From Aquimarina sp. RZ0 (GTDB taxonomy: Bacteria > Bacteroidota > Bacteroidia > Flavobacteriales > Flavobacteriaceae), in assembly GCF_008370685.1 (NCBI RefSeq), contig NZ_VTZU01000037.1, positions 1-64,000 on the forward strand: a DNA stretch of 64,000 bases, given 5' to 3'. Shown here in pieces: positions 1 to 64,000 of this stretch. How positions within the stretch are numbered: position 1 is the first letter of the stretch; each line of letters begins with the position of its first letter. Both the position numbers and the translations under genes were made by a program. The notes under the pieces were generated by a model that saw only the letters and a program-made list of their open reading frames with translations, made no database searches and was not told the DNA's origin.

Positions 1-229
1 TGTCAGTAGTTTGGTATTCTGACGACACTTCAAATCGACGACATATCGAGATATGTTGCTTATTTGAAGTAAAGTCAAGGTTGTCAAAGTAATGACCAGC
101 AGGCAGAAGGGTTTTTAAACATACTCTTAAAATCTCTAAGTGGCTGGAGAGATATTCAGAATTGATCCATTTGCGATCAAAAATCCCTTTTATTTCTTCA
201 ATTTTAGCGATATCTTTGTTAGGTAGCAT
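1..229 (-). CDS. Partial hypothetical protein (N-terminal part only)
   Basis: An open frame begins with ATG at 229 on the minus strand and stays open to the window edge, giving about 76 residues starting MLPNKDIAKIEEIKGIF. It is hydrophilic with no signal peptide or membrane segment, so probably cytoplasmic. I do not recognise a family in this fragment. A 76-codon frame running into the edge is only moderate evidence for a gene in such AT-rich DNA. The AT-rich stretch just upstream (230-300) could hold its promoter. Confidence 0.4.
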   Translation of the reverse strand, partial: MLPNKDIAKIEEIKGIFDRKWINSEYLSSHLEILRVCLKTLLPAGHYFDNLDFTSNKQHISICRRFEVSSEYQTTD

Positions 230-400
230 ATTTTGTATTTGTTTGTCTTATAACTTAAAAATACAATAAAATCAAGGGTTTACCAAGGTTTTCATGCTAC
301 TTTTCCCTCTTTTTAACCTCCTTGAAAACCGATAAATACTAGGTGCTAAACTTCAGTAACAATGATCCTTAATTCTAAGAAAGAGCGTTGAAAAGTTTTA

Positions 401-435
401 AAAAACCATCTAAATAATATTTTAGATGGTTTTTT
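401..435 (-). terminator. Rho-independent terminator hairpin
   Basis: A strong hairpin: AAAAACCATCTAAA pairs with TTTAGATGGTTTTT around a short AT loop. It has a T-run on both strands, so it could act in either direction. It lies downstream of the minus-strand lipoprotein gene that ends at 562 and most likely stops that transcript. Confidence 0.7.
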
Positions 436-518
436 ATCTTTTTTGGGAATCAGAAATGGTCTAACCTCCTGGCCAAAATATCGAGGACGTTATTGAACGT
501 CTTCAAAAGCTGTATAGA

Positions 519-546
519 ATTCCTCAAGACCTAAGCCTTGAGGAAT
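519..546. repeat. Ten-bp inverted repeat
   Basis: ATTCCTCAAG and CTTGAGGAAT form a perfect 10-bp stem with an 8-base loop just downstream of the lipoprotein stop codon. There is no T-run after it on the minus strand, so it may protect the mRNA 3' end rather than terminate transcription. The clearer terminator is at 401-435. Confidence 0.4.
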
Positions 547-561
547 CTGTTAGTTTTTTAA

Positions 562-1206
562 TTAATCAAGAAAATAGCCTTCTACAGAAGAGATTCTATC
601 GTCCAATCCTACTGGTGCGAAATTGGCAAAATTTGTAATTTGATTACGTATAGCAATTATGGTATGTACTCTGCCTGCTTTATTTGGGTGCTCATAAGCC
701 TTTAAAACATAATTACGATTTGAATAATTTTCAACTTTTGCAGAAGATATGCGATCATCAAATCGATGTGGAGCTTGTTTTATAAAAGGGTAGTAGAATG
801 CATTTCTACCAATAAGTGCACCACCTTGTGCAGTTGGATGATCATACAGTAAGGAAAGAACATCCAGAGAAGCTAATTTACGCTCAGGCGTACTGTTTTT
901 TACTTCTACATTATATTGCTGAATATACTCTTCAAGATCTTCTTTGTTTTCAAATAAATAGATTTTGTCGGGATCACCTAGCTCCAAAGTGTTTCCTTGT
1001 TCTAGTAACCCTTCAACTTCATCGCTGAGCGATGACCGATTAAGTGCTCCGTTTTTGTCTACCGTTGTTTTAAACGCTTGGTTTTTAAAAATAAAAGAAA
1101 TTTCTCTTTCCTGACTTTCGATTCCCTGGTTCTCGATAACTGTATCGTCTTTAGTACATGATACTACTGATACAAGTACTGCAATACATAAAAATAAATG
1201 TTTCAT
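562..1206 (-). CDS. Small lipoprotein with two beta/gamma-crystallin-like motifs
   Basis: The 214-residue product starts with a lipoprotein signal ending in VSVVSC (lipid-anchored Cys at 17), so it should be exported and attached to a membrane. The middle is hydrophilic and has no recognised domain. The C-terminal third holds two copies of DDRISS, each placed after an aromatic-rich stretch (YYPF... and NFANF...). This D-D/N-x-I-S-S pattern is the calcium-binding signature of beta/gamma-crystallin folds, also shared by the I36 family of protease inhibitors. I infer a small crystallin-fold domain of roughly residues 125-214. A secreted subtilisin is encoded next to it on the other strand, but a protease-inhibitor link is speculation. 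Its function is unknown. Confidence 0.6.
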   Translation of the reverse strand: MKHLFLCIAVLVSVVSCTKDDTVIENQGIESQEREISFIFKNQAFKTTVDKNGALNRSSLSDEVEGLLEQGNTLELGDPDKIYLFENKEDLEEYIQQYNVEVKNSTPERKLASLDVLSLLYDHPTAQGGALIGRNAFYYPFIKQAPHRFDDRISSAKVENYSNRNYVLKAYEHPNKAGRVHTIIAIRNQITNFANFAPVGLDDRISSVEGYFLD

Positions 1207-1828
1207 TTTTTAAGGTTTTAAAAAGTTTAATATTATTTTTTTTAAAGAAAACCGGTTTAATTTTAGTCAAATCTATTCATAAAATAAAGTTATAAATTCC
1301 CTGAATTCAGTGATTGTTATTTGCCCTGTTTACAGGGAGTTATCATAAATATTACAAAAGTTTTTTTGTTTTTTACAGGAGATAATTTCTTAAAAATAAT
1401 TGTATTTGTTTTTTAATTTTTGATTTGAAAATAGTTATGTTGATTAAAGGTGCTAATGTATGGTTGAATCTGTATTTAAGTTACTTTTTGTAATTCTTTG
1501 TATGAATTATATAGATTTCTATATACTATATGTCATTGCAGATAGCAACATTGTTTTATCAGTTTTTCTGAGAGTTATCATAGAGAAGATGTTTCAAGAA
1601 CATGGGTTTAAGGGACTATTACTTCTATGCGTATTTTGATATCCAGAATAGTATCCTTTTTTTTATAATTTATCAAAAAAATAAAAAAAAGTAGGGTTTT
1701 ATCAATTTCATGTGTTTATGGTATTAAGACAAATATGACGATGTACAATTTGCGAAGAGCGTGCTTTTTTGTAGAAACTGTTCTTGATCATTTAATCTAT
1801 TAAAACCTTAATTGTAAGACTTGGAATC
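1207..1828. other. Intergenic region between divergent genes
   Basis: About 620 bp of very AT-rich DNA separates the lipoprotein gene (minus) from the subtilisin gene (plus). It must contain both promoters. I see no convincing open frame, tRNA or strong hairpin, and no promoter that I can place with confidence. Confidence 0.5.
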
Positions 1829-3457
1829 ATGAAAAAAATAATTATTCTAATCGCAATTGTATTATTGAATACGTGGATACAGGCGCAACAACCAAAACAT
1901 ATTCCTGGAGAAATCCTGGTTAAGCTAGAAGGGAATTACACCGGAAAATCATTACTTGAGGATTCTAAAAAATTACATTTACCAATACATAAATCTATTC
2001 TTGTTTCAAAAAGTTTGAACATCTGGAAATTCAGTTTCGATCAAAATAAAATGGATATTGATCAAATGATTCAACGAGTTTATAAGAACAAAAAAGCTGT
2101 AATAGTACAAGCAAATCATATTCTCAAAAAACGATCTACAACGCCTAATGATGTGGGGTATCGTCGACAATGGCAATATTTTCAGTCAAATGATAAAGAT
2201 ATAGATGCGGATGAAGCTTGGGATATTACTACCGGAGGAACCACTGCTGATGGTCGTGAAATTGTTGTAGCTGTTATTGATGATGGTATGCAGTTTGATC
2301 ATCCAGATTTGGTTGATAATCTCTGGACGAATAGTCAGGAAATACCAGGAAACAATATAGACGATGATGGGAATGGTTATATTGATGATGTAAAAGGATG
2401 GAGTACTATTACAGATAATGATGATATAAAAGATGGAGGACACGGGACATCAGTATCTGGAATTGTTGGTGCCAAAGGAAATAATAGTATTGGTGTTTCT
2501 GGAGTGAATTGGGATGTAAAAATAATGGTTGTAGAAATAGGAAATGTGGATGTAGGGAATGTAGAGGGTGCGATAAAAGCATACACGTATATTTTAGACA
2601 ATAGAAAGTTGTATAATGAAACTAATGGAGCCAAAGGTGCTTTTGTGGTGTGTACTAATGCATCTTTTGGTGTTGATTTCGGAAAACCAGAGGATGCTCC
2701 ATTGTGGTGCGAATTATACGATACACTGGGGAAACATGGAATCCTGAATGCTGGTGCGACTATCAATGAAGAGGAAAATGTAGATGTTGTAGGAGACCTG
2801 CCTACTTCTTGTCCGAGTGAATTTCTTATTTCTGTAACAAATATAGCGCAAGACGATATTAAATTAAGTGAAGCTGGCTATGGAGCAGAAACCATAGATT
2901 TGGGCGCTCCAGGAGAAGGAGTTTATACTACCGCATCAGGAAATAGTTATGCAACCTTTGGCGGAACATCTGGAGCAACTCCACATGTCGCAGGAACCAT
3001 AGCTTTATTATATGCAGCTCCAAGTGTTGATTTTGCTAATCTGGCGATACAAGACCCAGAGGAAGCTGCAAGAAAAGTAAAAAGCTATATTCTTGAAAAT
3101 ACAGACCCTAATACTAGCCTAGACGGTATTACAGTGACCGGAGGTAGACTAAACACATTCAAAAGCCTTCAGGCACTTATGGATGACCAAGTATTTCCTA
3201 TTGATGATGTACAAACTGTATTTAGTGATGAACTTATTTTGTATCCAAATCCGGCAACAGATTTAATTAATTTTAAAACAAGGTCTAACGCTACCATAAA
3301 TTCGGTTGTTATTCATGACACTAAAGGGAAAGTAATTAAGTCATATGAAAATAGTAGTAGCGCAGATATTTCTGATTTAAGTAAAGGGTCTTATATCATA
3401 CGATATCAATTAAAGGGTGCTAGAGAGTTTAAGTACACCCTATTTTTAAAAAGGTAA
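1829..3457 (+). CDS. Secreted S8 subtilisin-like serine protease with type IX sorting tail
   Basis: A 542-residue secreted endopeptidase. A Sec signal peptide (about 1-20, ending IQAQ) is followed by a fervidolysin-like prodomain (about 21-105, with PGEILVKLEG) and the S8 catalytic domain (about 130-430). The triad is visible: Asp151 in VAVIDDGMQFDHPDL, His205 in GGHGTSVSGIVG and Ser381 in GGTSGATPHVAG. The last motif has Gly where most subtilisins have Met, a tolerated change. Insertions between Asp and His carry Asp/Asn-rich calcium-type loops (NNIDDDGNGYIDD). Residues about 465-542 are a type IX sorting domain (LYPNPATDLINF ... GSYIIRY), so the enzyme should cross the outer membrane through T9SS, whose PorU and PorV genes lie in this window. 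It stands alone, and its substrate cannot be told. Confidence 0.9.
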   Translation: MKKIIILIAIVLLNTWIQAQQPKHIPGEILVKLEGNYTGKSLLEDSKKLHLPIHKSILVSKSLNIWKFSFDQNKMDIDQMIQRVYKNKKAVIVQANHILKKRSTTPNDVGYRRQWQYFQSNDKDIDADEAWDITTGGTTADGREIVVAVIDDGMQFDHPDLVDNLWTNSQEIPGNNIDDDGNGYIDDVKGWSTITDNDDIKDGGHGTSVSGIVGAKGNNSIGVSGVNWDVKIMVVEIGNVDVGNVEGAIKAYTYILDNRKLYNETNGAKGAFVVCTNASFGVDFGKPEDAPLWCELYDTLGKHGILNAGATINEEENVDVVGDLPTSCPSEFLISVTNIAQDDIKLSEAGYGAETIDLGAPGEGVYTTASGNSYATFGGTSGATPHVAGTIALLYAAPSVDFANLAIQDPEEAARKVKSYILENTDPNTSLDGITVTGGRLNTFKSLQALMDDQVFPIDDVQTVFSDELILYPNPATDLINFKTRSNATINSVVIHDTKGKVIKSYENSSSADISDLSKGSYIIRYQLKGAREFKYTLFLKR

Positions 3458-3540
3458 GAAGAAACATTCCGCATAGCAGGGGATATTTTTATTCTGAAAC
3501 TAAGATAAAAAGAGCATTTTATTCCAGTAGATTTATATGA

Positions 3541-3701
3541 TACAATTTACGGGTGAGAATTTCGTAAAAATAATGGCAAGGATTTTTCGCTAGATTGATG
3601 AATCAAATTAAAGAATAGCCATAGCTATTGTTTCATTTTATGAAGAAAATATAGTAGAAAAAGAATGTCATTAGATGCGAAATTTTTATTCGTAAATCGT
3701 A
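3541..3701. repeat. Palindromic intergenic element, diverged copy (family A)
   Basis: A 161-bp imperfect palindrome. It starts TACAATTTACGGGTGAGAAT and ends CGAAATTTTTATTCGTAAATC-GTA, with its symmetry centre near 3621 at AATAGCCATAGCTATT. Its ends, length and centre match the two near-identical 160-bp elements at 33292-33451 and 62484-62643, so it is an older member of the same family. It lies between convergent genes. Confidence 0.6.
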
Positions 3702-3715
3702 TGACAACAAGTATT

Positions 3716-3762
3716 AAAAAAGAAAAAAGGATTCATTTTTAGAACCCTTTTTCTTTTTTTAT
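3716..3762. terminator. Bidirectional terminator
   Basis: An A-rich arm ending AAAAAAGGATTC pairs with GAACCCTTTTTCTTTTTTT across a 7-base loop. The T-run on the plus strand and A-run at the left make it usable by both the subtilisin gene (plus, ends 3457) and the convergent glycosidase gene (minus, ends 3794). Confidence 0.65.
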
Positions 3763-3793
3763 TACGTAAAAAATAAGACCTGCTTTAAGGAAA

Positions 3794-6361
3794 TTATTTC
3801 TTGATAATTTTAAGGATTTTTTTTAAGTTTCTTTGTTCTTCTAGTATTTCTAAAAAATAAACACCATTTGATAAATAATCAAGTGAAATTTTTTGATTAT
3901 TACCTGATAAAATTCCTTGTGTCAATTGCGCCCCCTGAAGGCTATAGATCTTAAATCCAACATCTTTTTCTGAATTTGTATGAACCACAATTTTATCATT
4001 AAAAGGGTTGGGGTATATTTTGATAGGAAAACTAGAAGTATCTGTGTGCTCATCTGTGGATAAAGTATTTTTCTTAACTTCTAATAACAAAACCTGTTCT
4101 GAAGCAATTACAAAATTATTGGTCAGCGTTGTTCCTTTTAATAAGTCTATAATTTCGATATCAGTATCATCACCTTGTAGTGATAAGTTGATAGTAGCAT
4201 CAGTTAGACCTAAATTCACTAAAGAAAGAATGTTTTTACTCTCAGTTGTTTTGATTGATCTATGGGCTACACCTTTAAAATCAGCAACTGCGGTATTGGT
4301 TTCTGTAACTTCTACAACAAGATTGTGACCTCTTTCTTTTACCAAAGTTATTGTACGATCTTTAATTCCATTAGCACTTACATTTATAATTGTTCCTTCA
4401 GCGGGAGTTAATGTAGTTGTATGATTACGACCATATTCATCTTTTTTAAGACTTAGCGGATCCAGAAGTATAGTTCCTCCATCATTAAGATATTGTTGTA
4501 AGGTATTTAATTCATCAATGGTAACATATTCAGTATTGCTTATGACAATAAACTCCCAATCTCTATTGTTTTGGTTTTTGATAATATTTTCGGTAGCAAA
4601 CCCCAATCGATATCCTTCAAAATAGATAGATTCATATAGATTACTAATCTGCGACATATGATTGTCTTTATTAATAGCTGAAGTCTCAGAGTAGAAAATC
4701 CTTATTGGGTTTTCAAGCTCTTGTAATAGTGAAATTTCCTCACCATAAGAATTAAGATCCATAATGGTGGCTTGAATTTCATTAAAAATACTGGGTTGCT
4801 GTGCAACGGTACCTGCGTGTACAAAATTAGGTTTGGTAATAGAACCATCTGTGTCACGAAGCCATACCCAATTGGTAGTAGCATCTAATCCATGAATAGT
4901 TGCCAGCCAATGAGAGGCTCTGGCATATGAAGGTTCCAGAAAAGAATCGGTGAACCTCACATTTGTAAGAAAATGTGCTTCAGAATTATAATTTATGGCA
5001 GTAGGATTCACAGAATGCATAAAATCATAGGACATAGTAGCTCCCAGCCATTCCATCGTATAGAAATCCTGCCATGGTAAAGTACCCCAAAGCAAAGAAT
5101 TTTTCATAGATGCATCATTACCGATAATCTCAGTAAGACTTGTTAATGACTCAAAATCAAGTCCGTTATCGCGCGCATTGCCAGACCACTGTCCAGGAAT
5201 CAATTTTATATGTGTTTTTGCTTCTTCATCATATTTTTTGATCTCATCGTGTAAAAATGTAAACCAATTTGTAACACGGTTTTGGTTAAATCGCATAAAA
5301 TCATACCATTTAGGGTTTCCTCGAAGATCAGCAGGTATTGGTGTAACTATAGAATTTGCGGCAGCTTCAAAAGAATTAAATGAGGAGTTCCAAAGAGCAT
5401 TCATAGTAGCTAATGAAGTGTGTTTTACTCTTAACCAATCAACAAATTTTGCTTTGGTATAAGGAGTAATATCTACGATATCCCAGGTTCCAACAGTATT
5501 CCAGTGAGGTTCATTAGTAAGCATATATCCTAACTTACTTATGTTTTTACCTTTATAAATAGGAACCAGATCTTTGAATAATACTTCATGCATTACTTTT
5601 GCCTGTGGATGATCAATATCAAAAGCAGTGAATTCTGAGCGACCTTCCTGAATATCAGGGTAATCTGTTAGTATAAAATCTGGGATGAGAGATTGTCCTA
5701 AAAAAGGAGATCCAAAATTCCCTGTTTTAAGATTATTAGTTAACCAGTTTACCAAATTAGGGTTCGTTACAAGAGTTCCGTCTGATGATTTTCTTAACAT
5801 CCTCAGATCAAAGAAATCACCTCCAAGATCACCAAAATACTCAGTCAGACTAAAGGAATCCAACGAATTGTTTTTGAAATTCCAATCATTAACAAATACA
5901 GGAGTACCATTCTGGGTAATTCTTGTACCGTTAATTTCTAATTGATCCCATTGTATCTCAGGTGTTGGTTTTCTGGTTTCCTCTTTGTTGATCAGCTGGG
6001 TCAGTTTCCTAATATTCTGATCTAAAACTTTTATAATTTCTTCTCTTTCATATTCAGGTATTCTTTCTGCTAATTCTGCAGGAGTAGGTTTTGGTACTCC
6101 AACGGGAATCGAATTGTGAGCAGCAAACTCAGCTTCGTTTATGGCTTTATTATTTTCATCCCAGGTTGCACAAACCAGAAAGATTTCTGCCACACGTATT
6201 CCCATTTTTTCCTGAGTAGTATCAATACCTTCTGATTCTGCGGTATTGATTAATATGGTAAGTTCATCAATTTTTGATCGAGCTTCTTGCTCTAGTGATT
6301 GCGAAAAACTAAGTAAACTTAGCATACAAAAGAAGCTGAAGAGTCCCCATTTTTGATTCAT
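3794..6361 (-). CDS. Secreted GH42/GH50-like clan GH-A glycoside hydrolase with type IX sorting tail
   Basis: An 855-residue exported protein. The signal peptide is about 1-20 (LLSFSQ). Residues 21-135 are a helical, charged segment. A TIM-barrel-like catalytic region spans about 150-530, with candidate acid/base Glu284 in LTNEPHW and nucleophile Glu461 in YNSEAHF, the layout of clan GH-A enzymes such as GH42 beta-galactosidases and GH50 beta-agarases. Residues about 550-660 look like the GATase-like second domain of GH42. Residues about 775-855 are a type IX sorting domain (IYPNPFNDKIVV ... NGVYFLEI). It is the last gene of the minus-strand cluster, 200 bp beyond the sulfatase, and an AACCATTT motif lies 86 bp upstream, so it may have its own promoter. 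An extracellular beta-galactan-cleaving role fits the locus. The exact GH family is uncertain. Confidence 0.7.
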   Translation of the reverse strand: MNQKWGLFSFFCMLSLLSFSQSLEQEARSKIDELTILINTAESEGIDTTQEKMGIRVAEIFLVCATWDENNKAINEAEFAAHNSIPVGVPKPTPAELAERIPEYEREEIIKVLDQNIRKLTQLINKEETRKPTPEIQWDQLEINGTRITQNGTPVFVNDWNFKNNSLDSFSLTEYFGDLGGDFFDLRMLRKSSDGTLVTNPNLVNWLTNNLKTGNFGSPFLGQSLIPDFILTDYPDIQEGRSEFTAFDIDHPQAKVMHEVLFKDLVPIYKGKNISKLGYMLTNEPHWNTVGTWDIVDITPYTKAKFVDWLRVKHTSLATMNALWNSSFNSFEAAANSIVTPIPADLRGNPKWYDFMRFNQNRVTNWFTFLHDEIKKYDEEAKTHIKLIPGQWSGNARDNGLDFESLTSLTEIIGNDASMKNSLLWGTLPWQDFYTMEWLGATMSYDFMHSVNPTAINYNSEAHFLTNVRFTDSFLEPSYARASHWLATIHGLDATTNWVWLRDTDGSITKPNFVHAGTVAQQPSIFNEIQATIMDLNSYGEEISLLQELENPIRIFYSETSAINKDNHMSQISNLYESIYFEGYRLGFATENIIKNQNNRDWEFIVISNTEYVTIDELNTLQQYLNDGGTILLDPLSLKKDEYGRNHTTTLTPAEGTIINVSANGIKDRTITLVKERGHNLVVEVTETNTAVADFKGVAHRSIKTTESKNILSLVNLGLTDATINLSLQGDDTDIEIIDLLKGTTLTNNFVIASEQVLLLEVKKNTLSTDEHTDTSSFPIKIYPNPFNDKIVVHTNSEKDVGFKIYSLQGAQLTQGILSGNNQKISLDYLSNGVYFLEILEEQRNLKKILKIIKK

Positions 6362-6446
6362 AATAATATTTTTTTAATTGGTTGACGTTTGCATTTATAT
6401 AATGAACGTAATGTCATTAGTATATTGTATGAAATGAAATATTTTG

Positions 6447-6454
6447 AACCATTT
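6447..6454. promoter_or_regulatory. AACCATTT motif upstream of the GH42/GH50-like gene
   Basis: AACCATTT on the plus strand, 86 bp before the start at 6361. The same 8-mer occurs in three other promoter regions of this cluster (21143, 22871 reversed, 23103). A role as operator is inferred from this recurrence only. Confidence 0.35.
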
Positions 6455-6561
6455 TACAGATCTGTTTTTCATTAGAAGTAGTGTTTTCAAAATAAATGGC
6501 TATGGTCGTAAAACCCTTGTTGAATGAAGAAATGATCAGTATAGCGAGTGCGGAGTTTGTA

Positions 6562-8148
6562 TTAATAATACTCCCAAAAATCGTATTTTTCTCCAGAGAT
6601 ATTCTCTTTTTTATCACCTAATTCTAAAGCCTTACTTTTCATTTCATTCTTCATAGTTTCTAATATCGCTTTATATTGTGGTTGAAAAGATAAATCAATT
6701 GTTTCCCAGGGGTCTTTTTTAAAATTAAAAAGTTGAGTAACTCTGGACCCTGTTATGAATTCTCCTTTGTTTTTGTTAAAATTTTTAGCCCTTACATATT
6801 CGATTAACTTATAATCTCCTTTTCGGTATGCCCGCTGAAACTGTTTATAGGCGTGATATGTGTATTCACGATGCTGCGTTTGTTTGTTTTGTATACTAGG
6901 TAGTAAGCTTTTTCCTGTAATTGTTTTGGGTTTATTGATTTGGGTAATGTCACATATAGTAGGAAAAATATCATGAATATAAGTATACGAGTTTATTTTA
7001 AGTCCTTTGTCTTTTATGACACCTCCCGCCATAACAAAAGGCACATGAACTCCATCTTCATCATATATATTTTGTTTTCCGATTAATCCGTGATTTCCCA
7101 CTGCGAGTCCACTGTCTCCCGCAAAAACAATAAGTGTATTCTCATAATTTCCACTTTCTTTAAGAGCAGAGATTACCTTACCTATCTGAGTATCCAGATG
7201 TGTAATAATAGCATAGTAATCTGCCAGATGCTGTTTCGCAATTTCTTTAGTTCTGGGCCAGGGTGCTAATTCTTCGTCCCTCAATACCATATGTCCATTA
7301 TCAAAGGGATGTTGAGACATATAAGATGGTGGAAGCGTCATAGTTTTTGGGGTATACTTGGCACGATATTTTTCGGGAGCTTGTCTCGGGTCGTGCGGAG
7401 CATGAAATGCAAGGTATAGTAAGAATGGTTTTTTCTTGCGGTATTCTTTTATAAATAGAGAAGCACTTTCTGCAAAAATTTCAGAGGTATGAGGACCATT
7501 CTGCTCTGTTCCAGTAGGTCCTTTTTTATCGTCTTTGTTCAGTGATCTTCGAGTAATCTTACCTTTTTCGTCATAGGTAAGTAAATAAGCATCTTCTTTT
7601 TTAAACGCTCCTTTTTTATCCCAATCCCATAATGGCATTCTAAAATGGTCTGTTAAATAAACTCCACGACCCATAATCTTATCTCCAGAATCAAAAGAAC
7701 GGATTAAAGATGCATTATCCTGATGCCATTTTCCAACAATATGAGTGTAATACCCAGCTTTTTTAAAAGTCTCACCGATCGTTTTATGTTCTTTTGGGAT
7801 TACATGTCCCTGACCCTTTAACTGAAAAACATTTCTGCCAGAGAGCAACATGGCCCTACTAGGTACACAGGTGGCTCCCGAAAAAGATCCCATTAAATAT
7901 GTATTGGTAAAAGAGATTCCATCATTTACAAGGCTATCCATATGGGGAGTTTCAACCTGTTGACCACCGAGTGCATGAACTCCTGTATATCTATGGTCGT
8001 CTGTGTATATAATTAAAACATTTGGTTTTTTATTACTTTCAGAGATGTGTTTTTGTGCTTTTATTGAGTTCATCGAAACTAATAATAGCACCATTCTTAT
8101 TAGAAATGATTTTAACTTTTTGCTGATCTTGTGTGCTTTCAATGCCAT
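6562..8148 (-). CDS. Secreted S1-family (FGly) sulfatase
   Basis: A 528-residue arylsulfatase-superfamily enzyme. The N-terminus, with basic residues followed by MVLLLVSMNSIKAQ, is a signal peptide, placing it in the periplasm or outside. Metal ligands Asp50-Asp51 lie in IIYTDDHRY, and the catalytic formylglycine Cys94 lies in GATCVPSR, the C-x-P-S-R signature needing oxidation by a maturase (none in the window). Other family signatures are HIVGKWH, AFHAPHDPR and FAGDSGLAVGNHGLIGK. The first ATG makes the gene overlap the upstream GH28 frame by 110 bp; Met19 (8094) would shorten this but remove the basic start of the signal peptide. In a porphyran-type locus the likely role is removal of 6-sulfate from L-galactose so that a GH29 can act. 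The S1 subfamily cannot be assigned by eye. Confidence 0.85.
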   Translation of the reverse strand: MALKAHKISKKLKSFLIRMVLLLVSMNSIKAQKHISESNKKPNVLIIYTDDHRYTGVHALGGQQVETPHMDSLVNDGISFTNTYLMGSFSGATCVPSRAMLLSGRNVFQLKGQGHVIPKEHKTIGETFKKAGYYTHIVGKWHQDNASLIRSFDSGDKIMGRGVYLTDHFRMPLWDWDKKGAFKKEDAYLLTYDEKGKITRRSLNKDDKKGPTGTEQNGPHTSEIFAESASLFIKEYRKKKPFLLYLAFHAPHDPRQAPEKYRAKYTPKTMTLPPSYMSQHPFDNGHMVLRDEELAPWPRTKEIAKQHLADYYAIITHLDTQIGKVISALKESGNYENTLIVFAGDSGLAVGNHGLIGKQNIYDEDGVHVPFVMAGGVIKDKGLKINSYTYIHDIFPTICDITQINKPKTITGKSLLPSIQNKQTQHREYTYHAYKQFQRAYRKGDYKLIEYVRAKNFNKNKGEFITGSRVTQLFNFKKDPWETIDLSFQPQYKAILETMKNEMKSKALELGDKKENISGEKYDFWEYY

Positions 8149-9535
8149 CTTTGATACTTTTTTTTACATCATTTAAAAAAATGGGTGGTCGTTGGTCGTT
8201 GGTGTCAGTTTTAAAATGTATGTTAGACATCTCCAGATACTCCAGATGTCTTCCAAAGATTCCGTACCCAGGTAATACCTCAAAAAAACTATATTCAGGA
8301 TATTTATCAACTTGTTCACTAACCTCTTTGATTCCTGAAGAGATACCACCTCCAGGGAGTGTGATATCTATATTTTGAAGTTTTATAGTTCCTATTTTAT
8401 GATTAGGTGTTCCGGTTATAAAAATTCCTGAAGGAGGCGATATCCTTGATGTTTTCAGGTTTCTTGTAGAGCCAGTTATATTTTTAATTGTTACATTGTG
8501 TATAGAACCTACTTTTTGCCTGGAGGCATTTCTATATGTTCTGAGTCGTTCACCAAGACGAATAAAAACAGGCATGTCTACAGAATCCATTTTAATGCCA
8601 TCAATATCAATATCATGAATATTAGCACCATCAACACTCAACATTTTTATGCCACCGCCACGTGTATCTCTGATCTGGCAATCTCTAATTTGAATATTAT
8701 AAAAATCGCCCATCGATTCAGTGCCAAATTTTAAAGCCCCCCATTCACTTTTTAGCGTACAATTAGTTACTTTAATTGTATGGGTTGGTAATGGACTGGT
8801 GGTTTTAAAACAAATAGCATCATCTCCCGTATCAATTGAACAGTTTTTGATGGTTGCATTAAAACTAGAATCCAGATCAATACCATCATTGTTATGATGT
8901 GCGTGACTATAGATAGAGATATTATCCACCATAATATCATGAGACTGATAGAAATGACAGGTCCAGGCCGCTGGTTGACGTAATTTTATATCTCTGATTG
9001 TTATAGTAGACGATTTTACAAATCGTAATAAAAATGGGCGATTGATGCCAAATTTTTTGTCAGTGTCATCAATACCCAGTTCTTTTTTCTTGACAACGAT
9101 ATTTTTATGTAAAAATGCGGTTCCATTTCCATCAATAGTCCCTTTTCCAATAATTTTAATATTTGAAGCATTTACCGCACCTATTAGGCAGTTACCACGT
9201 TCTTGCCCCGTAGCATCTACAAACGTATCAATACTCTGATAATCGTTAGGATTAGAACTCCCTATCAAGCTGGCATTCTCATTAATATGTATAGTTACAT
9301 TATCTTTTAATAAAACAGTACCACTGATATATATACCTTCTTTGATAACTACAGTTCCTCCTCCTTTTTTATGGCAGGCATCAATTGCCAGTTGGATCGA
9401 ACGGGTATTAATTTGTATACTATCCCCAACAGCTCCATAATCACGAATGTCAAATTGTCCGTCTTTTATCACGTTAGTACAGGAAATAACCGATATGAGA
9501 ATTCCCCAAATAAAAATAATAGTTCTAAAATTCAT
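8039..9535 (-). CDS. GH28 (polygalacturonase-family) beta-helix lipoprotein, copy 1
   Basis: A 498-residue right-handed beta-helix protein of the GH28 family. The lipoprotein signal ends ISVISC (Cys19), followed by the usual opening FDIRDYGAVGDS. Catalytic aspartates are Asp220/Asp222 in NDGIDLDSS (the NTD position of classic members) and Asp238-Asp239 in TGDDAICF. The classic G-H-G and R-I-K blocks are changed (SEWGALKFG and GGGIKML), as in exo-acting or non-pectin members. Its ATG overlaps the stop of the preceding GH28 gene (TAATG), and its own 3' end overlaps the sulfatase, so the three genes are translationally linked. GH28 usually cuts alpha-galacturonosyl or rhamnosyl linkages, which porphyran and agar lack. 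The substrate here is therefore open. Confidence 0.85.
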   Translation of the reverse strand: MNFRTIIFIWGILISVISCTNVIKDGQFDIRDYGAVGDSIQINTRSIQLAIDACHKKGGGTVVIKEGIYISGTVLLKDNVTIHINENASLIGSSNPNDYQSIDTFVDATGQERGNCLIGAVNASNIKIIGKGTIDGNGTAFLHKNIVVKKKELGIDDTDKKFGINRPFLLRFVKSSTITIRDIKLRQPAAWTCHFYQSHDIMVDNISIYSHAHHNNDGIDLDSSFNATIKNCSIDTGDDAICFKTTSPLPTHTIKVTNCTLKSEWGALKFGTESMGDFYNIQIRDCQIRDTRGGGIKMLSVDGANIHDIDIDGIKMDSVDMPVFIRLGERLRTYRNASRQKVGSIHNVTIKNITGSTRNLKTSRISPPSGIFITGTPNHKIGTIKLQNIDITLPGGGISSGIKEVSEQVDKYPEYSFFEVLPGYGIFGRHLEYLEMSNIHFKTDTNDQRPPIFLNDVKKSIKDGIESTQDQQKVKIISNKNGAIISFDELNKSTKTHL

Positions 9536-10938
9536 TAATTATTCCTTTTAACTGAGCTGTTAGCAATTGGTTTTCTATTGGCATATGCATTAGAAACTTC
9601 TCCGTCTATGACATCATCAAAAATAATGGGTAGCCTTGCATCTTTTTTTATAGTGGTTAAGTGTATATTATCAAGATACAATCCTTTAATATGTCTTGCA
9701 TAGATTCCATAAGAAGGCAAAGTGCCTATCAGATGAAACTCTGGCCACCAATTTTTTAAGACGTCAAGTGTATATTCTTTAAGAACTGTTTTTTTGGCAT
9801 CTTCTACAGTTCCTTCTCCAGAAACAGTCATTCTAATATTTGAAAGTGTTATATTTTCTATATAATGATCCGTTATTCCGGTTATAAAAATAGCAGCGTC
9901 TTTATTCAGATCACGATTATCTATTACCATATTACTGAATATAAAGTCTCGCATAGATTTCATAGGATACATTTCTTCTGGTGCATCTACGCAAGCTTTC
10001 TGTTGCGCAAAAGTCATAAAAATAGGTCGGGGAACATTCTTCATAATCAGATTAGAGAACACCATGTTTTTCATTTTACCACCTTCATTCATCTGTATTT
10101 TTAAGCCGGTATCATCAATATCACTAAAGGTACAATTACTCACGGTTACAGATTCAAAATTCCCTCTGGAGAGAAGCCCAATCCGCATACCTGCCCATTT
10201 ACTTTGGAAAGTACAATTGGTAATCACTACATTTTTGCACGGAATATCAGGTTGAGAAGCCTGTAAACAAATAGAATCATCACTGGTATTAAAAGAACTA
10301 TTTGATACACGCACATTAGAACATCCATCAAAATCGAGACCATCTCCGTTATGATTAACCCTACTATGAATCTTGATTCCATCCACAACAATTTCGTTAC
10401 AATATAAAAATGCAGAAGTCCAGGCAGCAGGGTTAATAATCTGTACATCTCTTATATGTATATCCGTACTATTCATGAACCGAATGAGCATGGGGCGACC
10501 TGTTTCTTTATTAAAATTCTTAGGGTGACCATTTCCATCAATAGTTCCATATCCTTCAATACTTATTGATTTAACTCCATCAGCAAAGATCAGACAACGA
10601 TCCATATGAGGTTCGTTTTTATACATATTCTTATGTGTATTATCAGAATAATCTTTGATATAAGGACTTCCTAATAAGATTGCTCCATTTTCTATATGCA
10701 GTGTAACAAAGTCTTTTAAAAAAATAGTGCCAACAAGTACTTTTTTGCCAGCAGGTATTAATACAGTACCTCCGCCATTTTTTGTAGCAGTATCTATTGC
10801 CTTCTGTACTGCTTGAGTGTCTTTATGGATTCCATTACCGATGGCACCAAAATCCAATACGTTATATTCCTTAGAAAAACAGCATGAAACTGCAAATAAG
10901 AAACAAATCATTATTAATTTTTCATTATATCTGATCAT
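9535..10938 (-). CDS. GH28 (polygalacturonase-family) beta-helix protein, copy 2
   Basis: About 467 residues from the chosen ATG at 10938, which gives a clean export signal (MIRYNEKLIMICFLFAVSC). An in-frame ATG at 10962 would add eight residues. The opening EYNVLDFGAIGNGIHKD and later repeats are typical of the GH28 beta-helix. The catalytic set is Asp202/Asp204 in GDGLDFDG and Asp220-Asp221 in TSDDSICL, followed by DTGLKIQM in place of the R-I-K block. It is a paralogue of the next gene (8039-9535) in fold and motif order, but the two are well diverged, so the duplication is old or they were acquired separately. It follows the GH2 gene by 44 bp and is joined to copy 1 by TAATG. Its substrate is unknown. 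Confidence 0.83.
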   Translation of the reverse strand: MIRYNEKLIMICFLFAVSCCFSKEYNVLDFGAIGNGIHKDTQAVQKAIDTATKNGGGTVLIPAGKKVLVGTIFLKDFVTLHIENGAILLGSPYIKDYSDNTHKNMYKNEPHMDRCLIFADGVKSISIEGYGTIDGNGHPKNFNKETGRPMLIRFMNSTDIHIRDVQIINPAAWTSAFLYCNEIVVDGIKIHSRVNHNGDGLDFDGCSNVRVSNSSFNTSDDSICLQASQPDIPCKNVVITNCTFQSKWAGMRIGLLSRGNFESVTVSNCTFSDIDDTGLKIQMNEGGKMKNMVFSNLIMKNVPRPIFMTFAQQKACVDAPEEMYPMKSMRDFIFSNMVIDNRDLNKDAAIFITGITDHYIENITLSNIRMTVSGEGTVEDAKKTVLKEYTLDVLKNWWPEFHLIGTLPSYGIYARHIKGLYLDNIHLTTIKKDARLPIIFDDVIDGEVSNAYANRKPIANSSVKRNN

Positions 10939-10982
10939 AACTATTTGTTTTATTATTTGCAATTAATATTGTTTTGTATTCT

Positions 10983-13478
10983 CTATTTTGACAGGAGTAC
11001 AATCGTTTCAGTAGTCAAACCATCTGCTGTAGCTTTTATAGTAATCTTGCCGGGTTTTTCTTGAGATCTAACAATCAATTGGCACAGTCCGTTAAATGCT
11101 TTTCTAGAATTAGCCTGAAAAGATTCTAAAGAAGTTTGATCACCATTTCCTACGGCAGCTAGAACTCCTGCGCCTGATATTTCGAATTGTATTTTATTAT
11201 TTGCTCTGGGACATAGATTTCCGGATTTATCCTCTATCCTTATGGTAATGAAGGAAAGGTCTTCTCCATCGGCATTGATTTCTGTTCTGTCAGCAATTAA
11301 TTTTATTCTAGCAGGAGCACTGGCAGTTTTAATTTCTTTTTCGACAACTGCGGCACCATTTTTATATCCAATAACTTTAATACTTCCAGGTTGGTAGGGT
11401 ACATTCCAGGAAAGTCTGTATTTAGAAGTATACATTCCTTTTTTGAATCCATGAAATTCTGCAGGGAGTTTTGTTGTGTCTACTCCTTTTATTTTTTTAC
11501 CAAAGGATTTTCCATTTACAATTAACTCAACCTCATCGCAATTGGTGTAAGAGTATATGGGGATATTATCTCCTTCTTTGCCTTCCCAGTTCCAATGTGG
11601 TAATACGTGAACCATAGGTTCAGATGTCCACTGACTTTGGTATAAGTAATATCGATCTTTAGGAAAACCGCAAAGATCTACTGGAGCAAAATAAGATGAT
11701 TTTGAAGGCCAGTCATCATTCCAATACCCATCCGTAGAGTTATCTCTTCCTCCATATGGAGTGGGTTCACCAAGATAATCAAATCCTGTCCAGATAAACT
11801 CTCCCAATGAAAAAGGATTTTGTTTCTGAAAATCGAATTCTACATCAGGAGGATATGCCCATACAGGTCCGGTATTTACATCATAACTGGATACATGTCC
11901 GGTTTCTTTTTGGTGTAATGCTTGTATAGGAAATTGATATTCTCCACGGCTACTGGTTTGTGATGAGGTTTCAGATCCATAAATAATCATCTCGGGATTT
12001 TGCTCTTTAATTTCTGCATAATTAGCTGGGTGATAGTTAATCCCTACGACATCCACCTGATATGCTAGTTTATTAACAAAAGGAGCCGGGTAATAATTAA
12101 ATCCAATAGTTGTTGGCCTGGTATTATCCTCATTGTGACAAATATCATTAAGTCGCTTTGTAAGTATCCAACCATCTTTTTCTGCCTGTTCCAAAATTTC
12201 ATTTCCAATACTCCACATAATAACCGAAGGATGATTACGATCTCTTTTGATCATATCTCGTAAATCTTTCTCATGCCATTTGTCAAAGTATTTATTATAT
12301 CCGTTAGGGACTTTCCCTTTTTTCCACTCATCAAAAGCTTCTACAATGACAACAATCCCAAGACGATCACAAACTTCTAATAGCTCTGGTGAAGGAGGAT
12401 TATGACTTGTTCTCAATGCATTTACTCCCATACTTTTCATAATTTGCATCTGTCTTTCTTTTGCTCGATAGCTTATGGCAGCTCCTAAGGCTCCCTGATC
12501 ATGATGCATACAAACCCCGTTAAGTTCTACAGGGGTGTCATTTAGAAAGAATCCTTTATTTGCATCAAAACGAATAGAACGTACTCCAAAAGTACTTTTA
12601 TAGGAGTCGATTAGATTTTTATCTATTTTTAGATTGCTTTCTGTTGTGTAGAGATACGGAGTATGAATATCCCACAATTTAGGGTTTGATATTTCTATAG
12701 TTTGTGCAACAGATTTTTCTGATCCATGTGTTAACGCTACAGTAGAAGAAGTAGAATCTACTACATTTCCGTTAGCATCTTTTATAATAGTCTCTAGTAT
12801 TACATTAGAAGGTGTACCTACGTTTTTTACCTTGGTTTTTATACTAACAATTGCTTTTTGATCTGTTATTTCTGGCGTAGTGATATAGGTTCCCCATTGA
12901 GAAATATGAACTGAATTGTTAATTTTTAGCCTGACATTGCGATAGATTCCTGCTCCTGTATACCATCTTGCTGCAAGATCTTCTGGGGATAATTGAACAG
13001 CGATGACATTATCTTCTCCAAATTTGATATGAGGGGTTAAATCAAATTCAAAACCGATATATCCATAAGGTCTTTCGCCAATATAATTACCATTAAGCCA
13101 GACTTTGGCATTGTTCATAGCGCCATCAAATTCTATAGAAATTTGTTGATTTTGATGTTTCTTGTCTATAGTAAAATGTTTTCTATACCATCCTGTGCCA
13201 TGAACAGGAAGCCCACCAGTTCTGGCATTGTATTTATTATCAAAAGGTCCTTCGATCGCCCAATCATGTGGTAAATTTAGACTACGCCACTTAGAATCAT
13301 CTAGACCGATAGTTTCGCCTCCTTCAATTACTCCTTTACTAAAAAGCCACTTTTTATTGAAGTTTTGATCCTCTACAGGTGGTAACTTTTCTATGTTTTT
13401 TGAGCAAGAAATACATACAGTAAATAATGGTAATAACCAGAATAATATTGAAATTATTGGAGATTTAATTAGATTCAT
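10983..13478 (-). CDS. GH2 beta-galactosidase-type lipoprotein
   Basis: An 831-residue GH2 enzyme with a lipoprotein signal (LFTVCISC, Cys25). Domain order: sugar-binding beta-sandwich (about 40-185, GTGWYRKHF), immunoglobulin-like domain (190-300), TIM barrel (about 305-600), a DUF4982-type domain (about 620-700) and a C-terminal Ig-like domain (about 725-831). The catalytic pair is intact: acid/base Glu427 in WSIGNEILE and nucleophile Glu503 in YGSETSS. Family function is exo-removal of beta-D-galactose (or a related beta-linked sugar) in the periplasm. In this cluster it would remove terminal beta-D-galactose from oligogalactans between the steps done by sulfatase and GH29. It lies between the mutarotase (51 bp) and GH28 genes in one long transcript. 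Confidence 0.87.
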   Translation of the reverse strand: MNLIKSPIISILFWLLPLFTVCISCSKNIEKLPPVEDQNFNKKWLFSKGVIEGGETIGLDDSKWRSLNLPHDWAIEGPFDNKYNARTGGLPVHGTGWYRKHFTIDKKHQNQQISIEFDGAMNNAKVWLNGNYIGERPYGYIGFEFDLTPHIKFGEDNVIAVQLSPEDLAARWYTGAGIYRNVRLKINNSVHISQWGTYITTPEITDQKAIVSIKTKVKNVGTPSNVILETIIKDANGNVVDSTSSTVALTHGSEKSVAQTIEISNPKLWDIHTPYLYTTESNLKIDKNLIDSYKSTFGVRSIRFDANKGFFLNDTPVELNGVCMHHDQGALGAAISYRAKERQMQIMKSMGVNALRTSHNPPSPELLEVCDRLGIVVIVEAFDEWKKGKVPNGYNKYFDKWHEKDLRDMIKRDRNHPSVIMWSIGNEILEQAEKDGWILTKRLNDICHNEDNTRPTTIGFNYYPAPFVNKLAYQVDVVGINYHPANYAEIKEQNPEMIIYGSETSSQTSSRGEYQFPIQALHQKETGHVSSYDVNTGPVWAYPPDVEFDFQKQNPFSLGEFIWTGFDYLGEPTPYGGRDNSTDGYWNDDWPSKSSYFAPVDLCGFPKDRYYLYQSQWTSEPMVHVLPHWNWEGKEGDNIPIYSYTNCDEVELIVNGKSFGKKIKGVDTTKLPAEFHGFKKGMYTSKYRLSWNVPYQPGSIKVIGYKNGAAVVEKEIKTASAPARIKLIADRTEINADGEDLSFITIRIEDKSGNLCPRANNKIQFEISGAGVLAAVGNGDQTSLESFQANSRKAFNGLCQLIVRSQEKPGKITIKATADGLTTETIVLLSK

Positions 13479-13529
13479 GTGCTTTGCTTTTGGTTAGGTT
13501 GAAATCTTGATTTTAAACAGGGAATACTA

Positions 13530-13871
13530 TTATAATTTGAATATTTGTTCCATCGGCACCCATTTTTCATCGTTTTCTGCCCAAGGTAATCTTTGTTGGA
13601 ATGTATCCATTAAAGTTTCCCATTCTTTAACCTTTGGATTCTCAGCATCCATAGCGGCTTTTTTTACCGGATCAAAGGTGTCATCCACTTCCATGATCAT
13701 AAAGAGTCGATTTCCGGTAAGATAAATTTGCATATCTACAATTCCCGCATCTTTAATACTCTTAGTGATTTCGGGCCACTCATTACCAGCGGCATGGTAT
13801 TTTTTATATGTTTCTATCAGTTTTGGATCGTTTTTTAGATCACAGGATAGACAATATCTTTTGGTATTCAT
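13530..13871 (-). CDS. L-rhamnose mutarotase-family (COG3254) sugar mutarotase
   Basis: A 113-residue protein of the RhaM/COG3254 family, recognisable from CLSCDLKNDP, the central HAAGNEWPEI, the IYLTGNRLFMIMEV strand and the C-terminal LPWA.....W.PMEQIF. Family members interconvert alpha and beta anomers of L-sugars such as L-rhamnose. Relatives are common in L-fucose and L-galactose gene clusters. It is cytoplasmic with no signal peptide. The gene follows the symporter gene with only 3 bp between them, so import and anomer equilibration are probably co-translated. In this pathway it would supply the anomer used by the sugar dehydrogenase. L-galactose specificity is inferred from context. 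Confidence 0.8.
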   Translation of the reverse strand: MNTKRYCLSCDLKNDPKLIETYKKYHAAGNEWPEITKSIKDAGIVDMQIYLTGNRLFMIMEVDDTFDPVKKAAMDAENPKVKEWETLMDTFQQRLPWAENDEKWVPMEQIFKL

Positions 13872-13874
13872 TTT

Positions 13875-15203
13875 TTAACTGTTTTTTTGAATTTTAGAAA
13901 CATATAAACCGTAAAGCCCCACTACAGCGACACATATTAAAGGCATAATAAATGAGAATTTTACTTCTGGAATTCCAAGGATTAAGGTGTCTGCTAACTG
14001 GTCTCCTCCTATATCAATAATCAACCCTTGTATTGGAGGAAAAATAGCTCCTCCTACAATTGCCATTACCAAAAAGGCAGAACCTACTTTTGCCTCATCA
14101 CCCATATCTTTTAGTGCAATACCATAGATTGTTGGGAACATAATAGACATAAAAACAGAAATACATACTAATGATATCAGTCCCGGCATACCTGGCATTA
14201 AGATTGCACCGGTACAGCAAATAATAGCTAATAGCGCAAATAATGAAAGTAGTCTGGGAGCTTTGAGCTTACTTAAGAGTGCAGTTCCAAGAAAACGACC
14301 TCCGAGAAATATCCCCATAGCAATCATGTTCCAATAAGTAGCATTTAATTCTCTGCCAGCAGCTCCTGTTTCATTGATATACTGAACATATTGGTATATA
14401 GCTGTCCAGCACATGATTTGGGCACCTACATAAAACATTTGGGCAATAACACCTGGAAAAAAAGCTTTTTTAGCAAATATTTTTTTGATAGATTCTTTAA
14501 AAGTTAATGATACTTGTTCTTGTACAGTTGGGATTTTTGTCACTAAAACTAACCCTAAAATAATCAAAACAACTACACCAATACCTAAATAAGGATAACT
14601 TATGATACTTAGATCTTCAGTCTTTATGGATGCTTTTGCTGCTTGATCAAGAGCAGCATAAGATTCTTCATTATATTTAGCGGATTGTATTTGCCCTAGT
14701 ACAACAAATTGAGCAATCATCATACCTGATAAAGATCCAATTGGATTAAATGATTGAGCCAGGTTTAATCGTTGTGTGGCAGTCTCTTTTGCACCCAAAG
14801 ATAGAATCAAAGGGTTGGACGTAGTTTCTAATAAAGCTAAACCACAAGTGATAATATAAAGTGACAACAGAAAGAAACCATAACTCTCTAAACTGGAAGC
14901 AGGAAAAAACATAAATGCTCCAAATGCATATAATAGTAATCCTAAGATTATTCCAGATTTATAACTTTTCCACCTAATAAATAAGGCTGCAGGTAATGCC
15001 ATACATCCATATCCAAAATAAAATGCAAACTGAACCAGATAGGCTTGAAACCAGCTTAGTTCCGGCATTACTTTTTTGAAAGCAGTAACCATTGGATTTG
15101 TAACATCATTTGCAAAACCCCATAAAGCAAAAAGAGTCGTAATAACAATAAAAGGGACTAGTAATTCCTTACTTACAATAGGAGTTTTTTTGATATTTTC
15201 CAT
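13875..15203 (-). CDS. fucP: FucP-type L-fucose/L-galactose:H+ symporter (MFS)
   Basis: A 442-residue inner-membrane transporter with about 12 hydrophobic segments and a central loop near residues 170-195. The FucP signatures are near the start of helix 1 and 2 (LFALWGFANDVTNP, LVQFAFYFGYGCMALPA) and in LLETTSNPLILSLG. FucP family members carry L-fucose and often L-galactose, which differ only at C6. The gene sits between the sugar dehydrogenase and the mutarotase. It is the only inner-membrane sugar carrier in the window, so it is the best candidate for bringing in the released L-sugar. The gene symbol reflects the family; the true substrate here is inferred to be L-galactose. Confidence 0.85.
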   Translation of the reverse strand: MENIKKTPIVSKELLVPFIVITTLFALWGFANDVTNPMVTAFKKVMPELSWFQAYLVQFAFYFGYGCMALPAALFIRWKSYKSGIILGLLLYAFGAFMFFPASSLESYGFFLLSLYIITCGLALLETTSNPLILSLGAKETATQRLNLAQSFNPIGSLSGMMIAQFVVLGQIQSAKYNEESYAALDQAAKASIKTEDLSIISYPYLGIGVVVLIILGLVLVTKIPTVQEQVSLTFKESIKKIFAKKAFFPGVIAQMFYVGAQIMCWTAIYQYVQYINETGAAGRELNATYWNMIAMGIFLGGRFLGTALLSKLKAPRLLSLFALLAIICCTGAILMPGMPGLISLVCISVFMSIMFPTIYGIALKDMGDEAKVGSAFLVMAIVGGAIFPPIQGLIIDIGGDQLADTLILGIPEVKFSFIMPLICVAVVGLYGLYVSKIQKNS

Positions 15204-15254
15204 AATCTATTAGGTATTGTTAGTGTTAATAATATTAGATTCTATATTGATTAT

Positions 15255-16046
15255 TTATTCTGTCAATAATGCTCTGTCCAGATGAACATATCCACCATCA
15301 ATAGTAATAAATTGCCCGGTAGTATGGGAAGATTTTTCTGAAATCACAAAAAGACAGGTATCTGCAATTTCTTGTGGAGAGGTCATACGATTTTCTAATG
15401 GTATTTTTTTTACAATAGCTTGTAATTTTTCTTCACCATTTTCTAAGGTTTTGATCCAATTATCATAGGCAGGTGTCCAACTTTCTGCAATAACAATTGC
15501 ATTGGATCGAATTCCATCTTTAATTAAATCTACAGCCCATTCTCTTGTTAATCCCAGGACACCTCCTTTAGAAGCGGCATATCCCGAGGTACCCCCTTGT
15601 CCTGTTAGCGCTACTTTAGAACCAATGTTTAGAATGTTTCCCTTTACTTTTTTGATATAAGGAAGACAAAATTTAGTCATTGCAAAAAAACTTACCATAT
15701 TGAGTTTAAGGGAGTACATAAAATCATCAATAGAAGCATCTAATCCAACGCCATCATTAACCCCCACATTATTGATCAAAGCATCAATTCTGCCATATGT
15801 GTCACCAATTTTTTTTGCAGCCATTTCAATTTGGTCAGCATCAGAAAGATCAGTCTTTACAAAGATGGAATTGATACCTCTCTCTTGTAGCTCTTTTTCA
15901 TACCCAAATCCACGATCATTTCTACAAACAATGACAGGTATTGCTCCTTCATCTGCTAATGTTTGTACAATAGTTTCTCCAATACTTCCCTTGATCCCTG
16001 CAGCACCGGTAACTACAACTACTTTATCTTTTAATTTTAAATCCAT
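15255..16046 (-). CDS. SDR-family sugar 1-dehydrogenase (L-galactose/L-fucose dehydrogenase)
   Basis: A 263-residue classical short-chain dehydrogenase. The cofactor loop is TGAAGIKGSIG (13-23), with an insert versus the usual TGxxxGxG. Then come NNVG (92-95), catalytic Ser143 in NIGSKVAL, and Tyr156/Lys160 in YAASK. The C-terminus (TGQFITIDGG) is typical. It lies between the symporter and the COG3618 lactonase, so the predicted reaction is oxidation of the sugar at C1 to a 1,5-lactone, which the next enzyme opens. Similar SDRs act on L-fucose. The downstream enzymes present here (L-galactonate-type dehydrogenase, UxaB, UxaA) favour L-galactose. The protein is cytoplasmic. Specificity is inferred. 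Confidence 0.8.
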   Translation of the reverse strand: MDLKLKDKVVVVTGAAGIKGSIGETIVQTLADEGAIPVIVCRNDRGFGYEKELQERGINSIFVKTDLSDADQIEMAAKKIGDTYGRIDALINNVGVNDGVGLDASIDDFMYSLKLNMVSFFAMTKFCLPYIKKVKGNILNIGSKVALTGQGGTSGYAASKGGVLGLTREWAVDLIKDGIRSNAIVIAESWTPAYDNWIKTLENGEEKLQAIVKKIPLENRMTSPQEIADTCLFVISEKSSHTTGQFITIDGGYVHLDRALLTE

Positions 16047-16061
16047 AATATATTTTTTGGT

Positions 16062-16892
16062 CTAGTGCAGCTGATAAAATTCAACGGCATTGCCTCCCAT
16101 AATTTTTTGTTGATCTTCGTTGGTAAACGTACTGATATAGGTGTCAATTATTCCTTTTACAGATTGATATGTTCCTCCTAAAAGGCAAACCGGCCAATCT
16201 GAACCATACATAATTCTATCTGTTCCAAAAATTTCGAAAACTATATCTAGATAAGGAACGAAATCATCATATTTCCAGTTTTTCCAATCTGCTTCTGTAA
16301 CCATTCCGGAAACTTTGCAATACACATTTTTATGTACTGCTATTTGGCGCATATATTTTTCCCAATCTTCTATATGTCCTTCTTTTATATTTGGTTTTGC
16401 AATATGATCTATAACAAAACGGTGTTCCGGAAATTCATTAATCAATTGCACTGTAGCTTCTAGTTGTGCAGGGAATATTAAAATATCATAAGCGAACCCA
16501 TATTCTTTTAATAAAGCGATCCCTTTTTTAAATTGCTCGCCAATTATAAAATTAGGATCAGCTTCATCCTGTACTACATGTCTGAAACCTTTTATTATTT
16601 TATATTGGGCGTAATGCTGCAAGCGTTCTCTCAGGTTTTCTGAACGTAGATCTACCCATCCGACGATTCCTTTTATGAAACTATTTTTCTTTGCAAGACT
16701 CAAAAGGAAATCAGTTTCGTTTTCAGATTGATCTGCCTGAACTGCTACGCATCCGTCTATTCCATTTTTTTGATATACTTGATAAAGATCTTCCGGTAGA
16801 TAATCTTGTTGCAATACTTTCATTTGATCATTAATCCAACTGTGTTTTACTGGATGATATTGCCAAAAATGTTGATGAGAATCTATGGTCAT
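16062..16892 (-). CDS. COG3618 amidohydrolase-superfamily sugar lactonase (L-galactono-/L-fuconolactonase)
   Basis: A 276-residue TIM-barrel hydrolase. The metal motif is at the start (DSHQHFW, His6 and His8), followed by GIVGWVDLRS, KGFRHVVQDE, VIDHIAKP, VSGMVTEADW and the terminal metal-site Asp232 in MYGSDWPVC. This set is diagnostic of COG3618 lactonases acting on L-fucono- and L-galactono-lactones. The first ATG overlaps the UxaB stop by four bases (ATGA), and the SDR follows after 15 bp, so lactone formation and hydrolysis are made together. The predicted product is L-galactonate. It is cytoplasmic. Confidence 0.85.
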   Translation of the reverse strand: MTIDSHQHFWQYHPVKHSWINDQMKVLQQDYLPEDLYQVYQKNGIDGCVAVQADQSENETDFLLSLAKKNSFIKGIVGWVDLRSENLRERLQHYAQYKIIKGFRHVVQDEADPNFIIGEQFKKGIALLKEYGFAYDILIFPAQLEATVQLINEFPEHRFVIDHIAKPNIKEGHIEDWEKYMRQIAVHKNVYCKVSGMVTEADWKNWKYDDFVPYLDIVFEIFGTDRIMYGSDWPVCLLGGTYQSVKGIIDTYISTFTNEDQQKIMGGNAVEFYQLH

Positions 16893-18361
16893 ACTAGTGA
16901 TTTGTGGTCTGTAATTTGTTTCATTGTAGCCTTTACTCCAAGCTGTTCTATAAACTGTAGATTTTGGACTACTTCTTTTGATAATCCATGTATCTTATCC
17001 AGATCTTCTCCCCAGATATCTGAATTTTTAAGAGAAACTAACACTAATTCTTCATAAGAAATAAGTTTATCCTCCTTTTTTTTCCAATTATTTCTGAAAA
17101 AATCTAGTATTTCAGTATTGTCGTTTAGATTGATATTTTCATTATTATATTCCCCTTTGTACATTCTTATTAAACATGAAAATGCAAATACAATACGTTT
17201 TGGCAGCTGTCCATTTTCTATAACACACTCTTTAATAGCTGGAAGTAAGCGTGTTACAAATTTTGAACAGCTATTAAGTGAAATATTAATAAGAAAATGT
17301 TTTAATGTAGGGTTGCGAAACCTATCTAAGGTATCGTTTACAAACTTGTGTACTTCATCTTGTGGGAGATTGGTAAGTGTAGTAATAATTTCATTACTCA
17401 GTAATTCCTCAACAAAAGTACTTATATCAGTATCGTTCATTACTTCTTTTACGGTGCGTACTCCTGATAAATATCCTACAGGAACCATAGCTGTATGTGC
17501 TCCATTAAGAATACGTACTTTCATTTCCCGATATTCAGTAATGTCATCTACGAATTGGACGTGTAAGTTTGTCTTATGAAAGGGTAATTCTTTTTGGGTT
17601 GCATCGTTTGCTCCTTGTATAATCCAACTATGATATTGTTCTCCTGCAACCAGGAGTTTGTCTTCAAAATCAATTTGAGCTCTTATTTTTTCTGCTCTTT
17701 CTGTTGGATAGCCTGATACAATTCTATCGACTAGTGTATTACAAAAATAATTATGTTCTTTTATCCAGTTGCCAAATTTGGTTTTTAGTTTCCAATGTTC
17801 AGCATATTGTAAAACAACAGATTTTAATCTGTCTCCATTCTGCTCAATCAGTTCACAGGGGAGTATGATACATCCTTTATTGGTATCACCTTCAAAATAT
17901 TGAAAACGATGGTATAACCAGCGTGTTAGTTTGGCAGGAAATTCTTTGGGAGGTGCATGATCCAGTGCATCAGTGTCTGAGAATTGTATACCAGCCTCTG
18001 TTGTATTAGAAACAATAAAACGCATTTCTGATTGCTCTGCCAGCTCTAGATACTTCTGCCATTGTCTATAGGGATGTATAGTTCTGCTAATACTTTTAAT
18101 AAGAGTCACTTCAGAAACGAGATTGCCATTTTTATAACCGTCCAAGGCTACGTGAAAAAGACCGTCCTGCTCCTTTAGTTCTTGGTACTCTCCTTTTTCT
18201 GTAGGTTTAATAACTACAACACTCCCGTTAAAATCAGTGGTTGAATTGAGTACATGAAACATCCAGTCGGTAAAGGCCCTTAAAAAATTCCCTCCTCCAA
18301 ACTGTAAAATGCGTTCGGGAGCTTTTTTTCTTGTTGAGATGGTTTTTTCTTGTTTTTTCAT
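16889..18361 (-). CDS. uxaB: Tagaturonate reductase (altronate oxidoreductase)
   Basis: A 490-residue member of the polyol-specific long-chain dehydrogenase family. The N-terminal NAD-binding stretch is ILQFGGGNFLRAF, and the family's catalytic block is KVRILNGAHTAMVP in the C-terminal half. Length and motifs fit UxaB, which reduces D-tagaturonate to D-altronate with NADH. In D-galacturonate breakdown its substrate comes from uronate isomerase UxaC, but no uxaC is present here. Instead a zinc dehydrogenase is encoded two genes upstream that could make tagaturonate from L-galactonate. It overlaps the lactonase gene by four bases and follows altronate dehydratase by 42 bp. It is cytoplasmic. 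Confidence 0.88.
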   Translation of the reverse strand: MKKQEKTISTRKKAPERILQFGGGNFLRAFTDWMFHVLNSTTDFNGSVVVIKPTEKGEYQELKEQDGLFHVALDGYKNGNLVSEVTLIKSISRTIHPYRQWQKYLELAEQSEMRFIVSNTTEAGIQFSDTDALDHAPPKEFPAKLTRWLYHRFQYFEGDTNKGCIILPCELIEQNGDRLKSVVLQYAEHWKLKTKFGNWIKEHNYFCNTLVDRIVSGYPTERAEKIRAQIDFEDKLLVAGEQYHSWIIQGANDATQKELPFHKTNLHVQFVDDITEYREMKVRILNGAHTAMVPVGYLSGVRTVKEVMNDTDISTFVEELLSNEIITTLTNLPQDEVHKFVNDTLDRFRNPTLKHFLINISLNSCSKFVTRLLPAIKECVIENGQLPKRIVFAFSCLIRMYKGEYNNENINLNDNTEILDFFRNNWKKKEDKLISYEELVLVSLKNSDIWGEDLDKIHGLSKEVVQNLQFIEQLGVKATMKQITDHKSLV

Positions 18362-18403
18362 TCGTTATTGTACTACCTTTTTTTAACTGTTTTTAGCATT
18401 ATA

Positions 18404-20056
18404 TCATAGCGATATTCCTCTTTTCCAGGGGATAAAGTCATTTTGACCATTTTTTTCGGCTTTTGTTTCAATAGTTCCGCTGGCAACCTTTATGATATAT
18501 TCCAGTGTTTTTTCTCCCATGGATTCTATGGTATCTTCTCCAGAAATAATAGTACCGGCATTGAGATCCGTAATATCATTCATTTGCTGAAACAATCTTG
18601 TATTACTAGACATTTTAAGAACAGGTGTAATTGGATTTCCTGTTGGAGTGCCCAGTCCAGTTGTAAACACAATTATATTAGCACCACTTCCTGCCAGTCC
18701 TGTAGTGCTTTCTACATCATTTCCGGGCGTGCAAAGCAGGTTTAATCCTGATGTAGTTACTTTTTCTGTGTAATCTAATACAGCAGTCACGGGGGAAGTA
18801 CCTCCTTTTTTTGCTGCTCCAGCCGATTTCATGGCATCTGTAATCAATCCATCTTTAATATTTCCTGGAGAAGGATTGTTCTCGAATCCAGATCCTACTT
18901 CTATAGCTTTTTTTGCATAGGTTTTCATAATAGATGCAAATTTCTCTGCATCTTTCTTTTGCAGACACCTGTTAATCAATTCCTGTTCTACGCCATTTAA
19001 CTCAGGAAACTCAGCTAAAATGGGAGTTCCACCCAATTCTGTCAATAGATCAGATGTGTATCCTAATGCGGGATTCGCTGAAATCCCAGAAAAGCCATCA
19101 GATCCTCCACATTCTAATCCAAGGATAAGTTTACTGATGGGAGCTGGCTTTCTTTCAATTTTATTCGCTTCAATTAATCCAACAAACGTGTGCTTAATTG
19201 CTGCTTCTATAAGTAAATCTCCGTTTTCAATTTTTTGTTGTTCCAGATAATGGATAGGTTTTGAAAAGTTGGGGTCTTTTAACTCAATAGCCTTTTGCAA
19301 CATATCTATTTGTGCATTTTGGCAACCTAAACTAAAAATGGTTGCACCAGCTACATTGGAGTTTGTAATATATCCTGCCAGCAGGTGACATAATGTTTCA
19401 GCATCTTGCCGGATACCACCACAACCGCCATCATGTTTTAAAAACTTGATTCCATCCACATTAGAGAATAAACGGTTTTTAGAAGATGTTTTCTGAGATG
19501 AAGTAATGGTAGTATTTAATAACTCTTCAGATGTGGCGCCAGATTTATATTTCTCGATTAGAGTATTTGTATCTACTCCAAAATCTTTTTGGGTTTGATA
19601 TCCTAATGTGTCTAATAAAGCATCTTCCAAAATTTCCAGATTTCTATTTTCGCAAAAAGTTAGTGGGATCACTAACCAATAATTACGAGTTCCTACACTA
19701 CCATCTTTTCTATAATATCCATCAAACGTTTTAGTACTGAATTTTGTGATATTAGGTTTTGTCCATTCCAGACTTTCCTGGCTGGTATTAAACGTTGCAG
19801 AAGCATGTTTTGTGTTCTCTGTTGTTATAGCACAACCTTGATCAATAGGAAGAATAGCTTTGCCGATGAGTACGCCATACATGAATATGGAATCACCTTT
19901 TTCGAATTTGTTTAGGGCAAATTTATGCTTTTCTTTTATGTTTTCTTTTAGCGTAAAGGTAGTTCCTGCAATATCAATCAATGTGCTTTCTGGTAAATAT
20001 TGTATGGCAACAATAATATTATCTCTTGGGTCTATTTGGGTATAACTTTTTGACAC
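18404..20056 (-). CDS. uxaA: Altronate dehydratase
   Basis: A 550-residue protein with the two-part UxaA layout. An N-terminal SAF-type domain (about 10-90) is linked to the catalytic UxaA domain (about 110-550), which opens with DGYYRKDGSVGTRNYW. Conserved cysteine/glycine blocks likely involved in metal binding are HDGGCGGIR, SLGCQNAQ, LGLECGGSDGFSG and CTPGNDVESTTGLAGSGAN. The reaction is dehydration of D-altronate to 2-keto-3-deoxy-D-gluconate. L-fuconate dehydratase activity has been seen in some relatives and cannot be ruled out, but the adjacent UxaB gene argues for altronate. No KDG kinase or aldolase gene is in the window. The enzyme is cytoplasmic. Confidence 0.88.
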   Translation of the reverse strand: MSKSYTQIDPRDNIIVAIQYLPESTLIDIAGTTFTLKENIKEKHKFALNKFEKGDSIFMYGVLIGKAILPIDQGCAITTENTKHASATFNTSQESLEWTKPNITKFSTKTFDGYYRKDGSVGTRNYWLVIPLTFCENRNLEILEDALLDTLGYQTQKDFGVDTNTLIEKYKSGATSEELLNTTITSSQKTSSKNRLFSNVDGIKFLKHDGGCGGIRQDAETLCHLLAGYITNSNVAGATIFSLGCQNAQIDMLQKAIELKDPNFSKPIHYLEQQKIENGDLLIEAAIKHTFVGLIEANKIERKPAPISKLILGLECGGSDGFSGISANPALGYTSDLLTELGGTPILAEFPELNGVEQELINRCLQKKDAEKFASIMKTYAKKAIEVGSGFENNPSPGNIKDGLITDAMKSAGAAKKGGTSPVTAVLDYTEKVTTSGLNLLCTPGNDVESTTGLAGSGANIIVFTTGLGTPTGNPITPVLKMSSNTRLFQQMNDITDLNAGTIISGEDTIESMGEKTLEYIIKVASGTIETKAEKNGQNDFIPWKRGISL

Positions 20057-20085
20057 GTGAAAGGGCTTATTTTTTTGTAATCTAA

Positions 20086-21093
20086 TTAAAAGTCAATAGT
20101 TGCTTTTATTACTCCGGTTTCAGGTTTTGTCCAACTATCAAAATTTGAAATCATTTCAGAAAAAGGAACATTATGAGTGATAAAAGATCCGGTCGGGAAT
20201 TGGGGTAAAACTTTTATTACATGTTCAAAATCCTCAATAGTTGCATTTCTACTGCACATCAGTGTTGTTTCTTTTGCGTGGATTTTGGGATGGGCGAATT
20301 GCAATTCACCCTTTGACAATCCTACAAGGATGTATCTACCGCCATGAGCCATATAATCTGGTCCTGCTTCTAATGCTCCTTTATAACCGGTGGCATCAAA
20401 AACCGCAGTTGCCATATCCCCATTTGTAATATCAGAAATTTTGGAAACAGGATCTTTTGTGACGTTAATTACATAATCTGCTCCAATTTCATTTTTAGCA
20501 TATTCCAGTCGCGTATCATTCATATCTAAAGCAATTACTTTTGCACCTTGGATTTGGGCTAATTTTATAATTCCGATTCCGATTGGACCGCAACCCACCA
20601 CGACTACAAATTCTTCTGGTTTAATGGCTGCTCTTCTGATAGCATGTGCTCCAATTGCCAGTGGTTCTACGATCGCAATTTCATCATATGATAAGTCATT
20701 TGCAGGAATCAACAAATCAGTTCTAACGGTGATTTGCTCTTGCATTCCTCCATCTGTATGTACCCCAAGTACTTCTATATTAGTACAGCAGTTGGTTTTA
20801 CCTTTTCTACAGGCGATACAAGTACCACAGCTTACATACGGCATGATAACTACTTTATCACCTTTTTTGATATTTCTTGCGTTTTTATCTATATCTATAA
20901 CTTCTGCAGCTAATTCATGACCTAAAATCTTTGGGTAAGTGAAAAATGCTTGATTTCCAGAATATGCATGAAGGTCGGTACCACAAATCCCTACTTTTTT
21001 TACCCTCAGAAGGGCTTCATCATTATTTCGGATAGGTGTTTTTTTTTCTTCTAATAGAAACATTCCAGGTTTCTGGCAAACGATGTATTTCAT
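20086..21093 (-). CDS. Zinc-dependent MDR alcohol dehydrogenase, probable L-galactonate 5-dehydrogenase
   Basis: A 335-residue medium-chain dehydrogenase. Catalytic zinc ligands are Cys37 in GICGTDLHAY and His59-Glu60 in GHELAAEV. The structural zinc is held by Cys89, Cys92, Cys95 and Cys103 in SCGTCIACRKGKTNCC. The Rossmann motif is VVVGCGPIGIG, and Asp in VIALDMND favours NAD. Length and motifs resemble E. coli LgoD (YjjN) and the Bacteroides L-galactonate dehydrogenase, which oxidise L-galactonate to D-tagaturonate. The position directly before uxaA and uxaB supports this. It follows the GH29 gene by 107 bp, with an AACCATTT motif in the gap, so it may start its own transcript. Confidence 0.8.
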   Translation of the reverse strand: MKYIVCQKPGMFLLEEKKTPIRNNDEALLRVKKVGICGTDLHAYSGNQAFFTYPKILGHELAAEVIDIDKNARNIKKGDKVVIMPYVSCGTCIACRKGKTNCCTNIEVLGVHTDGGMQEQITVRTDLLIPANDLSYDEIAIVEPLAIGAHAIRRAAIKPEEFVVVVGCGPIGIGIIKLAQIQGAKVIALDMNDTRLEYAKNEIGADYVINVTKDPVSKISDITNGDMATAVFDATGYKGALEAGPDYMAHGGRYILVGLSKGELQFAHPKIHAKETTLMCSRNATIEDFEHVIKVLPQFPTGSFITHNVPFSEMISNFDSWTKPETGVIKATIDF

Positions 21094-21141
21094 TTATGTA
21101 TATTAATTGTTTTAGAGATAAGATGTAATCTTTGATAATAA

Positions 21142-21153
21142 TAACCATTTTTT
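21142..21153. promoter_or_regulatory. TAACCATTTTTT motif in the promoter region of the dehydrogenase operon
   Basis: This lies 49-60 bp before the dehydrogenase start at 21093. It shares AACCATTT with sites before the GH42/GH50-like gene and in the GH29/beta-helix divergent promoter. It is an operator candidate by recurrence only. Confidence 0.4.
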
Positions 21154-21200
21154 AGTATGTTTAATCTCGTTGATTTTATCTGTTGTAATCTATGGCTTTT

Positions 21201-22772
21201 TTAAAGACTAATAGCAACTACGTGTGCATAATCACCTATTTTTTTGGTAGGTAGCGTTATGTGCAGTGCTGTATCTTTATGAGACCATTCTAATGTGGTA
21301 TCACTGCCGAGTAGCTGAACATTTTTGATATTTACATTTTTAGCATATTCAGAATTTTTACCAAGTGATTCGATAGCTAATTTTCCATTTTCCGGCCAAT
21401 CCATCATGATTGCATAAAGTTTGCCATCTTTTTGTGTAAATCGGATGTCTTGTCCAGTAAAACCTTTATTGTTTTTTTCTGAATGATGTCCCTTTTCTAC
21501 CTTGGTAGGACCTTCGCCAAAAGTTTTCCAATATTTTGTATCATAAATAGCTTCTCCATTTACCGATAGCCAATTTCCTATCTCTAATAAGATTTTTTGT
21601 TGGTCTTGCGGTATAGTTCCATCAGATTTGGGACCTACATTTAATAACAGGTTTCCATTTTTACTTACAATATCCACAAGGTCATCTATCAATTGATTTG
21701 CATCTTTGGATTCCCAATTTGTTACGTGGCTCCAAGAATTCTTACCAATAGAGGTATCTGTCTGCCAGGGTAATTTTCTAATCCCAGGTAGTTTTCCTCT
21801 TTCCAGATCATAAATAACAGTTCCTTCTGGAAAGGCTTCGTGGCTAAAATTTTTATCTTGTAATACTACTTCTTTGTTCCATTCAATTCCTTTATTGTAA
21901 TAATATGCTGCCAATTTTGGACGATATTCTTCAAAATCCGGAATATCCACATAGAAATCCAGCCATAGGATATCGGGTTGGTAGTTGTCAATAATATCTT
22001 TAATTCGTAACCACCATCTTTCTTTAAATTTTTCAGAAACTGGCTCAGTAAGGTTTTTGCCTTTAGAGCTATATAGGTCTGCGTATTCTGGATCTACGGT
22101 GTCAAAATGATCTTTTTTGTTATAAAAAGACCAATTAAAGGCAAAATGAGAAGATGTTCCCATAATTAAACCATGATCTCGTCCTTCTTTAAATAACTCT
22201 CCGAGAACATCCCGTTTAGGTCCCATATCAACGGCATTCCATCTGGTTGTATTCGATTTGTACATTGCAAAACCATCGTGGTGGTCAGCAACAGGGATTA
22301 CATATTTTGCTCCGGCCTTTTTGAATAAATCTATCCATTCTTGAGCATTGAATTTTTCTCCTTTAAACATCGGAATAAAGTCTTTGTACCCAAATTTTTT
22401 ATGATCTCCCCACTTTTCTTTATGATGTTTAAACTCTTTTGTCGGGCCATCATAATGATGTTCCAGACCAGCACTAAAATTAGCACTATCCATATACATT
22501 TGCCTTGGATACCATTCTGAACCAAAAGCAGGAACACTGTAGGCTCCCCAATGAATAAAAATTCCAAATTTTTGATTATTAAACCATTCTGGATCTTTGT
22601 ATTTTTTCTTTATTGATTCCCAGTTAGGTTCATATTTTTTTTGTAGTGTATCAATTACCTCTGGAACAGGAGATTCCTGAGCTATCTTTTTGTTTTTATC
22701 CGATCCACACGAGATTAAAAGTAGGATACAAAAAAAATGAGCGATTAATAAAGTTATTTTTCTCACAATCAT
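21201..22772 (-). CDS. GH29 alpha-L-fucosidase-family lipoprotein (possible exo-alpha-L-galactosidase), copy 1
   Basis: A 523-residue exo-glycosidase. A lipoprotein signal ends LLISC (Cys22). The TIM barrel has FGIFIHWGAYSVPAFGSEWY (69-88), the substrate-binding HHDGF (164-168) and the predicted nucleophile Asp272 in ILWLDFYVD. NLLLNVGPKSDGTIP is a typical late GH29 block. A C-terminal beta-sandwich ends the protein. GH29 removes alpha-linked L-fucose, but members from porphyran loci remove L-galactose. With no fucose source obvious and an L-galactose pathway directly downstream, L-galactosidase is my inference. The site reads MGTSSHFAF where many relatives have a SEHL-type block, and copy 2 shares this change. 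It heads the minus-strand cluster. Confidence 0.85.
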   Translation of the reverse strand: MIVRKITLLIAHFFCILLLISCGSDKNKKIAQESPVPEVIDTLQKKYEPNWESIKKKYKDPEWFNNQKFGIFIHWGAYSVPAFGSEWYPRQMYMDSANFSAGLEHHYDGPTKEFKHHKEKWGDHKKFGYKDFIPMFKGEKFNAQEWIDLFKKAGAKYVIPVADHHDGFAMYKSNTTRWNAVDMGPKRDVLGELFKEGRDHGLIMGTSSHFAFNWSFYNKKDHFDTVDPEYADLYSSKGKNLTEPVSEKFKERWWLRIKDIIDNYQPDILWLDFYVDIPDFEEYRPKLAAYYYNKGIEWNKEVVLQDKNFSHEAFPEGTVIYDLERGKLPGIRKLPWQTDTSIGKNSWSHVTNWESKDANQLIDDLVDIVSKNGNLLLNVGPKSDGTIPQDQQKILLEIGNWLSVNGEAIYDTKYWKTFGEGPTKVEKGHHSEKNNKGFTGQDIRFTQKDGKLYAIMMDWPENGKLAIESLGKNSEYAKNVNIKNVQLLGSDTTLEWSHKDTALHITLPTKKIGDYAHVVAISL

Positions 22773-23177
22773 AGATCATATATTTTATTACACAGAATAT
22801 TAATTATTCATATGTAAAAGTCATGTTTTTACAAAGTAACGAAAATGACGAATGATCCAAACAATAGAACAAATGGTTATTTTAAAAAAAAAGGCGTATA
22901 GATTCCTTTTAAGTACTGTTTTACCGGAGTAGATGTACTATACTTATATAATAATGTTCAAAAAAGATAATGTTCATTTTACTCGAATAATTATTGTTTT
23001 AAAATTTACGTATCAATTTATAAATTTTTTTACACTGAAAATGTTTGTAAATTCTAATATTGTTTCTTTAGGTATAGCTTTTTTGTTTTAAATTAGAGAT
23101 TAACCATTTGTTATTTCTTTAAAATCATAAGTCATAAGTGGAATAGTTTTTCGTAAGTATTTTTGTAAAAAAAAATT
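22773..23177. promoter_or_regulatory. Divergent promoter region with inverted AACAAATGGTTA / TAACCATTTGTT pair
   Basis: This 405-bp region separates the minus-strand GH29 gene from the plus-strand beta-helix gene. It contains AACAAATGGTTA at 22868-22879 and its exact reverse complement TAACCATTTGTT at 23101-23112, about 220 bp apart. They lie 96 bp before the GH29 start and 66 bp before the beta-helix start. A pair of 12-bp inverted sites set near both promoters suggests one regulator acting on both sides. I see no open frame or RNA gene here. Confidence 0.5.
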
Positions 23178-25877
23178 ATGAAAGGTAAGGCGATTATATT
23201 TTTTTTGTTTTGTGTTGTGGCGTCATTAAAGATAACTGCAAAAGAAATCTATGTAGCAAAGAATGGAAGTGATGCCAATACGGGAACGATTGATAGCCCA
23301 TTTCTAACCATTACTAAAGCTGCTTCTGAAGCTGTCGCAGGAGACACTGTAATTATTAGAGAAGGAACCTATGAAGAAATATTGAAACCTGCGAACTCAG
23401 GAACAGCAGGAAATCCAATTATTTTCACCTCTTTTCCAGGTGAAAGAGTCATTGTTTCTGCGATGCAACCTCTTAATGGATGGGTCAATGATTCGGGATC
23501 TATTTACAAAACTGTAATTGATTTCCCCTCTCTGGAGCAAGATAATTTTGTAATGAATGGAAACGTGGCATTAGACTTGGCTAGATGGCCTAATAATGAT
23601 GACGAAAAACCTTTCACACTTAATTCCAGGAGGAATACAGGAGGGAGTGGTCCTGATGTGATAAATAATGCATTTTTAGAATCTTCAGAAATACCGAATA
23701 TAGATTGGACCGGTGGAGCTGTGTTTTTTTACGGAGATAAATCTGGTGCAGGATGGATAGCCTGGAAAGCTCTTATATCTAATAGTTCTGTAGGAAGAGT
23801 CACTTTTGAATTGAATAAAAATCCAAGTTGGATTAGAACATTCCATTCCCCCAAAGATCTTGGAGATTTTTACCTGGAAGGTGTCAAAGGTGCATTAGAC
23901 TATCAAAATGAGTGGTGGTACGATACTACAACCAATGAACTTTTTGTACAATTGCCTAATGGATCGATGCCTCAGGATGATCTGGTAAAAATGCGCAGAA
24001 GGAGATTAACGATAGACCTTAATAATAGAAGTTATATTGAAATAAGAAATATGGCTGTCTTTGGTGGAGGTATAGAATTAAAAACAAATTCTAATAATAA
24101 TACCATATATGGGGTTTCTTCCTTTTATGGCAATCATACGCAAGGAGTTTTTACAGGCTTTTCTGCTAATAAACCCAGTATCGAAGTAAACGGTACCAGA
24201 AATGTGATTGAAAAATGTGAAATAGCCTTTGGGGCAGCTACAGGAGTTAGGTTAGGAGGTAGTTTTAATGAATTAAAAAATTCTTCGATACATGATTTTG
24301 ATTATTTAGGATCTTATGATGCTCCACTGATGGCTAGAGGAGGGGATGATAATAAAATTACAGGAAATACAATATTCAATGGAGGAAGAGATGGTATTAG
24401 TTTTTTTGGGAATCGCTGTGAAATTGCTTACAATGATGTTTATAAAAGTAATTTGATTAATGATGATTGTGGGACTTTTTATACAGTAGGAGGCCCTCAG
24501 AATACCGAAATACATCATAATTGGTTTCATGATATTGCCTCAAGAGGAGATAAATTTAAGGCAGCAGGGATTTATTTAGATAATGATGCAGAAGCTTTTT
24601 CTGTACATCACAATGTGGTATGGAATACAGAATGGACAGGAGTACAAATCAATTGGGATGGTAAAGATATAGACGTATTTAATAATACATTCTGGAATAA
24701 TTCTGAAGTTATGGGAGCCTGGCATAAAGAAGGGACTTCATTTACTAATGTAAAAGTATGGAACAATCTGGGAGACAATGATAAGTGGGAACCACAATCT
24801 GATAAACAGAATAATCTGGTGGTAGGTTCTGAAGCTTTTTCTAATACAACGAATGGAGATTTTACATTAAGAGCAGGGTCATCCCCAATAGATGCAGGTA
24901 GAATTATTATTGGAATTACAGATGATTATACAGGTTTAAATCCTGATGTAGGTGCTTATGAATTTGAAGGGTATGATTGGTTTGCGGGTATTAGCTGGAA
25001 TCCACTACTAGGTCCTACAGGTCAAGGTTGTTATGGATTGCCAGGTGAAGATTGTATTTTGTTGCCAGAAGAGGATGCAGATAATGATGGTGTAAGTGAT
25101 GCAAATGATATTTGCCCTGATACTCCAGTGAATGATACCGTAGATAGTAATGGGTGCACTGTTTTTACATTACCTACTGATAATTTTATCGTGCTTGTTA
25201 CTGGAGAAAGCTGCAGAGATGCCAAAAATGGGAGTATCTTTATAAAAACCAATGAAAATCAAAATTATACAGCAGTCATACAAGGAAACAACCTGACACA
25301 AGCTTTTACTACAGAAACTCTTTTTGATCAATTATCAGAAGGCACCTATGTTGTCTGTATAACAATTGCAGAAGAGCCTTCTTATAAACAATGTTTTGAA
25401 CTGGTAGTAACTGCCCCCGAAAACCTAACGGTTTCTTCAATAGTCAATGCTTCTGCCAAGAAAATCGAATTAGATTTAAGTGGGGGAGAACTGTATAGAA
25501 TACAGCTCAATGGAGTGCTTACAGTTACAGATAAAAATACAATTACTTTAGAACTTAAAGATGGTAAAAATGACTTACTAGTTAGCACTAATATAGATTG
25601 TCAAGGAAAATATACAGAGAATATTAATATAGAAGATGGAATTTATATATATCCTAATCCTTTTAATAATCAATTAGCTATTGATATTTCTAATACGAAG
25701 TCAGGAGATGTGTTGTGGCAAGTTTTTTCATATCAAGGCAAATTAGTAAAACAAGGGAAACAGAAACTTGCAGGAAGTAGTGTCATTGCAGATACTTCTA
25801 TTCTTACTTCAGGAAGCTACCTTATTAAAATTACAACCCCTGAGACAATAGTATATAAACAGTTAATTAAAGAATAA
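23178..25877 (+). CDS. Secreted right-handed beta-helix protein with TSP3-type repeat and type IX sorting tail
   Basis: An 899-residue exported protein. The signal peptide (about 1-21) is followed by KEIYVAKNGSDANTGTIDSP, the common start of DUF1565/parallel beta-helix proteins. A long beta-helix (about 25-610) follows, rich in Asn/Gly turns (NNTIYG, NKITGNTIFNGG, NTEIHHNWFHDI). Residues about 635-660 form a calcium-binding thrombospondin type 3 repeat (DADNDGVSDANDICPDTP). Ig-like segments (about 670-815) and a type IX sorting domain (about 825-899; IYPNPFNNQLAI ... SGSYLIKI) end the protein. Many lyases and GHs (for example GH110, GH120, GH82, PL6) use this fold, but I cannot assign a family. 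Its place with GH29 and GH117 genes suggests an extracellular galactan-active or galactan-binding protein. Confidence 0.75.
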   Translation: MKGKAIIFFLFCVVASLKITAKEIYVAKNGSDANTGTIDSPFLTITKAASEAVAGDTVIIREGTYEEILKPANSGTAGNPIIFTSFPGERVIVSAMQPLNGWVNDSGSIYKTVIDFPSLEQDNFVMNGNVALDLARWPNNDDEKPFTLNSRRNTGGSGPDVINNAFLESSEIPNIDWTGGAVFFYGDKSGAGWIAWKALISNSSVGRVTFELNKNPSWIRTFHSPKDLGDFYLEGVKGALDYQNEWWYDTTTNELFVQLPNGSMPQDDLVKMRRRRLTIDLNNRSYIEIRNMAVFGGGIELKTNSNNNTIYGVSSFYGNHTQGVFTGFSANKPSIEVNGTRNVIEKCEIAFGAATGVRLGGSFNELKNSSIHDFDYLGSYDAPLMARGGDDNKITGNTIFNGGRDGISFFGNRCEIAYNDVYKSNLINDDCGTFYTVGGPQNTEIHHNWFHDIASRGDKFKAAGIYLDNDAEAFSVHHNVVWNTEWTGVQINWDGKDIDVFNNTFWNNSEVMGAWHKEGTSFTNVKVWNNLGDNDKWEPQSDKQNNLVVGSEAFSNTTNGDFTLRAGSSPIDAGRIIIGITDDYTGLNPDVGAYEFEGYDWFAGISWNPLLGPTGQGCYGLPGEDCILLPEEDADNDGVSDANDICPDTPVNDTVDSNGCTVFTLPTDNFIVLVTGESCRDAKNGSIFIKTNENQNYTAVIQGNNLTQAFTTETLFDQLSEGTYVVCITIAEEPSYKQCFELVVTAPENLTVSSIVNASAKKIELDLSGGELYRIQLNGVLTVTDKNTITLELKDGKNDLLVSTNIDCQGKYTENINIEDGIYIYPNPFNNQLAIDISNTKSGDVLWQVFSYQGKLVKQGKQKLAGSSVIADTSILTSGSYLIKITTPETIVYKQLIKE

Positions 25878-25909
25878 TATTTTTAGAGTATTTTAGAAAA
25901 CATAAGCGT

Positions 25910-26599
25910 ATGAAAAATAATAAAATATTTATTTTGATAGTTTCTGCAGCTATTTTTTTATGTAGCTGTAGTAGTAGTGATGATGGTGGTACTGTTGTTG
26001 CTAATGCGGCTACATTAGTTTTTCCGTTAAAAGATGCTGAATGTAATCAAGGTGAAATAGTATCTGAAACTGAAAGTATAGTTACTTTTGAATGGAATGA
26101 GGCAATGAGTGCAGTTAGTTATACTGTTTCATTAACTAATCTTATTACAAATACTCAAGAAAATTTTAATAGTAATACAACCCAGGTTGCTATTACTTTA
26201 CAAAGAGGAGTACCGTATTCATGGAATGTAATTTCCAGGGTAAATGGTTCTTCACAAATAGCAGAAAGTGAGACTTGGAACTTCTATAATGCGGGTCCGG
26301 GCATAGAGAATTATGCTCCATTTCCTGCAGAGCTTATTAGTCCGCCAATGGGGTTAACGGTTTCAGGGAATACTATAGATTTAATCTGGAAAGGAAGTGA
26401 TGTAGATAACGATATAAAAGAGTATGAAATATATATGGGAACCGATACGCCGCCAACTACACTGCTAAATACCCTTACTGATACTAGTATTGCCAATGTC
26501 CAACTACAATCAGATATAGTTTATTATTGGCAGGTAATTACTAAAGATCATCATAGTAATTCGACGAAATCATCTGTATTTGAATTTAAAACTGATTAA
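25910..26599 (+). CDS. Lipoprotein with two fibronectin-III-like domains
   Basis: A 229-residue lipoprotein (signal ending IFLCSC, Cys20, followed by a Ser/Asp/Gly linker). Two similar beta-sandwich units can be seen: about 33-128, with FEWNEAMSAVSYTVSL and PYSWNVISR, and about 135-229, with LIWKGSDVDNDIKEYEIYMG and YYWQVITKD. This W...Y.V.....YW.V pattern is fibronectin-III-like and is common in flavobacterial surface lipoproteins. It follows the beta-helix gene by 32 bp and is probably co-transcribed. A binding or anchoring role at the cell surface is plausible; it is not a recognisable SusD, SusE or SusF. Confidence 0.65.
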   Translation: MKNNKIFILIVSAAIFLCSCSSSDDGGTVVANAATLVFPLKDAECNQGEIVSETESIVTFEWNEAMSAVSYTVSLTNLITNTQENFNSNTTQVAITLQRGVPYSWNVISRVNGSSQIAESETWNFYNAGPGIENYAPFPAELISPPMGLTVSGNTIDLIWKGSDVDNDIKEYEIYMGTDTPPTTLLNTLTDTSIANVQLQSDIVYYWQVITKDHHSNSTKSSVFEFKTD

Positions 26600-26649
26600 A
26601 AAGTAAATAATAAAGAACACATTTTTTATGTAAACATAAACAAAATTAG

Positions 26650-26792
26650 GACTGTCTGTTATCCTGAAACTATAATGTTTTTCATACTTTAAAGGTTGAG
26701 AATTAGGTGTTATTATTTGTGTTAAATCAAACCTAAACATTATATAGTATACGATAGTTATTTGTTGGGATTATAAAAATTTTCAGACAGTC
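26650..26792. repeat. MITE-like element with GACTGTCTG terminal inverted repeats
   Basis: GACTGTCTG at 26650-26658 is matched by its reverse complement CAGACAGTC at 26784-26792. Inside these, CTATAATGTTT and AAACATTATATAG continue the symmetry, making a 143-bp imperfect palindrome without coding capacity. It lies between the lipoprotein gene and the second GH29 gene. It looks like a non-autonomous transposon remnant, or alternatively a large hairpin acting as a terminator. No clear target-site duplication is visible. Confidence 0.5.
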
Positions 26793-26856
26793 TTTTTATT
26801 TGGTTTATATTACTTTTATCGAAGAAAGTCAGGTTGAGTTTAGAATTCTAAAACTT

Positions 26857-28389
26857 ATGAGTCAATATTTTAGGTGCTTAATTATTACAATATGTTTGTT
26901 TTTTGGTGTAGGGGGGCTTTATCCACAAGAAAAAAAATACGTAGCTACCTGGGAGTCACTGTCACAATATAAGTGCCCAGATTGGTTTAGAGATGCTAAA
27001 TTGGGGATATTTATTCATTGGGGAGTATATACTGTTCCAGAATATGGGAGTGAATGGTATGGATTTCATATGTATAGAGAGAAAAAAACAAATCATCTCA
27101 CTGGAGAAACGTATCAAGAAGATAATCCTACCTATTTATATCATCAAAAAAGATATGGAGGTCCTGAAAAATTTGGATATAAAGACTTTATTCCGATGTT
27201 TAAAGGAGAAAAATTCAATGCTCAAGAATGGATCAATCTTTTTGAGAAATCTGGTGCTAAATATATAGTACCAGTGGGTGAACACTGTGATGGTTTTGCC
27301 ATGTATGAATCTTCACAAACCAACTGGAATTCTGTAGAGATGGGACCAAAACGGGATGTTTTGGGTGAACTCGCTCTAGAATCACGTAAACGTGGATTAA
27401 AGGTAGGAAGTTCATCACATTTGGCTTTTGGATATAAATGGTGGGCTTATGATAAGAAGTTTGATACTACCGATCCTCAATATGAAGGATTATATCTAAA
27501 ACCTCATGCATACCTTGAAGCACCAACAAAGGAGTTTTTAACACATTTTTATAAAAGAACCATGGAAATGATTACTAAGTATCAGTTAGACCTGATGTGG
27601 TTTGATTTCGGGTTCTGTGCTCCGGAGTATGAAGAAAACAGATTAAAAATACTTAGTGAATATTATAACTTGGCTACTACATGGAATAAAGAAGTGGTTT
27701 TAAATTATAAAAGAATGGGATGGAATCCAATTCCCAAGGGTGCTGCCGTGCTGGATATAGAGCGAGGTAAACTTGATAGAATTAGAAAATTACCCTGGCA
27801 AACAGATACGTCTATTGGGCGCAATTCCTGGTCATATGTAAGAGACTGGCAAAATAAACCTGCTGGAGAGCTAATCGATGAATTGATAGATATTGTAAGT
27901 AAAAATGGAAACTTATTATTAAATGTCGGTCCCAAATCAGATGGAACCATACCAGAAGATCAGCAAAAAGTATTATTGACAATAGGGAAGTGGTTATCGG
28001 TAAACGGAGAGGCGATATATAAAACACGTCCCTGGATATTGTATGGAGAAGGAGTAAATCGATCAAAAACAGGTGATCATACAGAGTATGTAACTCAGGA
28101 AATGACACAAAAAGATATTAGGTTTACCTCAAAAGACAACACAATTTATGCTTTTGTTTTGGATTGGCCTACAGAGGATATTTTAATAACATCTCTTTCA
28201 ACTCTTTTGGCTTCAATTAGTGATCCTATTAAGAATATTTCTTTGTTGGGTTCTAAAGAAAAAATTGATTGGAAAAGAAATCATAAAGGGCTACTTATTA
28301 AATCTCCAAAGAAAAAAAAGGGAGACTATGCTTTTGCTTTCAAAATTGAATTAGAAAAGGCTCCAGAAGGTATCTACCTAAAGAATTAA
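26857..28389 (+). CDS. GH29 alpha-L-fucosidase-family enzyme, copy 2
   Basis: About 510 residues from the ATG at 26857, chosen because it opens a good signal peptide (MSQYFRCLIITICLFFGVGG). An upstream in-frame ATG at 26800 would add 19 residues and spoil it. The domain plan matches copy 1 at 21201: FGYKDFIPMFKGEKFNAQEW in both, LGIFIHWGVYTV, the predicted nucleophile Asp250 in LMWFDFGF, and NLLLNVGPKSDGTIPEDQQK. Copy 1 has HHDGF where this one has EHCDGF. The SSHLAF block corresponds to SSHFAF in copy 1. Unlike copy 1 it is not a lipoprotein. It precedes the GH117 gene by 21 bp. Predicted role: periplasmic removal of an alpha-linked L-sugar (L-galactose or L-fucose) from oligogalactans. Confidence 0.85.
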   Translation: MSQYFRCLIITICLFFGVGGLYPQEKKYVATWESLSQYKCPDWFRDAKLGIFIHWGVYTVPEYGSEWYGFHMYREKKTNHLTGETYQEDNPTYLYHQKRYGGPEKFGYKDFIPMFKGEKFNAQEWINLFEKSGAKYIVPVGEHCDGFAMYESSQTNWNSVEMGPKRDVLGELALESRKRGLKVGSSSHLAFGYKWWAYDKKFDTTDPQYEGLYLKPHAYLEAPTKEFLTHFYKRTMEMITKYQLDLMWFDFGFCAPEYEENRLKILSEYYNLATTWNKEVVLNYKRMGWNPIPKGAAVLDIERGKLDRIRKLPWQTDTSIGRNSWSYVRDWQNKPAGELIDELIDIVSKNGNLLLNVGPKSDGTIPEDQQKVLLTIGKWLSVNGEAIYKTRPWILYGEGVNRSKTGDHTEYVTQEMTQKDIRFTSKDNTIYAFVLDWPTEDILITSLSTLLASISDPIKNISLLGSKEKIDWKRNHKGLLIKSPKKKKGDYAFAFKIELEKAPEGIYLKN

Positions 28390-28410
28390 AAATGAATTTT
28401 ATTAATAATA

Positions 28411-29634
28411 ATGCTTAAAAATATGCTTAAAAATTTTTACATAATTTTGATGTTAGCGATACTATGCCTAAATTCTTGTAATACAGTTGTAAAATCTGAC
28501 CCCATAGTGTCTATATCTAATGAGGATCCACGAATCTCAGAAAAAGAAAAATATCCGGATAGTGTTTATGATTTTTTAGCAATTCCTAAGGGAGGTAAAT
28601 TAAGTGCTGCTTCCGAGCGTGCTTTAGAAAGAGGTTATGCACAAGGTCCCGAATGGTATGGAGAATTCAAAACACAAGAATTGAAAGGAGATTTTGTCTA
28701 TGAAGAAGGTGTTACCCGTAGGGATCCAAGTGATATCATATTGGTAGACAGTACGTATTATGTGTATTATTCTAAAGCGATTGGAAAAACATATGGTTTT
28801 GGGACTGGTGATCCAGAAAAGAAGGTTTTTCCCTGGGATAAGACAGAAGTTTGGTATGCTTCTTCTGGTGATGGCTGGACATGGAAAGAAGAAGGTTTAG
28901 CTGTTGGTAGAGGGGATTCTGGATCCTATGACGACCGTTCTGTTTTTACTCCGCAGGTAATGAAATATCAAGAAAAATATGTATTGGTTTATCAAACAGT
29001 AAAGGCTCCATACAATAATCGTGTGAAGAATCAAGTGGGAATGGCAATTAGTGATAACCCTGAAGGACCATTTATAAAACTTAAGAAACCAATCTTATCT
29101 CCTGCTGATGATGGTGAATGGTTGGGTGATGAAGATAACCGCTTCAATGTTAAAAAACAAGGATCTTTTGACAGTCATAAAGTTCATGATCCTACCTTAG
29201 TATATTTTAAGGATAAGTTTTACTTGTACTATAAAGGTGAACGTATGGGCGAACATAAAACCTTTGGAGGAAGAGAAATAAAATGGGGAGTTGCTATAGC
29301 TGATCAATTAGAGGGGCCGTATATAAAATCAGCATATAACCCTATTACTAATAGTGGACATGAATTATGTGTCTGGCCTTATAAAGGTGGTATTGGGGCA
29401 TTGATCATTACAGACGGACCAGAAAGAAATACAATACAATGGTCTCCCGATGGTATTAATTTTGAAATTAAATCGCATATAAAATGGGGTCCTCCAGCAG
29501 CAGGTTTAGATCAATCAGTAGATAATAATAAGAATCCCTTAAGTGTCTTAAAATGGGGACTTACGCATCAATATAAAAGTCGTGATTGGCAATATATCAA
29601 GCGCTTTGATTTAAAGCACATAAAAAGTGATTAG
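28411..29634 (+). CDS. GH117 alpha-1,3-(3,6-anhydro)-L-galactosidase lipoprotein
   Basis: A 407-residue five-bladed beta-propeller enzyme. The lipoprotein signal ends LNSC (Cys23). The N-terminal helix-swap region [14 protein letters not shown] is typical of GH117. Catalytic and metal-site motifs are present: Asp105 in TRRDPSDI, Asp260 in KVHDPTLVY, and His317-Glu318 in [10 protein letters not shown]. The family removes 3,6-anhydro-L-galactose from the non-reducing end of neoagaro-oligosaccharides, usually as a periplasmic dimer. This is the strongest single marker that the locus acts on agar or porphyran. The start is a tandem ATGCTTAAAAAT repeat, so 28411 and 28423 are both possible starts. 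No anhydro-galactose dehydrogenase or cycloisomerase is in the window. Confidence 0.92.
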
Positions 29635-29752
29635 AGAGTTTATTATATATGTGGTAATTCTATTCGAGTCATAGAGATTTCCATATGAGTCTGTTGTTCT
29701 AAAAAAGTATAGGACCAGGAATGATATTAATTAGTAGTTGCAGAACAAAAAG

Positions 29753-32700
29753 TCAAGATGTGCTATTTGATCGGATAAAGAAACTTGAAATTGTTTTTCT
29801 TTTACAGAAGAAGGTTCCTAGAAACACAGCAATAATCAGTCCAATACTCCAATAGATAGTGTATGTCTTATTCTGAAAGTCAATGGGAGCTGTATCGCCA
29901 ATCAGATAAAAGCTTCCCCAATAAAAAGGATTGGTATAAAAAACTTCTGCTGTATGGAGGTATTGAAGTTTTGCCTGTTGTAATGCTTTGGCTTTGTTCA
30001 TGCCTTTTTTAAGATTGGTATAAAAGTATTTCATAAGTTCTGGAGTCGTCTTATCAGAAACTTCCCAGCTACTGAGTAGTAAACTTTTTGTACCAGCATA
30101 TTGGAAAGCATTTCCTAAACTCATAATACCTTCTCCTTTAGCAATTTTGCCTGCCCCTGTATTGCAAGCACTTAATACCGCTAGTTCTGCGGGTATATTT
30201 AGGGTGAACAATTCATGACTATATAATAGATTGTCTTCTATAGAATCCCTGGTTTTAGTAAAATAAAGTCTGGAGTTTTCCGGATTTTCATTATCGACCT
30301 CTCCGTGTAATGCCAGATGCAGAATATTGTATTTATTTGCGTGTTGCTTAAAGTTTGTTTCTATAGCTTGATTTCCAGAGTAAAAATGTCCATCCATAAT
30401 ATTGGCAATTGCTTTTATCTCTTTATGTGTTCCAGGAAGATCATCTTCTGTATCTCTTAATTTAGTAAAAGATATAGATTGAGTGTTACTATTATTAGTA
30501 TTGTCAGAAAATGAAAAACCAAGACACTGCTTTTGTGTTTTTGGCTGTATATTACTTTTTAAAGAATTAAACAATAATGTAGCGGAGTTGGCATATGAAA
30601 TTGCATAATCTCTTAATAAGTATGATAGATTTTCGGATTTGGTCGTAGTGCTTTCTTTTTGAGTTAATAGAAGATCAAAATTAAGATGCCATAATGATCC
30701 GTCCGGAATAATAATCAGTTGATCTCCTTTAATTTCATTAGCAATTGGGTGGATTAGTTTTTTATATAGGGTATAACTCAATTCTTTGTAATGAATACTA
30801 TTTTCAATAGTGATTGCTTCCTGTAGTTTTTTTATTTTATTTTTTAAGTTTGGAATGGTTAGCTCTTTTATTATAGTATTATTTTTTGAGATTACAAAAA
30901 CGAAAGTGATACTATCAGAAGTGAAGAATTGCAATAAATTTGTTTTTTCATTTATTTTTTTTTGAATTTCTGAAATAGAAATAACTTGATTTTTATATTT
31001 TAATAGATCATATTTTGGGTATTCATTTTGTAGTATGTTAGATATAGAATCTTGTCGTGTATTGATTTTAAAAAGCTTATTTTTATAAGAAATTATATCA
31101 GAATCAAGAGAATCGATACTCTGTTTAGAATATTTTTCATTAATTTTTGACTGATAGAAAGCACGATCTGTTTTAAGGTTTTGTTTTAGCTCTAGTATTG
31201 AACTGGGAATCCCTGAGAATTTTTCAGCATTAGTTTCATTTAATAACTCTTTTAATACATTAGCCTTGCTTTTTTCAGAATAGTAGAAAGCTAGCTCTAA
31301 ATCCTGTTTATCTCTTGTGTTCTTATATCGAAGTAACTGTAATTTGATAGCTTCAGTGTAAATTTCTTTAGCCTCTTTTGCTAAAAATATTTTATCATTA
31401 AGATAATTTAAATTTTGTCTCATATAATCGATCAGACTATCTGTTGTTTTATAGTATTTCAGACTGTTTATTAAAAGATTATTATGGCCAAGTTTTATGT
31501 ATTGATCATGATATGATTTTGAAATTTTTCTTAAGGAATACAAAAGTACATTACAATCCATGTATTTAGTAAAATCAAAGTGTTGATTGAGAATTACTGT
31601 GTTGTTAGATGTTAATGCTTTTTTGTAATACAACAGAGCGGTCTCATATTTTTTTTTGATTAAATAAATGTCACCAATCTCATTATAGGCTTTGGCAAGT
31701 AATGGGTGTTTTTTTTTCCTTAAAGCTTTCTTATATACTTCTAATGATTTCTGATAGTAATGAAGTGCAGTTGTATTTTCTTTTTTCTTAAAAAAAACAC
31801 GACCAATATTAGTATATGCAGAGGCGAGACTAAGACTCTTTTTCTCTGGTTTTTTTAATTCTATTGATAATGTCTTTTGTAAATACTTTAATGATTCATT
31901 GTATTTTTCCTCTCTCAATAAACTTACGCCAATATTAGTATAGCTTAAAGCTAGCAAAGGATGATTTTTGGGAAGTAATTTTTGTTTAAGCAATAATGAT
32001 TCCTTAAAATATTTTATTGATGAATTAAAATCATTTTTGGAGCCATAAATTATTCCAATACTTGATAAAATGAGTGATAAGTTAATATGATTTTCGCCAT
32101 ATAAATGCTTAGTAATTCGCATTGATTTTCTAAAATATTGTAAAGCATTTTCATACTCTTTTTTCTCCGATAGTACATTACCCGTATTAAAATAAAGAGC
32201 AGCGATAATATATTGATTTTTATTGTTTATAGGTTGCTTTTTAACTATGTCAATAGCTTTCTTATAGGTAAGTAAGGATTTATCATAGTTACCTTTTCTT
32301 TTATAAACTATCCCCAATCCGTTATAAGTAGCCAAAAGTTTTTTATCATTTTCGCCATATTTTTTTAGTTTAATATGCATCACTTTATCAAAATACGTTA
32401 AAGCCTCATCATACATCTCTTTGCCATAAAATACATTTGCGAGCCTCCCATAAGAGATAGCTACTCTTAAACTATCTTCATCGTCTATTTTACGTCTTAT
32501 GACCAGTGCTTTCTGAAATAGAGAAAATGCTTTGTCATATTCCGGAATCAAATCATAATAAAGCCCTTTATTGTCATAGGCATCTGCTTTCTGGTTATTA
32601 TTGTTACTTAAGTGTTTATTAGAAATAGTTAGCGCTTTTTGAGCATTATCAATTGATTCTTCGAGCTGTCTAATATGTCTTTGGTTTTTTGATATTTTAT

Positions 32701-32920
32701 TGTAACAAATAGCGACTCTTTTCCACAGTTTATGTTGTTTGTATATGGATAATGCTTTTTTAAAAAATACAATAGATTTTTTATGTTTTTTACCTATTTC
32801 AGATAAAGAATCTGCTTTTTTGAAGTATTGTTGAGCTACTAAGGTATCTCTTGGAGTTTGTGAAAAAATCAAATGAATACTAAAAAAAAATATAATTAAA
32901 AATTGTTTTCGCAACATCAT
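29753..32920 (-). CDS. TPR-CHAT protein, copy 1 (predicted periplasmic caspase-like protease)
   Basis: A 1055-residue protein. A signal peptide (about 1-21, ending LIFSQ) is followed by about ten tetratricopeptide repeats (about 30-490) with spacing such as ALQYFRKSMRITKHLYGENH. A charged helical linker and a C-terminal CHAT domain (about 690-1015) come next. The CHAT dyad is visible: His872 in HLALHGEVDN and Cys919 in LSACNTGAGK. One membrane segment (about 1023-1040) then a basic tail ends it. The export signal plus C-terminal anchor places TPR and CHAT on the periplasmic face. CHAT proteins are caspase-like cysteine proteases, some in defence or cell-death systems; many flavobacterial ones have no known role. 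The upstream partner gene of this copy is a decayed remnant (32990-33275). Confidence 0.87.
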   Translation of the reverse strand: MMLRKQFLIIFFFSIHLIFSQTPRDTLVAQQYFKKADSLSEIGKKHKKSIVFFKKALSIYKQHKLWKRVAICYNKISKNQRHIRQLEESIDNAQKALTISNKHLSNNNNQKADAYDNKGLYYDLIPEYDKAFSLFQKALVIRRKIDDEDSLRVAISYGRLANVFYGKEMYDEALTYFDKVMHIKLKKYGENDKKLLATYNGLGIVYKRKGNYDKSLLTYKKAIDIVKKQPINNKNQYIIAALYFNTGNVLSEKKEYENALQYFRKSMRITKHLYGENHINLSLILSSIGIIYGSKNDFNSSIKYFKESLLLKQKLLPKNHPLLALSYTNIGVSLLREEKYNESLKYLQKTLSIELKKPEKKSLSLASAYTNIGRVFFKKKENTTALHYYQKSLEVYKKALRKKKHPLLAKAYNEIGDIYLIKKKYETALLYYKKALTSNNTVILNQHFDFTKYMDCNVLLYSLRKISKSYHDQYIKLGHNNLLINSLKYYKTTDSLIDYMRQNLNYLNDKIFLAKEAKEIYTEAIKLQLLRYKNTRDKQDLELAFYYSEKSKANVLKELLNETNAEKFSGIPSSILELKQNLKTDRAFYQSKINEKYSKQSIDSLDSDIISYKNKLFKINTRQDSISNILQNEYPKYDLLKYKNQVISISEIQKKINEKTNLLQFFTSDSITFVFVISKNNTIIKELTIPNLKNKIKKLQEAITIENSIHYKELSYTLYKKLIHPIANEIKGDQLIIIPDGSLWHLNFDLLLTQKESTTTKSENLSYLLRDYAISYANSATLLFNSLKSNIQPKTQKQCLGFSFSDNTNNSNTQSISFTKLRDTEDDLPGTHKEIKAIANIMDGHFYSGNQAIETNFKQHANKYNILHLALHGEVDNENPENSRLYFTKTRDSIEDNLLYSHELFTLNIPAELAVLSACNTGAGKIAKGEGIMSLGNAFQYAGTKSLLLSSWEVSDKTTPELMKYFYTNLKKGMNKAKALQQAKLQYLHTAEVFYTNPFYWGSFYLIGDTAPIDFQNKTYTIYWSIGLIIAVFLGTFFCKRKTISSFFIRSNSTS

Positions 32921-32989
32921 AAATATACATTTTTTGGGTTTTATGCTCTAAGTTTTATTGTTAGATCTCTGATAGCAGGTGTTTTTGGA

Positions 32990-33275
32990 TATTGTTCTAC
33001 CGGTTTATATAATAAAAAATGCTCTTAATAATAGTGCATTGTTGATTTAAAGAATGTCTTTATCAGCACCTTTCATGGTATTGAAACCAGCTCTGCTTTT
33101 AATGTGCCAAAAAAGTATAAGAAATTTGAGAGAATAGTCCCACTTAATTTCTAGGGATCCCTTTTGTTTGTTGATGTAATTTCTATAGTAAGTGTTTTTT
33201 TTTCATTTTGTGATGCGATCACAATCCTGTGCTGTTTCATAATTCTGATTAATAATAGCTCTCTTAGAGACAAAA
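32990..33275 (-). pseudogene. Decayed remnant of the membrane TPR gene (paralogue of 37416-38147)
   Basis: Short runs in this stretch match the intact gene in the same order: TCTTAATAATAG, TTTATCAGCACC, CCAAAAAAG, GTTGATGTAATTTCTATA and GCTGTTTCATAAT. They are interrupted by deletions, substitutions and frame changes, and no usable frame remains. Like the intact gene, it lies directly upstream of a TPR-CHAT gene in the same orientation. It shows that the whole two-gene module was duplicated and one first gene was lost. Confidence 0.75.
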
Positions 33276-33291
33276 GTCCAATAATGTTTTA

Positions 33292-33451
33292 TACGATTTA
33301 TAACTAAAAATTTCGCATATTTATCGTTTCTTTTTCCTTTCTACTTTGTTTAAAAAATAAACCGTAGCTATAGCTATGCTTGATTTTTTTGCCTTGCATA
33401 AAGAAAAAATAATTCAATGAATTTATACGAATTTTTTAATCACAAATCGTA
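33292..33451. repeat. 160-bp palindromic intergenic element (family A)
   Basis: Starts TACGATTTATAACTAAAAAT and ends ATTTTTTAATCACAAATCGTA. The arms are imperfect inverted copies meeting at GTAGCTATAGCTATGC near 33371, exactly the midpoint. A second copy at 62484-62643 has the same length and differs at only a few positions; a diverged third is at 3541-3701. No coding capacity. The whole unit could fold into one long hairpin in DNA or RNA. Confidence 0.8.
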
Positions 33452-33479
33452 TTACTCGATAATCGAGATATAAATGCTC

Positions 33480-33541
33480 CGAGGCTTGCCTCGAAATCAA
33501 CATGTTTTTTCCAATAAATGCCTCATGGGCTTGCCCCGAGG
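33480..33541. repeat. Pair of GC-rich hairpins
   Basis: CGAGGCTTGCCTCG (33480-33493) is a perfect 6-bp stem with a TT loop. CCTCATGGGCTTGCCCCGAGG (33521-33541) is a related imperfect stem with the same GGCTTGCC core. They stand out in AT-rich surroundings, and I take them for a dispersed hairpin repeat or a remnant of one. Their function is unknown. Confidence 0.5.
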
Positions 33542-33599
33542 TAGTTTACTCTCAAATAGAATTTTTTTAATAATTCAATTTTCAAAATAAATTACTTGT

Positions 33600-33715
33600 T
33601 AAAATAATTTCTTTTGTTTCACACTTCGAAATAAAAAGCATCGATAGCGCTGCTATCTATGAATTTTTCTTTCTCGTCAGAATTAAAAAATAATTTGATT
33701 CAGCTTACGATGATT
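33600..33715. repeat. Imperfect palindrome centred on GATAGCGCTGCTATC
   Basis: The centre at 33643-33657 is a clean inverted repeat. AT-rich arms on both sides (CACTTCGAAATAAAAAG on the left and AATTTTTCTTTCTCGTC on the right) keep partial symmetry. The arrangement recalls the 160-bp family A element but the sequence differs, so it may be a second palindromic family. The outer limits are approximate. Confidence 0.4.
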
Positions 33716-33737
33716 TCATCTAAGAATTATAAGATTC

Positions 33738-33870
33738 TTATGTCTAATTTAGAATGTAAAATGTTATAATCTCTAATACACTTTTTTATGATTAAATAGA
33801 TGTATTATATTACTATGAGTAGTATTTCTTTATTCATAACAAAAAAACTGATATTTTCGCATCTAAATCA
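33738..33870. other. Duplicated 5' flank of the TPR-CHAT module, copy 1
   Basis: Matches 38268-38405 in order, with shared blocks TGTAAAATGTTATAAT, AATACACTTTTTTA and TTCATAACAAAAAAACTG. This is the DNA that lay upstream of the first module gene. It now sits just 3' of the second CHAT gene, separated from the gene remnant by about 440 bp of inserted palindromic repeats. It marks the edge of the tandem duplication. Confidence 0.65.
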
Positions 33871-33886
33871 TTAGCACGCAATATTA

Positions 33887-36800
33887 TCAGTTCTGATCTG
33901 AATTTCTTATAAAGAAAAACAAGCCCAGAAATCCTATAATAATCAGCCCAATACTCCAATAGATAGTGTATGTCTTATTCTGAAAGTCAATGGGAGCTGT
34001 ATCGCCAATCAGATAAAAACTTCCCCAATAAAAAGGATTGGTATAAAAAACTTCTGCTGTATGGAGGTATTGAAGTTTTGCCTGTTGTAATGCTTTGGCT
34101 TTGTTCATGCCTTTTTTAAGATTGGTATAAAAGTATTTCATAAGTTCTGGAGTCGCCTTATCAGAGACTTCCCAGCTACTGAGTAGTAAACTTTTTGTAC
34201 CAGCATATTGGAAAGCATTTCCTAAACTCATAATACCTTCTCCTTTAGCAATTTTGCCTGCACCTGTATTGCAAGCACTTAATACCGCTAATTCTGCGGG
34301 TATATTTAGGGTGAACAATTCATGACTATATAATAGATTGTCTTCTATAGAATCCCTGGTTTTAGTAAAATAAAGTCTGGAGTTTTCCGGATTTTCATTA
34401 TCGACCTCTCCGTGTAATGCCAGATGGAGAATGTTATATTTACTTACCTGCTGCTTAAAGTTAGTTTCAATAGCTTGATTTCCAGAATAAAATTGCCCGT
34501 CAATAATGTTGGCAATGGCTTTTATCTCTTCACGTGTTCCAGGTAGATCATCTCCACTATTTCTTAATGTGGTTAATGATTGGGTGTTCGTAGTAAAGGT
34601 TTTAGTAGTGTCCGAAAAAGAAAAAGCAAGGCATTTATTTTGAACATCTGATGGTTTCGTATAATTGTTCAGAGGGTTGAATAATAATGTAGCAGAGTTA
34701 GCATATGAAATTACATAGTTTCTTAATAAGTATGATAAATTTTTGGGCTTAGTAGTGTTGTTTTCTTTTTGAGTTAATAGAAGATCAAAATTAAGATGCC
34801 ATAATGATCCGTCTGGAATAATAATCAGTTGATCTCCTCTGATTTCACTGGCAATTGGATGGATTAGTTTTTGGTATAATGTATATGCCAGGTCTTTATA
34901 GCTCGCATTGTTTTCTATAGTTATAGCTTCTTGTAACCGTTTGATCTTATCTGTCAATTCTGGTATTAGTAATTTTTTTATCGTAATGTTATTTTTAGAT
35001 ATAGTAAAAATATAAGTGATGTTATCAATAACAAAATACTCCAATAAGCTGGTTTTCTTATCTAACTTTTGTTGAATTTCTGATACAGATACTACCTTGT
35101 TTTGATACTTAAGTTGTTGATATTTTTGGGATTTTTTTTCAAATAATAATATAATAGAATCTTGTCTTTGATTAATATCAAATAATAAATTTTCGTATTG
35201 TCTTATCTTTGTGAGATCAGTAGTTTTTTTTGACTTTTCATTGGTAAGTAACGATTGATAAATAGCACGATCTTTTTTTATATTTTTCTCAACATCTAAT
35301 AATGTATTAGGCAATTGACCAAAGTTTTTAGCATTAGCATCATTTAATAATTCTTTGAGCGTATTGGCTTTGCTTTTCTCTGAGTAGTAAAATGCTTTTT
35401 TTAATTCCCTTTTTTCTTGAGTTTCAAAATACATTGATAATTGCGCCTTTATAGCATCGCCATAAATTTCTTTTGCTTTCTTTGAAAAAGATACTTTATC
35501 GAGATAATTTTGGTAAGAATTTCGGATATAGTTAATCAGGATATCTATATTCTGGTAAAGAATGATACTCTGTTTTAAGAGGCTGGCATTTTGGTTTTCT
35601 GAATGAAAAGTTTGCAGCATCTTCGCATTATTATAAAAAGTATCCATCAGAATTTCTGGATAAGAATACTTGGTCGGATCAAATATATTAGTATTATATT
35701 GATCCTTTTTTATATTTATGTTTACTGCTTTTTCATAATATAGCTGTGCTTTTTTATAATCCTTTATCTTCGTATATGTGTTAGCCATCAAATTATAAGA
35801 ACTAGCGACAATAAGATCGTTTTTTTCTGAAATTTCTCCCTGTATTTTTAGAACTTTATTGTAATAATACAGTGCATTCTGATAATCCTTTTTATTGTGA
35901 TAAGCATTACCAATTAGGTTGCAGATCGTTGAGGTGCCAGGGTGGTCATTACCATATAGTTTTACTTTTATGTTTAATGTTTTTTTAAAATAGTACAGAG
36001 CACTATCTGATTTCCTTTCTGCTAAATAAATACGCCCTATTTCTTTAAGGGAATTACTTCTTAGTAATTCATGTTTTGAGTAGGTTTGTTCATGTGTGTT
36101 TAAAGATTTTTTATAATAAAACAATGCTTTTTCTTTATTTTCTTGCTTATTATATGTGAGTCCCAGGTTGTTATACGAATCTGCAATAGCTATGTGATTT
36201 TCTCCATAAATTCGTTCTTTTATTGAAGAGGATTTTTTAAAGTATGATTCTGCTTTTTTGTATAAGTTTTTTAGCACCAATACTAATCCGATATTATTAT
36301 ATGTGGTGGCTAATTTCAGGCTGTTATCTCCCAGTACTTTTTTCTTAGTTAAAATGTCTTTGTAATAGAATTCCAGGGCTTTGTCATAAATTCCGGTTCG
36401 ATAGTATATAATTCCTAATGCGAAATAAATTTCAGAAAGTTCAAAATGATATTCTCCTAATATTTTTTGTTTTATTTCTAACGCTTTTTTTTGATATATC
36501 AATGCCTTGTTATAATCTCCTTTTTCTTTATAAATATCTCCAATGGTCGAATAAGTCGTCGCTACTATAGAATGGTTTTTCCCTAATTTTTTTAGTTTAA
36601 GAGCTAACGTATTCTCAAAAAATTGTAAGGCAATATCATTTTTTCTTTTTTGATAATGGATAATTCCAATTTTATCATAAGCTTCAAGTGTTTTTAGATT
36701 GTCCTCACCAAATTTCTGAGAACGCAGATCAAAAGCCTTTTGATAATATTTTAAAGCGTTGTCAAACTTCCAATTATGTAAATTATTATTTCCAATTTCG

Positions 36801-37396
36801 AGATATATGGTTGCATTGCTGTAGTGATCTTTATCAAAAGACTGTATGCTAATATCAAGAGCAGTTTCAAAATCTTTTAATGCTTGACTATAGAGTCCTT
36901 GTATTTGCTTTATTTTGCCAATATTCAGGTACGAAATTATAATTTCGGTATCATACTTTTCTCTTTCTCTTATTACAAAAGCTTTTTTATAATAATGCAA
37001 TGCGGTTTTAAAATCCGATTTGTAGGTTTCATAATAACTTCCAATGTTATCATAAGCATTTGCGTCTTCTCTTTTGTTTTTTGTAAAATCCTTAGTATCT
37101 ATTTTTAATGCCTTATGAGCAAACGATATTGATTTTTCATATTCATTTACATGTCTTTTAAGTTCAGAAATCTTATTGTAGCATTTTGCAGCCTTCTCCC
37201 AAGTACACGTTTTTTCATAAATAAAAAGAGCTTTTTTAAAAAAGGATATAGAGGGTTCAAATTCCCAGTTTGTCAATAAAGAATCTCCTGTATGATAATA
37301 TTGAGAGGCTACTAAGGTGTCATTTAAAGTCTTTGAAAAAGTTAAAGAAGGGATAAAAAATATTATAAGTAAATAAAAAAAATGTTTTTGTAACAT
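33887..37396 (-). CDS. TPR-CHAT protein, copy 2 (predicted periplasmic caspase-like protease)
   Basis: A 1169-residue paralogue of the protein at 29753, about 110 residues longer because of extra tetratricopeptide repeats. It has a signal peptide (about 1-21), a dozen or so TPRs (about 30-580) with motifs such as ALYYYNKVLKIQGE, a helical linker, and a CHAT domain with His995 in HLALHGEVDN and Cys1042 in LSACNTGAGK. One membrane segment lies near the C-terminus. The last ~165 residues are almost identical to copy 1 at both protein and DNA level, while the TPR part is much more diverged. The intact membrane TPR gene lies 19 bp upstream, so the two are surely co-transcribed. CHAT is a caspase-like fold; target and trigger are unknown. 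Confidence 0.88.
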   Translation of the reverse strand: MLQKHFFYLLIIFFIPSLTFSKTLNDTLVASQYYHTGDSLLTNWEFEPSISFFKKALFIYEKTCTWEKAAKCYNKISELKRHVNEYEKSISFAHKALKIDTKDFTKNKREDANAYDNIGSYYETYKSDFKTALHYYKKAFVIREREKYDTEIIISYLNIGKIKQIQGLYSQALKDFETALDISIQSFDKDHYSNATIYLEIGNNNLHNWKFDNALKYYQKAFDLRSQKFGEDNLKTLEAYDKIGIIHYQKRKNDIALQFFENTLALKLKKLGKNHSIVATTYSTIGDIYKEKGDYNKALIYQKKALEIKQKILGEYHFELSEIYFALGIIYYRTGIYDKALEFYYKDILTKKKVLGDNSLKLATTYNNIGLVLVLKNLYKKAESYFKKSSSIKERIYGENHIAIADSYNNLGLTYNKQENKEKALFYYKKSLNTHEQTYSKHELLRSNSLKEIGRIYLAERKSDSALYYFKKTLNIKVKLYGNDHPGTSTICNLIGNAYHNKKDYQNALYYYNKVLKIQGEISEKNDLIVASSYNLMANTYTKIKDYKKAQLYYEKAVNINIKKDQYNTNIFDPTKYSYPEILMDTFYNNAKMLQTFHSENQNASLLKQSIILYQNIDILINYIRNSYQNYLDKVSFSKKAKEIYGDAIKAQLSMYFETQEKRELKKAFYYSEKSKANTLKELLNDANAKNFGQLPNTLLDVEKNIKKDRAIYQSLLTNEKSKKTTDLTKIRQYENLLFDINQRQDSIILLFEKKSQKYQQLKYQNKVVSVSEIQQKLDKKTSLLEYFVIDNITYIFTISKNNITIKKLLIPELTDKIKRLQEAITIENNASYKDLAYTLYQKLIHPIASEIRGDQLIIIPDGSLWHLNFDLLLTQKENNTTKPKNLSYLLRNYVISYANSATLLFNPLNNYTKPSDVQNKCLAFSFSDTTKTFTTNTQSLTTLRNSGDDLPGTREEIKAIANIIDGQFYSGNQAIETNFKQQVSKYNILHLALHGEVDNENPENSRLYFTKTRDSIEDNLLYSHELFTLNIPAELAVLSACNTGAGKIAKGEGIMSLGNAFQYAGTKSLLLSSWEVSDKATPELMKYFYTNLKKGMNKAKALQQAKLQYLHTAEVFYTNPFYWGSFYLIGDTAPIDFQNKTYTIYWSIGLIIIGFLGLFFFIRNSDQN

Positions 37397-37415
37397 GAAG
37401 TTGTATGATCGATTT

Positions 37416-38147
37416 TTATTTCTTTAATTTTATTTCTGTATTCTTTTTATCTGGTATTTTTAGAAATCGTTTAGCCAGTTTTATATTCCCTAGTTCTAAA
37501 TGGATAAGCCCTTTATACCATAAGGCTTCTTTGTTCTTTTTACCCGTTGGATATCTTGATAAGGTATCCAGAGTTTTTAATGCTTCATCGATATTTCCAA
37601 TTTTAAACAATGAAAGTCCTCTTAATAATAGAGCATCCTCATAATAGGGCATTGTTGTTTTTAATTCACTTAACTCTTGTATTGTTTTATCATATTCCTT
37701 ATTTTCATAATATCTAAAAGCGGTGAGTACTCTTGTTTTGAGAAGATTTTTATCAGCACCTCTCAAAGTGTTATAATCCAGTCCTATTTTTTTATTCCAG
37801 GATTCTTTTAAAATAACAGTTAATTCAGGATTTTTTATATTCAAGCTTGTTTGCAAGATACCAAAAAAGAGTAAGAAACTTGCAGCAATCCCTCCAATCC
37901 ATTTCCAGGTATTTTTTTTCCTTGTTGATGTAATTTCTATATCAAGTATTTCTTTCCATGTTGCGATCTGTTCGTGATTTTGGGCTGTTTCATAATGCTG
38001 ATTGACAATCGCTTCACTTTCTAAATAGCAGGATACCTTTTTTTTGAAATCCGGATCAAGATATAAACGTTCTTTTAGTGCGGATAACTCTGTGTCTGAT
38101 AATGCCAGATCGACAATTTTATTAATTAGTGCAGTGTCTTTGTCCAT
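37416..38147 (-). CDS. Single-pass membrane protein with periplasmic TPR region
   Basis: A 243-residue protein without signal peptide. Residues 1-80 are a charged helical domain (ALSDTELSALKERLYLDPDF) predicted to be cytoplasmic, preceding one membrane segment at about 84-101. Residues about 110-243 carry TPR-like helices (AFRYYENKEYDKTIQELSEL, ALLLRGLSLFKIGNIDEAL) on the far side. This layout resembles the anti-sigma-like partners often encoded beside ECF sigma factors in Bacteroidota, but it has no zinc-binding motif and no sigma gene is present here. It precedes the TPR-CHAT gene by 19 bp. I infer a transmembrane sensor or adaptor that contacts the CHAT protein through TPRs. A decayed paralogue lies at 32990-33275. 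Confidence 0.7.
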   Translation of the reverse strand: MDKDTALINKIVDLALSDTELSALKERLYLDPDFKKKVSCYLESEAIVNQHYETAQNHEQIATWKEILDIEITSTRKKNTWKWIGGIAASFLLFFGILQTSLNIKNPELTVILKESWNKKIGLDYNTLRGADKNLLKTRVLTAFRYYENKEYDKTIQELSELKTTMPYYEDALLLRGLSLFKIGNIDEALKTLDTLSRYPTGKKNKEALWYKGLIHLELGNIKLAKRFLKIPDKKNTEIKLKK

Positions 38148-38267
38148 TATTTAAAAATTGCTTTATACTTCTATGAACCCAGTTTCGATACAAAAAAATA
38201 TTTCTTTTTGAGACAAAAATCTTGCAACAACGTTTAACTCAAATAATGCTTTTTAATAAATAAGGCT

Positions 38268-38405
38268 CTTTTGTCTAATTCGGGATGTAAAATGTTATAA
38301 TTAATCGATAATACACTTTTTTTATAAGTGAATAGCTGTGTTGTATTACAATGAGTTGTTATTCCTGATTCATAACAAAAAAACTGGATGTTTTTGCCTA
38401 AGCTT
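38268..38405. other. Duplicated 5' flank of the TPR-CHAT module, copy 2
   Basis: Upstream of the intact module and matching 33738-33870 in order, with shared TGTAAAATGTTATAAT, AATACACTTTTTT and TTCATAACAAAAAAACTG. Conservation of a non-coding block in both copies may reflect only recent duplication, or may mark the module promoter. The rest of 38148-38487 shows nothing further. Confidence 0.6.
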
Positions 38406-38487
38406 AATTTTTATTTTGAAAAGGATAAAAGAAAATGAGCATAGCTGAATAGATTATTTTAAATATAAATTGGTAGTGTTGATATGA

Positions 38488-40305
38488 TTATTGTAAAAGT
38501 TCTATGTTCAGAATTACTGAACTAACAAATCCTCCGGTATCAGGAAAAGTAAGCTGTATTTTGTTCTCTCCGGGAATTGTATGTTTGATATCAAATGGAA
38601 TAGTAATAACTCCAAAAAACTGTTCTCGATTAGCTTGATCATATCCTGCCCAGTTATCAGGAACCTCAACTGTATTACCATTAATTGACACTATAGGTTT
38701 TTTACTTAGTGTATGTGTTCTACCAATTCCCATTTTTATAAAAGCCTTTCCATTGGCTCCTGTTTGCACTTTTTCTATCAAAAAGTTTAATGGCTTATTT
38801 GCTTCAATTTTTTGTAAATATGTCTTTGAATAGTAGTTGTTTTCTGTTAAGGTATTTCTAAATGCGATTTCGTTAAGATCACATTCTAAAATGATCGTTT
38901 CTCCAATTTTGAGTGTAATATTTTCTGTAAGGTCATAATTGGTAAAATATATCAACTTGGGAATGCCAGATGCATTTGTGTACAACCTACGTAAGGTTAT
39001 GTTTTTTATAAAAGTATTGCTGGTATTCAGGAAATCCAGATTGATTTTTTGCGCTTTATCGTGTAAATTATTTACTGCAATATAGGCTTTGTTTTTTTTT
39101 ACAAAAGCGTGGGCTTGTATATCTGGATTTTTTGAATGGATGGCTACTCTATCTCCTGCTACGTTTTTCCATAGTTCATAAAATTTTTTAAGATGTGTGA
39201 ATTTTTTTCCTCCATCTTTTGTTCTTCTTACGATTACCCAGGGATAGGGATGCCCTTCAGGATTTTTAGTTGTATCCTTATAAAACCAGTTTGCTTCTCC
39301 TACAATAAAGGGTATCGCTTTTAATAACCTATCTGGTTTATCTAATAGTGACATTAGTATATTATTACAAGATGTTAGAGTGATACCATTTAGTGTTGGA
39401 GAATATGGTTTGCCCAGTAAGCCTTTGCTTGTGTATCCATATTCAGAAATCAAATGGGGTTTTACAATTCCCCATTTTTTATAGCTATATGCTTCTATCA
39501 GGTCCAAAATAGCTTCAGAATTACTTCCGGATCGGTAATTAAAATCTCCAGTAACATTTCTGCCATCATACAAATGAGTGGCAAAGAATTTCATGTGTTC
39601 CCCGGCAGTATCCATAAATAATTTCATGCGGCTGTTCCAATGGTCAAAGTTTTCTCGGTCTACTTCTGGCCAGGCAGAGGAGTAACCTCCCACCATCATT
39701 CCCGGGATTTCTGCATGGATTTTGTCTGCCACAACTTTATGTAATTTAGACATTTCTAAGATAACCATACCCGTTTGATCCCAGCTTTCTACATAATCTT
39801 TTGCATGTACAAATGGCTCATTCATTACTTCATAATATTTTGGTATCTCAGAGAATGCACTTTTTATATATGCTACATTGTATGCCGCTATTTTATCATA
39901 ATCCATATCTAGCTGAAAGGCACTGCGAGGGTGATCTGTAATTATAAAATCAGCTGTTTTGTACTTTTTGTATAAGGAGCTATTTTGCTTAGATTTCAGA
40001 GTGTTTTCGCCTCTTTTTTGGGCTTCAGAAGGAGAGGGAATGGTCGTTTTAGACTTTCTGAAAGGAGCTGGACCTGCAAACGATCTGCCAAACTCAATTC
40101 CTAGTTGATCGAATAGGTAAGTTGATTCTGATGCCAATTCCCAATCAAAAGAACCGTGATAGCTAAAATATTTTTCTCGCTTCAGGGTGCTTTCCTCTCC
40201 GATATATTTTTGTGTAGTTAGGTCTATGGTAACTGTATTTTCCTGAGAAAAAACCGTAGATAGTATGCTAAAAGCAACGATCATTGATATTTTATACTTC
40301 ATCAT
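38488..40305 (-). CDS. GH86 endo-beta-agarase/porphyranase
   Basis: A 605-residue secreted enzyme (signal peptide about 1-20, ending TVFSQ). The opening KREKYFSYHGSFD and the TIM-barrel motifs match GH86. Predicted acid/base is Glu163 in EVMNEPFVH and nucleophile Glu288 in LISEYGYTSKG. A beta-sandwich region follows the barrel (about 410-605), which is the family's usual plan. Known GH86 enzymes cut agarose or porphyran inside the chain at beta-1,4 bonds. There is no type IX sorting tail, so it may be periplasmic or soluble. It is the last gene of the operon GH16-GH2-esterase-sandwich protein-GH86. Agarase versus porphyranase cannot be decided by eye. Confidence 0.85.
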   Translation of the reverse strand: MMKYKISMIVAFSILSTVFSQENTVTIDLTTQKYIGEESTLKREKYFSYHGSFDWELASESTYLFDQLGIEFGRSFAGPAPFRKSKTTIPSPSEAQKRGENTLKSKQNSSLYKKYKTADFIITDHPRSAFQLDMDYDKIAAYNVAYIKSAFSEIPKYYEVMNEPFVHAKDYVESWDQTGMVILEMSKLHKVVADKIHAEIPGMMVGGYSSAWPEVDRENFDHWNSRMKLFMDTAGEHMKFFATHLYDGRNVTGDFNYRSGSNSEAILDLIEAYSYKKWGIVKPHLISEYGYTSKGLLGKPYSPTLNGITLTSCNNILMSLLDKPDRLLKAIPFIVGEANWFYKDTTKNPEGHPYPWVIVRRTKDGGKKFTHLKKFYELWKNVAGDRVAIHSKNPDIQAHAFVKKNKAYIAVNNLHDKAQKINLDFLNTSNTFIKNITLRRLYTNASGIPKLIYFTNYDLTENITLKIGETIILECDLNEIAFRNTLTENNYYSKTYLQKIEANKPLNFLIEKVQTGANGKAFIKMGIGRTHTLSKKPIVSINGNTVEVPDNWAGYDQANREQFFGVITIPFDIKHTIPGENKIQLTFPDTGGFVSSVILNIELLQ

Positions 40306-40311
40306 CTGTTT

Positions 40312-41256
40312 TTAAATTTTTACAAATTGATAATATTCATTTTTACCTGTAACAACAAAATATGCTCCTTTCTGGAGATCAGTTATTTCTATAGAATTTG
40401 TGTTTTTTACTTCTCTTATGATCTCGCCATTTGGAGTAATGATTTGAATACTGTTATAGACTAAAGCTCCGGGAAGTGTAAGAATATTCGAAGTTTTATT
40501 TAAAGAAAGAATGATGCTTTTTTCTCTTAGTTCGTGGAGACTTAATGTCTTTTGTGGCGCAGTAAAAGTAACGCCACTAATTTCTTTACTGGTAATATTT
40601 TTATCAGGAAAACCATCTCCTGAGCCATAATAAAGTACATATTTGTATTTCTTACCTTCTGGAGGTGATTTCACACGAACTTGAACTTTTTTGGTTCCTT
40701 TGCCTTTAACTACATTGATATTTTTGCTGGCACCAATCCATTGATTTTGATTATAAATGGCAACACTAATTTTTCGCTCCTGACTAGCAATATAATTTAT
40801 CTCAAAACTAAAGACATCTTTGCTAGCTTGTTTTACAGGTGTCAAAGGTGAAAAACTGGCATCATCAAGAACCCGTAGCTCTTCTTTGGTAACTTCGATA
40901 TTTTTGATAACGAGTGCAAGTTTATTTGTTTTCCAGTCACCTCCTGATTTTCTAATAGCAACAATGACTTTATAATCAGTACCAATTTTTGGTTTGTTTT
41001 TAGAATTTATCTGAAACGTTATTATGCCTTTTCCTTTAGTGACAGGGATTGTTTTTCCTGCCCAGAATTTTTGTGGACCACCAGAAAAATCTAATGCAAT
41101 GTCGCTGTTTTCTTTTACTTCATAACCAATAAGGAACGAGTAAGAAGATTGACTTTTTAGTTTAATTGGTATTTCTTTTGCAAAAATTAATTTGTCTTCC
41201 TGAGAAGATATAATAAGTGAATGAAATACAATAATCAACGTGACTAAAAACCTCAT
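40312..41256 (-). CDS. Secreted two-repeat beta-sandwich protein with type IX-like tail
   Basis: A 314-residue exported protein (signal peptide about 1-18, LIISSQ). It contains two internal repeats of about 100 residues: SYSFLIGYEVKENSDIALDF...PVTKGKGIITFQ and VFSFEINYIASQERKISVAI...VVKGKGTKKVQVRV. Each looks like a beta-sandwich and ends in a V-KGKG hairpin. The C-terminus (IQIITPNGEIIREV ... LQKGAYFVVT) resembles a short type IX sorting domain. No catalytic motif is evident. It sits between the esterase (4-bp overlap) and GH86 genes (6 bp apart), so a galactan-binding function is likely. I do not recognise a named family. Confidence 0.6.
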   Translation of the reverse strand: MRFLVTLIIVFHSLIISSQEDKLIFAKEIPIKLKSQSSYSFLIGYEVKENSDIALDFSGGPQKFWAGKTIPVTKGKGIITFQINSKNKPKIGTDYKVIVAIRKSGGDWKTNKLALVIKNIEVTKEELRVLDDASFSPLTPVKQASKDVFSFEINYIASQERKISVAIYNQNQWIGASKNINVVKGKGTKKVQVRVKSPPEGKKYKYVLYYGSGDGFPDKNITSKEISGVTFTAPQKTLSLHELREKSIILSLNKTSNILTLPGALVYNSIQIITPNGEIIREVKNTNSIEITDLQKGAYFVVTGKNEYYQFVKI

Positions 41257-42338
41257 AGCTGTATTTTTGTTTTAATTATTTCTGATAATTTTTCTGCAAT
41301 AACTTTATGTTCTTCAACATTAGGATGCCCTTTTGTTTTCTTAAAAGGTACAATGCAGGTATAAATATGATCATCCTGCATGGATCTTACAGCGGTATCT
41401 ACATATTCAGGCCACTCAGAATCATCTTTGGTACTATCCATATTTCCTAGCAAGCAAATAATACTTGCTTTTGGATACTGTTTTCTAATTTTTTTTATAA
41501 ATGATTGATAGGATGTGATGATAAAATTTTTAGTAGGCTTTTTAGTTCCAAATCTTCTCTTAAACTCTGGATTATCTGGTTTATTTACAATCCAGGAGTC
41601 ATTCTGAAATAAGTTGATGACTACAATATCCGGGATTTTCTGACTAAAATCCCAGATGCTTTTTGGATCTTTAGGGTTTAAACGATTATACATTTCCGGC
41701 ATTATCATATCATACCAGCTTACCATAACTCCAATCCCACCTCTGGCAATGCAGGTATAGTCTGCGTGAAAAGATCTCGCTGTCATGGCGGCGTATGTAT
41801 TATAATTATTAGTGACACTACCGTCGGGTTTATCATTGCCAGAAGTATCTTCATTGCCATGCCCGGTGGTGATAGAGTCTCCATAGAATTCAATAAATAC
41901 TGATTTCTTTTTGGGAGGTGGGAGGGCTTTATAATCATCTATTTCGAAACCATAAAAAGAAGTCATACCATAAGTCCACTCATTTCTTTTAGTTAATAAA
42001 AGTGAGTGTTTTCCAGAGTCCAGATGTTCTGCAAGTGTATAGGATTGTCTTCCTTTTTTAAGTTTTAGTACTGCTACTTGCCCATCAATTATAATATTGA
42101 AATAATTAGTGCCATTTTCGTCCTCAAGCGTTGCCTTAATAGCCGTTCCTTCAAAATTGATATGTATAGAAGATCCAGACCAATAAATTTCTGATGTGGT
42201 TTCTTTTTTTCCTATTCTCCCTTCATAAGTAATATGAGTATCATCAAAAGAGACTAGTGTTGTTTGCCCAAGTGAAGGAGTAATGTAACCTGGAAGTAAG
42301 CTTATCACTAACAGTTTTATATAGAATGATCTTCTCAT
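41253..42338 (-). CDS. CE2-like SGNH/GDSL esterase
   Basis: A 361-residue secreted two-domain esterase. After a signal peptide (about 1-24) comes a beta-sandwich (about 25-135) with EIYWSGSSIHINFEGTAI, as in carbohydrate esterase family 2. The SGNH domain (about 145-361) has nucleophile Ser155 in FYGDSITTGHG, the oxyanion Gly in ARGGIGVMVSW, Asn in NLFQNDSW and His338 in KGHPNVEEH. The usual GTND block reads QND here. CE2 enzymes remove O-acetyl groups. Agar and porphyran are better known for sulfate, methyl ether and pyruvate groups, so the ester removed here is uncertain. It is translationally coupled to the next gene (ATGA). Confidence 0.82.
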   Translation of the reverse strand: MRRSFYIKLLVISLLPGYITPSLGQTTLVSFDDTHITYEGRIGKKETTSEIYWSGSSIHINFEGTAIKATLEDENGTNYFNIIIDGQVAVLKLKKGRQSYTLAEHLDSGKHSLLLTKRNEWTYGMTSFYGFEIDDYKALPPPKKKSVFIEFYGDSITTGHGNEDTSGNDKPDGSVTNNYNTYAAMTARSFHADYTCIARGGIGVMVSWYDMIMPEMYNRLNPKDPKSIWDFSQKIPDIVVINLFQNDSWIVNKPDNPEFKRRFGTKKPTKNFIITSYQSFIKKIRKQYPKASIICLLGNMDSTKDDSEWPEYVDTAVRSMQDDHIYTCIVPFKKTKGHPNVEEHKVIAEKLSEIIKTKIQL

Positions 42339-42360
42339 AAGTATTGTTTCTTTTTAAAAA

Positions 42361-45237
42361 TTAATGTATTCTTTTGAGAATAAACCCATTAATCCACATA
42401 TTTCCTTCTTTATTGAGATTTTTGAAATTTAAAATAATGGAGTCTGTACCATTAGAACTAATTTTTGATCGTATATATAATGGTTTTCTCTCACCAGTAG
42501 ATGCATTTTTATAATAATCGACAATATGATCATCTACTTTTTTTAGTAACTCTCCATCACTATCTTTTATACGAACCTCTATATCATTAATCAGTTTACT
42601 ATCTTTTTTGACGGCGTGATGGTAGGTTTCCAGAATGTAATTGCCTTTTTGTAAGGCAGATAGTTGTAGTGTAAGTTCTTTGTTATTTGTATATATTCCA
42701 TCTGCAGAAACAAAGCTTAACGCTCCGGTTACAGCACTCGTTTTGTGCCAATGGATGGAATCACTACTACTTATTTTTATTTCAAAACCTCCATAAACTT
42801 TATTTTTATAGGTAAGATTTTTATCTGATGCTCCTGTCCAGGGGATCCAGTTATGTTCTATGAGTTGTTCACCACCTCCTATATCTACTTTTAGAATAGG
42901 GTAATCAAAAATAGGTTGCGCATTTCGTTCTATTTCGTTTGTATTAAATACTTGTGTGTCAATAGCGGCATTACCAGCTTTAAGTCCTTTTGAAGTAGCT
43001 TTTAGTGTAATTGTACCTGCTTTATCTTTGGCTCTGATATAAATAGAAGCAACACCACTATATACTGTAGCAGGATTTGCACCAATTTTACCATTGTCTA
43101 CAATTTCTCCATCACCAGAAACAGTAAATAAAACTTTATTTTTGGCAGAAGTTACGATTTCTCCGTTTTTATCTAGAATATACGCGTGAGCAATTCTCAT
43201 ATCAGAACCTCCAGCATACAAAGGTTTGTCATTGATATTGAAATCTACTTTAATCTGATACGGAGTTTCTTCTTTTTTACGGCTGTGCTCTGTTATTTGT
43301 ATACCATTATTATAACCTATAGCTTTTAGAGCACCTTTTTTCCAATTAAAAAGAAATGTAAATGATGGGTGTTCCAAATTGGATTTGGTGATATCACTAT
43401 CTGATTTTTGAATACTGATTAGTATATCATTATGGTACAACGCAACCTCCTGGCAATTACTATAGATTCTTACCTTTCCATTTTTAGAGGCAGTTTGATC
43501 GGCAATATGCACTATAGGAGTTGGTACCAATTCTGATTGATACCAATAGTATGCTGGTTTTGCAATTCTGTAAGGGCTCAGTATTGCATAATTGGTCATA
43601 TAATCTCGACTCCAGCGATTGTCTGTAGGTAATAGATGGTTGTAGTCAGCACCTAACCAGGCTATAGCTGCTATATTTTGTTTACTTCCTTTATATCTGG
43701 AAATATGAAATTGATTTACCTCGGCATCGATAGAGCTCCCATGTTCCATTACCATTTCAAAATCACTTTCAGTAAATTCGGTTCTTCTATAATCCATAGT
43801 AGCATATACGTCTGTAATCCCTGCATTGGTAATACCATTCCACGGGCTGGATGCAGAGGCGGTCAGCCTAAAAGGATCTTCTTCTTTTGCTACCTGTTGC
43901 ATGCTCGGTACGGGACCTCGATGATTAATTCCTGCTCCCCAAAAGATAATAGATGGGTGGTTTCTGTGATTTCTGATCATTGTTCTGGTTGCTGACTCTA
44001 ATTTGGAGAACCATACATCATCGCCCCATTCAATCCAGGTAGAAGGTTCTTCATACACTAATATTCCTAATGCATCACAGGCATTGAGAAAAGCATCATC
44101 TTGTGTGTAATGCGATAACCTGATAATGTTAATTCCTGCTTTTTTGTATTGTAGTGCTTCATTATAATGAAAGGAATTAGGAACAGCATCTCCAATATTC
44201 GGATAGTTTTGATGCCTGTTGACTCCAATTAAAAAAATTGGCTTTCCATTAAGAACAAAACCTGTTCCTGGTATCAGTTTAAATTCTCTGAAACCAAATT
44301 TATTTTCGACAAAATCTACTGGTGTATTTTCATCATAAATAATAGAATAGGCTCTGTATAGGTATGGGTTGTTTGGTGACCAGAGATGAAAATCATCTTC
44401 TATAGTTGTTGTTTGTCTGAATGTATGTTGAGTATTAGCAGGGATATCAACCTGTTGATTTAGTGTTTTTAGAACGTATCCCTGATTGTTAATTATTTTG
44501 GTTACAATTTTGCAGTTTTTAGCAATAGTATTCTCATTAGTAACAGTTGTTTTGACAGATACGGTTCCATTTCTTTTATGCACAGTAGGAGTTGTAATAT
44601 GAACACCTGCATCAAATTTTTCCCAATTGTAGTTTACGTGTAATTTATTAGTAGTTACGAGATAAACATCCCGGTACAATCCTCCAAATTTGACATAATC
44701 TGTTCTATGTGGATCAGGAGGAATAGTAGCATCAAAACGGTTGTCAGCTTTAATTACAACTAGGTTTTCTTTACCAAAATTCACATAATCTGTGATGTCA
44801 AAATGGAAAGGAGTGTATCCATTTATGTTATAATTGCCAACAGGTTTTCCATTGATCCATACCTCAGTAGCATTATGAACTCCTTCAAATTCCAGGAAGA
44901 CTTTTTCAGAAGAGGAGGCGTTAATCATAATACTTTTACGATACCAACCAAAATCTCTAAGATATTTTTTTTGAACCCAATTTTCACCAATACTATCCAT
45001 TTCATAGGATACTAGTTGTAGTGTATGTGGGATTGATACCTTTTGCCAATTAGCATCATCAAACTCAGTTTTTTCAGGATTTTCAGGGACTTCGCCTCGA
45101 TGGAATTTCCAGCCATTATTAAGGTTGGTTTTTATCCTGTTGGTGGTAGCATAACCTTGTAGCATATTCTGATTCTGTCCCTGCACAGCACATGAAAACA
45201 CCCCCAAAATGAATAGTATAAAATGTACATTGTTCAT
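42361..45237 (-). CDS. GH2-family protein with altered acid/base position and C-terminal binding module
   Basis: About 958 residues from ATG 45237, chosen because it opens a signal peptide (MNNVHFILFILGVFSCAVQG); the longer frame to 45408 would overlap the GH16 gene. Domains: GH2 sugar-binding sandwich (about 35-195), Ig-like (205-315), TIM barrel (about 320-610), DUF4982/Ig-like regions (about 610-790) and a malectin-like module (about 800-958). At the acid/base position, where GH2 enzymes read GNE, this protein reads WGAGINHRG (Asn438-His439). The nucleophile candidate is Glu498 in VMEHGSS. Either another residue serves as acid, or the activity is altered. It lies 10 bp after GH16 and 22 bp before the esterase gene. 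It probably trims beta-galactosides from oligogalactans. Confidence 0.8.
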   Translation of the reverse strand: MNNVHFILFILGVFSCAVQGQNQNMLQGYATTNRIKTNLNNGWKFHRGEVPENPEKTEFDDANWQKVSIPHTLQLVSYEMDSIGENWVQKKYLRDFGWYRKSIMINASSSEKVFLEFEGVHNATEVWINGKPVGNYNINGYTPFHFDITDYVNFGKENLVVIKADNRFDATIPPDPHRTDYVKFGGLYRDVYLVTTNKLHVNYNWEKFDAGVHITTPTVHKRNGTVSVKTTVTNENTIAKNCKIVTKIINNQGYVLKTLNQQVDIPANTQHTFRQTTTIEDDFHLWSPNNPYLYRAYSIIYDENTPVDFVENKFGFREFKLIPGTGFVLNGKPIFLIGVNRHQNYPNIGDAVPNSFHYNEALQYKKAGINIIRLSHYTQDDAFLNACDALGILVYEEPSTWIEWGDDVWFSKLESATRTMIRNHRNHPSIIFWGAGINHRGPVPSMQQVAKEEDPFRLTASASSPWNGITNAGITDVYATMDYRRTEFTESDFEMVMEHGSSIDAEVNQFHISRYKGSKQNIAAIAWLGADYNHLLPTDNRWSRDYMTNYAILSPYRIAKPAYYWYQSELVPTPIVHIADQTASKNGKVRIYSNCQEVALYHNDILISIQKSDSDITKSNLEHPSFTFLFNWKKGALKAIGYNNGIQITEHSRKKEETPYQIKVDFNINDKPLYAGGSDMRIAHAYILDKNGEIVTSAKNKVLFTVSGDGEIVDNGKIGANPATVYSGVASIYIRAKDKAGTITLKATSKGLKAGNAAIDTQVFNTNEIERNAQPIFDYPILKVDIGGGEQLIEHNWIPWTGASDKNLTYKNKVYGGFEIKISSSDSIHWHKTSAVTGALSFVSADGIYTNNKELTLQLSALQKGNYILETYHHAVKKDSKLINDIEVRIKDSDGELLKKVDDHIVDYYKNASTGERKPLYIRSKISSNGTDSIILNFKNLNKEGNMWINGFILKRIH

Positions 45238-45247
45238 ATGTGTTCTA

Positions 45248-46111
45248 CTACTTTTTTTTCCATATTCTAACATATTGTACGTGATATTCCCCGTTGAGGC
45301 GATTGTCATCCGGTAATGCTCCAAACCATTTGTTGGATTCACAATTGATGTTAATTTCCAGGGGTTGGTGCCAATGCGTGTTTTTTGCCTCTCTGAATAG
45401 TATTCCATCTATGTAAAATCTTATAAATTCGGGAGTCCATTCTAAACCCCAGACGTGATAATCTTGTTGTAATTCTTGTGGGAAATAGTATTTTTTGGTT
45501 CTTGAGAAATGATTTTTCACATCTCCTTTGCCTTTTGGGGCTCTAAATACATGTAAATTAGAATTCAGATCATTTCTATTATATGTCAATCCGGGAGCAT
45601 TTTCACAGATGTCGATTTCGGTCCACCAATCTTTCCCCACATTAGTCATCCAGAAACCTGAAACCCAGGGAGCATCCATCAGTTTAAGTGATGCTTCAAA
45701 ATATCCATACAAGAACTTTTCTTTACTTTTGATAAAGCCAGTTGTATGAGTAAAGTTTTTTGGTAATTTTTCATTTTGATGCTGGTTCACCCGGATGACT
45801 AATTCATCGTTTTCTATGCTCACATTAGATGGATGAAAATAGGTGGGAGGTCTTCCTTTCCATTTTGGATTATTTTCATACCATTTGCTGGTATCCAGTA
45901 TGTTTGTTGTAAACTCATCCGAATGTTTTTTGAGAAACTCCCACTGTTTTCTGTTTTTTTGATCTGATAATGGGTAGTTACTATTAATTCGGGCTATACT
46001 ATTTTCTATTTTTATAGAATCAATATATTTTTTTGGCGGGATGGTCAAATCCTGTGCAAAGCCAGAATAATGAATAACTAATACAATCAAAAGAGCTTTG
46101 AGAATATTCAT
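45248..46111 (-). CDS. GH16 endo-beta-galactanase (porphyranase/agarase type)
   Basis: A 287-residue jelly-roll enzyme with a signal peptide (about 1-19, YSGFAQ) and no sorting tail or binding module. The GH16 catalytic motif E-x-D-x-x-E is Glu165, Asp167 and Glu170 in WWTEIDICENAPG. Other markers are GRPPTYFHPSNV, FIKSKEKFLYGYFEASLKL and HVWGLEWTPEFIRFYIDG. The compact size and WWTEIDICEN resemble agar/porphyran-active GH16 enzymes rather than laminarinases. It begins the minus-strand operon ending in GH86, with a 276-bp upstream region facing the DUF2652 gene. Expected role: cutting beta-1,4 bonds inside the chain. The subfamily is not certain. Confidence 0.87.
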   Translation of the reverse strand: MNILKALLIVLVIHYSGFAQDLTIPPKKYIDSIKIENSIARINSNYPLSDQKNRKQWEFLKKHSDEFTTNILDTSKWYENNPKWKGRPPTYFHPSNVSIENDELVIRVNQHQNEKLPKNFTHTTGFIKSKEKFLYGYFEASLKLMDAPWVSGFWMTNVGKDWWTEIDICENAPGLTYNRNDLNSNLHVFRAPKGKGDVKNHFSRTKKYYFPQELQQDYHVWGLEWTPEFIRFYIDGILFREAKNTHWHQPLEININCESNKWFGALPDDNRLNGEYHVQYVRIWKKK

Positions 46112-46387
46112 ATACCTATATAGATTAGATTTTTTTAGTAAAATTATCTATTTATGAGTACGAAACAGATTCTATTGTATTTTTGAGTATAACAAATGTT
46201 TTTTATATGAAAGATGTATTGTATTCTTTTGACCTTTTAGTTTAGGAAAATAATGGTTTAACCTTTTTGTACAAGTACTACATGCGGTTAATCATTTTTT
46301 TAATTATGGGTATACAAAAAATTAATTTGTGAAAAGACTCCTGCCCGAGTAGAAATTGTTAGCTTTAAGCATTCCATTGATAATCTT

Positions 46388-47467
46388 ATGACTATGTTCG
46401 AATCATTATTATTTATACCAGATATATCGGGATATACTCAATTTGTGCAAACTACAGAAGTGGAGCATAGTCAACATGTTATAGCAGAACTATTAGAAGT
46501 TCTAATAAAGGCAAATACTCAAAAATTACATCTTGCGGAGATAGAGGGTGATGCTTTGTTTTTTTTTAAAGAAAATGAAATTCCTTCTCAAGAAAAATTA
46601 TTGGCACAGATAGAGACTATGTATACAGGGTTTTATAGCCACTTGAAACTGTTAGAAAAAAATCGTGTTTGTCCTTGTAATGCTTGTGCTACGGCTTCAA
46701 ACCTTCAGTTAAAAATTATTGTGCATTGTGGGGAGTTACAGTTTATTACTGTGCAAAAAAAACGAAAACCATTTGGACAATCAGTTATACAAGCCCATAG
46801 ATTATTGAAAAACTCAATTTCGAGTGATAATTATGTATTACTTAGCGATCGTGTAAGTAATATTATTGGTATTTTGGATAGCTATAAGAGTCAATTATTC
46901 AACTTTTCTGCTAATGATGACATCTATGATGGAGAAAGTATTAAATACATCTTCTCTGAAATAGATAAGGATAAACTAAAGCTTACTTCATACGAAACAC
47001 CTTATGAGGTGACATTTACGAGTTCTCCCAGTATTGTAATCGAGAAAAAATTCAATATTTCCGCAGAAGAGTTATTAGAGTATATAACTAATTATAAGCA
47101 TCGTCATCATTGGGTAAAAGGACTTGATAAATTAGAATATGACCCAGATGAAGTAACCAGATTGGGTACAGAACATGTATGTGTTATTGATGGAAAAAGA
47201 CTTAATTTTACTACAGTTACAAAAAAGGCTAATCCAGATCAATTAATATATGGAGAATTGACTAAAGATGTCCCTATTGATTCTTTGTATCAGTTTTTTA
47301 TAATTACCTCTATTTCAGAAAACTCTTGCCAGCTTGTTGTAGAAATATATCCAGGAACCAAGTCGATTATCAAAAAAATAATTGCGTCATTATTTCTCAA
47401 AAAGGTGTTGAAAAAATCTACTAAAGAAGCGCTGGATCTATTAGAAAAACATATCAGTAAAGATTAA
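46388..47467 (+). CDS. DUF2652 protein: cyclase-like N-terminus plus SRPBCC-like C-terminus
   Basis: A 359-residue cytoplasmic protein. Residues 1-175 match DUF2652 and look like a class III nucleotidyl cyclase fold: LLFIPDISGYTQFV (Asp12 at the metal position), EIEGDALFFF (second acidic site) and KPFGQSVIQAHRLLKNS. A Cys-rich VCPCNACA lies in the middle. Residues about 205-359 look like a START/SRPBCC domain (SPSIVIEKKFNISAEELLEYI ... HHWVKGLDKLEYD), a fold that holds hydrophobic ligands. It is transcribed away from the GH16 operon and converges on murF with 20 bp between stops. It is probably unrelated to galactan use. Its biochemical role is not established. Confidence 0.75.
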   Translation: MTMFESLLFIPDISGYTQFVQTTEVEHSQHVIAELLEVLIKANTQKLHLAEIEGDALFFFKENEIPSQEKLLAQIETMYTGFYSHLKLLEKNRVCPCNACATASNLQLKIIVHCGELQFITVQKKRKPFGQSVIQAHRLLKNSISSDNYVLLSDRVSNIIGILDSYKSQLFNFSANDDIYDGESIKYIFSEIDKDKLKLTSYETPYEVTFTSSPSIVIEKKFNISAEELLEYITNYKHRHHWVKGLDKLEYDPDEVTRLGTEHVCVIDGKRLNFTTVTKKANPDQLIYGELTKDVPIDSLYQFFIITSISENSCQLVVEIYPGTKSIIKKIIASLFLKKVLKKSTKEALDLLEKHISKD

Positions 47468-47487
47468 GATCAGAGTGATGTATCGTT

Positions 47488-48771
47488 TCACATTAAATTG
47501 AGAATACGTTCTAATTGCATACCTCTGGATCCTTTGATAAGGATAGCAGTTTGGTTTTGTTCTGAAATCCAATTTTCTGAAAGATCTGTAAAAGTTTTAT
47601 ATTTCTTTACTCGAGGATCATCGCAAGAAGTGTGTAAAAAGTTTTCTCCAATCAAATAGATTGTATGAATAGAGGTGTTAATGATACGGTCGACTATTTT
47701 TTGATGTTCTGTAAAAGCCTCCTTGCCTAACTCGAACATGTCTCCCAGGAATACTGTTTTAGTATTATAACCTAATTGTTCAAAATTATCAATTGCCGCA
47801 CTCATACTTGTAGGATTTGCATTATAAGCATCTAGAATGATTGTGAGTTTGCCTTTGGTTATGATCTGAGAACGATTATTGGCAGGGGTATACGATTCAA
47901 TCGCAGTTTTTATTTTTTTTGGAGAAACATTAAAATATGCACCTATGGTAATTGCTGCAGCAATATTGGTAAAGTTATAAGATCCAATTAGGTTGCTATT
48001 AATATTAGTGTTTTTATAATTGACTTTTACCATTGGATCAATTTCTTCTAATTGTATAGAGATATCACTTTCACTCTTTGTAGAAAACGAAATTTTTTTT
48101 ATTCCAATAGAATTATTTGATAATTTTTTGTCCTCTGCATTCAGGAAAATAAGCTTGTCATTTTTCTTTAAGTATCTATATAATTCTGTTTTACCCTGTA
48201 ACACGCCCTCTAAACTTCCAAAACCTTCAAGATGTGCTTTGCCAATATTGGTGATATAACCATAATCGGGTTTAGCGATATTACATAGGAACTCTATTTC
48301 TTTAAGATGATTAGCTCCCATTTCTACAATACCTATTTCGGTTTCCTCATTCATTGATAGTAAGGTGAGAGGGACGCCGATATGATTGTTAAGATTTCCT
48401 GAGGTAGCTGTTGTGTTGTATTTGGTTGATAAAACGCAGTTGATTAATTCTTTGGTGGTTGTTTTGCCATTACTTCCTGTAAGAGCAATTATAGGCGTGT
48501 TTAGATACGTTCTATGATAAGAAGCTAAGCTTTGTAGTGTGTCTAAGACGTCTGAAACAAGAATATGGTTTTCTGATAGCGTAAGTTCCTTGTCATCAAC
48601 AATGGCGTATGATGCTCCGTCTTTTAAGGCATTATTAGCATACTTATTTCCGTCAAAATTTTCTCCTTTCAGGGCAAAAAACAGTGTTTGTTTTTTTATT
48701 TTCCTGGTATCAGTGCAAACACCTTTACTTTCTAAAAATAGTTGATGTATTTTAGCAATATCCATATGCAA
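47488..48771 (-). CDS. murF: UDP-N-acetylmuramoyl-tripeptide--D-alanyl-D-alanine ligase
   Basis: A 427-residue Mur ligase that adds D-Ala-D-Ala to the UDP-MurNAc-tripeptide, the last cytoplasmic step of peptidoglycan precursor synthesis. The N-terminal binding domain (about 1-90) includes the SKGVCTDTRKI and FFALKGENFDG blocks. The ATP loop ALTGSNGKTTTKELI is at 96-110. Further markers are NLNNHIGVPLTLL, EMGANHLKEIEFL, NIGKAHLEGFGS and DAYNANPTSMSAAI. Met1 and Met3 are equally possible starts. It lies downstream of gldJ in the same direction, separated by a terminator hairpin. Confidence 0.95.
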   Translation of the reverse strand: MHMDIAKIHQLFLESKGVCTDTRKIKKQTLFFALKGENFDGNKYANNALKDGASYAIVDDKELTLSENHILVSDVLDTLQSLASYHRTYLNTPIIALTGSNGKTTTKELINCVLSTKYNTTATSGNLNNHIGVPLTLLSMNEETEIGIVEMGANHLKEIEFLCNIAKPDYGYITNIGKAHLEGFGSLEGVLQGKTELYRYLKKNDKLIFLNAEDKKLSNNSIGIKKISFSTKSESDISIQLEEIDPMVKVNYKNTNINSNLIGSYNFTNIAAAITIGAYFNVSPKKIKTAIESYTPANNRSQIITKGKLTIILDAYNANPTSMSAAIDNFEQLGYNTKTVFLGDMFELGKEAFTEHQKIVDRIINTSIHTIYLIGENFLHTSCDDPRVKKYKTFTDLSENWISEQNQTAILIKGSRGMQLERILNLM

Positions 48772-48791
48772 TGTCTGAGATAGTTTTTATT

Positions 48792-48826
48792 AAAAAGCCC
48801 TGAGCATACTGCCAGGGCTTGTTTTT
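48792..48826 (-). terminator. Terminator between gldJ and murF
   Basis: AAGCCCTG (48795-48802) pairs with CAGGGCTT (48813-48820) around a 10-base loop. On the minus strand it is followed by a T-run. It should end the gldJ transcript just before murF. Confidence 0.75.
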
Positions 48827-48850
48827 GTAACGAACTTTATTAGTTGATTT

Positions 48851-50524
48851 CTATTTTGGCTTTGTATGTTTAGGCGTCTTCTTAACTTTAGATTTCTCAC
48901 CTACACGAGACATTGCGTTTCTAAATCCAATATAATCTGTAGACATATCCTGAGGGAAGAACCTTCTTTGTGCAGGATCTAACCAGTATGCTCTGTCTTT
49001 CCAGGAACCACCTTTGTAAACTCTTTTATCATTACCTACAAGCGTAGTTCTCTTACTAGATTCATCGTATCTTCTGTCTAATTTAGTACTATCTTCTTCA
49101 TTAGGTCTTACTTGATGAATAGGATCGTTATACATTCTTCTATTAGGAATGCTTTCGTCTTGAAACCCTTCATAATATCTGGAAGAACTCTTATCTCCAT
49201 CTCTAAAGTTTATGTTATCACTCTGAGTAAAGTTAGTTCTCAAATATGTTTCGTTTTCATCAACTGGGGTTTGTAATATACCTCCTGGTAATACTCTGGC
49301 AACAATTTTACCGTTACTCAGGGTGTCATAAATAATAGAATCTGTAGTAACAATCTTTACTGTTCCATCAGGGTTAATTGCATTTTTTGTATATACATTA
49401 CCTCTATAGTAATTAAAATCATTGTATTCATCATCTACGATCGGTCTATAAACATCTGCTACCCATTCGGCAACATTTCCAGCCATATCATAAAGACCAT
49501 AGTCATTTGGATTGTAAGATGCTACAGGAGCAGTTATATCAGCTCCATCATCACTCCATCCTGCAATTCCTCCATAATCACCATCACCTTGCTTAAAGTT
49601 GGCTAATTGATCTCCACGAGATCTTCTTTTTCCAGAACGCGTATATTGACCTTTCCAAGGATACTTTTTTCTACCTCTGTAAATATTGTAACTTCTAAGC
49701 TCTACAAGACCTAAAGCAGCATATTCCCATTCTGCTTCTGTAGGAAGTCTGTACTGAGGTAAAAGTAAACCATCCTTACGCTGGATATATAATCCGGTAG
49801 AATCATTTCTTTTGGCATACTGCTCTGATTTGCTACCTCCTCGGGTTGCTTCATCATTTCCTCCGTAAGTTTGAGAAGGTGCGTTTAAATAAGTTTCTGT
49901 ATTGAATGTACTTTCTGCAGATACATCCTCAAAAGGAGCATTCTGTTTTATAACTTTCTCTTCTTCTAAAATTCTTTCGTTTACACGATCAGTTCTCCAT
50001 TTACTGAACTCTACAGCCTGAATCCAGTTCACTCCAACTACTGGGTAGTTAGCATATGCAGGATGACGTAAATAGTTATTTGTCATCATTTCATTAAAAC
50101 CGAGACGATTTCTCCATACCAGCGTATCAGGAAGTGCTCCGTGATATATGTTCTTGTATTTTAGTTCAGTAGGAGGATATACACCTTTGAGCCAATCCAG
50201 ATATTCCAGATACATAATATTGGTAACCTCTGTTTCGTCCATGTAAAAAGATTGAACGTGTTGCTGTGTTGGAGTATTGTTCCAATCATGCATCACATCA
50301 TCCTGTACACGTCCCATGGTAAAGGTACCACCTTCAACAAAAACCAAACCAGGTCCTGTTTCTTGCTCTTTATAATTAGTGTTTACCTGAAATCCACCGT
50401 CTTTGGAGTTGTATTTCCAGCCTGTGGCTCTAGAACTGTTGTTGTAATCCGTTTTGCTACAACTAATCAGCATAGTACTAATGGTAAGAACCAATAGTGA
50501 CTTAAAAACTAACGCGTTTCTCAT
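48851..50524 (-). CDS. gldJ: Gliding motility lipoprotein GldJ
   Basis: A 557-residue lipoprotein (signal ending TMLISC, Cys22) with a formylglycine-generating-enzyme-like (SUMF1) fold: GLVFVEGGTFTMGR, FYMDETEVTNIMYLEYL, GVNWIQAVEFSKWRTDRVN, YRLPTEAEWEYAAL, GLYDMAGNVAEWVADVY and YKGGSWKDRAYW. GldJ is an essential gliding/type IX secretion component that forms periplasmic/outer-membrane tracks with other Gld proteins. It is not expected to be an active sulfatase maturase. It is divergent from porU across 212 bp and upstream of murF, an arrangement I know from flavobacterial genomes. Confidence 0.95.
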   Translation of the reverse strand: MRNALVFKSLLVLTISTMLISCSKTDYNNSSRATGWKYNSKDGGFQVNTNYKEQETGPGLVFVEGGTFTMGRVQDDVMHDWNNTPTQQHVQSFYMDETEVTNIMYLEYLDWLKGVYPPTELKYKNIYHGALPDTLVWRNRLGFNEMMTNNYLRHPAYANYPVVGVNWIQAVEFSKWRTDRVNERILEEEKVIKQNAPFEDVSAESTFNTETYLNAPSQTYGGNDEATRGGSKSEQYAKRNDSTGLYIQRKDGLLLPQYRLPTEAEWEYAALGLVELRSYNIYRGRKKYPWKGQYTRSGKRRSRGDQLANFKQGDGDYGGIAGWSDDGADITAPVASYNPNDYGLYDMAGNVAEWVADVYRPIVDDEYNDFNYYRGNVYTKNAINPDGTVKIVTTDSIIYDTLSNGKIVARVLPGGILQTPVDENETYLRTNFTQSDNINFRDGDKSSSRYYEGFQDESIPNRRMYNDPIHQVRPNEEDSTKLDRRYDESSKRTTLVGNDKRVYKGGSWKDRAYWLDPAQRRFFPQDMSTDYIGFRNAMSRVGEKSKVKKTPKHTKPK

Positions 50525-50736
50525 AATTTTAAGTTCGTTAAAGTAGAAATTAGGGCTTGCAATATAATAATTAACGTTAAATTTACCCTAATATTTTTAA
50601 AATAATATCAATTAGCAAAAAAATGTTTTTGTTATTGACTTTGGTTTAACGCAATATTTTTATGTTTATTATTATTTTTGAATAAAAATCAAAAATAAAA
50701 CGGAACACTAAAAGTGTGTTAAATCCGTTATACACT

Positions 50737-53700
50737 ATGATGAAGAAAATTATAATTTTATGTGCATTTGTGAGTGCTGTATTAGCCTCAGCACAGCAAA
50801 CAATAAAGGTTGCCATCGACTGGAAAGATGTGGAAATAAGCACGTCAAACACCATTTTTACTATTCCTGGTTTTAATGAAGAGAATTTTGAATATCAGGA
50901 TAATCTGGGTGTTTTTTATACAATGAGGTGGGAAGAATCCGGAAATATTAATTCTGCGACAGCAAAGTTGGCGAATGTTGTATATCAGGATATGTCTAGA
51001 TCAGAACTAAAAGACCTGAATACTAATCTGATCCCTAAAGACTTAAGCTTTAAAATAAAATCTGCGAGTGCCAGAAATAAAAAATCTGGTTTTTTAACGA
51101 TGTCCCCAATAATACGTAGTGGAAATGTTTTTAAGAAAGTTATTTCATTTGATGTTGTTTATCAGATTGGAGGGAGAAAATCTATTTCTAAAAATTTTCC
51201 TATTACTAATTCTGTTTTGGCTACAGGAGAATGGTTTCGGTTTTATGTAGATAAGACTGGTGTTTTTAGGATTACACCCGGATTTCTAAGTAGTTTAGGG
51301 ATGGATGTATCAACAATAGATCCCGCCACGATAAAAATTTATGGTAATGGTGGACAAATGATGCCATTAGTGAATCAGGATAATATGGAGTTTGATTTAA
51401 GAGAAAATGCAATTCAGGTTGTAGGTGGTGGAGATGGTGTCTTTTCGGGAGACGATTATATTTTGTTTTACGGAGAAGGGACCAGAGGATATAGCCCGGA
51501 GAATTTAACAAATATTAACTTGTATGACGATAAGTCTTATTATTATGTGACGGCAGGAGGAACAAACGGAAGAAGGATTACTAATTACACAGAACCGTCC
51601 GGAGCTGCAACAGTGCAAATTAATTCCTATACTGATTATCAATTCTACGAAGTGGATGAATTTAGTATTGTAAAAGTTGGTAGGCGATGGTTTGGAGATC
51701 GTTTTGATATCCAAAATACTAGAAATTACACATTTGATTTCCCTAATTTGATCACATCAGAAGAAGTGGAATTAAGAGTTTTTTCTGCGGCTACCTCTAA
51801 TGCAGCTTCTAGTATGAGTATAACTTTTAATGGAGGAGAAGTGGGAACGCTTAATTTTTCACCAATAACAGGGACGACTTTTGGTTCAGAAAGAAGTATT
51901 ACAGAATCAGTAACTTCAAATTCTGATCAAATAAATGTAACGCTTTCGTATAACAATAATGGAAACCCTTCTGCTACTGCATATTTAGATTTTATAAGTG
52001 TTAAAGCAAAAAGAGCGCTTGCTGGTGTTGGTGGACAAATGGAATTCTTTTATGAAGAGGCTGCGACTTCTAGCGGTATTGGACAATACAATGTGTCTAA
52101 TGCAAGTTCAATATCCCAAATATGGGATGTAACTAATCCAGCGATTATATCATCAGTGAATAGTAATAATGCTTCGTCTCTTAGTTTTAAAGCTACGTTG
52201 GGAGAGTCAAGAAAATACATAACAGTCGTACCTGCTAATTATTTTGATCCTCTTACAGATCAGAATACGAGGGTGAGTAATCAGGATATTAAAGGAACGA
52301 TTTTTCTTAATAATCAAGGGCAATTTGAAGATATAGATTATCTGATTATTACGAATAATGATTTGTTGGGAGCAGCAAACAGATTAGCAGATCATCATAG
52401 GACATTAAATAATTATAATGTAAAAGTTGTCCCATTGGATCAAATATATCAAGAATTTAGTAGTGGGAAACAAGATATTGTTGCTATCAGAAATTTAGTA
52501 AGATATGTATACGATAATGCTTCGGACCCTTCAGAAAAACTAAAATATTTATGCCTCTTAGGAGACGGATCTGTTGATTATAGAGGATTATTGTTAAACC
52601 AGAATTGTGGTTTTAGCAATATAGTTCCTACTTTTCAAAGTCTGAATAGCTTTTCTCTGGTAAGTTCTTTTGCGACGGATGATTTCTTTGGATCAATGGA
52701 TCCCGAGGAAGGAGCAATGGTGGGAAGTGATCAATTAGATATTGCAGTGGGAAGAATATTAGCAGATTCACCACAGTTGGCAGATGCAATGATTTCAAAA
52801 ATTATTAATTATGATAGTGAGCAGTCTTTTGGAAGATGGCGAAACTCCATTCTATTGATAGCAGATGATGTAGATGTGGATTGGGAAGAAACTATTCAGC
52901 GTAATCTTGATGAATTAGGAGATGAGCTTATCGAAAGAAAACCTTTTTTTAATCTAACCAAGATTTATGCAGATGCTTTTCAGCAGGAATCATCGGCATC
53001 AGGGAGTAGATATCCCAGGGTGAATGAAGCCGTCTCTAATGCAATAGAAGCAGGTGCAGTCGCTATTGATTATTTTGGTCACGGAGGAGAAGATGGATTG
53101 GCAAAAGAATTTATATATACCAAATCAAGTGCTGTCGAACTTAAAAACACCAATAAATACCCGATTTTTATAACAGTAACCTGCGAGTTTACCAAGTTTG
53201 ATAATCCTTGTAGAGATACAGCAGGAGAACTTACGTATTGGAATCCTACAGGAGGTGCTGTAGGATTGATTAGTACAACGAGGGATGTCATCGTTACTTT
53301 CGGAATTTCAGTAAACGATAGATTGTCTGGGTTTTTATTTCCTGATGGATCCAATTATCTTACCGTTTCTGAGGCAGTGCGTCAAATGAAAAACTCTTAT
53401 ACAACTAATAGTAGAAGAGTTGTTTTCTTTTTTGGTGATCCAGCAATGAGAATGGCGATTCCTAAACCAAATGTGAGGCTTACAAAGGTTAATGATGTTC
53501 CTATTACGCAGGAAATAGATACGCTAAAGGCATTAAGTAGGGTTAAAATTTCTGGAGAGGTAGTGAATGAATCAGGCTCATTACTATCAGATTATAACGG
53601 AGTATTAGAGACTACTATATATGACAAAGAGATAGATCGAGTCACCTTAGCGAATGATAATACGAGAAATAGTGCTAATGAAATTATTAAATTAGACTAT

Positions 53701-54570
53701 AAGTCCTTAGGTGAAGTAATATTTAGAGGGAAATCTTCTGTTACCAATGGACTTTTTGAATTCGAGTTCATTGTCCCTCGAGATATAGGGATTCCTGTAG
53801 GCAATGGTCGGTTAAGCTTTTACTCGTCAAAAAATGGAGCTTTGGAAAACCAGTCTGGAGCAGACCAAACAATTCTTGTAGGCGATGTTAATGAAAATGC
53901 TCCAGAAGATAATGAAGGTCCTCAGATAGAATTGTTTATGAATGATGAAAATTTTATGTCAGGAGGAGTCACGAATGATGAACCGATACTTATAGCAAAA
54001 CTTCAGGATGAAAACGGAATTAATACAGCTAGTGGGATTGGTCACGATATTTCTGCTATATTAGATGGCGATGATTCTAATCCGTTTATTATGAATGATT
54101 TTTATGAAACAGAATTAGATGATTTTACCAGAGGAGTTGTTAATTTTAAATTCAGAGATTTAGAACCTGGTTTGCATACGCTTACATTTAAAGGCTGGGA
54201 TGTATATAATAATTCATCAACACAAGAGATACAATTTGTTGTTGCCGAAGATGCAGGCTTTACTTTAAGCAATGTGCTTAATTATCCAAATCCTTTTATA
54301 AGTCAAACTGAGTTTTGGTTTGAGCATTCGGGTTCTGTAAGTGATCTTTTGGAAGTTCAGGTTCAGGTGTTTACGGTTTCAGGAAAAGTAGTTTGGACCA
54401 GGAATCAAGCTCTTTCGGGAAAGACAAGTTATCGAGAAGATATACAATGGAATGGAAGAGATGATTTTGGTGATAAATTAGGAAAAGGTGTGTATGTATA
54501 CAAGATTTCTGTAAAATCGACGTTAACAAATCAGCGGGTTGAGAAATTCGAAAAACTCGTTATATTATAA
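50737..54570 (+). CDS. porU: Type IX secretion system sortase PorU (C25 peptidase)
   Basis: About 1277 residues from ATG 50737, which directly opens the signal peptide MMKKIIILCAFVSAVLASAQ; the GTG-started frame from 50716 is not needed. The gingipain-like catalytic domain (about 530-930) has His782 in DYFGHGGEDG and Cys816 in ITVTCEFTKFDNPC. N-terminal beta-rich regions (about 25-520) and Ig-like domains (about 930-1180) surround it. Residues about 1190-1277 are a C-terminal signal-type domain (NYPNPFISQTEF ... GKGVYVYKI). PorU is the cell-surface sortase that cuts the type IX tail and attaches cargo to anionic lipopolysaccharide. Cargo in this window includes the proteins at 1829, 3794 and 23178. 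porV follows directly. Confidence 0.95.
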   Translation: MMKKIIILCAFVSAVLASAQQTIKVAIDWKDVEISTSNTIFTIPGFNEENFEYQDNLGVFYTMRWEESGNINSATAKLANVVYQDMSRSELKDLNTNLIPKDLSFKIKSASARNKKSGFLTMSPIIRSGNVFKKVISFDVVYQIGGRKSISKNFPITNSVLATGEWFRFYVDKTGVFRITPGFLSSLGMDVSTIDPATIKIYGNGGQMMPLVNQDNMEFDLRENAIQVVGGGDGVFSGDDYILFYGEGTRGYSPENLTNINLYDDKSYYYVTAGGTNGRRITNYTEPSGAATVQINSYTDYQFYEVDEFSIVKVGRRWFGDRFDIQNTRNYTFDFPNLITSEEVELRVFSAATSNAASSMSITFNGGEVGTLNFSPITGTTFGSERSITESVTSNSDQINVTLSYNNNGNPSATAYLDFISVKAKRALAGVGGQMEFFYEEAATSSGIGQYNVSNASSISQIWDVTNPAIISSVNSNNASSLSFKATLGESRKYITVVPANYFDPLTDQNTRVSNQDIKGTIFLNNQGQFEDIDYLIITNNDLLGAANRLADHHRTLNNYNVKVVPLDQIYQEFSSGKQDIVAIRNLVRYVYDNASDPSEKLKYLCLLGDGSVDYRGLLLNQNCGFSNIVPTFQSLNSFSLVSSFATDDFFGSMDPEEGAMVGSDQLDIAVGRILADSPQLADAMISKIINYDSEQSFGRWRNSILLIADDVDVDWEETIQRNLDELGDELIERKPFFNLTKIYADAFQQESSASGSRYPRVNEAVSNAIEAGAVAIDYFGHGGEDGLAKEFIYTKSSAVELKNTNKYPIFITVTCEFTKFDNPCRDTAGELTYWNPTGGAVGLISTTRDVIVTFGISVNDRLSGFLFPDGSNYLTVSEAVRQMKNSYTTNSRRVVFFFGDPAMRMAIPKPNVRLTKVNDVPITQEIDTLKALSRVKISGEVVNESGSLLSDYNGVLETTIYDKEIDRVTLANDNTRNSANEIIKLDYKSLGEVIFRGKSSVTNGLFEFEFIVPRDIGIPVGNGRLSFYSSKNGALENQSGADQTILVGDVNENAPEDNEGPQIELFMNDENFMSGGVTNDEPILIAKLQDENGINTASGIGHDISAILDGDDSNPFIMNDFYETELDDFTRGVVNFKFRDLEPGLHTLTFKGWDVYNNSSTQEIQFVVAEDAGFTLSNVLNYPNPFISQTEFWFEHSGSVSDLLEVQVQVFTVSGKVVWTRNQALSGKTSYREDIQWNGRDDFGDKLGKGVYVYKISVKSTLTNQRVEKFEKLVIL

Positions 54571-54611
54571 TAAACTAAATAACTTTATATTTGTCAAAAT
54601 CAATTTTCAAT

Positions 54612-55787
54612 ATGAGAAAGATCATAATCATTGGGTTTGTATTTTTAACGCTATCTAATATTAAAATACAAGCGCAAGAACAAAATCGAGCAATAACTAC
54701 AGCAGTACCATTTTTATTGATTGCTGCTGATGCAAGAGCTGCCGGAATGGGAGATCAAGGAGTCGCAACAGCTCCTGATGCATTTTCACAACAATGGAAT
54801 CCGGCAAAATATGCTTTTGTCAGTAAACAGCAGGGGGTTGGTGTTAATTATACACCATATTTAAGTAGTCTTGTAAATGATATAGGCCTGGGAAACCTAA
54901 CATATTACAATCGTTTTGGAGAAGATGGTAGAAGTGCAATTTCTGCGAGTTTTAAATACTTTAGTTTGGGAGAAATAGAATTTAGAACAGATGCTAATGA
55001 TTTGGGATTAATCCAAAAGCCAAACGAATTGACTTTTGATGTTTCTTATGCATTACAGTTAGATCCTAATTTCTCAATGGGTATTACAGGGCGTTATTTG
55101 CGTTCTGATTTAAAACTGGATGCAGTTTCAGAGGCGACTGCAGCTTCAAGCTTTGGAGTTGATATTTCTGGATATTACCAGAGTGAGGAAACAGCTTATA
55201 ATTCATTTAATGGTAGATGGAGAGCTGGTCTGAATATTTCTAATATTGGTCCCAAAATAAAGTATGATGATGCAGGTCAGGAGGACTTTCTTCCTACTAC
55301 TTTCAGAGCTGGGGTTGGTTTTGATTTCTTATTAGATGAGTATAATAGAATTACACCAACATTAGAATTGGCAAAATTATTAGTGCCTACACCACTGGAT
55401 CCGGATACTAATGGAGATGGAGAAATTACATCAGAAGAACAAAATTTAGCAATTCAGGAGTATAATGAAATTAGTGAATTTGGAGCTATATTTTCTTCCT
55501 GGGGTGATGCTCCTGATGGTTTTAGTGAGGAATTAAAAGAATTTACATATGCTTTAGGAGCAGAGTATGTATATCGTGATGTATTTGCTTTCAGAGCAGG
55601 TTATTTTAATGAAGCTGAAGAAAAAGGAGCACGTAAATTTGTTTCTTTAGGAGCTGGTTTTAAATATACGATCGTTAATATTGATTTATCATATCTATTC
55701 TCTACCTCGGCAGTAAGAAGTCCGTTAGAAGGGACATTGCGTTTTGGTCTTTCATTCAATTTTGGTGAGGACTATTACGACAGATAG
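54612..55787 (+). CDS. porV: Type IX secretion outer-membrane shuttle PorV
   Basis: A 391-residue outer-membrane beta-barrel of the FadL-like PorV (LptO) family, taken from ATG 54612, which starts the signal peptide MRKIIIIGFVFLTLSN; the TTG frame from 54591 is dismissed. Diagnostic blocks are TTAVPFLLIAADARAAGMGDQGVATAPDAFSQQWNPAKYAF, split here as AVPFLLIAADARAAGMGD and DAFSQQWNPAKYAF. The alternating hydrophobic strands end in TLRFGLSFNFGEDYYDR. PorV carries cargo from the SprA translocon to PorU. The gene follows porU by 41 bp in the same direction, and a terminator lies 23 bp downstream. Confidence 0.95.
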   Translation: MRKIIIIGFVFLTLSNIKIQAQEQNRAITTAVPFLLIAADARAAGMGDQGVATAPDAFSQQWNPAKYAFVSKQQGVGVNYTPYLSSLVNDIGLGNLTYYNRFGEDGRSAISASFKYFSLGEIEFRTDANDLGLIQKPNELTFDVSYALQLDPNFSMGITGRYLRSDLKLDAVSEATAASSFGVDISGYYQSEETAYNSFNGRWRAGLNISNIGPKIKYDDAGQEDFLPTTFRAGVGFDFLLDEYNRITPTLELAKLLVPTPLDPDTNGDGEITSEEQNLAIQEYNEISEFGAIFSSWGDAPDGFSEELKEFTYALGAEYVYRDVFAFRAGYFNEAEEKGARKFVSLGAGFKYTIVNIDLSYLFSTSAVRSPLEGTLRFGLSFNFGEDYYDR

Positions 55788-55810
55788 TAAAATATTTCTT
55801 TAAAAAGAAC

Positions 55811-55852
55811 AAAAAAAGTATCAGGCATCCTTAATGTTTGATACTTTTTTTG
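55811..55852 (+). terminator. Terminator after porV
   Basis: AAAAAAAGTATCA (55811-55823) pairs with TGATACTTTTTTT (55839-55851) around a 15-base loop, with a T-run on the plus strand. It closes the porU-porV transcript. Confidence 0.8.
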
Positions 55853-55961
55853 TTTAAAGTACATTGGTTTGATAATTATTCTCATTTTTGTCTTCAGAAA
55901 AAATGCTTATATGAAATGAGTAATTTTGGGATGTTAAGGGTATATAAATTATAGGATTTAG

Positions 55962-56444
55962 ATGAAAGAATTAGAGATTAAATCTACATTACAAGTATAT
56001 GACTCATTAGAAGAATTACCAGAAGATGTCCGGCAATTGATGCAACAATCTTTTGATATTAGAGATAAAGGGTATGCCCCATATTCAGAATTTTTGGTGG
56101 GAGCTGCATTGTTACTAGAAAATGGAAAGGTAGTTTTGGGAAATAACCAGGAAAATGCGTGCTATCCATCTGGGTTATGTGCAGAAAGAACAGCTATCTA
56201 TTATGCAGGAGCAAATTATCCGAATGAACCTATCTTGAAAATGGCATTGTCGGCCAAGTCACTGAAGTATCGATTGACTACACCAACACCACCTTGTGGA
56301 GCTTGCCGGCAGGCTATTGCAGAGTATGAGTTAAAACAAAAAAAATCAATCGAGATATTTTTTACGGGAGAGACTGGAAAAGTGGTGAAATCCTATTCTT
56401 TGGCTAATTTACTTCCTCTTATTTTTGATAATTCATATTTATAA
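55962..56444 (+). CDS. cdd: Cytidine deaminase
   Basis: A 160-residue cytoplasmic enzyme that turns cytidine or deoxycytidine into uridine or deoxyuridine. The zinc site is complete: Cys73 with catalytic Glu75 in SGLCAERTAIYY, and Cys112/Cys115 in PPCGACRQAI. The substrate block YAPYSEFLVGAAL precedes it. Length is slightly above the usual 130-140 because of an N-terminal extension of about 20 residues. A TAATTTTG box (55921-55928) lies 33 bp upstream and could be a -7 element, though no matching -33 box is clear. It sits between porV and pdhA. Confidence 0.95.
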   Translation: MKELEIKSTLQVYDSLEELPEDVRQLMQQSFDIRDKGYAPYSEFLVGAALLLENGKVVLGNNQENACYPSGLCAERTAIYYAGANYPNEPILKMALSAKSLKYRLTTPTPPCGACRQAIAEYELKQKKSIEIFFTGETGKVVKSYSLANLLPLIFDNSYL

Positions 56445-56574
56445 CGTTTTCGTATATTTTATCTCGAAACTCCTTTTTCCTTAGTACTGAATATATTATT
56501 TTTGTTTTTCGCTTAATTGAGAAATAAGCAGAAAAGTTCTGTAATTGTTAGAGAGGTCAGTAATAAAGCTGGCT

Positions 56575-56582
56575 TAATTTTG
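56575..56582 (+). promoter_or_regulatory. Possible -7 box (TAATTTTG) before pdhA
   Basis: TAATTTTG fits the Bacteroidota -7 consensus TAnnTTTG and lies 22 bp before the pdhA start. A TTG at 56546 is too far upstream (26 bp) for the usual -33 spacing, so this is only a weak promoter call. Confidence 0.3.
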
Positions 56583-56604
56583 AAAATATCATTACATTTT
56601 TTAA

Positions 56605-57606
56605 ATGAAAAAAGTAACCAAAGAAGTTTACCTGCAGTGGTACGAAGATATGCTTTTCTGGAGAAAGTTTGAAGACAAGCTGGCTCAAGTGTATATCCAA
56701 CAAAAAGTAAGAGGATTTTTGCATTTATATAACGGTCAGGAAGCTATTTTGGCAGGAGCATTGCATGCAATGGATCTGACAAAAGATAAGATGATTACTG
56801 CATATCGTAATCATGTTCAGCCCATAGGTATGGGAGTAGACCCCAAAAGAGTTATGGCTGAGTTATTTGGTAAAGGTACCGGTACTTCTCAAGGATTAGG
56901 AGGTTCAATGCATATCTTTTCTAAAGAACATCGTTTTTATGGAGGTCACGGTATTGTTGGAGGTCAGATCCCATTAGGAGCTGGTTTGGCATTTGCTGAC
57001 AAATATCATAAGAGAGATGCTGTAACCCTAACTTTTATGGGAGATGGTGCTACGCGCCAGGGATCATTACACGAATCCTTTAATTTAGCAATGCTTTGGA
57101 ATCTTCCGGTTGTATTTTGTGTAGAGAATAATGGATATGCAATGGGAACTTCTGTAGAGCGTACTGCTAATCATACGGATATATGGAAATTAGGATTAGG
57201 GTATGAGATGCCTTGCGGTCCCGTAGATGCTATGAACCCAATTAAAGTTGCAGAAGCTTTAGATGAGGCGATTACCAGAGCGAGGACAGGAGGAGGTCCT
57301 ACTTTTCTGGAATTAAAAACATATAGATATAGAGGACATTCTATGAGTGATGCTCAAAAATATCGTACAAAAGAAGAAGTAGCAGAATATCAAAAAATCG
57401 ATCCAATTACACAAGTTTTGGATGTGATTAAAGAAAATGGGTATGCTACAGATGAAGAGATTGCTGCTATTGATAAAGGAGTAAAAGATAAAGTTGCAGA
57501 ATGTCAAAAATTTGCAGAAGAATCGCCATTTCCAGAAAAGAATGTGATGTACGATGTTGTATATGAGCAGGATGATTACCCATTTTTACCACACAAACCA
57601 CAATAA
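56605..57606 (+). CDS. pdhA: Pyruvate dehydrogenase E1 alpha subunit
   Basis: A 333-residue thiamin-diphosphate enzyme subunit that decarboxylates pyruvate as part of the pyruvate dehydrogenase complex in the cytoplasm. The TPP motif runs from GDG (146-148, MGDGATRQG) to NN (175-176, VENNGYAMG). Other markers are GFLHLYNGQEAILAGA, TAYRNHVQPIG, GGSMHIF and the phosphorylation-loop-like YRYRGHSMSDAQKYRTKEE. The gene is followed by pdhC after 3 bp, so the two are one operon. The E1 beta subunit gene is not adjacent and must be elsewhere. Confidence 0.95.
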   Translation: MKKVTKEVYLQWYEDMLFWRKFEDKLAQVYIQQKVRGFLHLYNGQEAILAGALHAMDLTKDKMITAYRNHVQPIGMGVDPKRVMAELFGKGTGTSQGLGGSMHIFSKEHRFYGGHGIVGGQIPLGAGLAFADKYHKRDAVTLTFMGDGATRQGSLHESFNLAMLWNLPVVFCVENNGYAMGTSVERTANHTDIWKLGLGYEMPCGPVDAMNPIKVAEALDEAITRARTGGGPTFLELKTYRYRGHSMSDAQKYRTKEEVAEYQKIDPITQVLDVIKENGYATDEEIAAIDKGVKDKVAECQKFAEESPFPEKNVMYDVVYEQDDYPFLPHKPQ

Positions 57607-57609
57607 ATT

Positions 57610-59217
57610 ATGGCTACAGTAATTAATATGCCGCGATTGAGCGATACCATGGAAGAAGGTGTTGTCGCGAAGTGGCTTGTTAAAAAAGGAGATAAAGTTA
57701 GTGAAGGAGATATTCTTGCTGAGATCGAAACAGATAAAGCGACCATGGAGTTTGAGTCCTTCTACGACGGAGTATTGTTACATGTTGGTATTGAAGAGGG
57801 AGAAACAGCTCCTGTAGATCAATTATTAGCTATTATCGGAGATGAAGGAGAAGATATTTCTGATCTTTTAAATGGAAACGAAATATCGCAGACTGAAACT
57901 CCCAAAGAAGAAAAAGCACAAGAGGTTTCTACGGCTGTTACTACAGCACCTGCAATTCCAGATGGAGTAGAAGTGATCACGATGCCACGCCTTAGTGATA
58001 CGATGGAAGAAGGTACTGTGGCTACATGGCTTAAGAAAGTAGGTGATGCTGTAGAAGAAGGAGATATCCTTGCAGAAATAGAAACAGATAAGGCTACTAT
58101 GGAGTTTGAATCTTTTTATAACGGTACACTGCTGTATATAGGTATCGAAGAAGGACAAACAGCTCCTGTAGATGCTTTGTTAGCAATTATTGGTCCGGCA
58201 GGAACAGATGTTTCGGGCTTGAAGGATGGCGTTCCTACAACTGCTACTGCTGTAATTAATGAGGTTTCTAAGGTTGAAAAAGAGAAAGCATCGGTTGCCA
58301 CTGATGTCGAAAAAACAACTGCATCAGGAGGAAGAATATTTGCTTCCCCATTGGCTAAGAAAATTGCAGCAGATAAAGGAATAGACCTTTCAGAAGTAAA
58401 AGGTACAGGAGAGAATGGTAGAATTACAAAAAAAGATATAGAATCATTTACTCCTTCTGCCACAAAGGCTAGTGCAGGTCAAGAAGTAAAAGAAGCCTCT
58501 GCACCTGCTATTCAAACATATACCCCGGCAGGAGAGGAGGGTTTTGAAGAGGTGAAAAATTCTCAAATGCGTAAAGCAATTGCAAGAAGTCTTGCAGGAT
58601 CAAAGTTTACGGCTCCTCATTATTATTTGACAATAGAGGTTAATATGGGGCATGCAATAGCTTCAAGAAAGACAATTAATGCAATACCAGATACCAAAGT
58701 CTCCTTTAATGATATGGTGGTAAAGGCTTGTGCAATGGCGCTGAGAAAACATCCTCAGGTAAATACGCAGTGGACAGATACAGTCATGAAATATGCAAAG
58801 CATATTGCTATCGGTGTTGCAGTAGCTGTTCCTGATGGATTAGTAGTTCCTGTTTTGCCATTTACAGATCAAATGTCACTCACTCAGATTGGAGCAAATG
58901 TTAGAGATCTTGCAGGTAAAGCCAGAAATAAAAAACTGACTCCCCAAGAAATGAGTGGGAGTACGTTTACAGTATCTAACCTCGGAATGTTTGGGATTCA
59001 TGAGTTTACCTCTATTATTAATCAACCTAATTCGGCTATTTTATCTGTAGGTGCGATTGTAGAAAAACCAGTGGTAGAAAATGGTCAGATTGTAGTAGGG
59101 AATACAATGAAAGTAACATTAGCTTGCGATCATAGAACGGTAGATGGGGCAACTGGAGCTCAGTTCTTACAGACATTAAAACAATATCTAGAGAATCCGG
59201 TAACTATGTTAGCCTGA
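57610..59217 (+). CDS. pdhC: Dihydrolipoamide acetyltransferase (E2) with two lipoyl domains
   Basis: A 535-residue pyruvate dehydrogenase E2. Two lipoyl domains are visible: residues about 2-78 with lipoyl-Lys43 in ETDKATMEFES, and about 121-196 with Lys161 in the same motif. Acid/Ala-rich linkers join these to the E1/E3-binding domain (about 241-278, RIFASPLAKKIAADKG). The catalytic acyltransferase domain (about 310-535) has the active-site block DHRTVDGA (His508). It transfers the acetyl group to CoA and forms the complex core. It is co-transcribed with pdhA and ends at a strong terminator (59244-59274). Confidence 0.95.
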   Translation: MATVINMPRLSDTMEEGVVAKWLVKKGDKVSEGDILAEIETDKATMEFESFYDGVLLHVGIEEGETAPVDQLLAIIGDEGEDISDLLNGNEISQTETPKEEKAQEVSTAVTTAPAIPDGVEVITMPRLSDTMEEGTVATWLKKVGDAVEEGDILAEIETDKATMEFESFYNGTLLYIGIEEGQTAPVDALLAIIGPAGTDVSGLKDGVPTTATAVINEVSKVEKEKASVATDVEKTTASGGRIFASPLAKKIAADKGIDLSEVKGTGENGRITKKDIESFTPSATKASAGQEVKEASAPAIQTYTPAGEEGFEEVKNSQMRKAIARSLAGSKFTAPHYYLTIEVNMGHAIASRKTINAIPDTKVSFNDMVVKACAMALRKHPQVNTQWTDTVMKYAKHIAIGVAVAVPDGLVVPVLPFTDQMSLTQIGANVRDLAGKARNKKLTPQEMSGSTFTVSNLGMFGIHEFTSIINQPNSAILSVGAIVEKPVVENGQIVVGNTMKVTLACDHRTVDGATGAQFLQTLKQYLENPVTMLA

Positions 59218-59243
59218 TTTAAAAAGTATATTTAGAATGATAT

Positions 59244-59274
59244 AAAAATCCCACTCTTTTGGAGTGGGATTTTT
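59244..59274 (+). terminator. Terminator after pdhC
   Basis: AAAAATCCCACTC pairs with GAGTGGGATTTTT around a TTTTG loop. It is a perfect GC-rich stem followed by a T-run, 26 bp after the pdhC stop. Confidence 0.9.
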
Positions 59275-59337
59275 AATTTTACATTCGAGTTTCCTATCAA
59301 AGGTTCTAGTGATCTCTAAAACAATAAATAATAACAG

Positions 59338-59916
59338 ATGAAACAAAGAATTAAAAACCTTACATCCAAAGTGCTTTCGGATCATTTTTTTTTGCTAAAA
59401 GAATATATTTTTGATTATATAAAAGACGATTTAAAAGAAGAAAGACATACGAGAGAAGTATACGATCATGGAGATGGTGCGTCAGTTTTATTATATAACC
59501 TTAATAAGAGAACAGTTGTCCTTACAAGACAGTTTAGGTTGCCAACACATTTGAACGGTACTGAATCCGGAATGAGTATAGAGGTGTGTGCAGGATCATT
59601 AGATGGAGATAATCCAGAAGAATGTGCTAAAAGAGAAGTGTTAGAAGAAACAGGCTATCTTGTGCCTGACGTTGAGAGAGTTTTAGAAGCATATGCATCG
59701 CCAGCTGTAATGACAGAGTTGGCATATTTGTTTATAGCAGCGTATACTGATGAGATGAAAATAACTGTTGGAGGAGGTCTCAAAGAGGAGCAAGAACATA
59801 TAGAAGTATTGGAAATGAGTTTCGAAAAAGCTTTTGAGATGTTGAGAACAGGAGAGATTAGAGACGCAAGAACAATTATGCTTTTACAGCATTTTAAAAT
59901 AACCAAATTAATGTAA
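59338..59916 (+). CDS. Nudix hydrolase, NudK-like (GDP-mannose/ADP-ribose type)
   Basis: A 192-residue cytoplasmic hydrolase. The Nudix box at 86-108 reads GSLDGDNPEECAKREVLEETGYL, cited here by its core REVLEETG with Gly86 and Glu94. Upstream blocks VVLTRQFRLPTHLNG and IEVCAGSLDG and the later ASPAVMTELAYLFIA are typical of the NudK/ADP-ribose pyrophosphatase group, which splits nucleoside diphosphate sugars into a nucleoside monophosphate and a sugar phosphate. The natural substrate cannot be told. It stands alone between terminators and the M28 peptidase gene. Confidence 0.85.
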   Translation: MKQRIKNLTSKVLSDHFFLLKEYIFDYIKDDLKEERHTREVYDHGDGASVLLYNLNKRTVVLTRQFRLPTHLNGTESGMSIEVCAGSLDGDNPEECAKREVLEETGYLVPDVERVLEAYASPAVMTELAYLFIAAYTDEMKITVGGGLKEEQEHIEVLEMSFEKAFEMLRTGEIRDARTIMLLQHFKITKLM

Positions 59917-59993
59917 ATTTAATAAGGTGTTATTAAAAGTGTATTTTAAGTATCTTTAGCAAAATTCACAATCAATTAATAGTGTAAATAAAG

Positions 59994-60938
59994 ATGAAAA
60001 AAATAGTTGTAATTGTATTTGGTGTTTTATGTATAGGTTGTACTCAAGCTACCAATGCACAATCTCAGAAAGTAAAAACAGAAGTGTCTGATGTAGCATC
60101 AGTAATGGAATTTTTAGCAAGTGATGATTTAAAAGGAAGAGATACAGGAAGCGAAGGCTTAAAAAAAGCAGCAACATTTATTGAATCAGAATTTAAAAAA
60201 TATGATGTAAAACCCTATTTTGATTCTTACCTGGATACCTTTGATGTTGAAGGAGTAGAAACATATAATGTTGTAGGTTTTCTTAAAGGAACAGATCCAA
60301 AGTTAGCTAATGAATATATAATCATAGGAGCTCATTATGATCATATTGGTACGGCAAAAACTGTAGCTGGAGATACGATTGCAAATGGGGCTAACGATAA
60401 TGCTGCGGGTAGTACTGCAGTAATTTCATTGGCAAGATATTTTGCAAAAATGAAGAATAATAAAAGAAGTGTCTTGTTTGTTTTGTTTGGAGCAGAAGAA
60501 AAAGGATTATTGGGTTCTAAGCATTTATCTAAGGTTTTAAAAGAGAAAAATATAGATCTGTATACAATGGTAAATTTTGAAATGATTGGAGTGCCATTAA
60601 ACGATAAATCTTATAAGGCATATATAACAGGGTATGAAATGTCAAATATGGCAGCAAAGATGAACGAATATTCAGGGGCAGAATTAATTGGTTTTTTACC
60701 AAAAGCAAAAGAGTTTCAGTTATTTAAGAGAAGTGATAATTACCCTTTTCATGAAGAGTTCAATGTGCCTTGCCAAACTATTTCAACCTTTGATTTTACG
60801 AACTATGAGTATTATCATCATGTAGATGATGAAGTTTCTGAAATGAATTATGAATTTATGGCAGAATTAATAAATGACTGCATTCCGGTAATCACGACCA
60901 TGTTGAATACACCAACAAAAGAGATTCAATTGAATTGA
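59994..60938 (+). CDS. M28-family zinc aminopeptidase lipoprotein
   Basis: A 314-residue exported peptidase. The lipoprotein signal ends VLCIGC (Cys16). The M28 metal site is visible: His114 in GAHYDHIG, bridging Asp135 in NGANDNAAG, catalytic Glu168 with Glu169 in GAEEKGLLGS, and Glu196 in VNFEMIG, where Asp is more usual but Glu also binds zinc in this family. The final His ligand is likely in the EYYHHVDDE block. Predicted to act as an aminopeptidase in the periplasm or at the outer membrane. It is followed 34 bp later by an SDR gene. Confidence 0.87.
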   Translation: MKKIVVIVFGVLCIGCTQATNAQSQKVKTEVSDVASVMEFLASDDLKGRDTGSEGLKKAATFIESEFKKYDVKPYFDSYLDTFDVEGVETYNVVGFLKGTDPKLANEYIIIGAHYDHIGTAKTVAGDTIANGANDNAAGSTAVISLARYFAKMKNNKRSVLFVLFGAEEKGLLGSKHLSKVLKEKNIDLYTMVNFEMIGVPLNDKSYKAYITGYEMSNMAAKMNEYSGAELIGFLPKAKEFQLFKRSDNYPFHEEFNVPCQTISTFDFTNYEYYHHVDDEVSEMNYEFMAELINDCIPVITTMLNTPTKEIQLN

Positions 60939-60972
60939 ATTAATAAACTAAATAAGTAAGATTGTTTTATCA

Positions 60973-61653
60973 ATGAAAAATATCATTATCACAGGTGCCA
61001 GTAGAGGTATAGGATATGAAATGGCCAAAATATTTGCAGAAGAAGGGCATCAGGTATTAGCATTGTCCAGAAATGAAAAACCTATAGCATTACTGTCTCA
61101 TAAAAATATTCATACATTCTCTTTTGATATTTGTAATCGTGAAGATTTACAAAAGATGGAGTCCTACATAAAAAATAACTGGGAACAAGTAGATGTGTTA
61201 ATTAATAATGCAGGAAAATTATTAAATAAACCTTTCGAGAAAACTACTTCTAAAGAATTTGAGGAAGTATACAGAGTAAATGTATTTGGTGTTGCAGAAA
61301 TGACACGTCTTGTATTGCCTTTGATGATATCAGGAAGTCATGTCGTAACGATAAGCAGTATGGGGGGGATACAGGGAAGTATGAAATTTCCGGGATTAGC
61401 TGCTTACAGCTCTAGTAAAGGTGCTGTAATTACGTTAAACGAATTATTGGCAGAAGAGTACAAGGATACTGGAATTTCATTTAATGTGCTGGCACTGGGA
61501 GCAGTTCAGACAGAAATGCTGGAAGAAGCATTTCCGGGATACCAGGCACCGCTTACAGCAATAGAAATGGCAATGTATATTAAAGATTTTTCGCTGACTG
61601 CTAATACGTTTTATAATGGTAAGGTGCTACAAGTATCTAATAGTACTCCATAA
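60973..61653 (+). CDS. Short-chain dehydrogenase/reductase
   Basis: A 226-residue classical SDR. The cofactor motif TGASRGIG is at 7-14, NNAG at 78-81, catalytic Ser128/129 in VTISSMGG and Tyr145/Lys149 in YSSSK. The end (NGKVLQVSNSTP) is a little shorter than the family average of 250. Substrate is unknown. It is transcribed with the M28 gene on one side and cutC on the other, 74 bp apart, without a functional hint from them. It is not closely similar to the sugar SDR at 15255. Confidence 0.87.
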   Translation: MKNIIITGASRGIGYEMAKIFAEEGHQVLALSRNEKPIALLSHKNIHTFSFDICNREDLQKMESYIKNNWEQVDVLINNAGKLLNKPFEKTTSKEFEEVYRVNVFGVAEMTRLVLPLMISGSHVVTISSMGGIQGSMKFPGLAAYSSSKGAVITLNELLAEEYKDTGISFNVLALGAVQTEMLEEAFPGYQAPLTAIEMAMYIKDFSLTANTFYNGKVLQVSNSTP

Positions 61654-61727
61654 TAGCGTTCCTTTGAGAAGGATATACGCGACACTAATAATTATGCGTC
61701 ATATTTAGTGGTGAAAATCATCATAAA

Positions 61728-62450
61728 ATGAAGATAGAAATTTGTGCAAACTCATATCAATCGGCATCCAATGCTGTAAAAGCAGGAGCTGATCGTATAG
61801 AATTATGTGCAGAGTTGGCAGTAGGAGGAATAACACCATCTCATGGGGTTATAGAAAAAGTAGTTCAGGAATTAGTAATTCCAATATATGTATTAATCAG
61901 GCCAAGAAGCGGAAATTTTGTCTATACATCAGATGAGTTTGATATCATGAAAAAGGATATTGAATATTGTAAAAGTATAGGTTGTCAAGGTGTGGTATCT
62001 GGGGTTTTAAATCAAGATAATAGTATTGATGTCAAAAGAACGAAAGAGTTGATTGCACTTTCTCGCCCTATGGAATTTACTTTTCATCGTGCGTTTGATT
62101 GGGTTATGGATCCTGTAAAAGCTCTGGATGAATTGACTCTAATAGGAGTTGATAGAATATTGACTTCCGGGCAGGAAATATCTGCAATAAAAGGTATCAA
62201 TCTTTTAAAAAAACTGTTGAATAAATCGCAGTCGGCTCTATTGATAATGCCAGGTGGCGGGATCAATGTTGAAAATGTACTAGCATTTAAAAAAAGTGGT
62301 TTTAAAGAAATTCATCTATCTGCTACTTCATTAAAAAAGATGATGTCAAATCCCAAAATACCTATGTGCAGCAAACAATTTTTTGACGACACCTTGATGG
62401 CAGTTTCTGATTATGACAAGATTTTACAGATCGTAAAAAAAATAACGTAA
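61728..62450 (+). CDS. cutC: CutC family protein
   Basis: A 240-residue TIM-barrel protein. It is recognised from the start MKIEICANSYQSA, GADRIELCAELAVGGITPSHG, VLIRPRSGNFVY, TFHRAFDWVMDP, RILTSGQE, MPGGGIN and the late FKEIHLSATS. CutC was named for copper tolerance in E. coli, but the biochemical role is not settled. It is cytoplasmic and probably the last gene of its run. The 160-bp palindromic element follows 33 bp after the stop. Confidence 0.92.
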   Translation: MKIEICANSYQSASNAVKAGADRIELCAELAVGGITPSHGVIEKVVQELVIPIYVLIRPRSGNFVYTSDEFDIMKKDIEYCKSIGCQGVVSGVLNQDNSIDVKRTKELIALSRPMEFTFHRAFDWVMDPVKALDELTLIGVDRILTSGQEISAIKGINLLKKLLNKSQSALLIMPGGGINVENVLAFKKSGFKEIHLSATSLKKMMSNPKIPMCSKQFFDDTLMAVSDYDKILQIVKKIT

Positions 62451-62483
62451 ATTCCTGATGAGATAAATAGTGTACAGAGTTTA

Positions 62484-62643
62484 TACGATTTATAACTAAA
62501 AATTTCGCATATTCATCGTTTCTTTTTCCTTTCTACTTCGTTTAAAAAATAAACCGTAGCTATAGCTATGCTTGATTTTTTTGCCTTGCATAAAGAAAAA
62601 ATAATTCAATGAATTTATACGAATTTTTTAATCACAAATCGTA
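62484..62643. repeat. 160-bp palindromic intergenic element (family A)
   Basis: Nearly identical to 33292-33451, with the same ends TACGATTTATAACTAAAAAT and ATTTTTTAATCACAAATCGTA and the same GTAGCTATAGCTATGC centre. The few differences include TTCATCG for TTTATCG and TTCG for TTTG. It fills the gap between convergent genes and abuts the next stop codon. Confidence 0.8.
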
Positions 62644-62647
62644 TTAT

Positions 62648-63046
62648 TTATCTAATATTTTTTAATTTAAGGTATTGATAGAATTGAGGAACAGTGAGTA
62701 TTTCTTTTAGTTCCTCATTTTGGAAGTAAACCAAATTGCTTAAGCTCATGGTCTTATCATCTTCTGACATATTAGATTGTATAATCTTATTAGCTTTTTT
62801 AGAATACTCAATAATAGTTTTTTGAAGAATACTACTCGTGTAATTGTTGAGATTGAGTTCTTTTTGTAAGGCTATCGTTCTTTTTGTAGCGAGTTCTTTT
62901 AGTTTTTCGTTTTCTATAGCTGATTCTTCCTCCTCAGCAATGTTTTCTTCTTGAATGGTATTTTCCTGGTTTTGATTTTCAACAGGAGTTTGAGCAAAAC
63001 TAAATGCACAAATAAGTAAAGGTATTAAAATTGTATACGTTTTCAT
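62648..63046 (-). CDS. Small secreted protein of unknown function
   Basis: About 132 residues from ATG 63046, which opens the signal peptide MKTYTILIPLLICAFSFAQ; an ATG at 63058 would add four residues before it. The mature part starts with an acidic, Glu-rich segment (about 20-50) and continues as amphipathic helices (LKELATKRTIALQKELNLNN, KTIIEYSKKANKII). It looks like the small periplasmic helical proteins common in flavobacteria, with some resemblance to Spy-like chaperones, but I cannot assign it. Its stop lies next to the palindromic element. Confidence 0.65.
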   Translation of the reverse strand: MKTYTILIPLLICAFSFAQTPVENQNQENTIQEENIAEEEESAIENEKLKELATKRTIALQKELNLNNYTSSILQKTIIEYSKKANKIIQSNMSEDDKTMSLSNLVYFQNEELKEILTVPQFYQYLKLKNIR

Positions 63047-63244
63047 AATCATTAGCATTATACTTTTTTACGTCTAAAATGTAAAATTTGAGATTTTAAA
63101 AGTATTAATAATTGATTAACAACAGGTTAAAAATTAAGAATACTCGATAAATACTAAAATAAATTCGATTAAAAGCTGATTTTTTACGGTTTTGTAAGTC
63201 TTTTAATAAGTAAAAACCGTAGTTTTTTAATGAAATGATAGGTT

Positions 63245-63724
63245 TTATCGTTGTCTTTTAGGGAGTTCTAATCTTTCGAATGTTACCTTAGAAGTTTTAA
63301 ATTTAGTAGTATCAATAATCACATTGGATGTTTTGATATGTGAGATGATAGTATCTAAACTGGTATTCATAAAACGTACAATTGTAGTTAATTTTGTTAT
63401 AGAGTCTGATAAAATTTCTGGTTGCTCGATAAATTGTATTTCCTGAATCTTTTTAACGTTTTTGTCTCTAAACAGCTCTAGGGAATCGCTGATTTGAGTG
63501 GTAGTAAAATCTGGATGTGTCGCTGCGAGAGATCTATGATCCAGATAGTCCTGAAGCTTTTCTGTGATTAATTTGTTGTAAGAATTTTCTATCAGATTTA
63601 AAGGTGCTTCATTTGTTTCTTCCATTACATCTATAGGCAGGTCATTGGTATCCATGCTTTTAGAGGTGTCTTTAGCACAGCTGATGGTTATAAAAACCAG
63701 GAGGGTATATATAAACTTTTTCAT
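63245..63724 (-). CDS. Hypothetical lipoprotein
   Basis: A 159-residue lipoprotein (MKKFIYTLLVFITISC, Cys16) with a hydrophilic body. Two parts can be seen: helical LIENSYNKLITEKLQDYLDH, then a strand/helix region ending TTKFKTSKVTFERLELPKRQ. No family is recognised. Its ATG overlaps the stop of the upstream gene by four bases (63721-63724), so the two are translated together. The partner runs out of the window. Confidence 0.65.
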   Translation of the reverse strand: MKKFIYTLLVFITISCAKDTSKSMDTNDLPIDVMEETNEAPLNLIENSYNKLITEKLQDYLDHRSLAATHPDFTTTQISDSLELFRDKNVKKIQEIQFIEQPEILSDSITKLTTIVRFMNTSLDTIISHIKTSNVIIDTTKFKTSKVTFERLELPKRQR

Positions 63725-64000
63725 AACTTACTGCTAAATTTTAGTTTAACAATCTGCCCGTTGGATCTTTTAGATTCAATAATTTCTATGTCTTTTAAGC
63801 TTTTTGTAGGTGTAGTGAGTTTCTTAATCAGCTCACTTTTAGAATAGATTTCGATACCTAGCCCCGCAGGTAACACCTGAAAAATAATAGCATCATCAGC
63901 AATCATTTTAGATAATTCTCGCTTTCTGTTTTTCCAATCTTCTACTTTTCCATTAGCATAGTAATAAAGCATTAAGGTGTAATCATCAGTTCGTACCTGT
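63721..64000 (-). CDS. C-terminal part of an unknown protein (cut by window edge)
   Basis: The frame stays open from the stop at 63721 to the window end, about 93 codons, reading QVRTDDYTLMLYYYANGKV and on. An in-frame ATG at 63972 exists, but the frame is also open before it, so the gene most likely begins outside. The piece has alternating strands and basic helices and no recognisable motif. It is coupled to the lipoprotein gene downstream by a 4-bp overlap. Confidence 0.6.
   Translation of the reverse strand, partial: QVRTDDYTLMLYYYANGKVEDWKNRKRELSKMIADDAIIFQVLPAGLGIEIYSKSELIKKLTTPTKSLKDIEIIESKRSNGQIVKLKFSSKL

What the first reader, a model, noticed from the sequence alone, without database searches (positions are those of the whole stretch)
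13530..21093. Complete predicted L-galactose catabolic operon inside a red-algal galactan locus
Seven adjacent minus-strand genes form a chemically continuous route: zinc dehydrogenase, UxaA, UxaB, COG3618 lactonase, SDR sugar dehydrogenase, FucP symporter and mutarotase. Read as L-galactose to L-galactonolactone to L-galactonate to D-tagaturonate to D-altronate to 2-keto-3-deoxygluconate, every gene has a step. The first three enzymatic steps correspond to the L-galactose to D-tagaturonate route known from Bacteroides vulgatus; UxaB and UxaA are established galacturonate enzymes. Here the route is fused with GH2, GH28, sulfatase and GH29 genes, linking release and use of L-galactose in one transcript. 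L-fucose as substrate would leave UxaB and the zinc dehydrogenase unexplained.
Basis: partly seen in the sequence, partly recalled or inferred. Interest (0 to 1): 0.78.

Follow-up and report, generated by a model that had tools for sequence, protein, structure and literature searches.

The report
Seaweed L-galactose catabolic operon
A probably marine bacterium carries, side by side, genes that look able to cut the rare sugar L-galactose off red-seaweed polysaccharide and to turn it into ordinary central metabolites, a recurring gene set that is a new arrangement of mostly known chemistry and has not been tested in the laboratory.

Summary
On the minus strand, 13530-21093 carries seven adjacent intact genes (zinc dehydrogenase, UxaA, UxaB, COG3618-type lactonase, SDR, FucP, mutarotase), closely spaced, with GH29 upstream and GH2, two GH28 and a sulfatase downstream.

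L-galactose is the best reading. The genome has no UxaC match, so UxaB's tagaturonate must come from elsewhere. The zinc dehydrogenase is 40% identical to E. coli LgoD. The GH29's closest solved relative is BpGH29, an exo-alpha-L-galactosidase. In 118 UxaB loci of the family, UxaB stands beside this dehydrogenase (52) or beside UxaC (45), once with both. Genomes of the first kind include 17 of 21 with GH86 and 24 of 28 with the GH29 orthologue. In six relatives an aldo/keto reductase, nearest in the PDB to L-galactose dehydrogenases, fills the SDR's slot.

Weak points: known SDRs of this family prefer L-fucose; related zinc dehydrogenases occur in L-fucose-type clusters; outside the UxaB sample the dehydrogenase often lacks UxaB nearby; no SusC/D was found; GH28 is unexplained; nothing has been assayed.

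The chemistry is known (Phocaeicola, E. coli, Luteolibacter). The SDR entry step and this operon form were not found in the papers searched. New variant of a known kind.

The parts
21201..22772 (-). GH29, lipoprotein-like start; predicted exo-alpha-L-galactosidase releasing L-galactose
   Evidence: Pfam Alpha_L_fucos; nearest solved structures 7snk (named alpha-L-fucosidase in the PDB, but the same BpGH29), 7ljj and 7lnp (named exo-alpha-L-galactosidase), 421-424 bits against 282 for the next, a fucosidase; N-terminus read by eye
20086..21093 (-). Zn-dependent dehydrogenase, predicted L-galactonate 5-dehydrogenase (L-galactonate to D-tagaturonate)
   Evidence: 40% identity over 337 columns to E. 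coli LgoD; C37, H59, E60, C89, C92, C95, C103 invariant in a 10-row alignment that includes LgoD
18404..20056 (-). UxaA-family dehydratase, predicted D-altronate to KDG
   Evidence: GD_AH_second and GD_AH_C; 31% to E. coli UxaA over 553 columns; only GD_AH_C match in the genome. Its only NCBIfam match is galactarate dehydratase, far below cut-off (254 of 731 bits)
16889..18361 (-). UxaB tagaturonate reductase (D-tagaturonate to D-altronate)
   Evidence: NF002969 650 bits; only Mannitol_dh_C match in the genome; K-x4-N-x2-H motif (its catalytic role is recalled)
16062..16892 (-). COG3618-type sugar lactonase, predicted L-galactono-1,5-lactone to L-galactonate
   Evidence: Amidohydro_2; best NCBIfam L-fucono-1,5-lactonase 287 bits, below its cut-off of 400; nearest PDB 4dlf
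15255..16046 (-). SDR of the L-fucose dehydrogenase family, predicted L-galactose 1-dehydrogenase
   Evidence: NF052481 362 bits; nearest PDB 4gkb/4glo/4gvx; next-best match in the genome only 35%
13875..15203 (-). FucP-type sugar:H+ symporter, predicted L-galactose importer
   Evidence: TIGR00885 477 bits
13530..13871 (-). RhaM-fold mutarotase
   Evidence: PF05336 112 bits; far below the L-rhamnose mutarotase equivalog cut-off
10983..13478 (-). GH2 beta-galactosidase, lipoprotein-like start, same gene block
   Evidence: NF041463 GalB 918 bits, cut-off 900; nearest PDB 5t98
9535..10962 (-). GH28, role unknown
   Evidence: PF00295 79 bits; best PDB matches are pectin-degrading enzymes at 88 bits or less
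8039..9535 (-). GH28, role unknown
   Evidence: PF00295 82 bits
6562..8148 (-). formylglycine-type sulfatase
   Evidence: PF00884 162 bits; CVPSR motif
26800..28389 (+). second GH29, opposite strand, also nearest to BpGH29
   Evidence: 53% to the first GH29
38488..40305 (-). GH86 porphyranase/agarase-type gene, separate block
   Evidence: PF18206 and PF18040
42361..45408 (-). second GH2, in the GH86 block
45248..46111 (-). GH16 gene (subfamily not determined), in the GH86 block; overlaps the called start of the GH2
   Evidence: PF00722 73 bits

Best explanation
An operon that frees and consumes L-galactose from a red-algal (porphyran/agar-type) galactan. Inferred outside the cytoplasm: sulfatase, GH2 and GH29 trim oligosaccharides until GH29 releases L-galactose. 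FucP imports it and the mutarotase supplies the right anomer. Inferred inside: the SDR oxidises C1 to L-galactono-1,5-lactone; the lactonase opens it to L-galactonate; the zinc dehydrogenase oxidises C5 to D-tagaturonate; UxaB reduces C5 with the opposite stereochemistry to D-altronate; UxaA dehydrates it to KDG. The dehydrogenase/UxaB pair thus inverts C5 and turns an L-sugar acid into a D-sugar acid. KDG then goes through a kinase and KDPG aldolase encoded on another contig to pyruvate and glyceraldehyde 3-phosphate. Shown here: gene identities, order, conservation, absences and co-occurrence. Inferred: every substrate and reaction.
For: (a) The assembly (completeness 100) has no UxaC match, one UxaB and one UxaA, so UxaB needs another source of tagaturonate. 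(b) The zinc dehydrogenase is 40% identical end to end to LgoD. (c) Of 118 UxaB loci in the family, 52 carry this dehydrogenase and 45 carry UxaC; 1 carries both. The lactonase is in 39 of 52 dehydrogenase loci against 3 of 66 others; SDR 35 of 52, FucP 38, mutarotase 30 and GH29 19, against 0 of 66 each (at the identity thresholds set there). (d) 6 of the 17 dehydrogenase loci without the SDR hold an aldo/keto reductase, between lactonase and FucP. For the one searched, five of the seven best PDB sequences are named L-galactose dehydrogenase, at 84 to 56 bits. (e) GH29 nearest to BpGH29; its orthologues of 70% or more are in 24 of 52 operon genomes against 4 of 345 others, p=3e-20, window's genome included. 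(f) GH86 (PF18206 over cut-off) is in 17 of 52 operon genomes against 4 of 345 others, p=3e-13, window's genome included; by genus 13 of 36 against 4 of 201. UxaC-type genomes show no such link: 2 of 45 against 19 of 352, p=1. (g) The kinase and aldolase occur in dehydrogenase loci (13 and 15 of 52) and in the other UxaB loci (37 and 35 of 66), as a common KDG end point predicts; this genome's C223 copies are 87% and 80% identical to those of L048. (h) No L-fucose isomerase domain; the best match to the KDF-type hydrolase model is 113 bits, against 343 for the hydrolase of the fucose-type cluster in L054.
Against: C. jejuni FucX, of the SDR's family, has only low activity on L-galactose and the strain gains no growth from it; the Burkholderia homologue is also called weak on it (PMC6946681 passages). 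SDR and lactonase also occur in L-fucose-type clusters, and only two C-terminal SDR positions separate the contexts. No curated model assigns the lactonase to L-galactonolactone or UxaA to altronate. The survey started from UxaB: among 18 named loci with a dehydrogenase of 63% or more, found by the dehydrogenase instead, UxaB lies in the stretch in 9 and is missing in 9, two or more of them cut by contig ends. 26 of 52 operon genomes have neither GH86 nor the GH29 orthologue, so the sugar's source is not always this one. Genome-wide, operon and UxaC are not significantly exclusive: 2 genomes have both, p=0.10. Fisher tests treat related genomes as independent. GH28 is unexplained. No assay or expression data exist here.
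Confidence: 0.8

Rival explanations
1. L-fucose (or shared L-fucose/L-galactose) operon: SDR, lactonase, FucP and mutarotase act mainly on L-fucose, UxaA dehydrates L-fuconate, and the zinc dehydrogenase and UxaB are secondary.
For: SDR passes the L-fucose dehydrogenase cut-off. C. jejuni FucX acts on L-fucose and D-arabinose. Zinc dehydrogenases of 46-54% identity stand beside SDR and lactonase with KDF-type enzymes in Flavobacterium and others. L208 has both back ends in one cluster; L219 has a 67% dehydrogenase with UxaA and KDF-type genes.
Against: No fucose isomerase domain and no good KDF-type hydrolase match (113 bits, against 343 for one in a fucose-type cluster) in this genome. FAH and KDF-dehydrogenase-type genes lie in only 2 of 52 dehydrogenase/UxaB loci. 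UxaB is unexplained: inverting C5 of a 6-deoxy acid gives nothing a 6-kinase can use (chemical inference). In the FastTree tree one starred set holds 62 of 68 UxaB-linked dehydrogenases and 1 of 17 fucose-type ones. GH29 points to L-galactose.
Confidence: 0.12
2. D-galacturonate operon fed by the GH28 enzymes, with UxaB/UxaA as the usual lower branch.
For: Two GH28 genes in the same block; UxaB/UxaA are the galacturonate enzymes.
Against: No UxaC in the genome. 44 of the 45 UxaC-bearing loci have the order UxaC-UxaB-UxaA and none of the other genes at the thresholds used; the 45th has UxaC on the other strand.
Confidence: 0.03
3. 3,6-anhydro-L-galactose (agar) branch: the zinc dehydrogenase is 2-keto-3-deoxy-L-galactonate 5-dehydrogenase, acting after dehydration.
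For: That pathway also inverts C5 by an oxidation/reduction pair before KDG, and in Aquimarina ERC-38 its dehydrogenase is listed with PDB 1E3J as closest characterised protein (PMC10163077 passages); 1e3j is the second PDB match here.
Against: LgoD is a full-length 40% match. The partner reductase here is a tagaturonate reductase, not the EC 1.1.1.127 enzyme, and no anhydrogalactose dehydrogenase or cycloisomerase-type gene is among the operon's annotated proteins.
Confidence: 0.04

Closest known systems
L-galactose to D-tagaturonate route of Phocaeicola (Bacteroides) vulgatus, BVU_0219/0220/0222 (original paper recalled, not held; BVU_0219 and BVU_0222 are mentioned in the discussion of PMC12632266; 0220 recalled)
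   Same: Same predicted intermediates; lactonase and L-galactonate dehydrogenase for steps 2 and 3 (their families there are recalled).
   Different: Step 1 is an SDR here, an enzyme of the plant L-galactose dehydrogenase cluster there; UxaB, UxaA, importer and GH29 are in the same block here.
Luteolibacter LG18 lguABCDEF (PMC12632266: abstract, passages, discussion)
   Same: Dehydrogenase, tagaturonate reductase and altronate dehydratase to KDG, with gene disruption data.
   Different: LguA clusters with the known L-galactose dehydrogenases; the word lactonase does not occur in that paper; serves L-glucose too.
E. coli L-galactonate pathway LgoD-UxaB-UxaA
   Same: Same three middle steps; dehydrogenase 40% identical.
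   Different: No L-galactose oxidation or lactonase (recalled); lgoD and uxaA/uxaC are far apart.
Predicted L-fucose/L-fuconate/L-galactonate loci of Halomonas HL-48/HL-93 and Chromohalobacter (PMC5507952 passages)
   Same: lgoD, uxaA and uxaB (or uxaF) next to fucose-type genes.
   Different: TRAP uptake of acids; L-fuconate branch present; no sugar-releasing glycosidases mentioned in the passages seen.
Bacteroides plebeius porphyran locus BpS1_11-BpGH29-BpGH2C (PMC12316285 passages)
   Same: Sulfatase, GH29 exo-alpha-L-galactosidase, GH2, GH16 and GH86 act on porphyran.
   Different: 'dehydrogenase', 'lactonase' and 'altronate' have 0 occurrences in that paper; SusC/D there, none found here.
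C. jejuni fuc operon (PMC6946681 passages)
   Same: SDR dehydrogenase and fucose permease; the other shared genes are recalled.
   Different: L-fucose/D-arabinose substrate; no growth gain on L-galactose.

Membership tests
P. vulgatus-type L-galactose pathway | aldo/keto reductase L-galactose dehydrogenase at step 1 | tested here: not met
   SDR in the window; an AKR fills the slot in 6 of 52 relatives' loci
P. vulgatus-type L-galactose pathway | COG3618-type lactonase and zinc-type L-galactonate dehydrogenase | tested here: met
P. vulgatus-type L-galactose pathway | activity on L-galactose, L-galactonolactone, L-galactonate | not testable with these tools
   needs purified enzymes
E. coli LgoD-UxaB-UxaA L-galactonate route | homologues of all three enzymes present | tested here: met
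   LgoD 40%, UxaA 31%; UxaB NF002969 650 bits
D-galacturonate isomerase pathway | UxaC | tested here: not met
   0 matches of PF02614 in the genome; the model rings in 7 of 14 control genomes
Non-phosphorylating L-fucose pathway | L-fucose dehydrogenase-family SDR | tested here: met
   NF052481 over cut-off
Non-phosphorylating L-fucose pathway | 2,4-diketo-3-deoxy acid hydrolase | tested here: not met
   best NF053535 match 112.7 bits; the cut-off of 500 is strict, since the hydrolase of L054's fucose-type cluster itself scores 343
Non-phosphorylating L-fucose pathway | enolase-type L-fuconate dehydratase | not tested
   no genome-wide search made; none in the operon
GH29 exo-alpha-L-galactosidase | closest to BpGH29 rather than to fucosidases | tested here: met
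   421-424 against 282 bits
GH29 exo-alpha-L-galactosidase | activity on desulfated porphyran oligosaccharides | not testable with these tools
   needs assay
Porphyran polysaccharide utilization locus | SusC/SusD pair | tested here: not met
   none among 40 of 44 window frames scanned nor the 6 complete frames in the contig's end; one could lie on another contig
Porphyran polysaccharide utilization locus | porphyranase of GH16 or GH86 | tested here: met
   GH86 domains at 38488-40305 and GH16 at 45248-46111, in a separate block; activity not known

The most novel reading that the evidence does not exclude
A modular and widespread marine L-galactose pathway, undescribed so far: an SDR of the L-fucose dehydrogenase family has become a dedicated L-galactose dehydrogenase, interchangeable with an unrelated aldo/keto reductase in the same operon slot. 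One shared front end (FucP, mutarotase, dehydrogenase, lactonase) is plugged either into a C5-inverting back end (zinc dehydrogenase, UxaB, UxaA) for L-galactose or into a KDF back end for L-fucose, and this closes the carbon budget of porphyran in marine Flavobacteriaceae.
Probability: 0.6. Interest if true: 0.6.

Novelty: new variant of a known kind. Interest (0 to 1): 0.5.

Why it matters
In porphyran the alpha-linked unit is L-galactose-6-sulfate (PMC5849685 passage). The passages seen here follow it to free galactoses in gut Bacteroides, and none gives a catabolic fate for L-galactose in marine degraders. This operon offers a concrete, testable route. It would let L-galactose use be predicted from genomes (36 genus codes in the family sample; named genomes with it include Zobellia, Maribacter and Aquimarina). 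It also supplies a natural enzyme swap (SDR for AKR) for studying how a fucose enzyme could be turned to L-galactose.

Tried and rejected
D-galacturonate reading: rejected (no UxaC, other gene order). L-fucose isomerase pathway: no PF02952 match. Phosphate-free L-fucose branch: no good hydrolase match. Anhydro-L-galactose branch: kept as a minor rival. SDR specificity from fixed residues: led nowhere, only two C-terminal positions differ. Bacteroidota-type promoter motif (recalled pattern) upstream of GH29 and in three gaps: no hit. The sigma-70-type scan of 5800-23300 found fewer sites than shuffles, 63 against a mean of 75; of 15 terminator-like sites (mean 9.3 in shuffles) the three on the minus strand lie inside genes. 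So the transcript's ends stay unknown. Genome-wide exclusion of operon and UxaC: not significant (p=0.10). The gene at 48851-50524, which carries an FGE-sulfatase domain, is GldJ and not a sulfatase activator. No structure prediction was run.

Dropped rows: of 123 non-window UxaB matches listed with E below 1e-80, 118 were fetched; the five weakest (G325, G249, G183, G004, G376) were not. More distant mannitol-dehydrogenase-like matches were left out, and says more matches are not listed. 'Operon' genomes are those with the dehydrogenase (50% identity or more, half its length) in the fetched UxaB stretch, plus the window's own; a dehydrogenase encoded elsewhere would be missed. GH86 counts use the 21 of 24 genomes over the Pfam cut-off. 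GH29 counts use the 28 of 30 genomes with a match of 70% identity or more. The tree rows (154 dehydrogenases, 73 SDRs) come from both the unnamed and the named genomes, so one organism may appear twice. Four of the window's 44 frames were not scanned against Pfam.
Full report
Observation. The window (bases 1-64000 of a 71,920-base contig in a 7.04-Mb genome, completeness 100, contamination 1.89) carries on its minus strand the seven genes named, all intact, with gaps of -4 to 51 bases between them. GH29 stands 107 bases upstream, and GH2, GH28, GH28 and a CxPSR-type sulfatase follow downstream. Active-site signatures are in place: K-x4-N-x2-H in UxaB, YxxxK in the SDR, HxH in the lactonase (their meaning is recalled), and the cysteine/histidine set of the zinc dehydrogenase that is shared with LgoD.

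What feeds UxaB. The genome has one UxaB, one UxaA and no UxaC match. Tagaturonate therefore does not come from galacturonate by the usual isomerase. The zinc dehydrogenase is 40% identical over its whole length to E. coli LgoD, the L-galactonate oxidoreductase; its best PDB matches are RspB (4ilk) and a ketose reductase (1e3j). That leaves L-galactonate, and before it a lactonase and a sugar 1-dehydrogenase, as a consistent chain. Chemically, dehydrogenase plus UxaB invert C5 and so convert an L-acid to a D-acid that enters the common KDG route; this is inference. UxaA's substrate is not fixed by any model: its only NCBIfam match is galactarate dehydratase, far below cut-off.

Conserved gene order. 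UxaB was sought in 397 genomes of the family: 148 had a match. Of the 123 non-window matches with E below 1e-80 I fetched 118. 52 loci carry the dehydrogenase, 45 carry UxaC, 1 carries both and 22 carry neither. Among the 52, UxaA is in 42, lactonase 39, FucP 38, SDR 35, mutarotase 30, GH29 19; among the other 66, UxaA is in 62, lactonase 3, and SDR, FucP, mutarotase, GH29 in none. 21 loci have all seven genes in the window's order and strand, two of them with a GH29 inserted. Named genomes with the set include Zobellia russellii (L212), Z. uliginosa (L213) and the uncultured Aquimarina (L227, 81% dehydrogenase identity), each with GH29 in front. A scan of 84,980 named genomes that started from the dehydrogenase kept its best 80 loci. 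Of the 18 at 63% identity or more, 9 have UxaB and 11 UxaA in the stretch; of the 62 below 60%, 6 have UxaB and 11 have KDF-type genes. So the dehydrogenase is not always tied to UxaB, and L214, L217, L218, L221, L222, L224 and L226 among the close ones lack it for reasons not worked out.

A natural swap. 17 of the 52 loci have no SDR of this kind. In six of them a frame of about 315 residues stands between lactonase and FucP. Four of the six were scanned and are aldo/keto reductases; the other two match one of them at 79% and 87%. For the one searched, five of the seven best PDB sequences are named L-galactose dehydrogenase (7lh6, 9w6y, 7smi, 8scc, 7ezi), at modest scores of 84 to 56 bits, with IolS (75) and another oxidoreductase (70) between them. 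No locus has both SDR and AKR; the remaining 11 have neither. LguA and BVU_0219 cluster with the plant L-galactose dehydrogenase (PMC12632266 discussion). One caution: an AKR of P. mimosarum accepts D-arabinose, L-fucose and L-galactose (PMC6336799 passages).

Where the sugar comes from. The GH29 and a second one at 26800-28389 are both nearest in the PDB to BpGH29, well ahead of fucosidases. BpGH29 acts on desulfated porphyran oligosaccharides as an exo-alpha-L-galactosidase (PMC12316285 passages). Orthologues of the first GH29 at 70% identity or more are in 24 of 52 operon genomes and 4 of 345 others; two of these four (G184, G289) have UxaA, UxaB and lactonase without the dehydrogenase in the stretch. 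GH86 is in 17 of 52 against 4 of 345, in 13 of 36 operon genera against 4 of 201, and unlinked to UxaC-type loci (2 of 45). The window's genome is counted in these, and they do not correct for kinship beyond the genus count. In the window itself a second block has GH86, CE2-type esterase, GH2 and GH16. Against a simple porphyran story: 26 of 52 operon genomes have neither marker, no SusC/D was found on the contig among the frames scanned, and the two GH28 genes have no porphyran role that I know of, although GH28 relatives stand near the operon in G177, G011 and G377.

The L-fucose rival. The SDR belongs to the L-fucose dehydrogenase family, and C. jejuni FucX of that family is poor on L-galactose. 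In Flavobacterium and others, SDR and lactonase stand with a KDF-dehydrogenase-like SDR, an FAH-type hydrolase and a zinc dehydrogenase of 46-54% identity, without UxaA/UxaB. So the front end is shared and the dehydrogenase alone does not decide. The back end speaks for L-galactose: FAH/KDF genes occur in 2 of 52 dehydrogenase/UxaB loci, and this genome has no fucose isomerase domain and only a 113-bit match to the hydrolase model, against 343 bits for the hydrolase in L054. In a 154-row FastTree tree the dehydrogenases of UxaB loci fall 62 of 68 into one starred set that holds 1 of 17 fucose-type rows; five of the six outside are Bacillota and one is from Lentisphaerota. The SDR tree is clustered by context too, with 3 changes between the two labels in either tree. 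L208 joins both back ends to one front end, and L054/L056 have them side by side. Predicted Halomonas loci are a published precedent for such joining (PMC5507952 passages).

The end of the route. A PfkB kinase and KDPG aldolase pair lies on contig C223, which also has two GH86 domains. It is 87% and 80% identical to a pair embedded in the L048 operon between dehydrogenase and UxaA. The same pair accompanies both UxaB settings, as expected if both end in KDG. A second, more distant pair is on C178 (36% and 29%).

Novelty. The reactions are known from P. vulgatus (recalled, and), E. coli and Luteolibacter. Nine literature searches and the passages opened showed no description of this operon or of an SDR-type L-galactose dehydrogenase in marine Bacteroidota. 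That library omits most subscription journals, so an earlier description cannot be excluded. The Zobellia transcriptome paper was seen as passages only; its main text has no occurrence of altronate, tagaturonate or fucose, and its tables could not be read here. I rate it a new variant of a known kind, interest 0.5.

Noticed in passing
window 29753-32920 and 33887-37396: Two large TPR-CHAT proteins in tandem (caspase-like CHAT domain behind tetratricopeptide repeats) between the two galactan blocks.
   Followed up: no
window 48851-50524, 50716-54570, 54591-55787: GldJ, a C25 peptidase of 1284 aa (probably PorU, recalled) and PorV: gliding/type IX secretion genes that mark the right end of the galactan region.
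   Followed up: partly
window 8039-10962: Two GH28 genes in the operon of a genome without UxaC; GH28 relatives also stand near the operon in G177, G011 and G377. Their substrate may not be pectin.
   Followed up: partly
window 45248-46111: A GH16 gene whose frame overlaps the called start of the GH2 at 42361-45408 by about 160 bases; the first scan missed it.
   Followed up: partly
window 40312-41256: 314-aa protein with no Pfam match over cut-off beside the GH86 and CE2-type genes, with a hint of a type IX sorting tail.
   Followed up: no
L208 4010-14988: One cluster holding FucP, mutarotase, KDF-type SDR and FAH-type hydrolase, lactonase, SDR, zinc dehydrogenase, kinase, aldolase, UxaB and UxaA: L-fucose and L-galactose back ends on one front end (the KDF-type labels by eye).
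   Followed up: partly
L194, L206, L210, L199: L-fucose-type clusters carry a zinc dehydrogenase of 46-53% identity although the textbook pathway (recalled) has no obvious step for it; the unlabelled frames beside it were not searched for a dehydratase.
   Followed up: no
L214, L217, L218, L221, L222, L224, L226: Dehydrogenases of 63-73% identity without UxaB in the stretch; in L214 and L217 the SDR and FucP are there all the same.
   Followed up: no
L116 5023-6246 and L108: A PPi-PFK-like protein inside two dehydrogenase loci that also have the KDG kinase and aldolase; Luteolibacter's KDG kinase uses pyrophosphate, whether it is of the same family was not checked.
   Followed up: no
L248, L258, L266, L278, L291: Bacillota loci with a related zinc dehydrogenase (47-50%) beside UxaB, outside the main clade; substrate unknown.
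   Followed up: no
Flammeovirga pacifica WPAGA1 (PMC5385347 passages): Its neighbouring tagaturonate reductase and altronate dehydratase genes are read there as galacturonate metabolism, yet the strain grows on porphyran and not on pectate; they may belong to an L-galactose route.
   Followed up: no
own genome C101, C241, C79: Open frames of about 3,700 to 6,600 residues with weak SDR-like matches, perhaps polyketide or peptide synthases.
   Followed up: no
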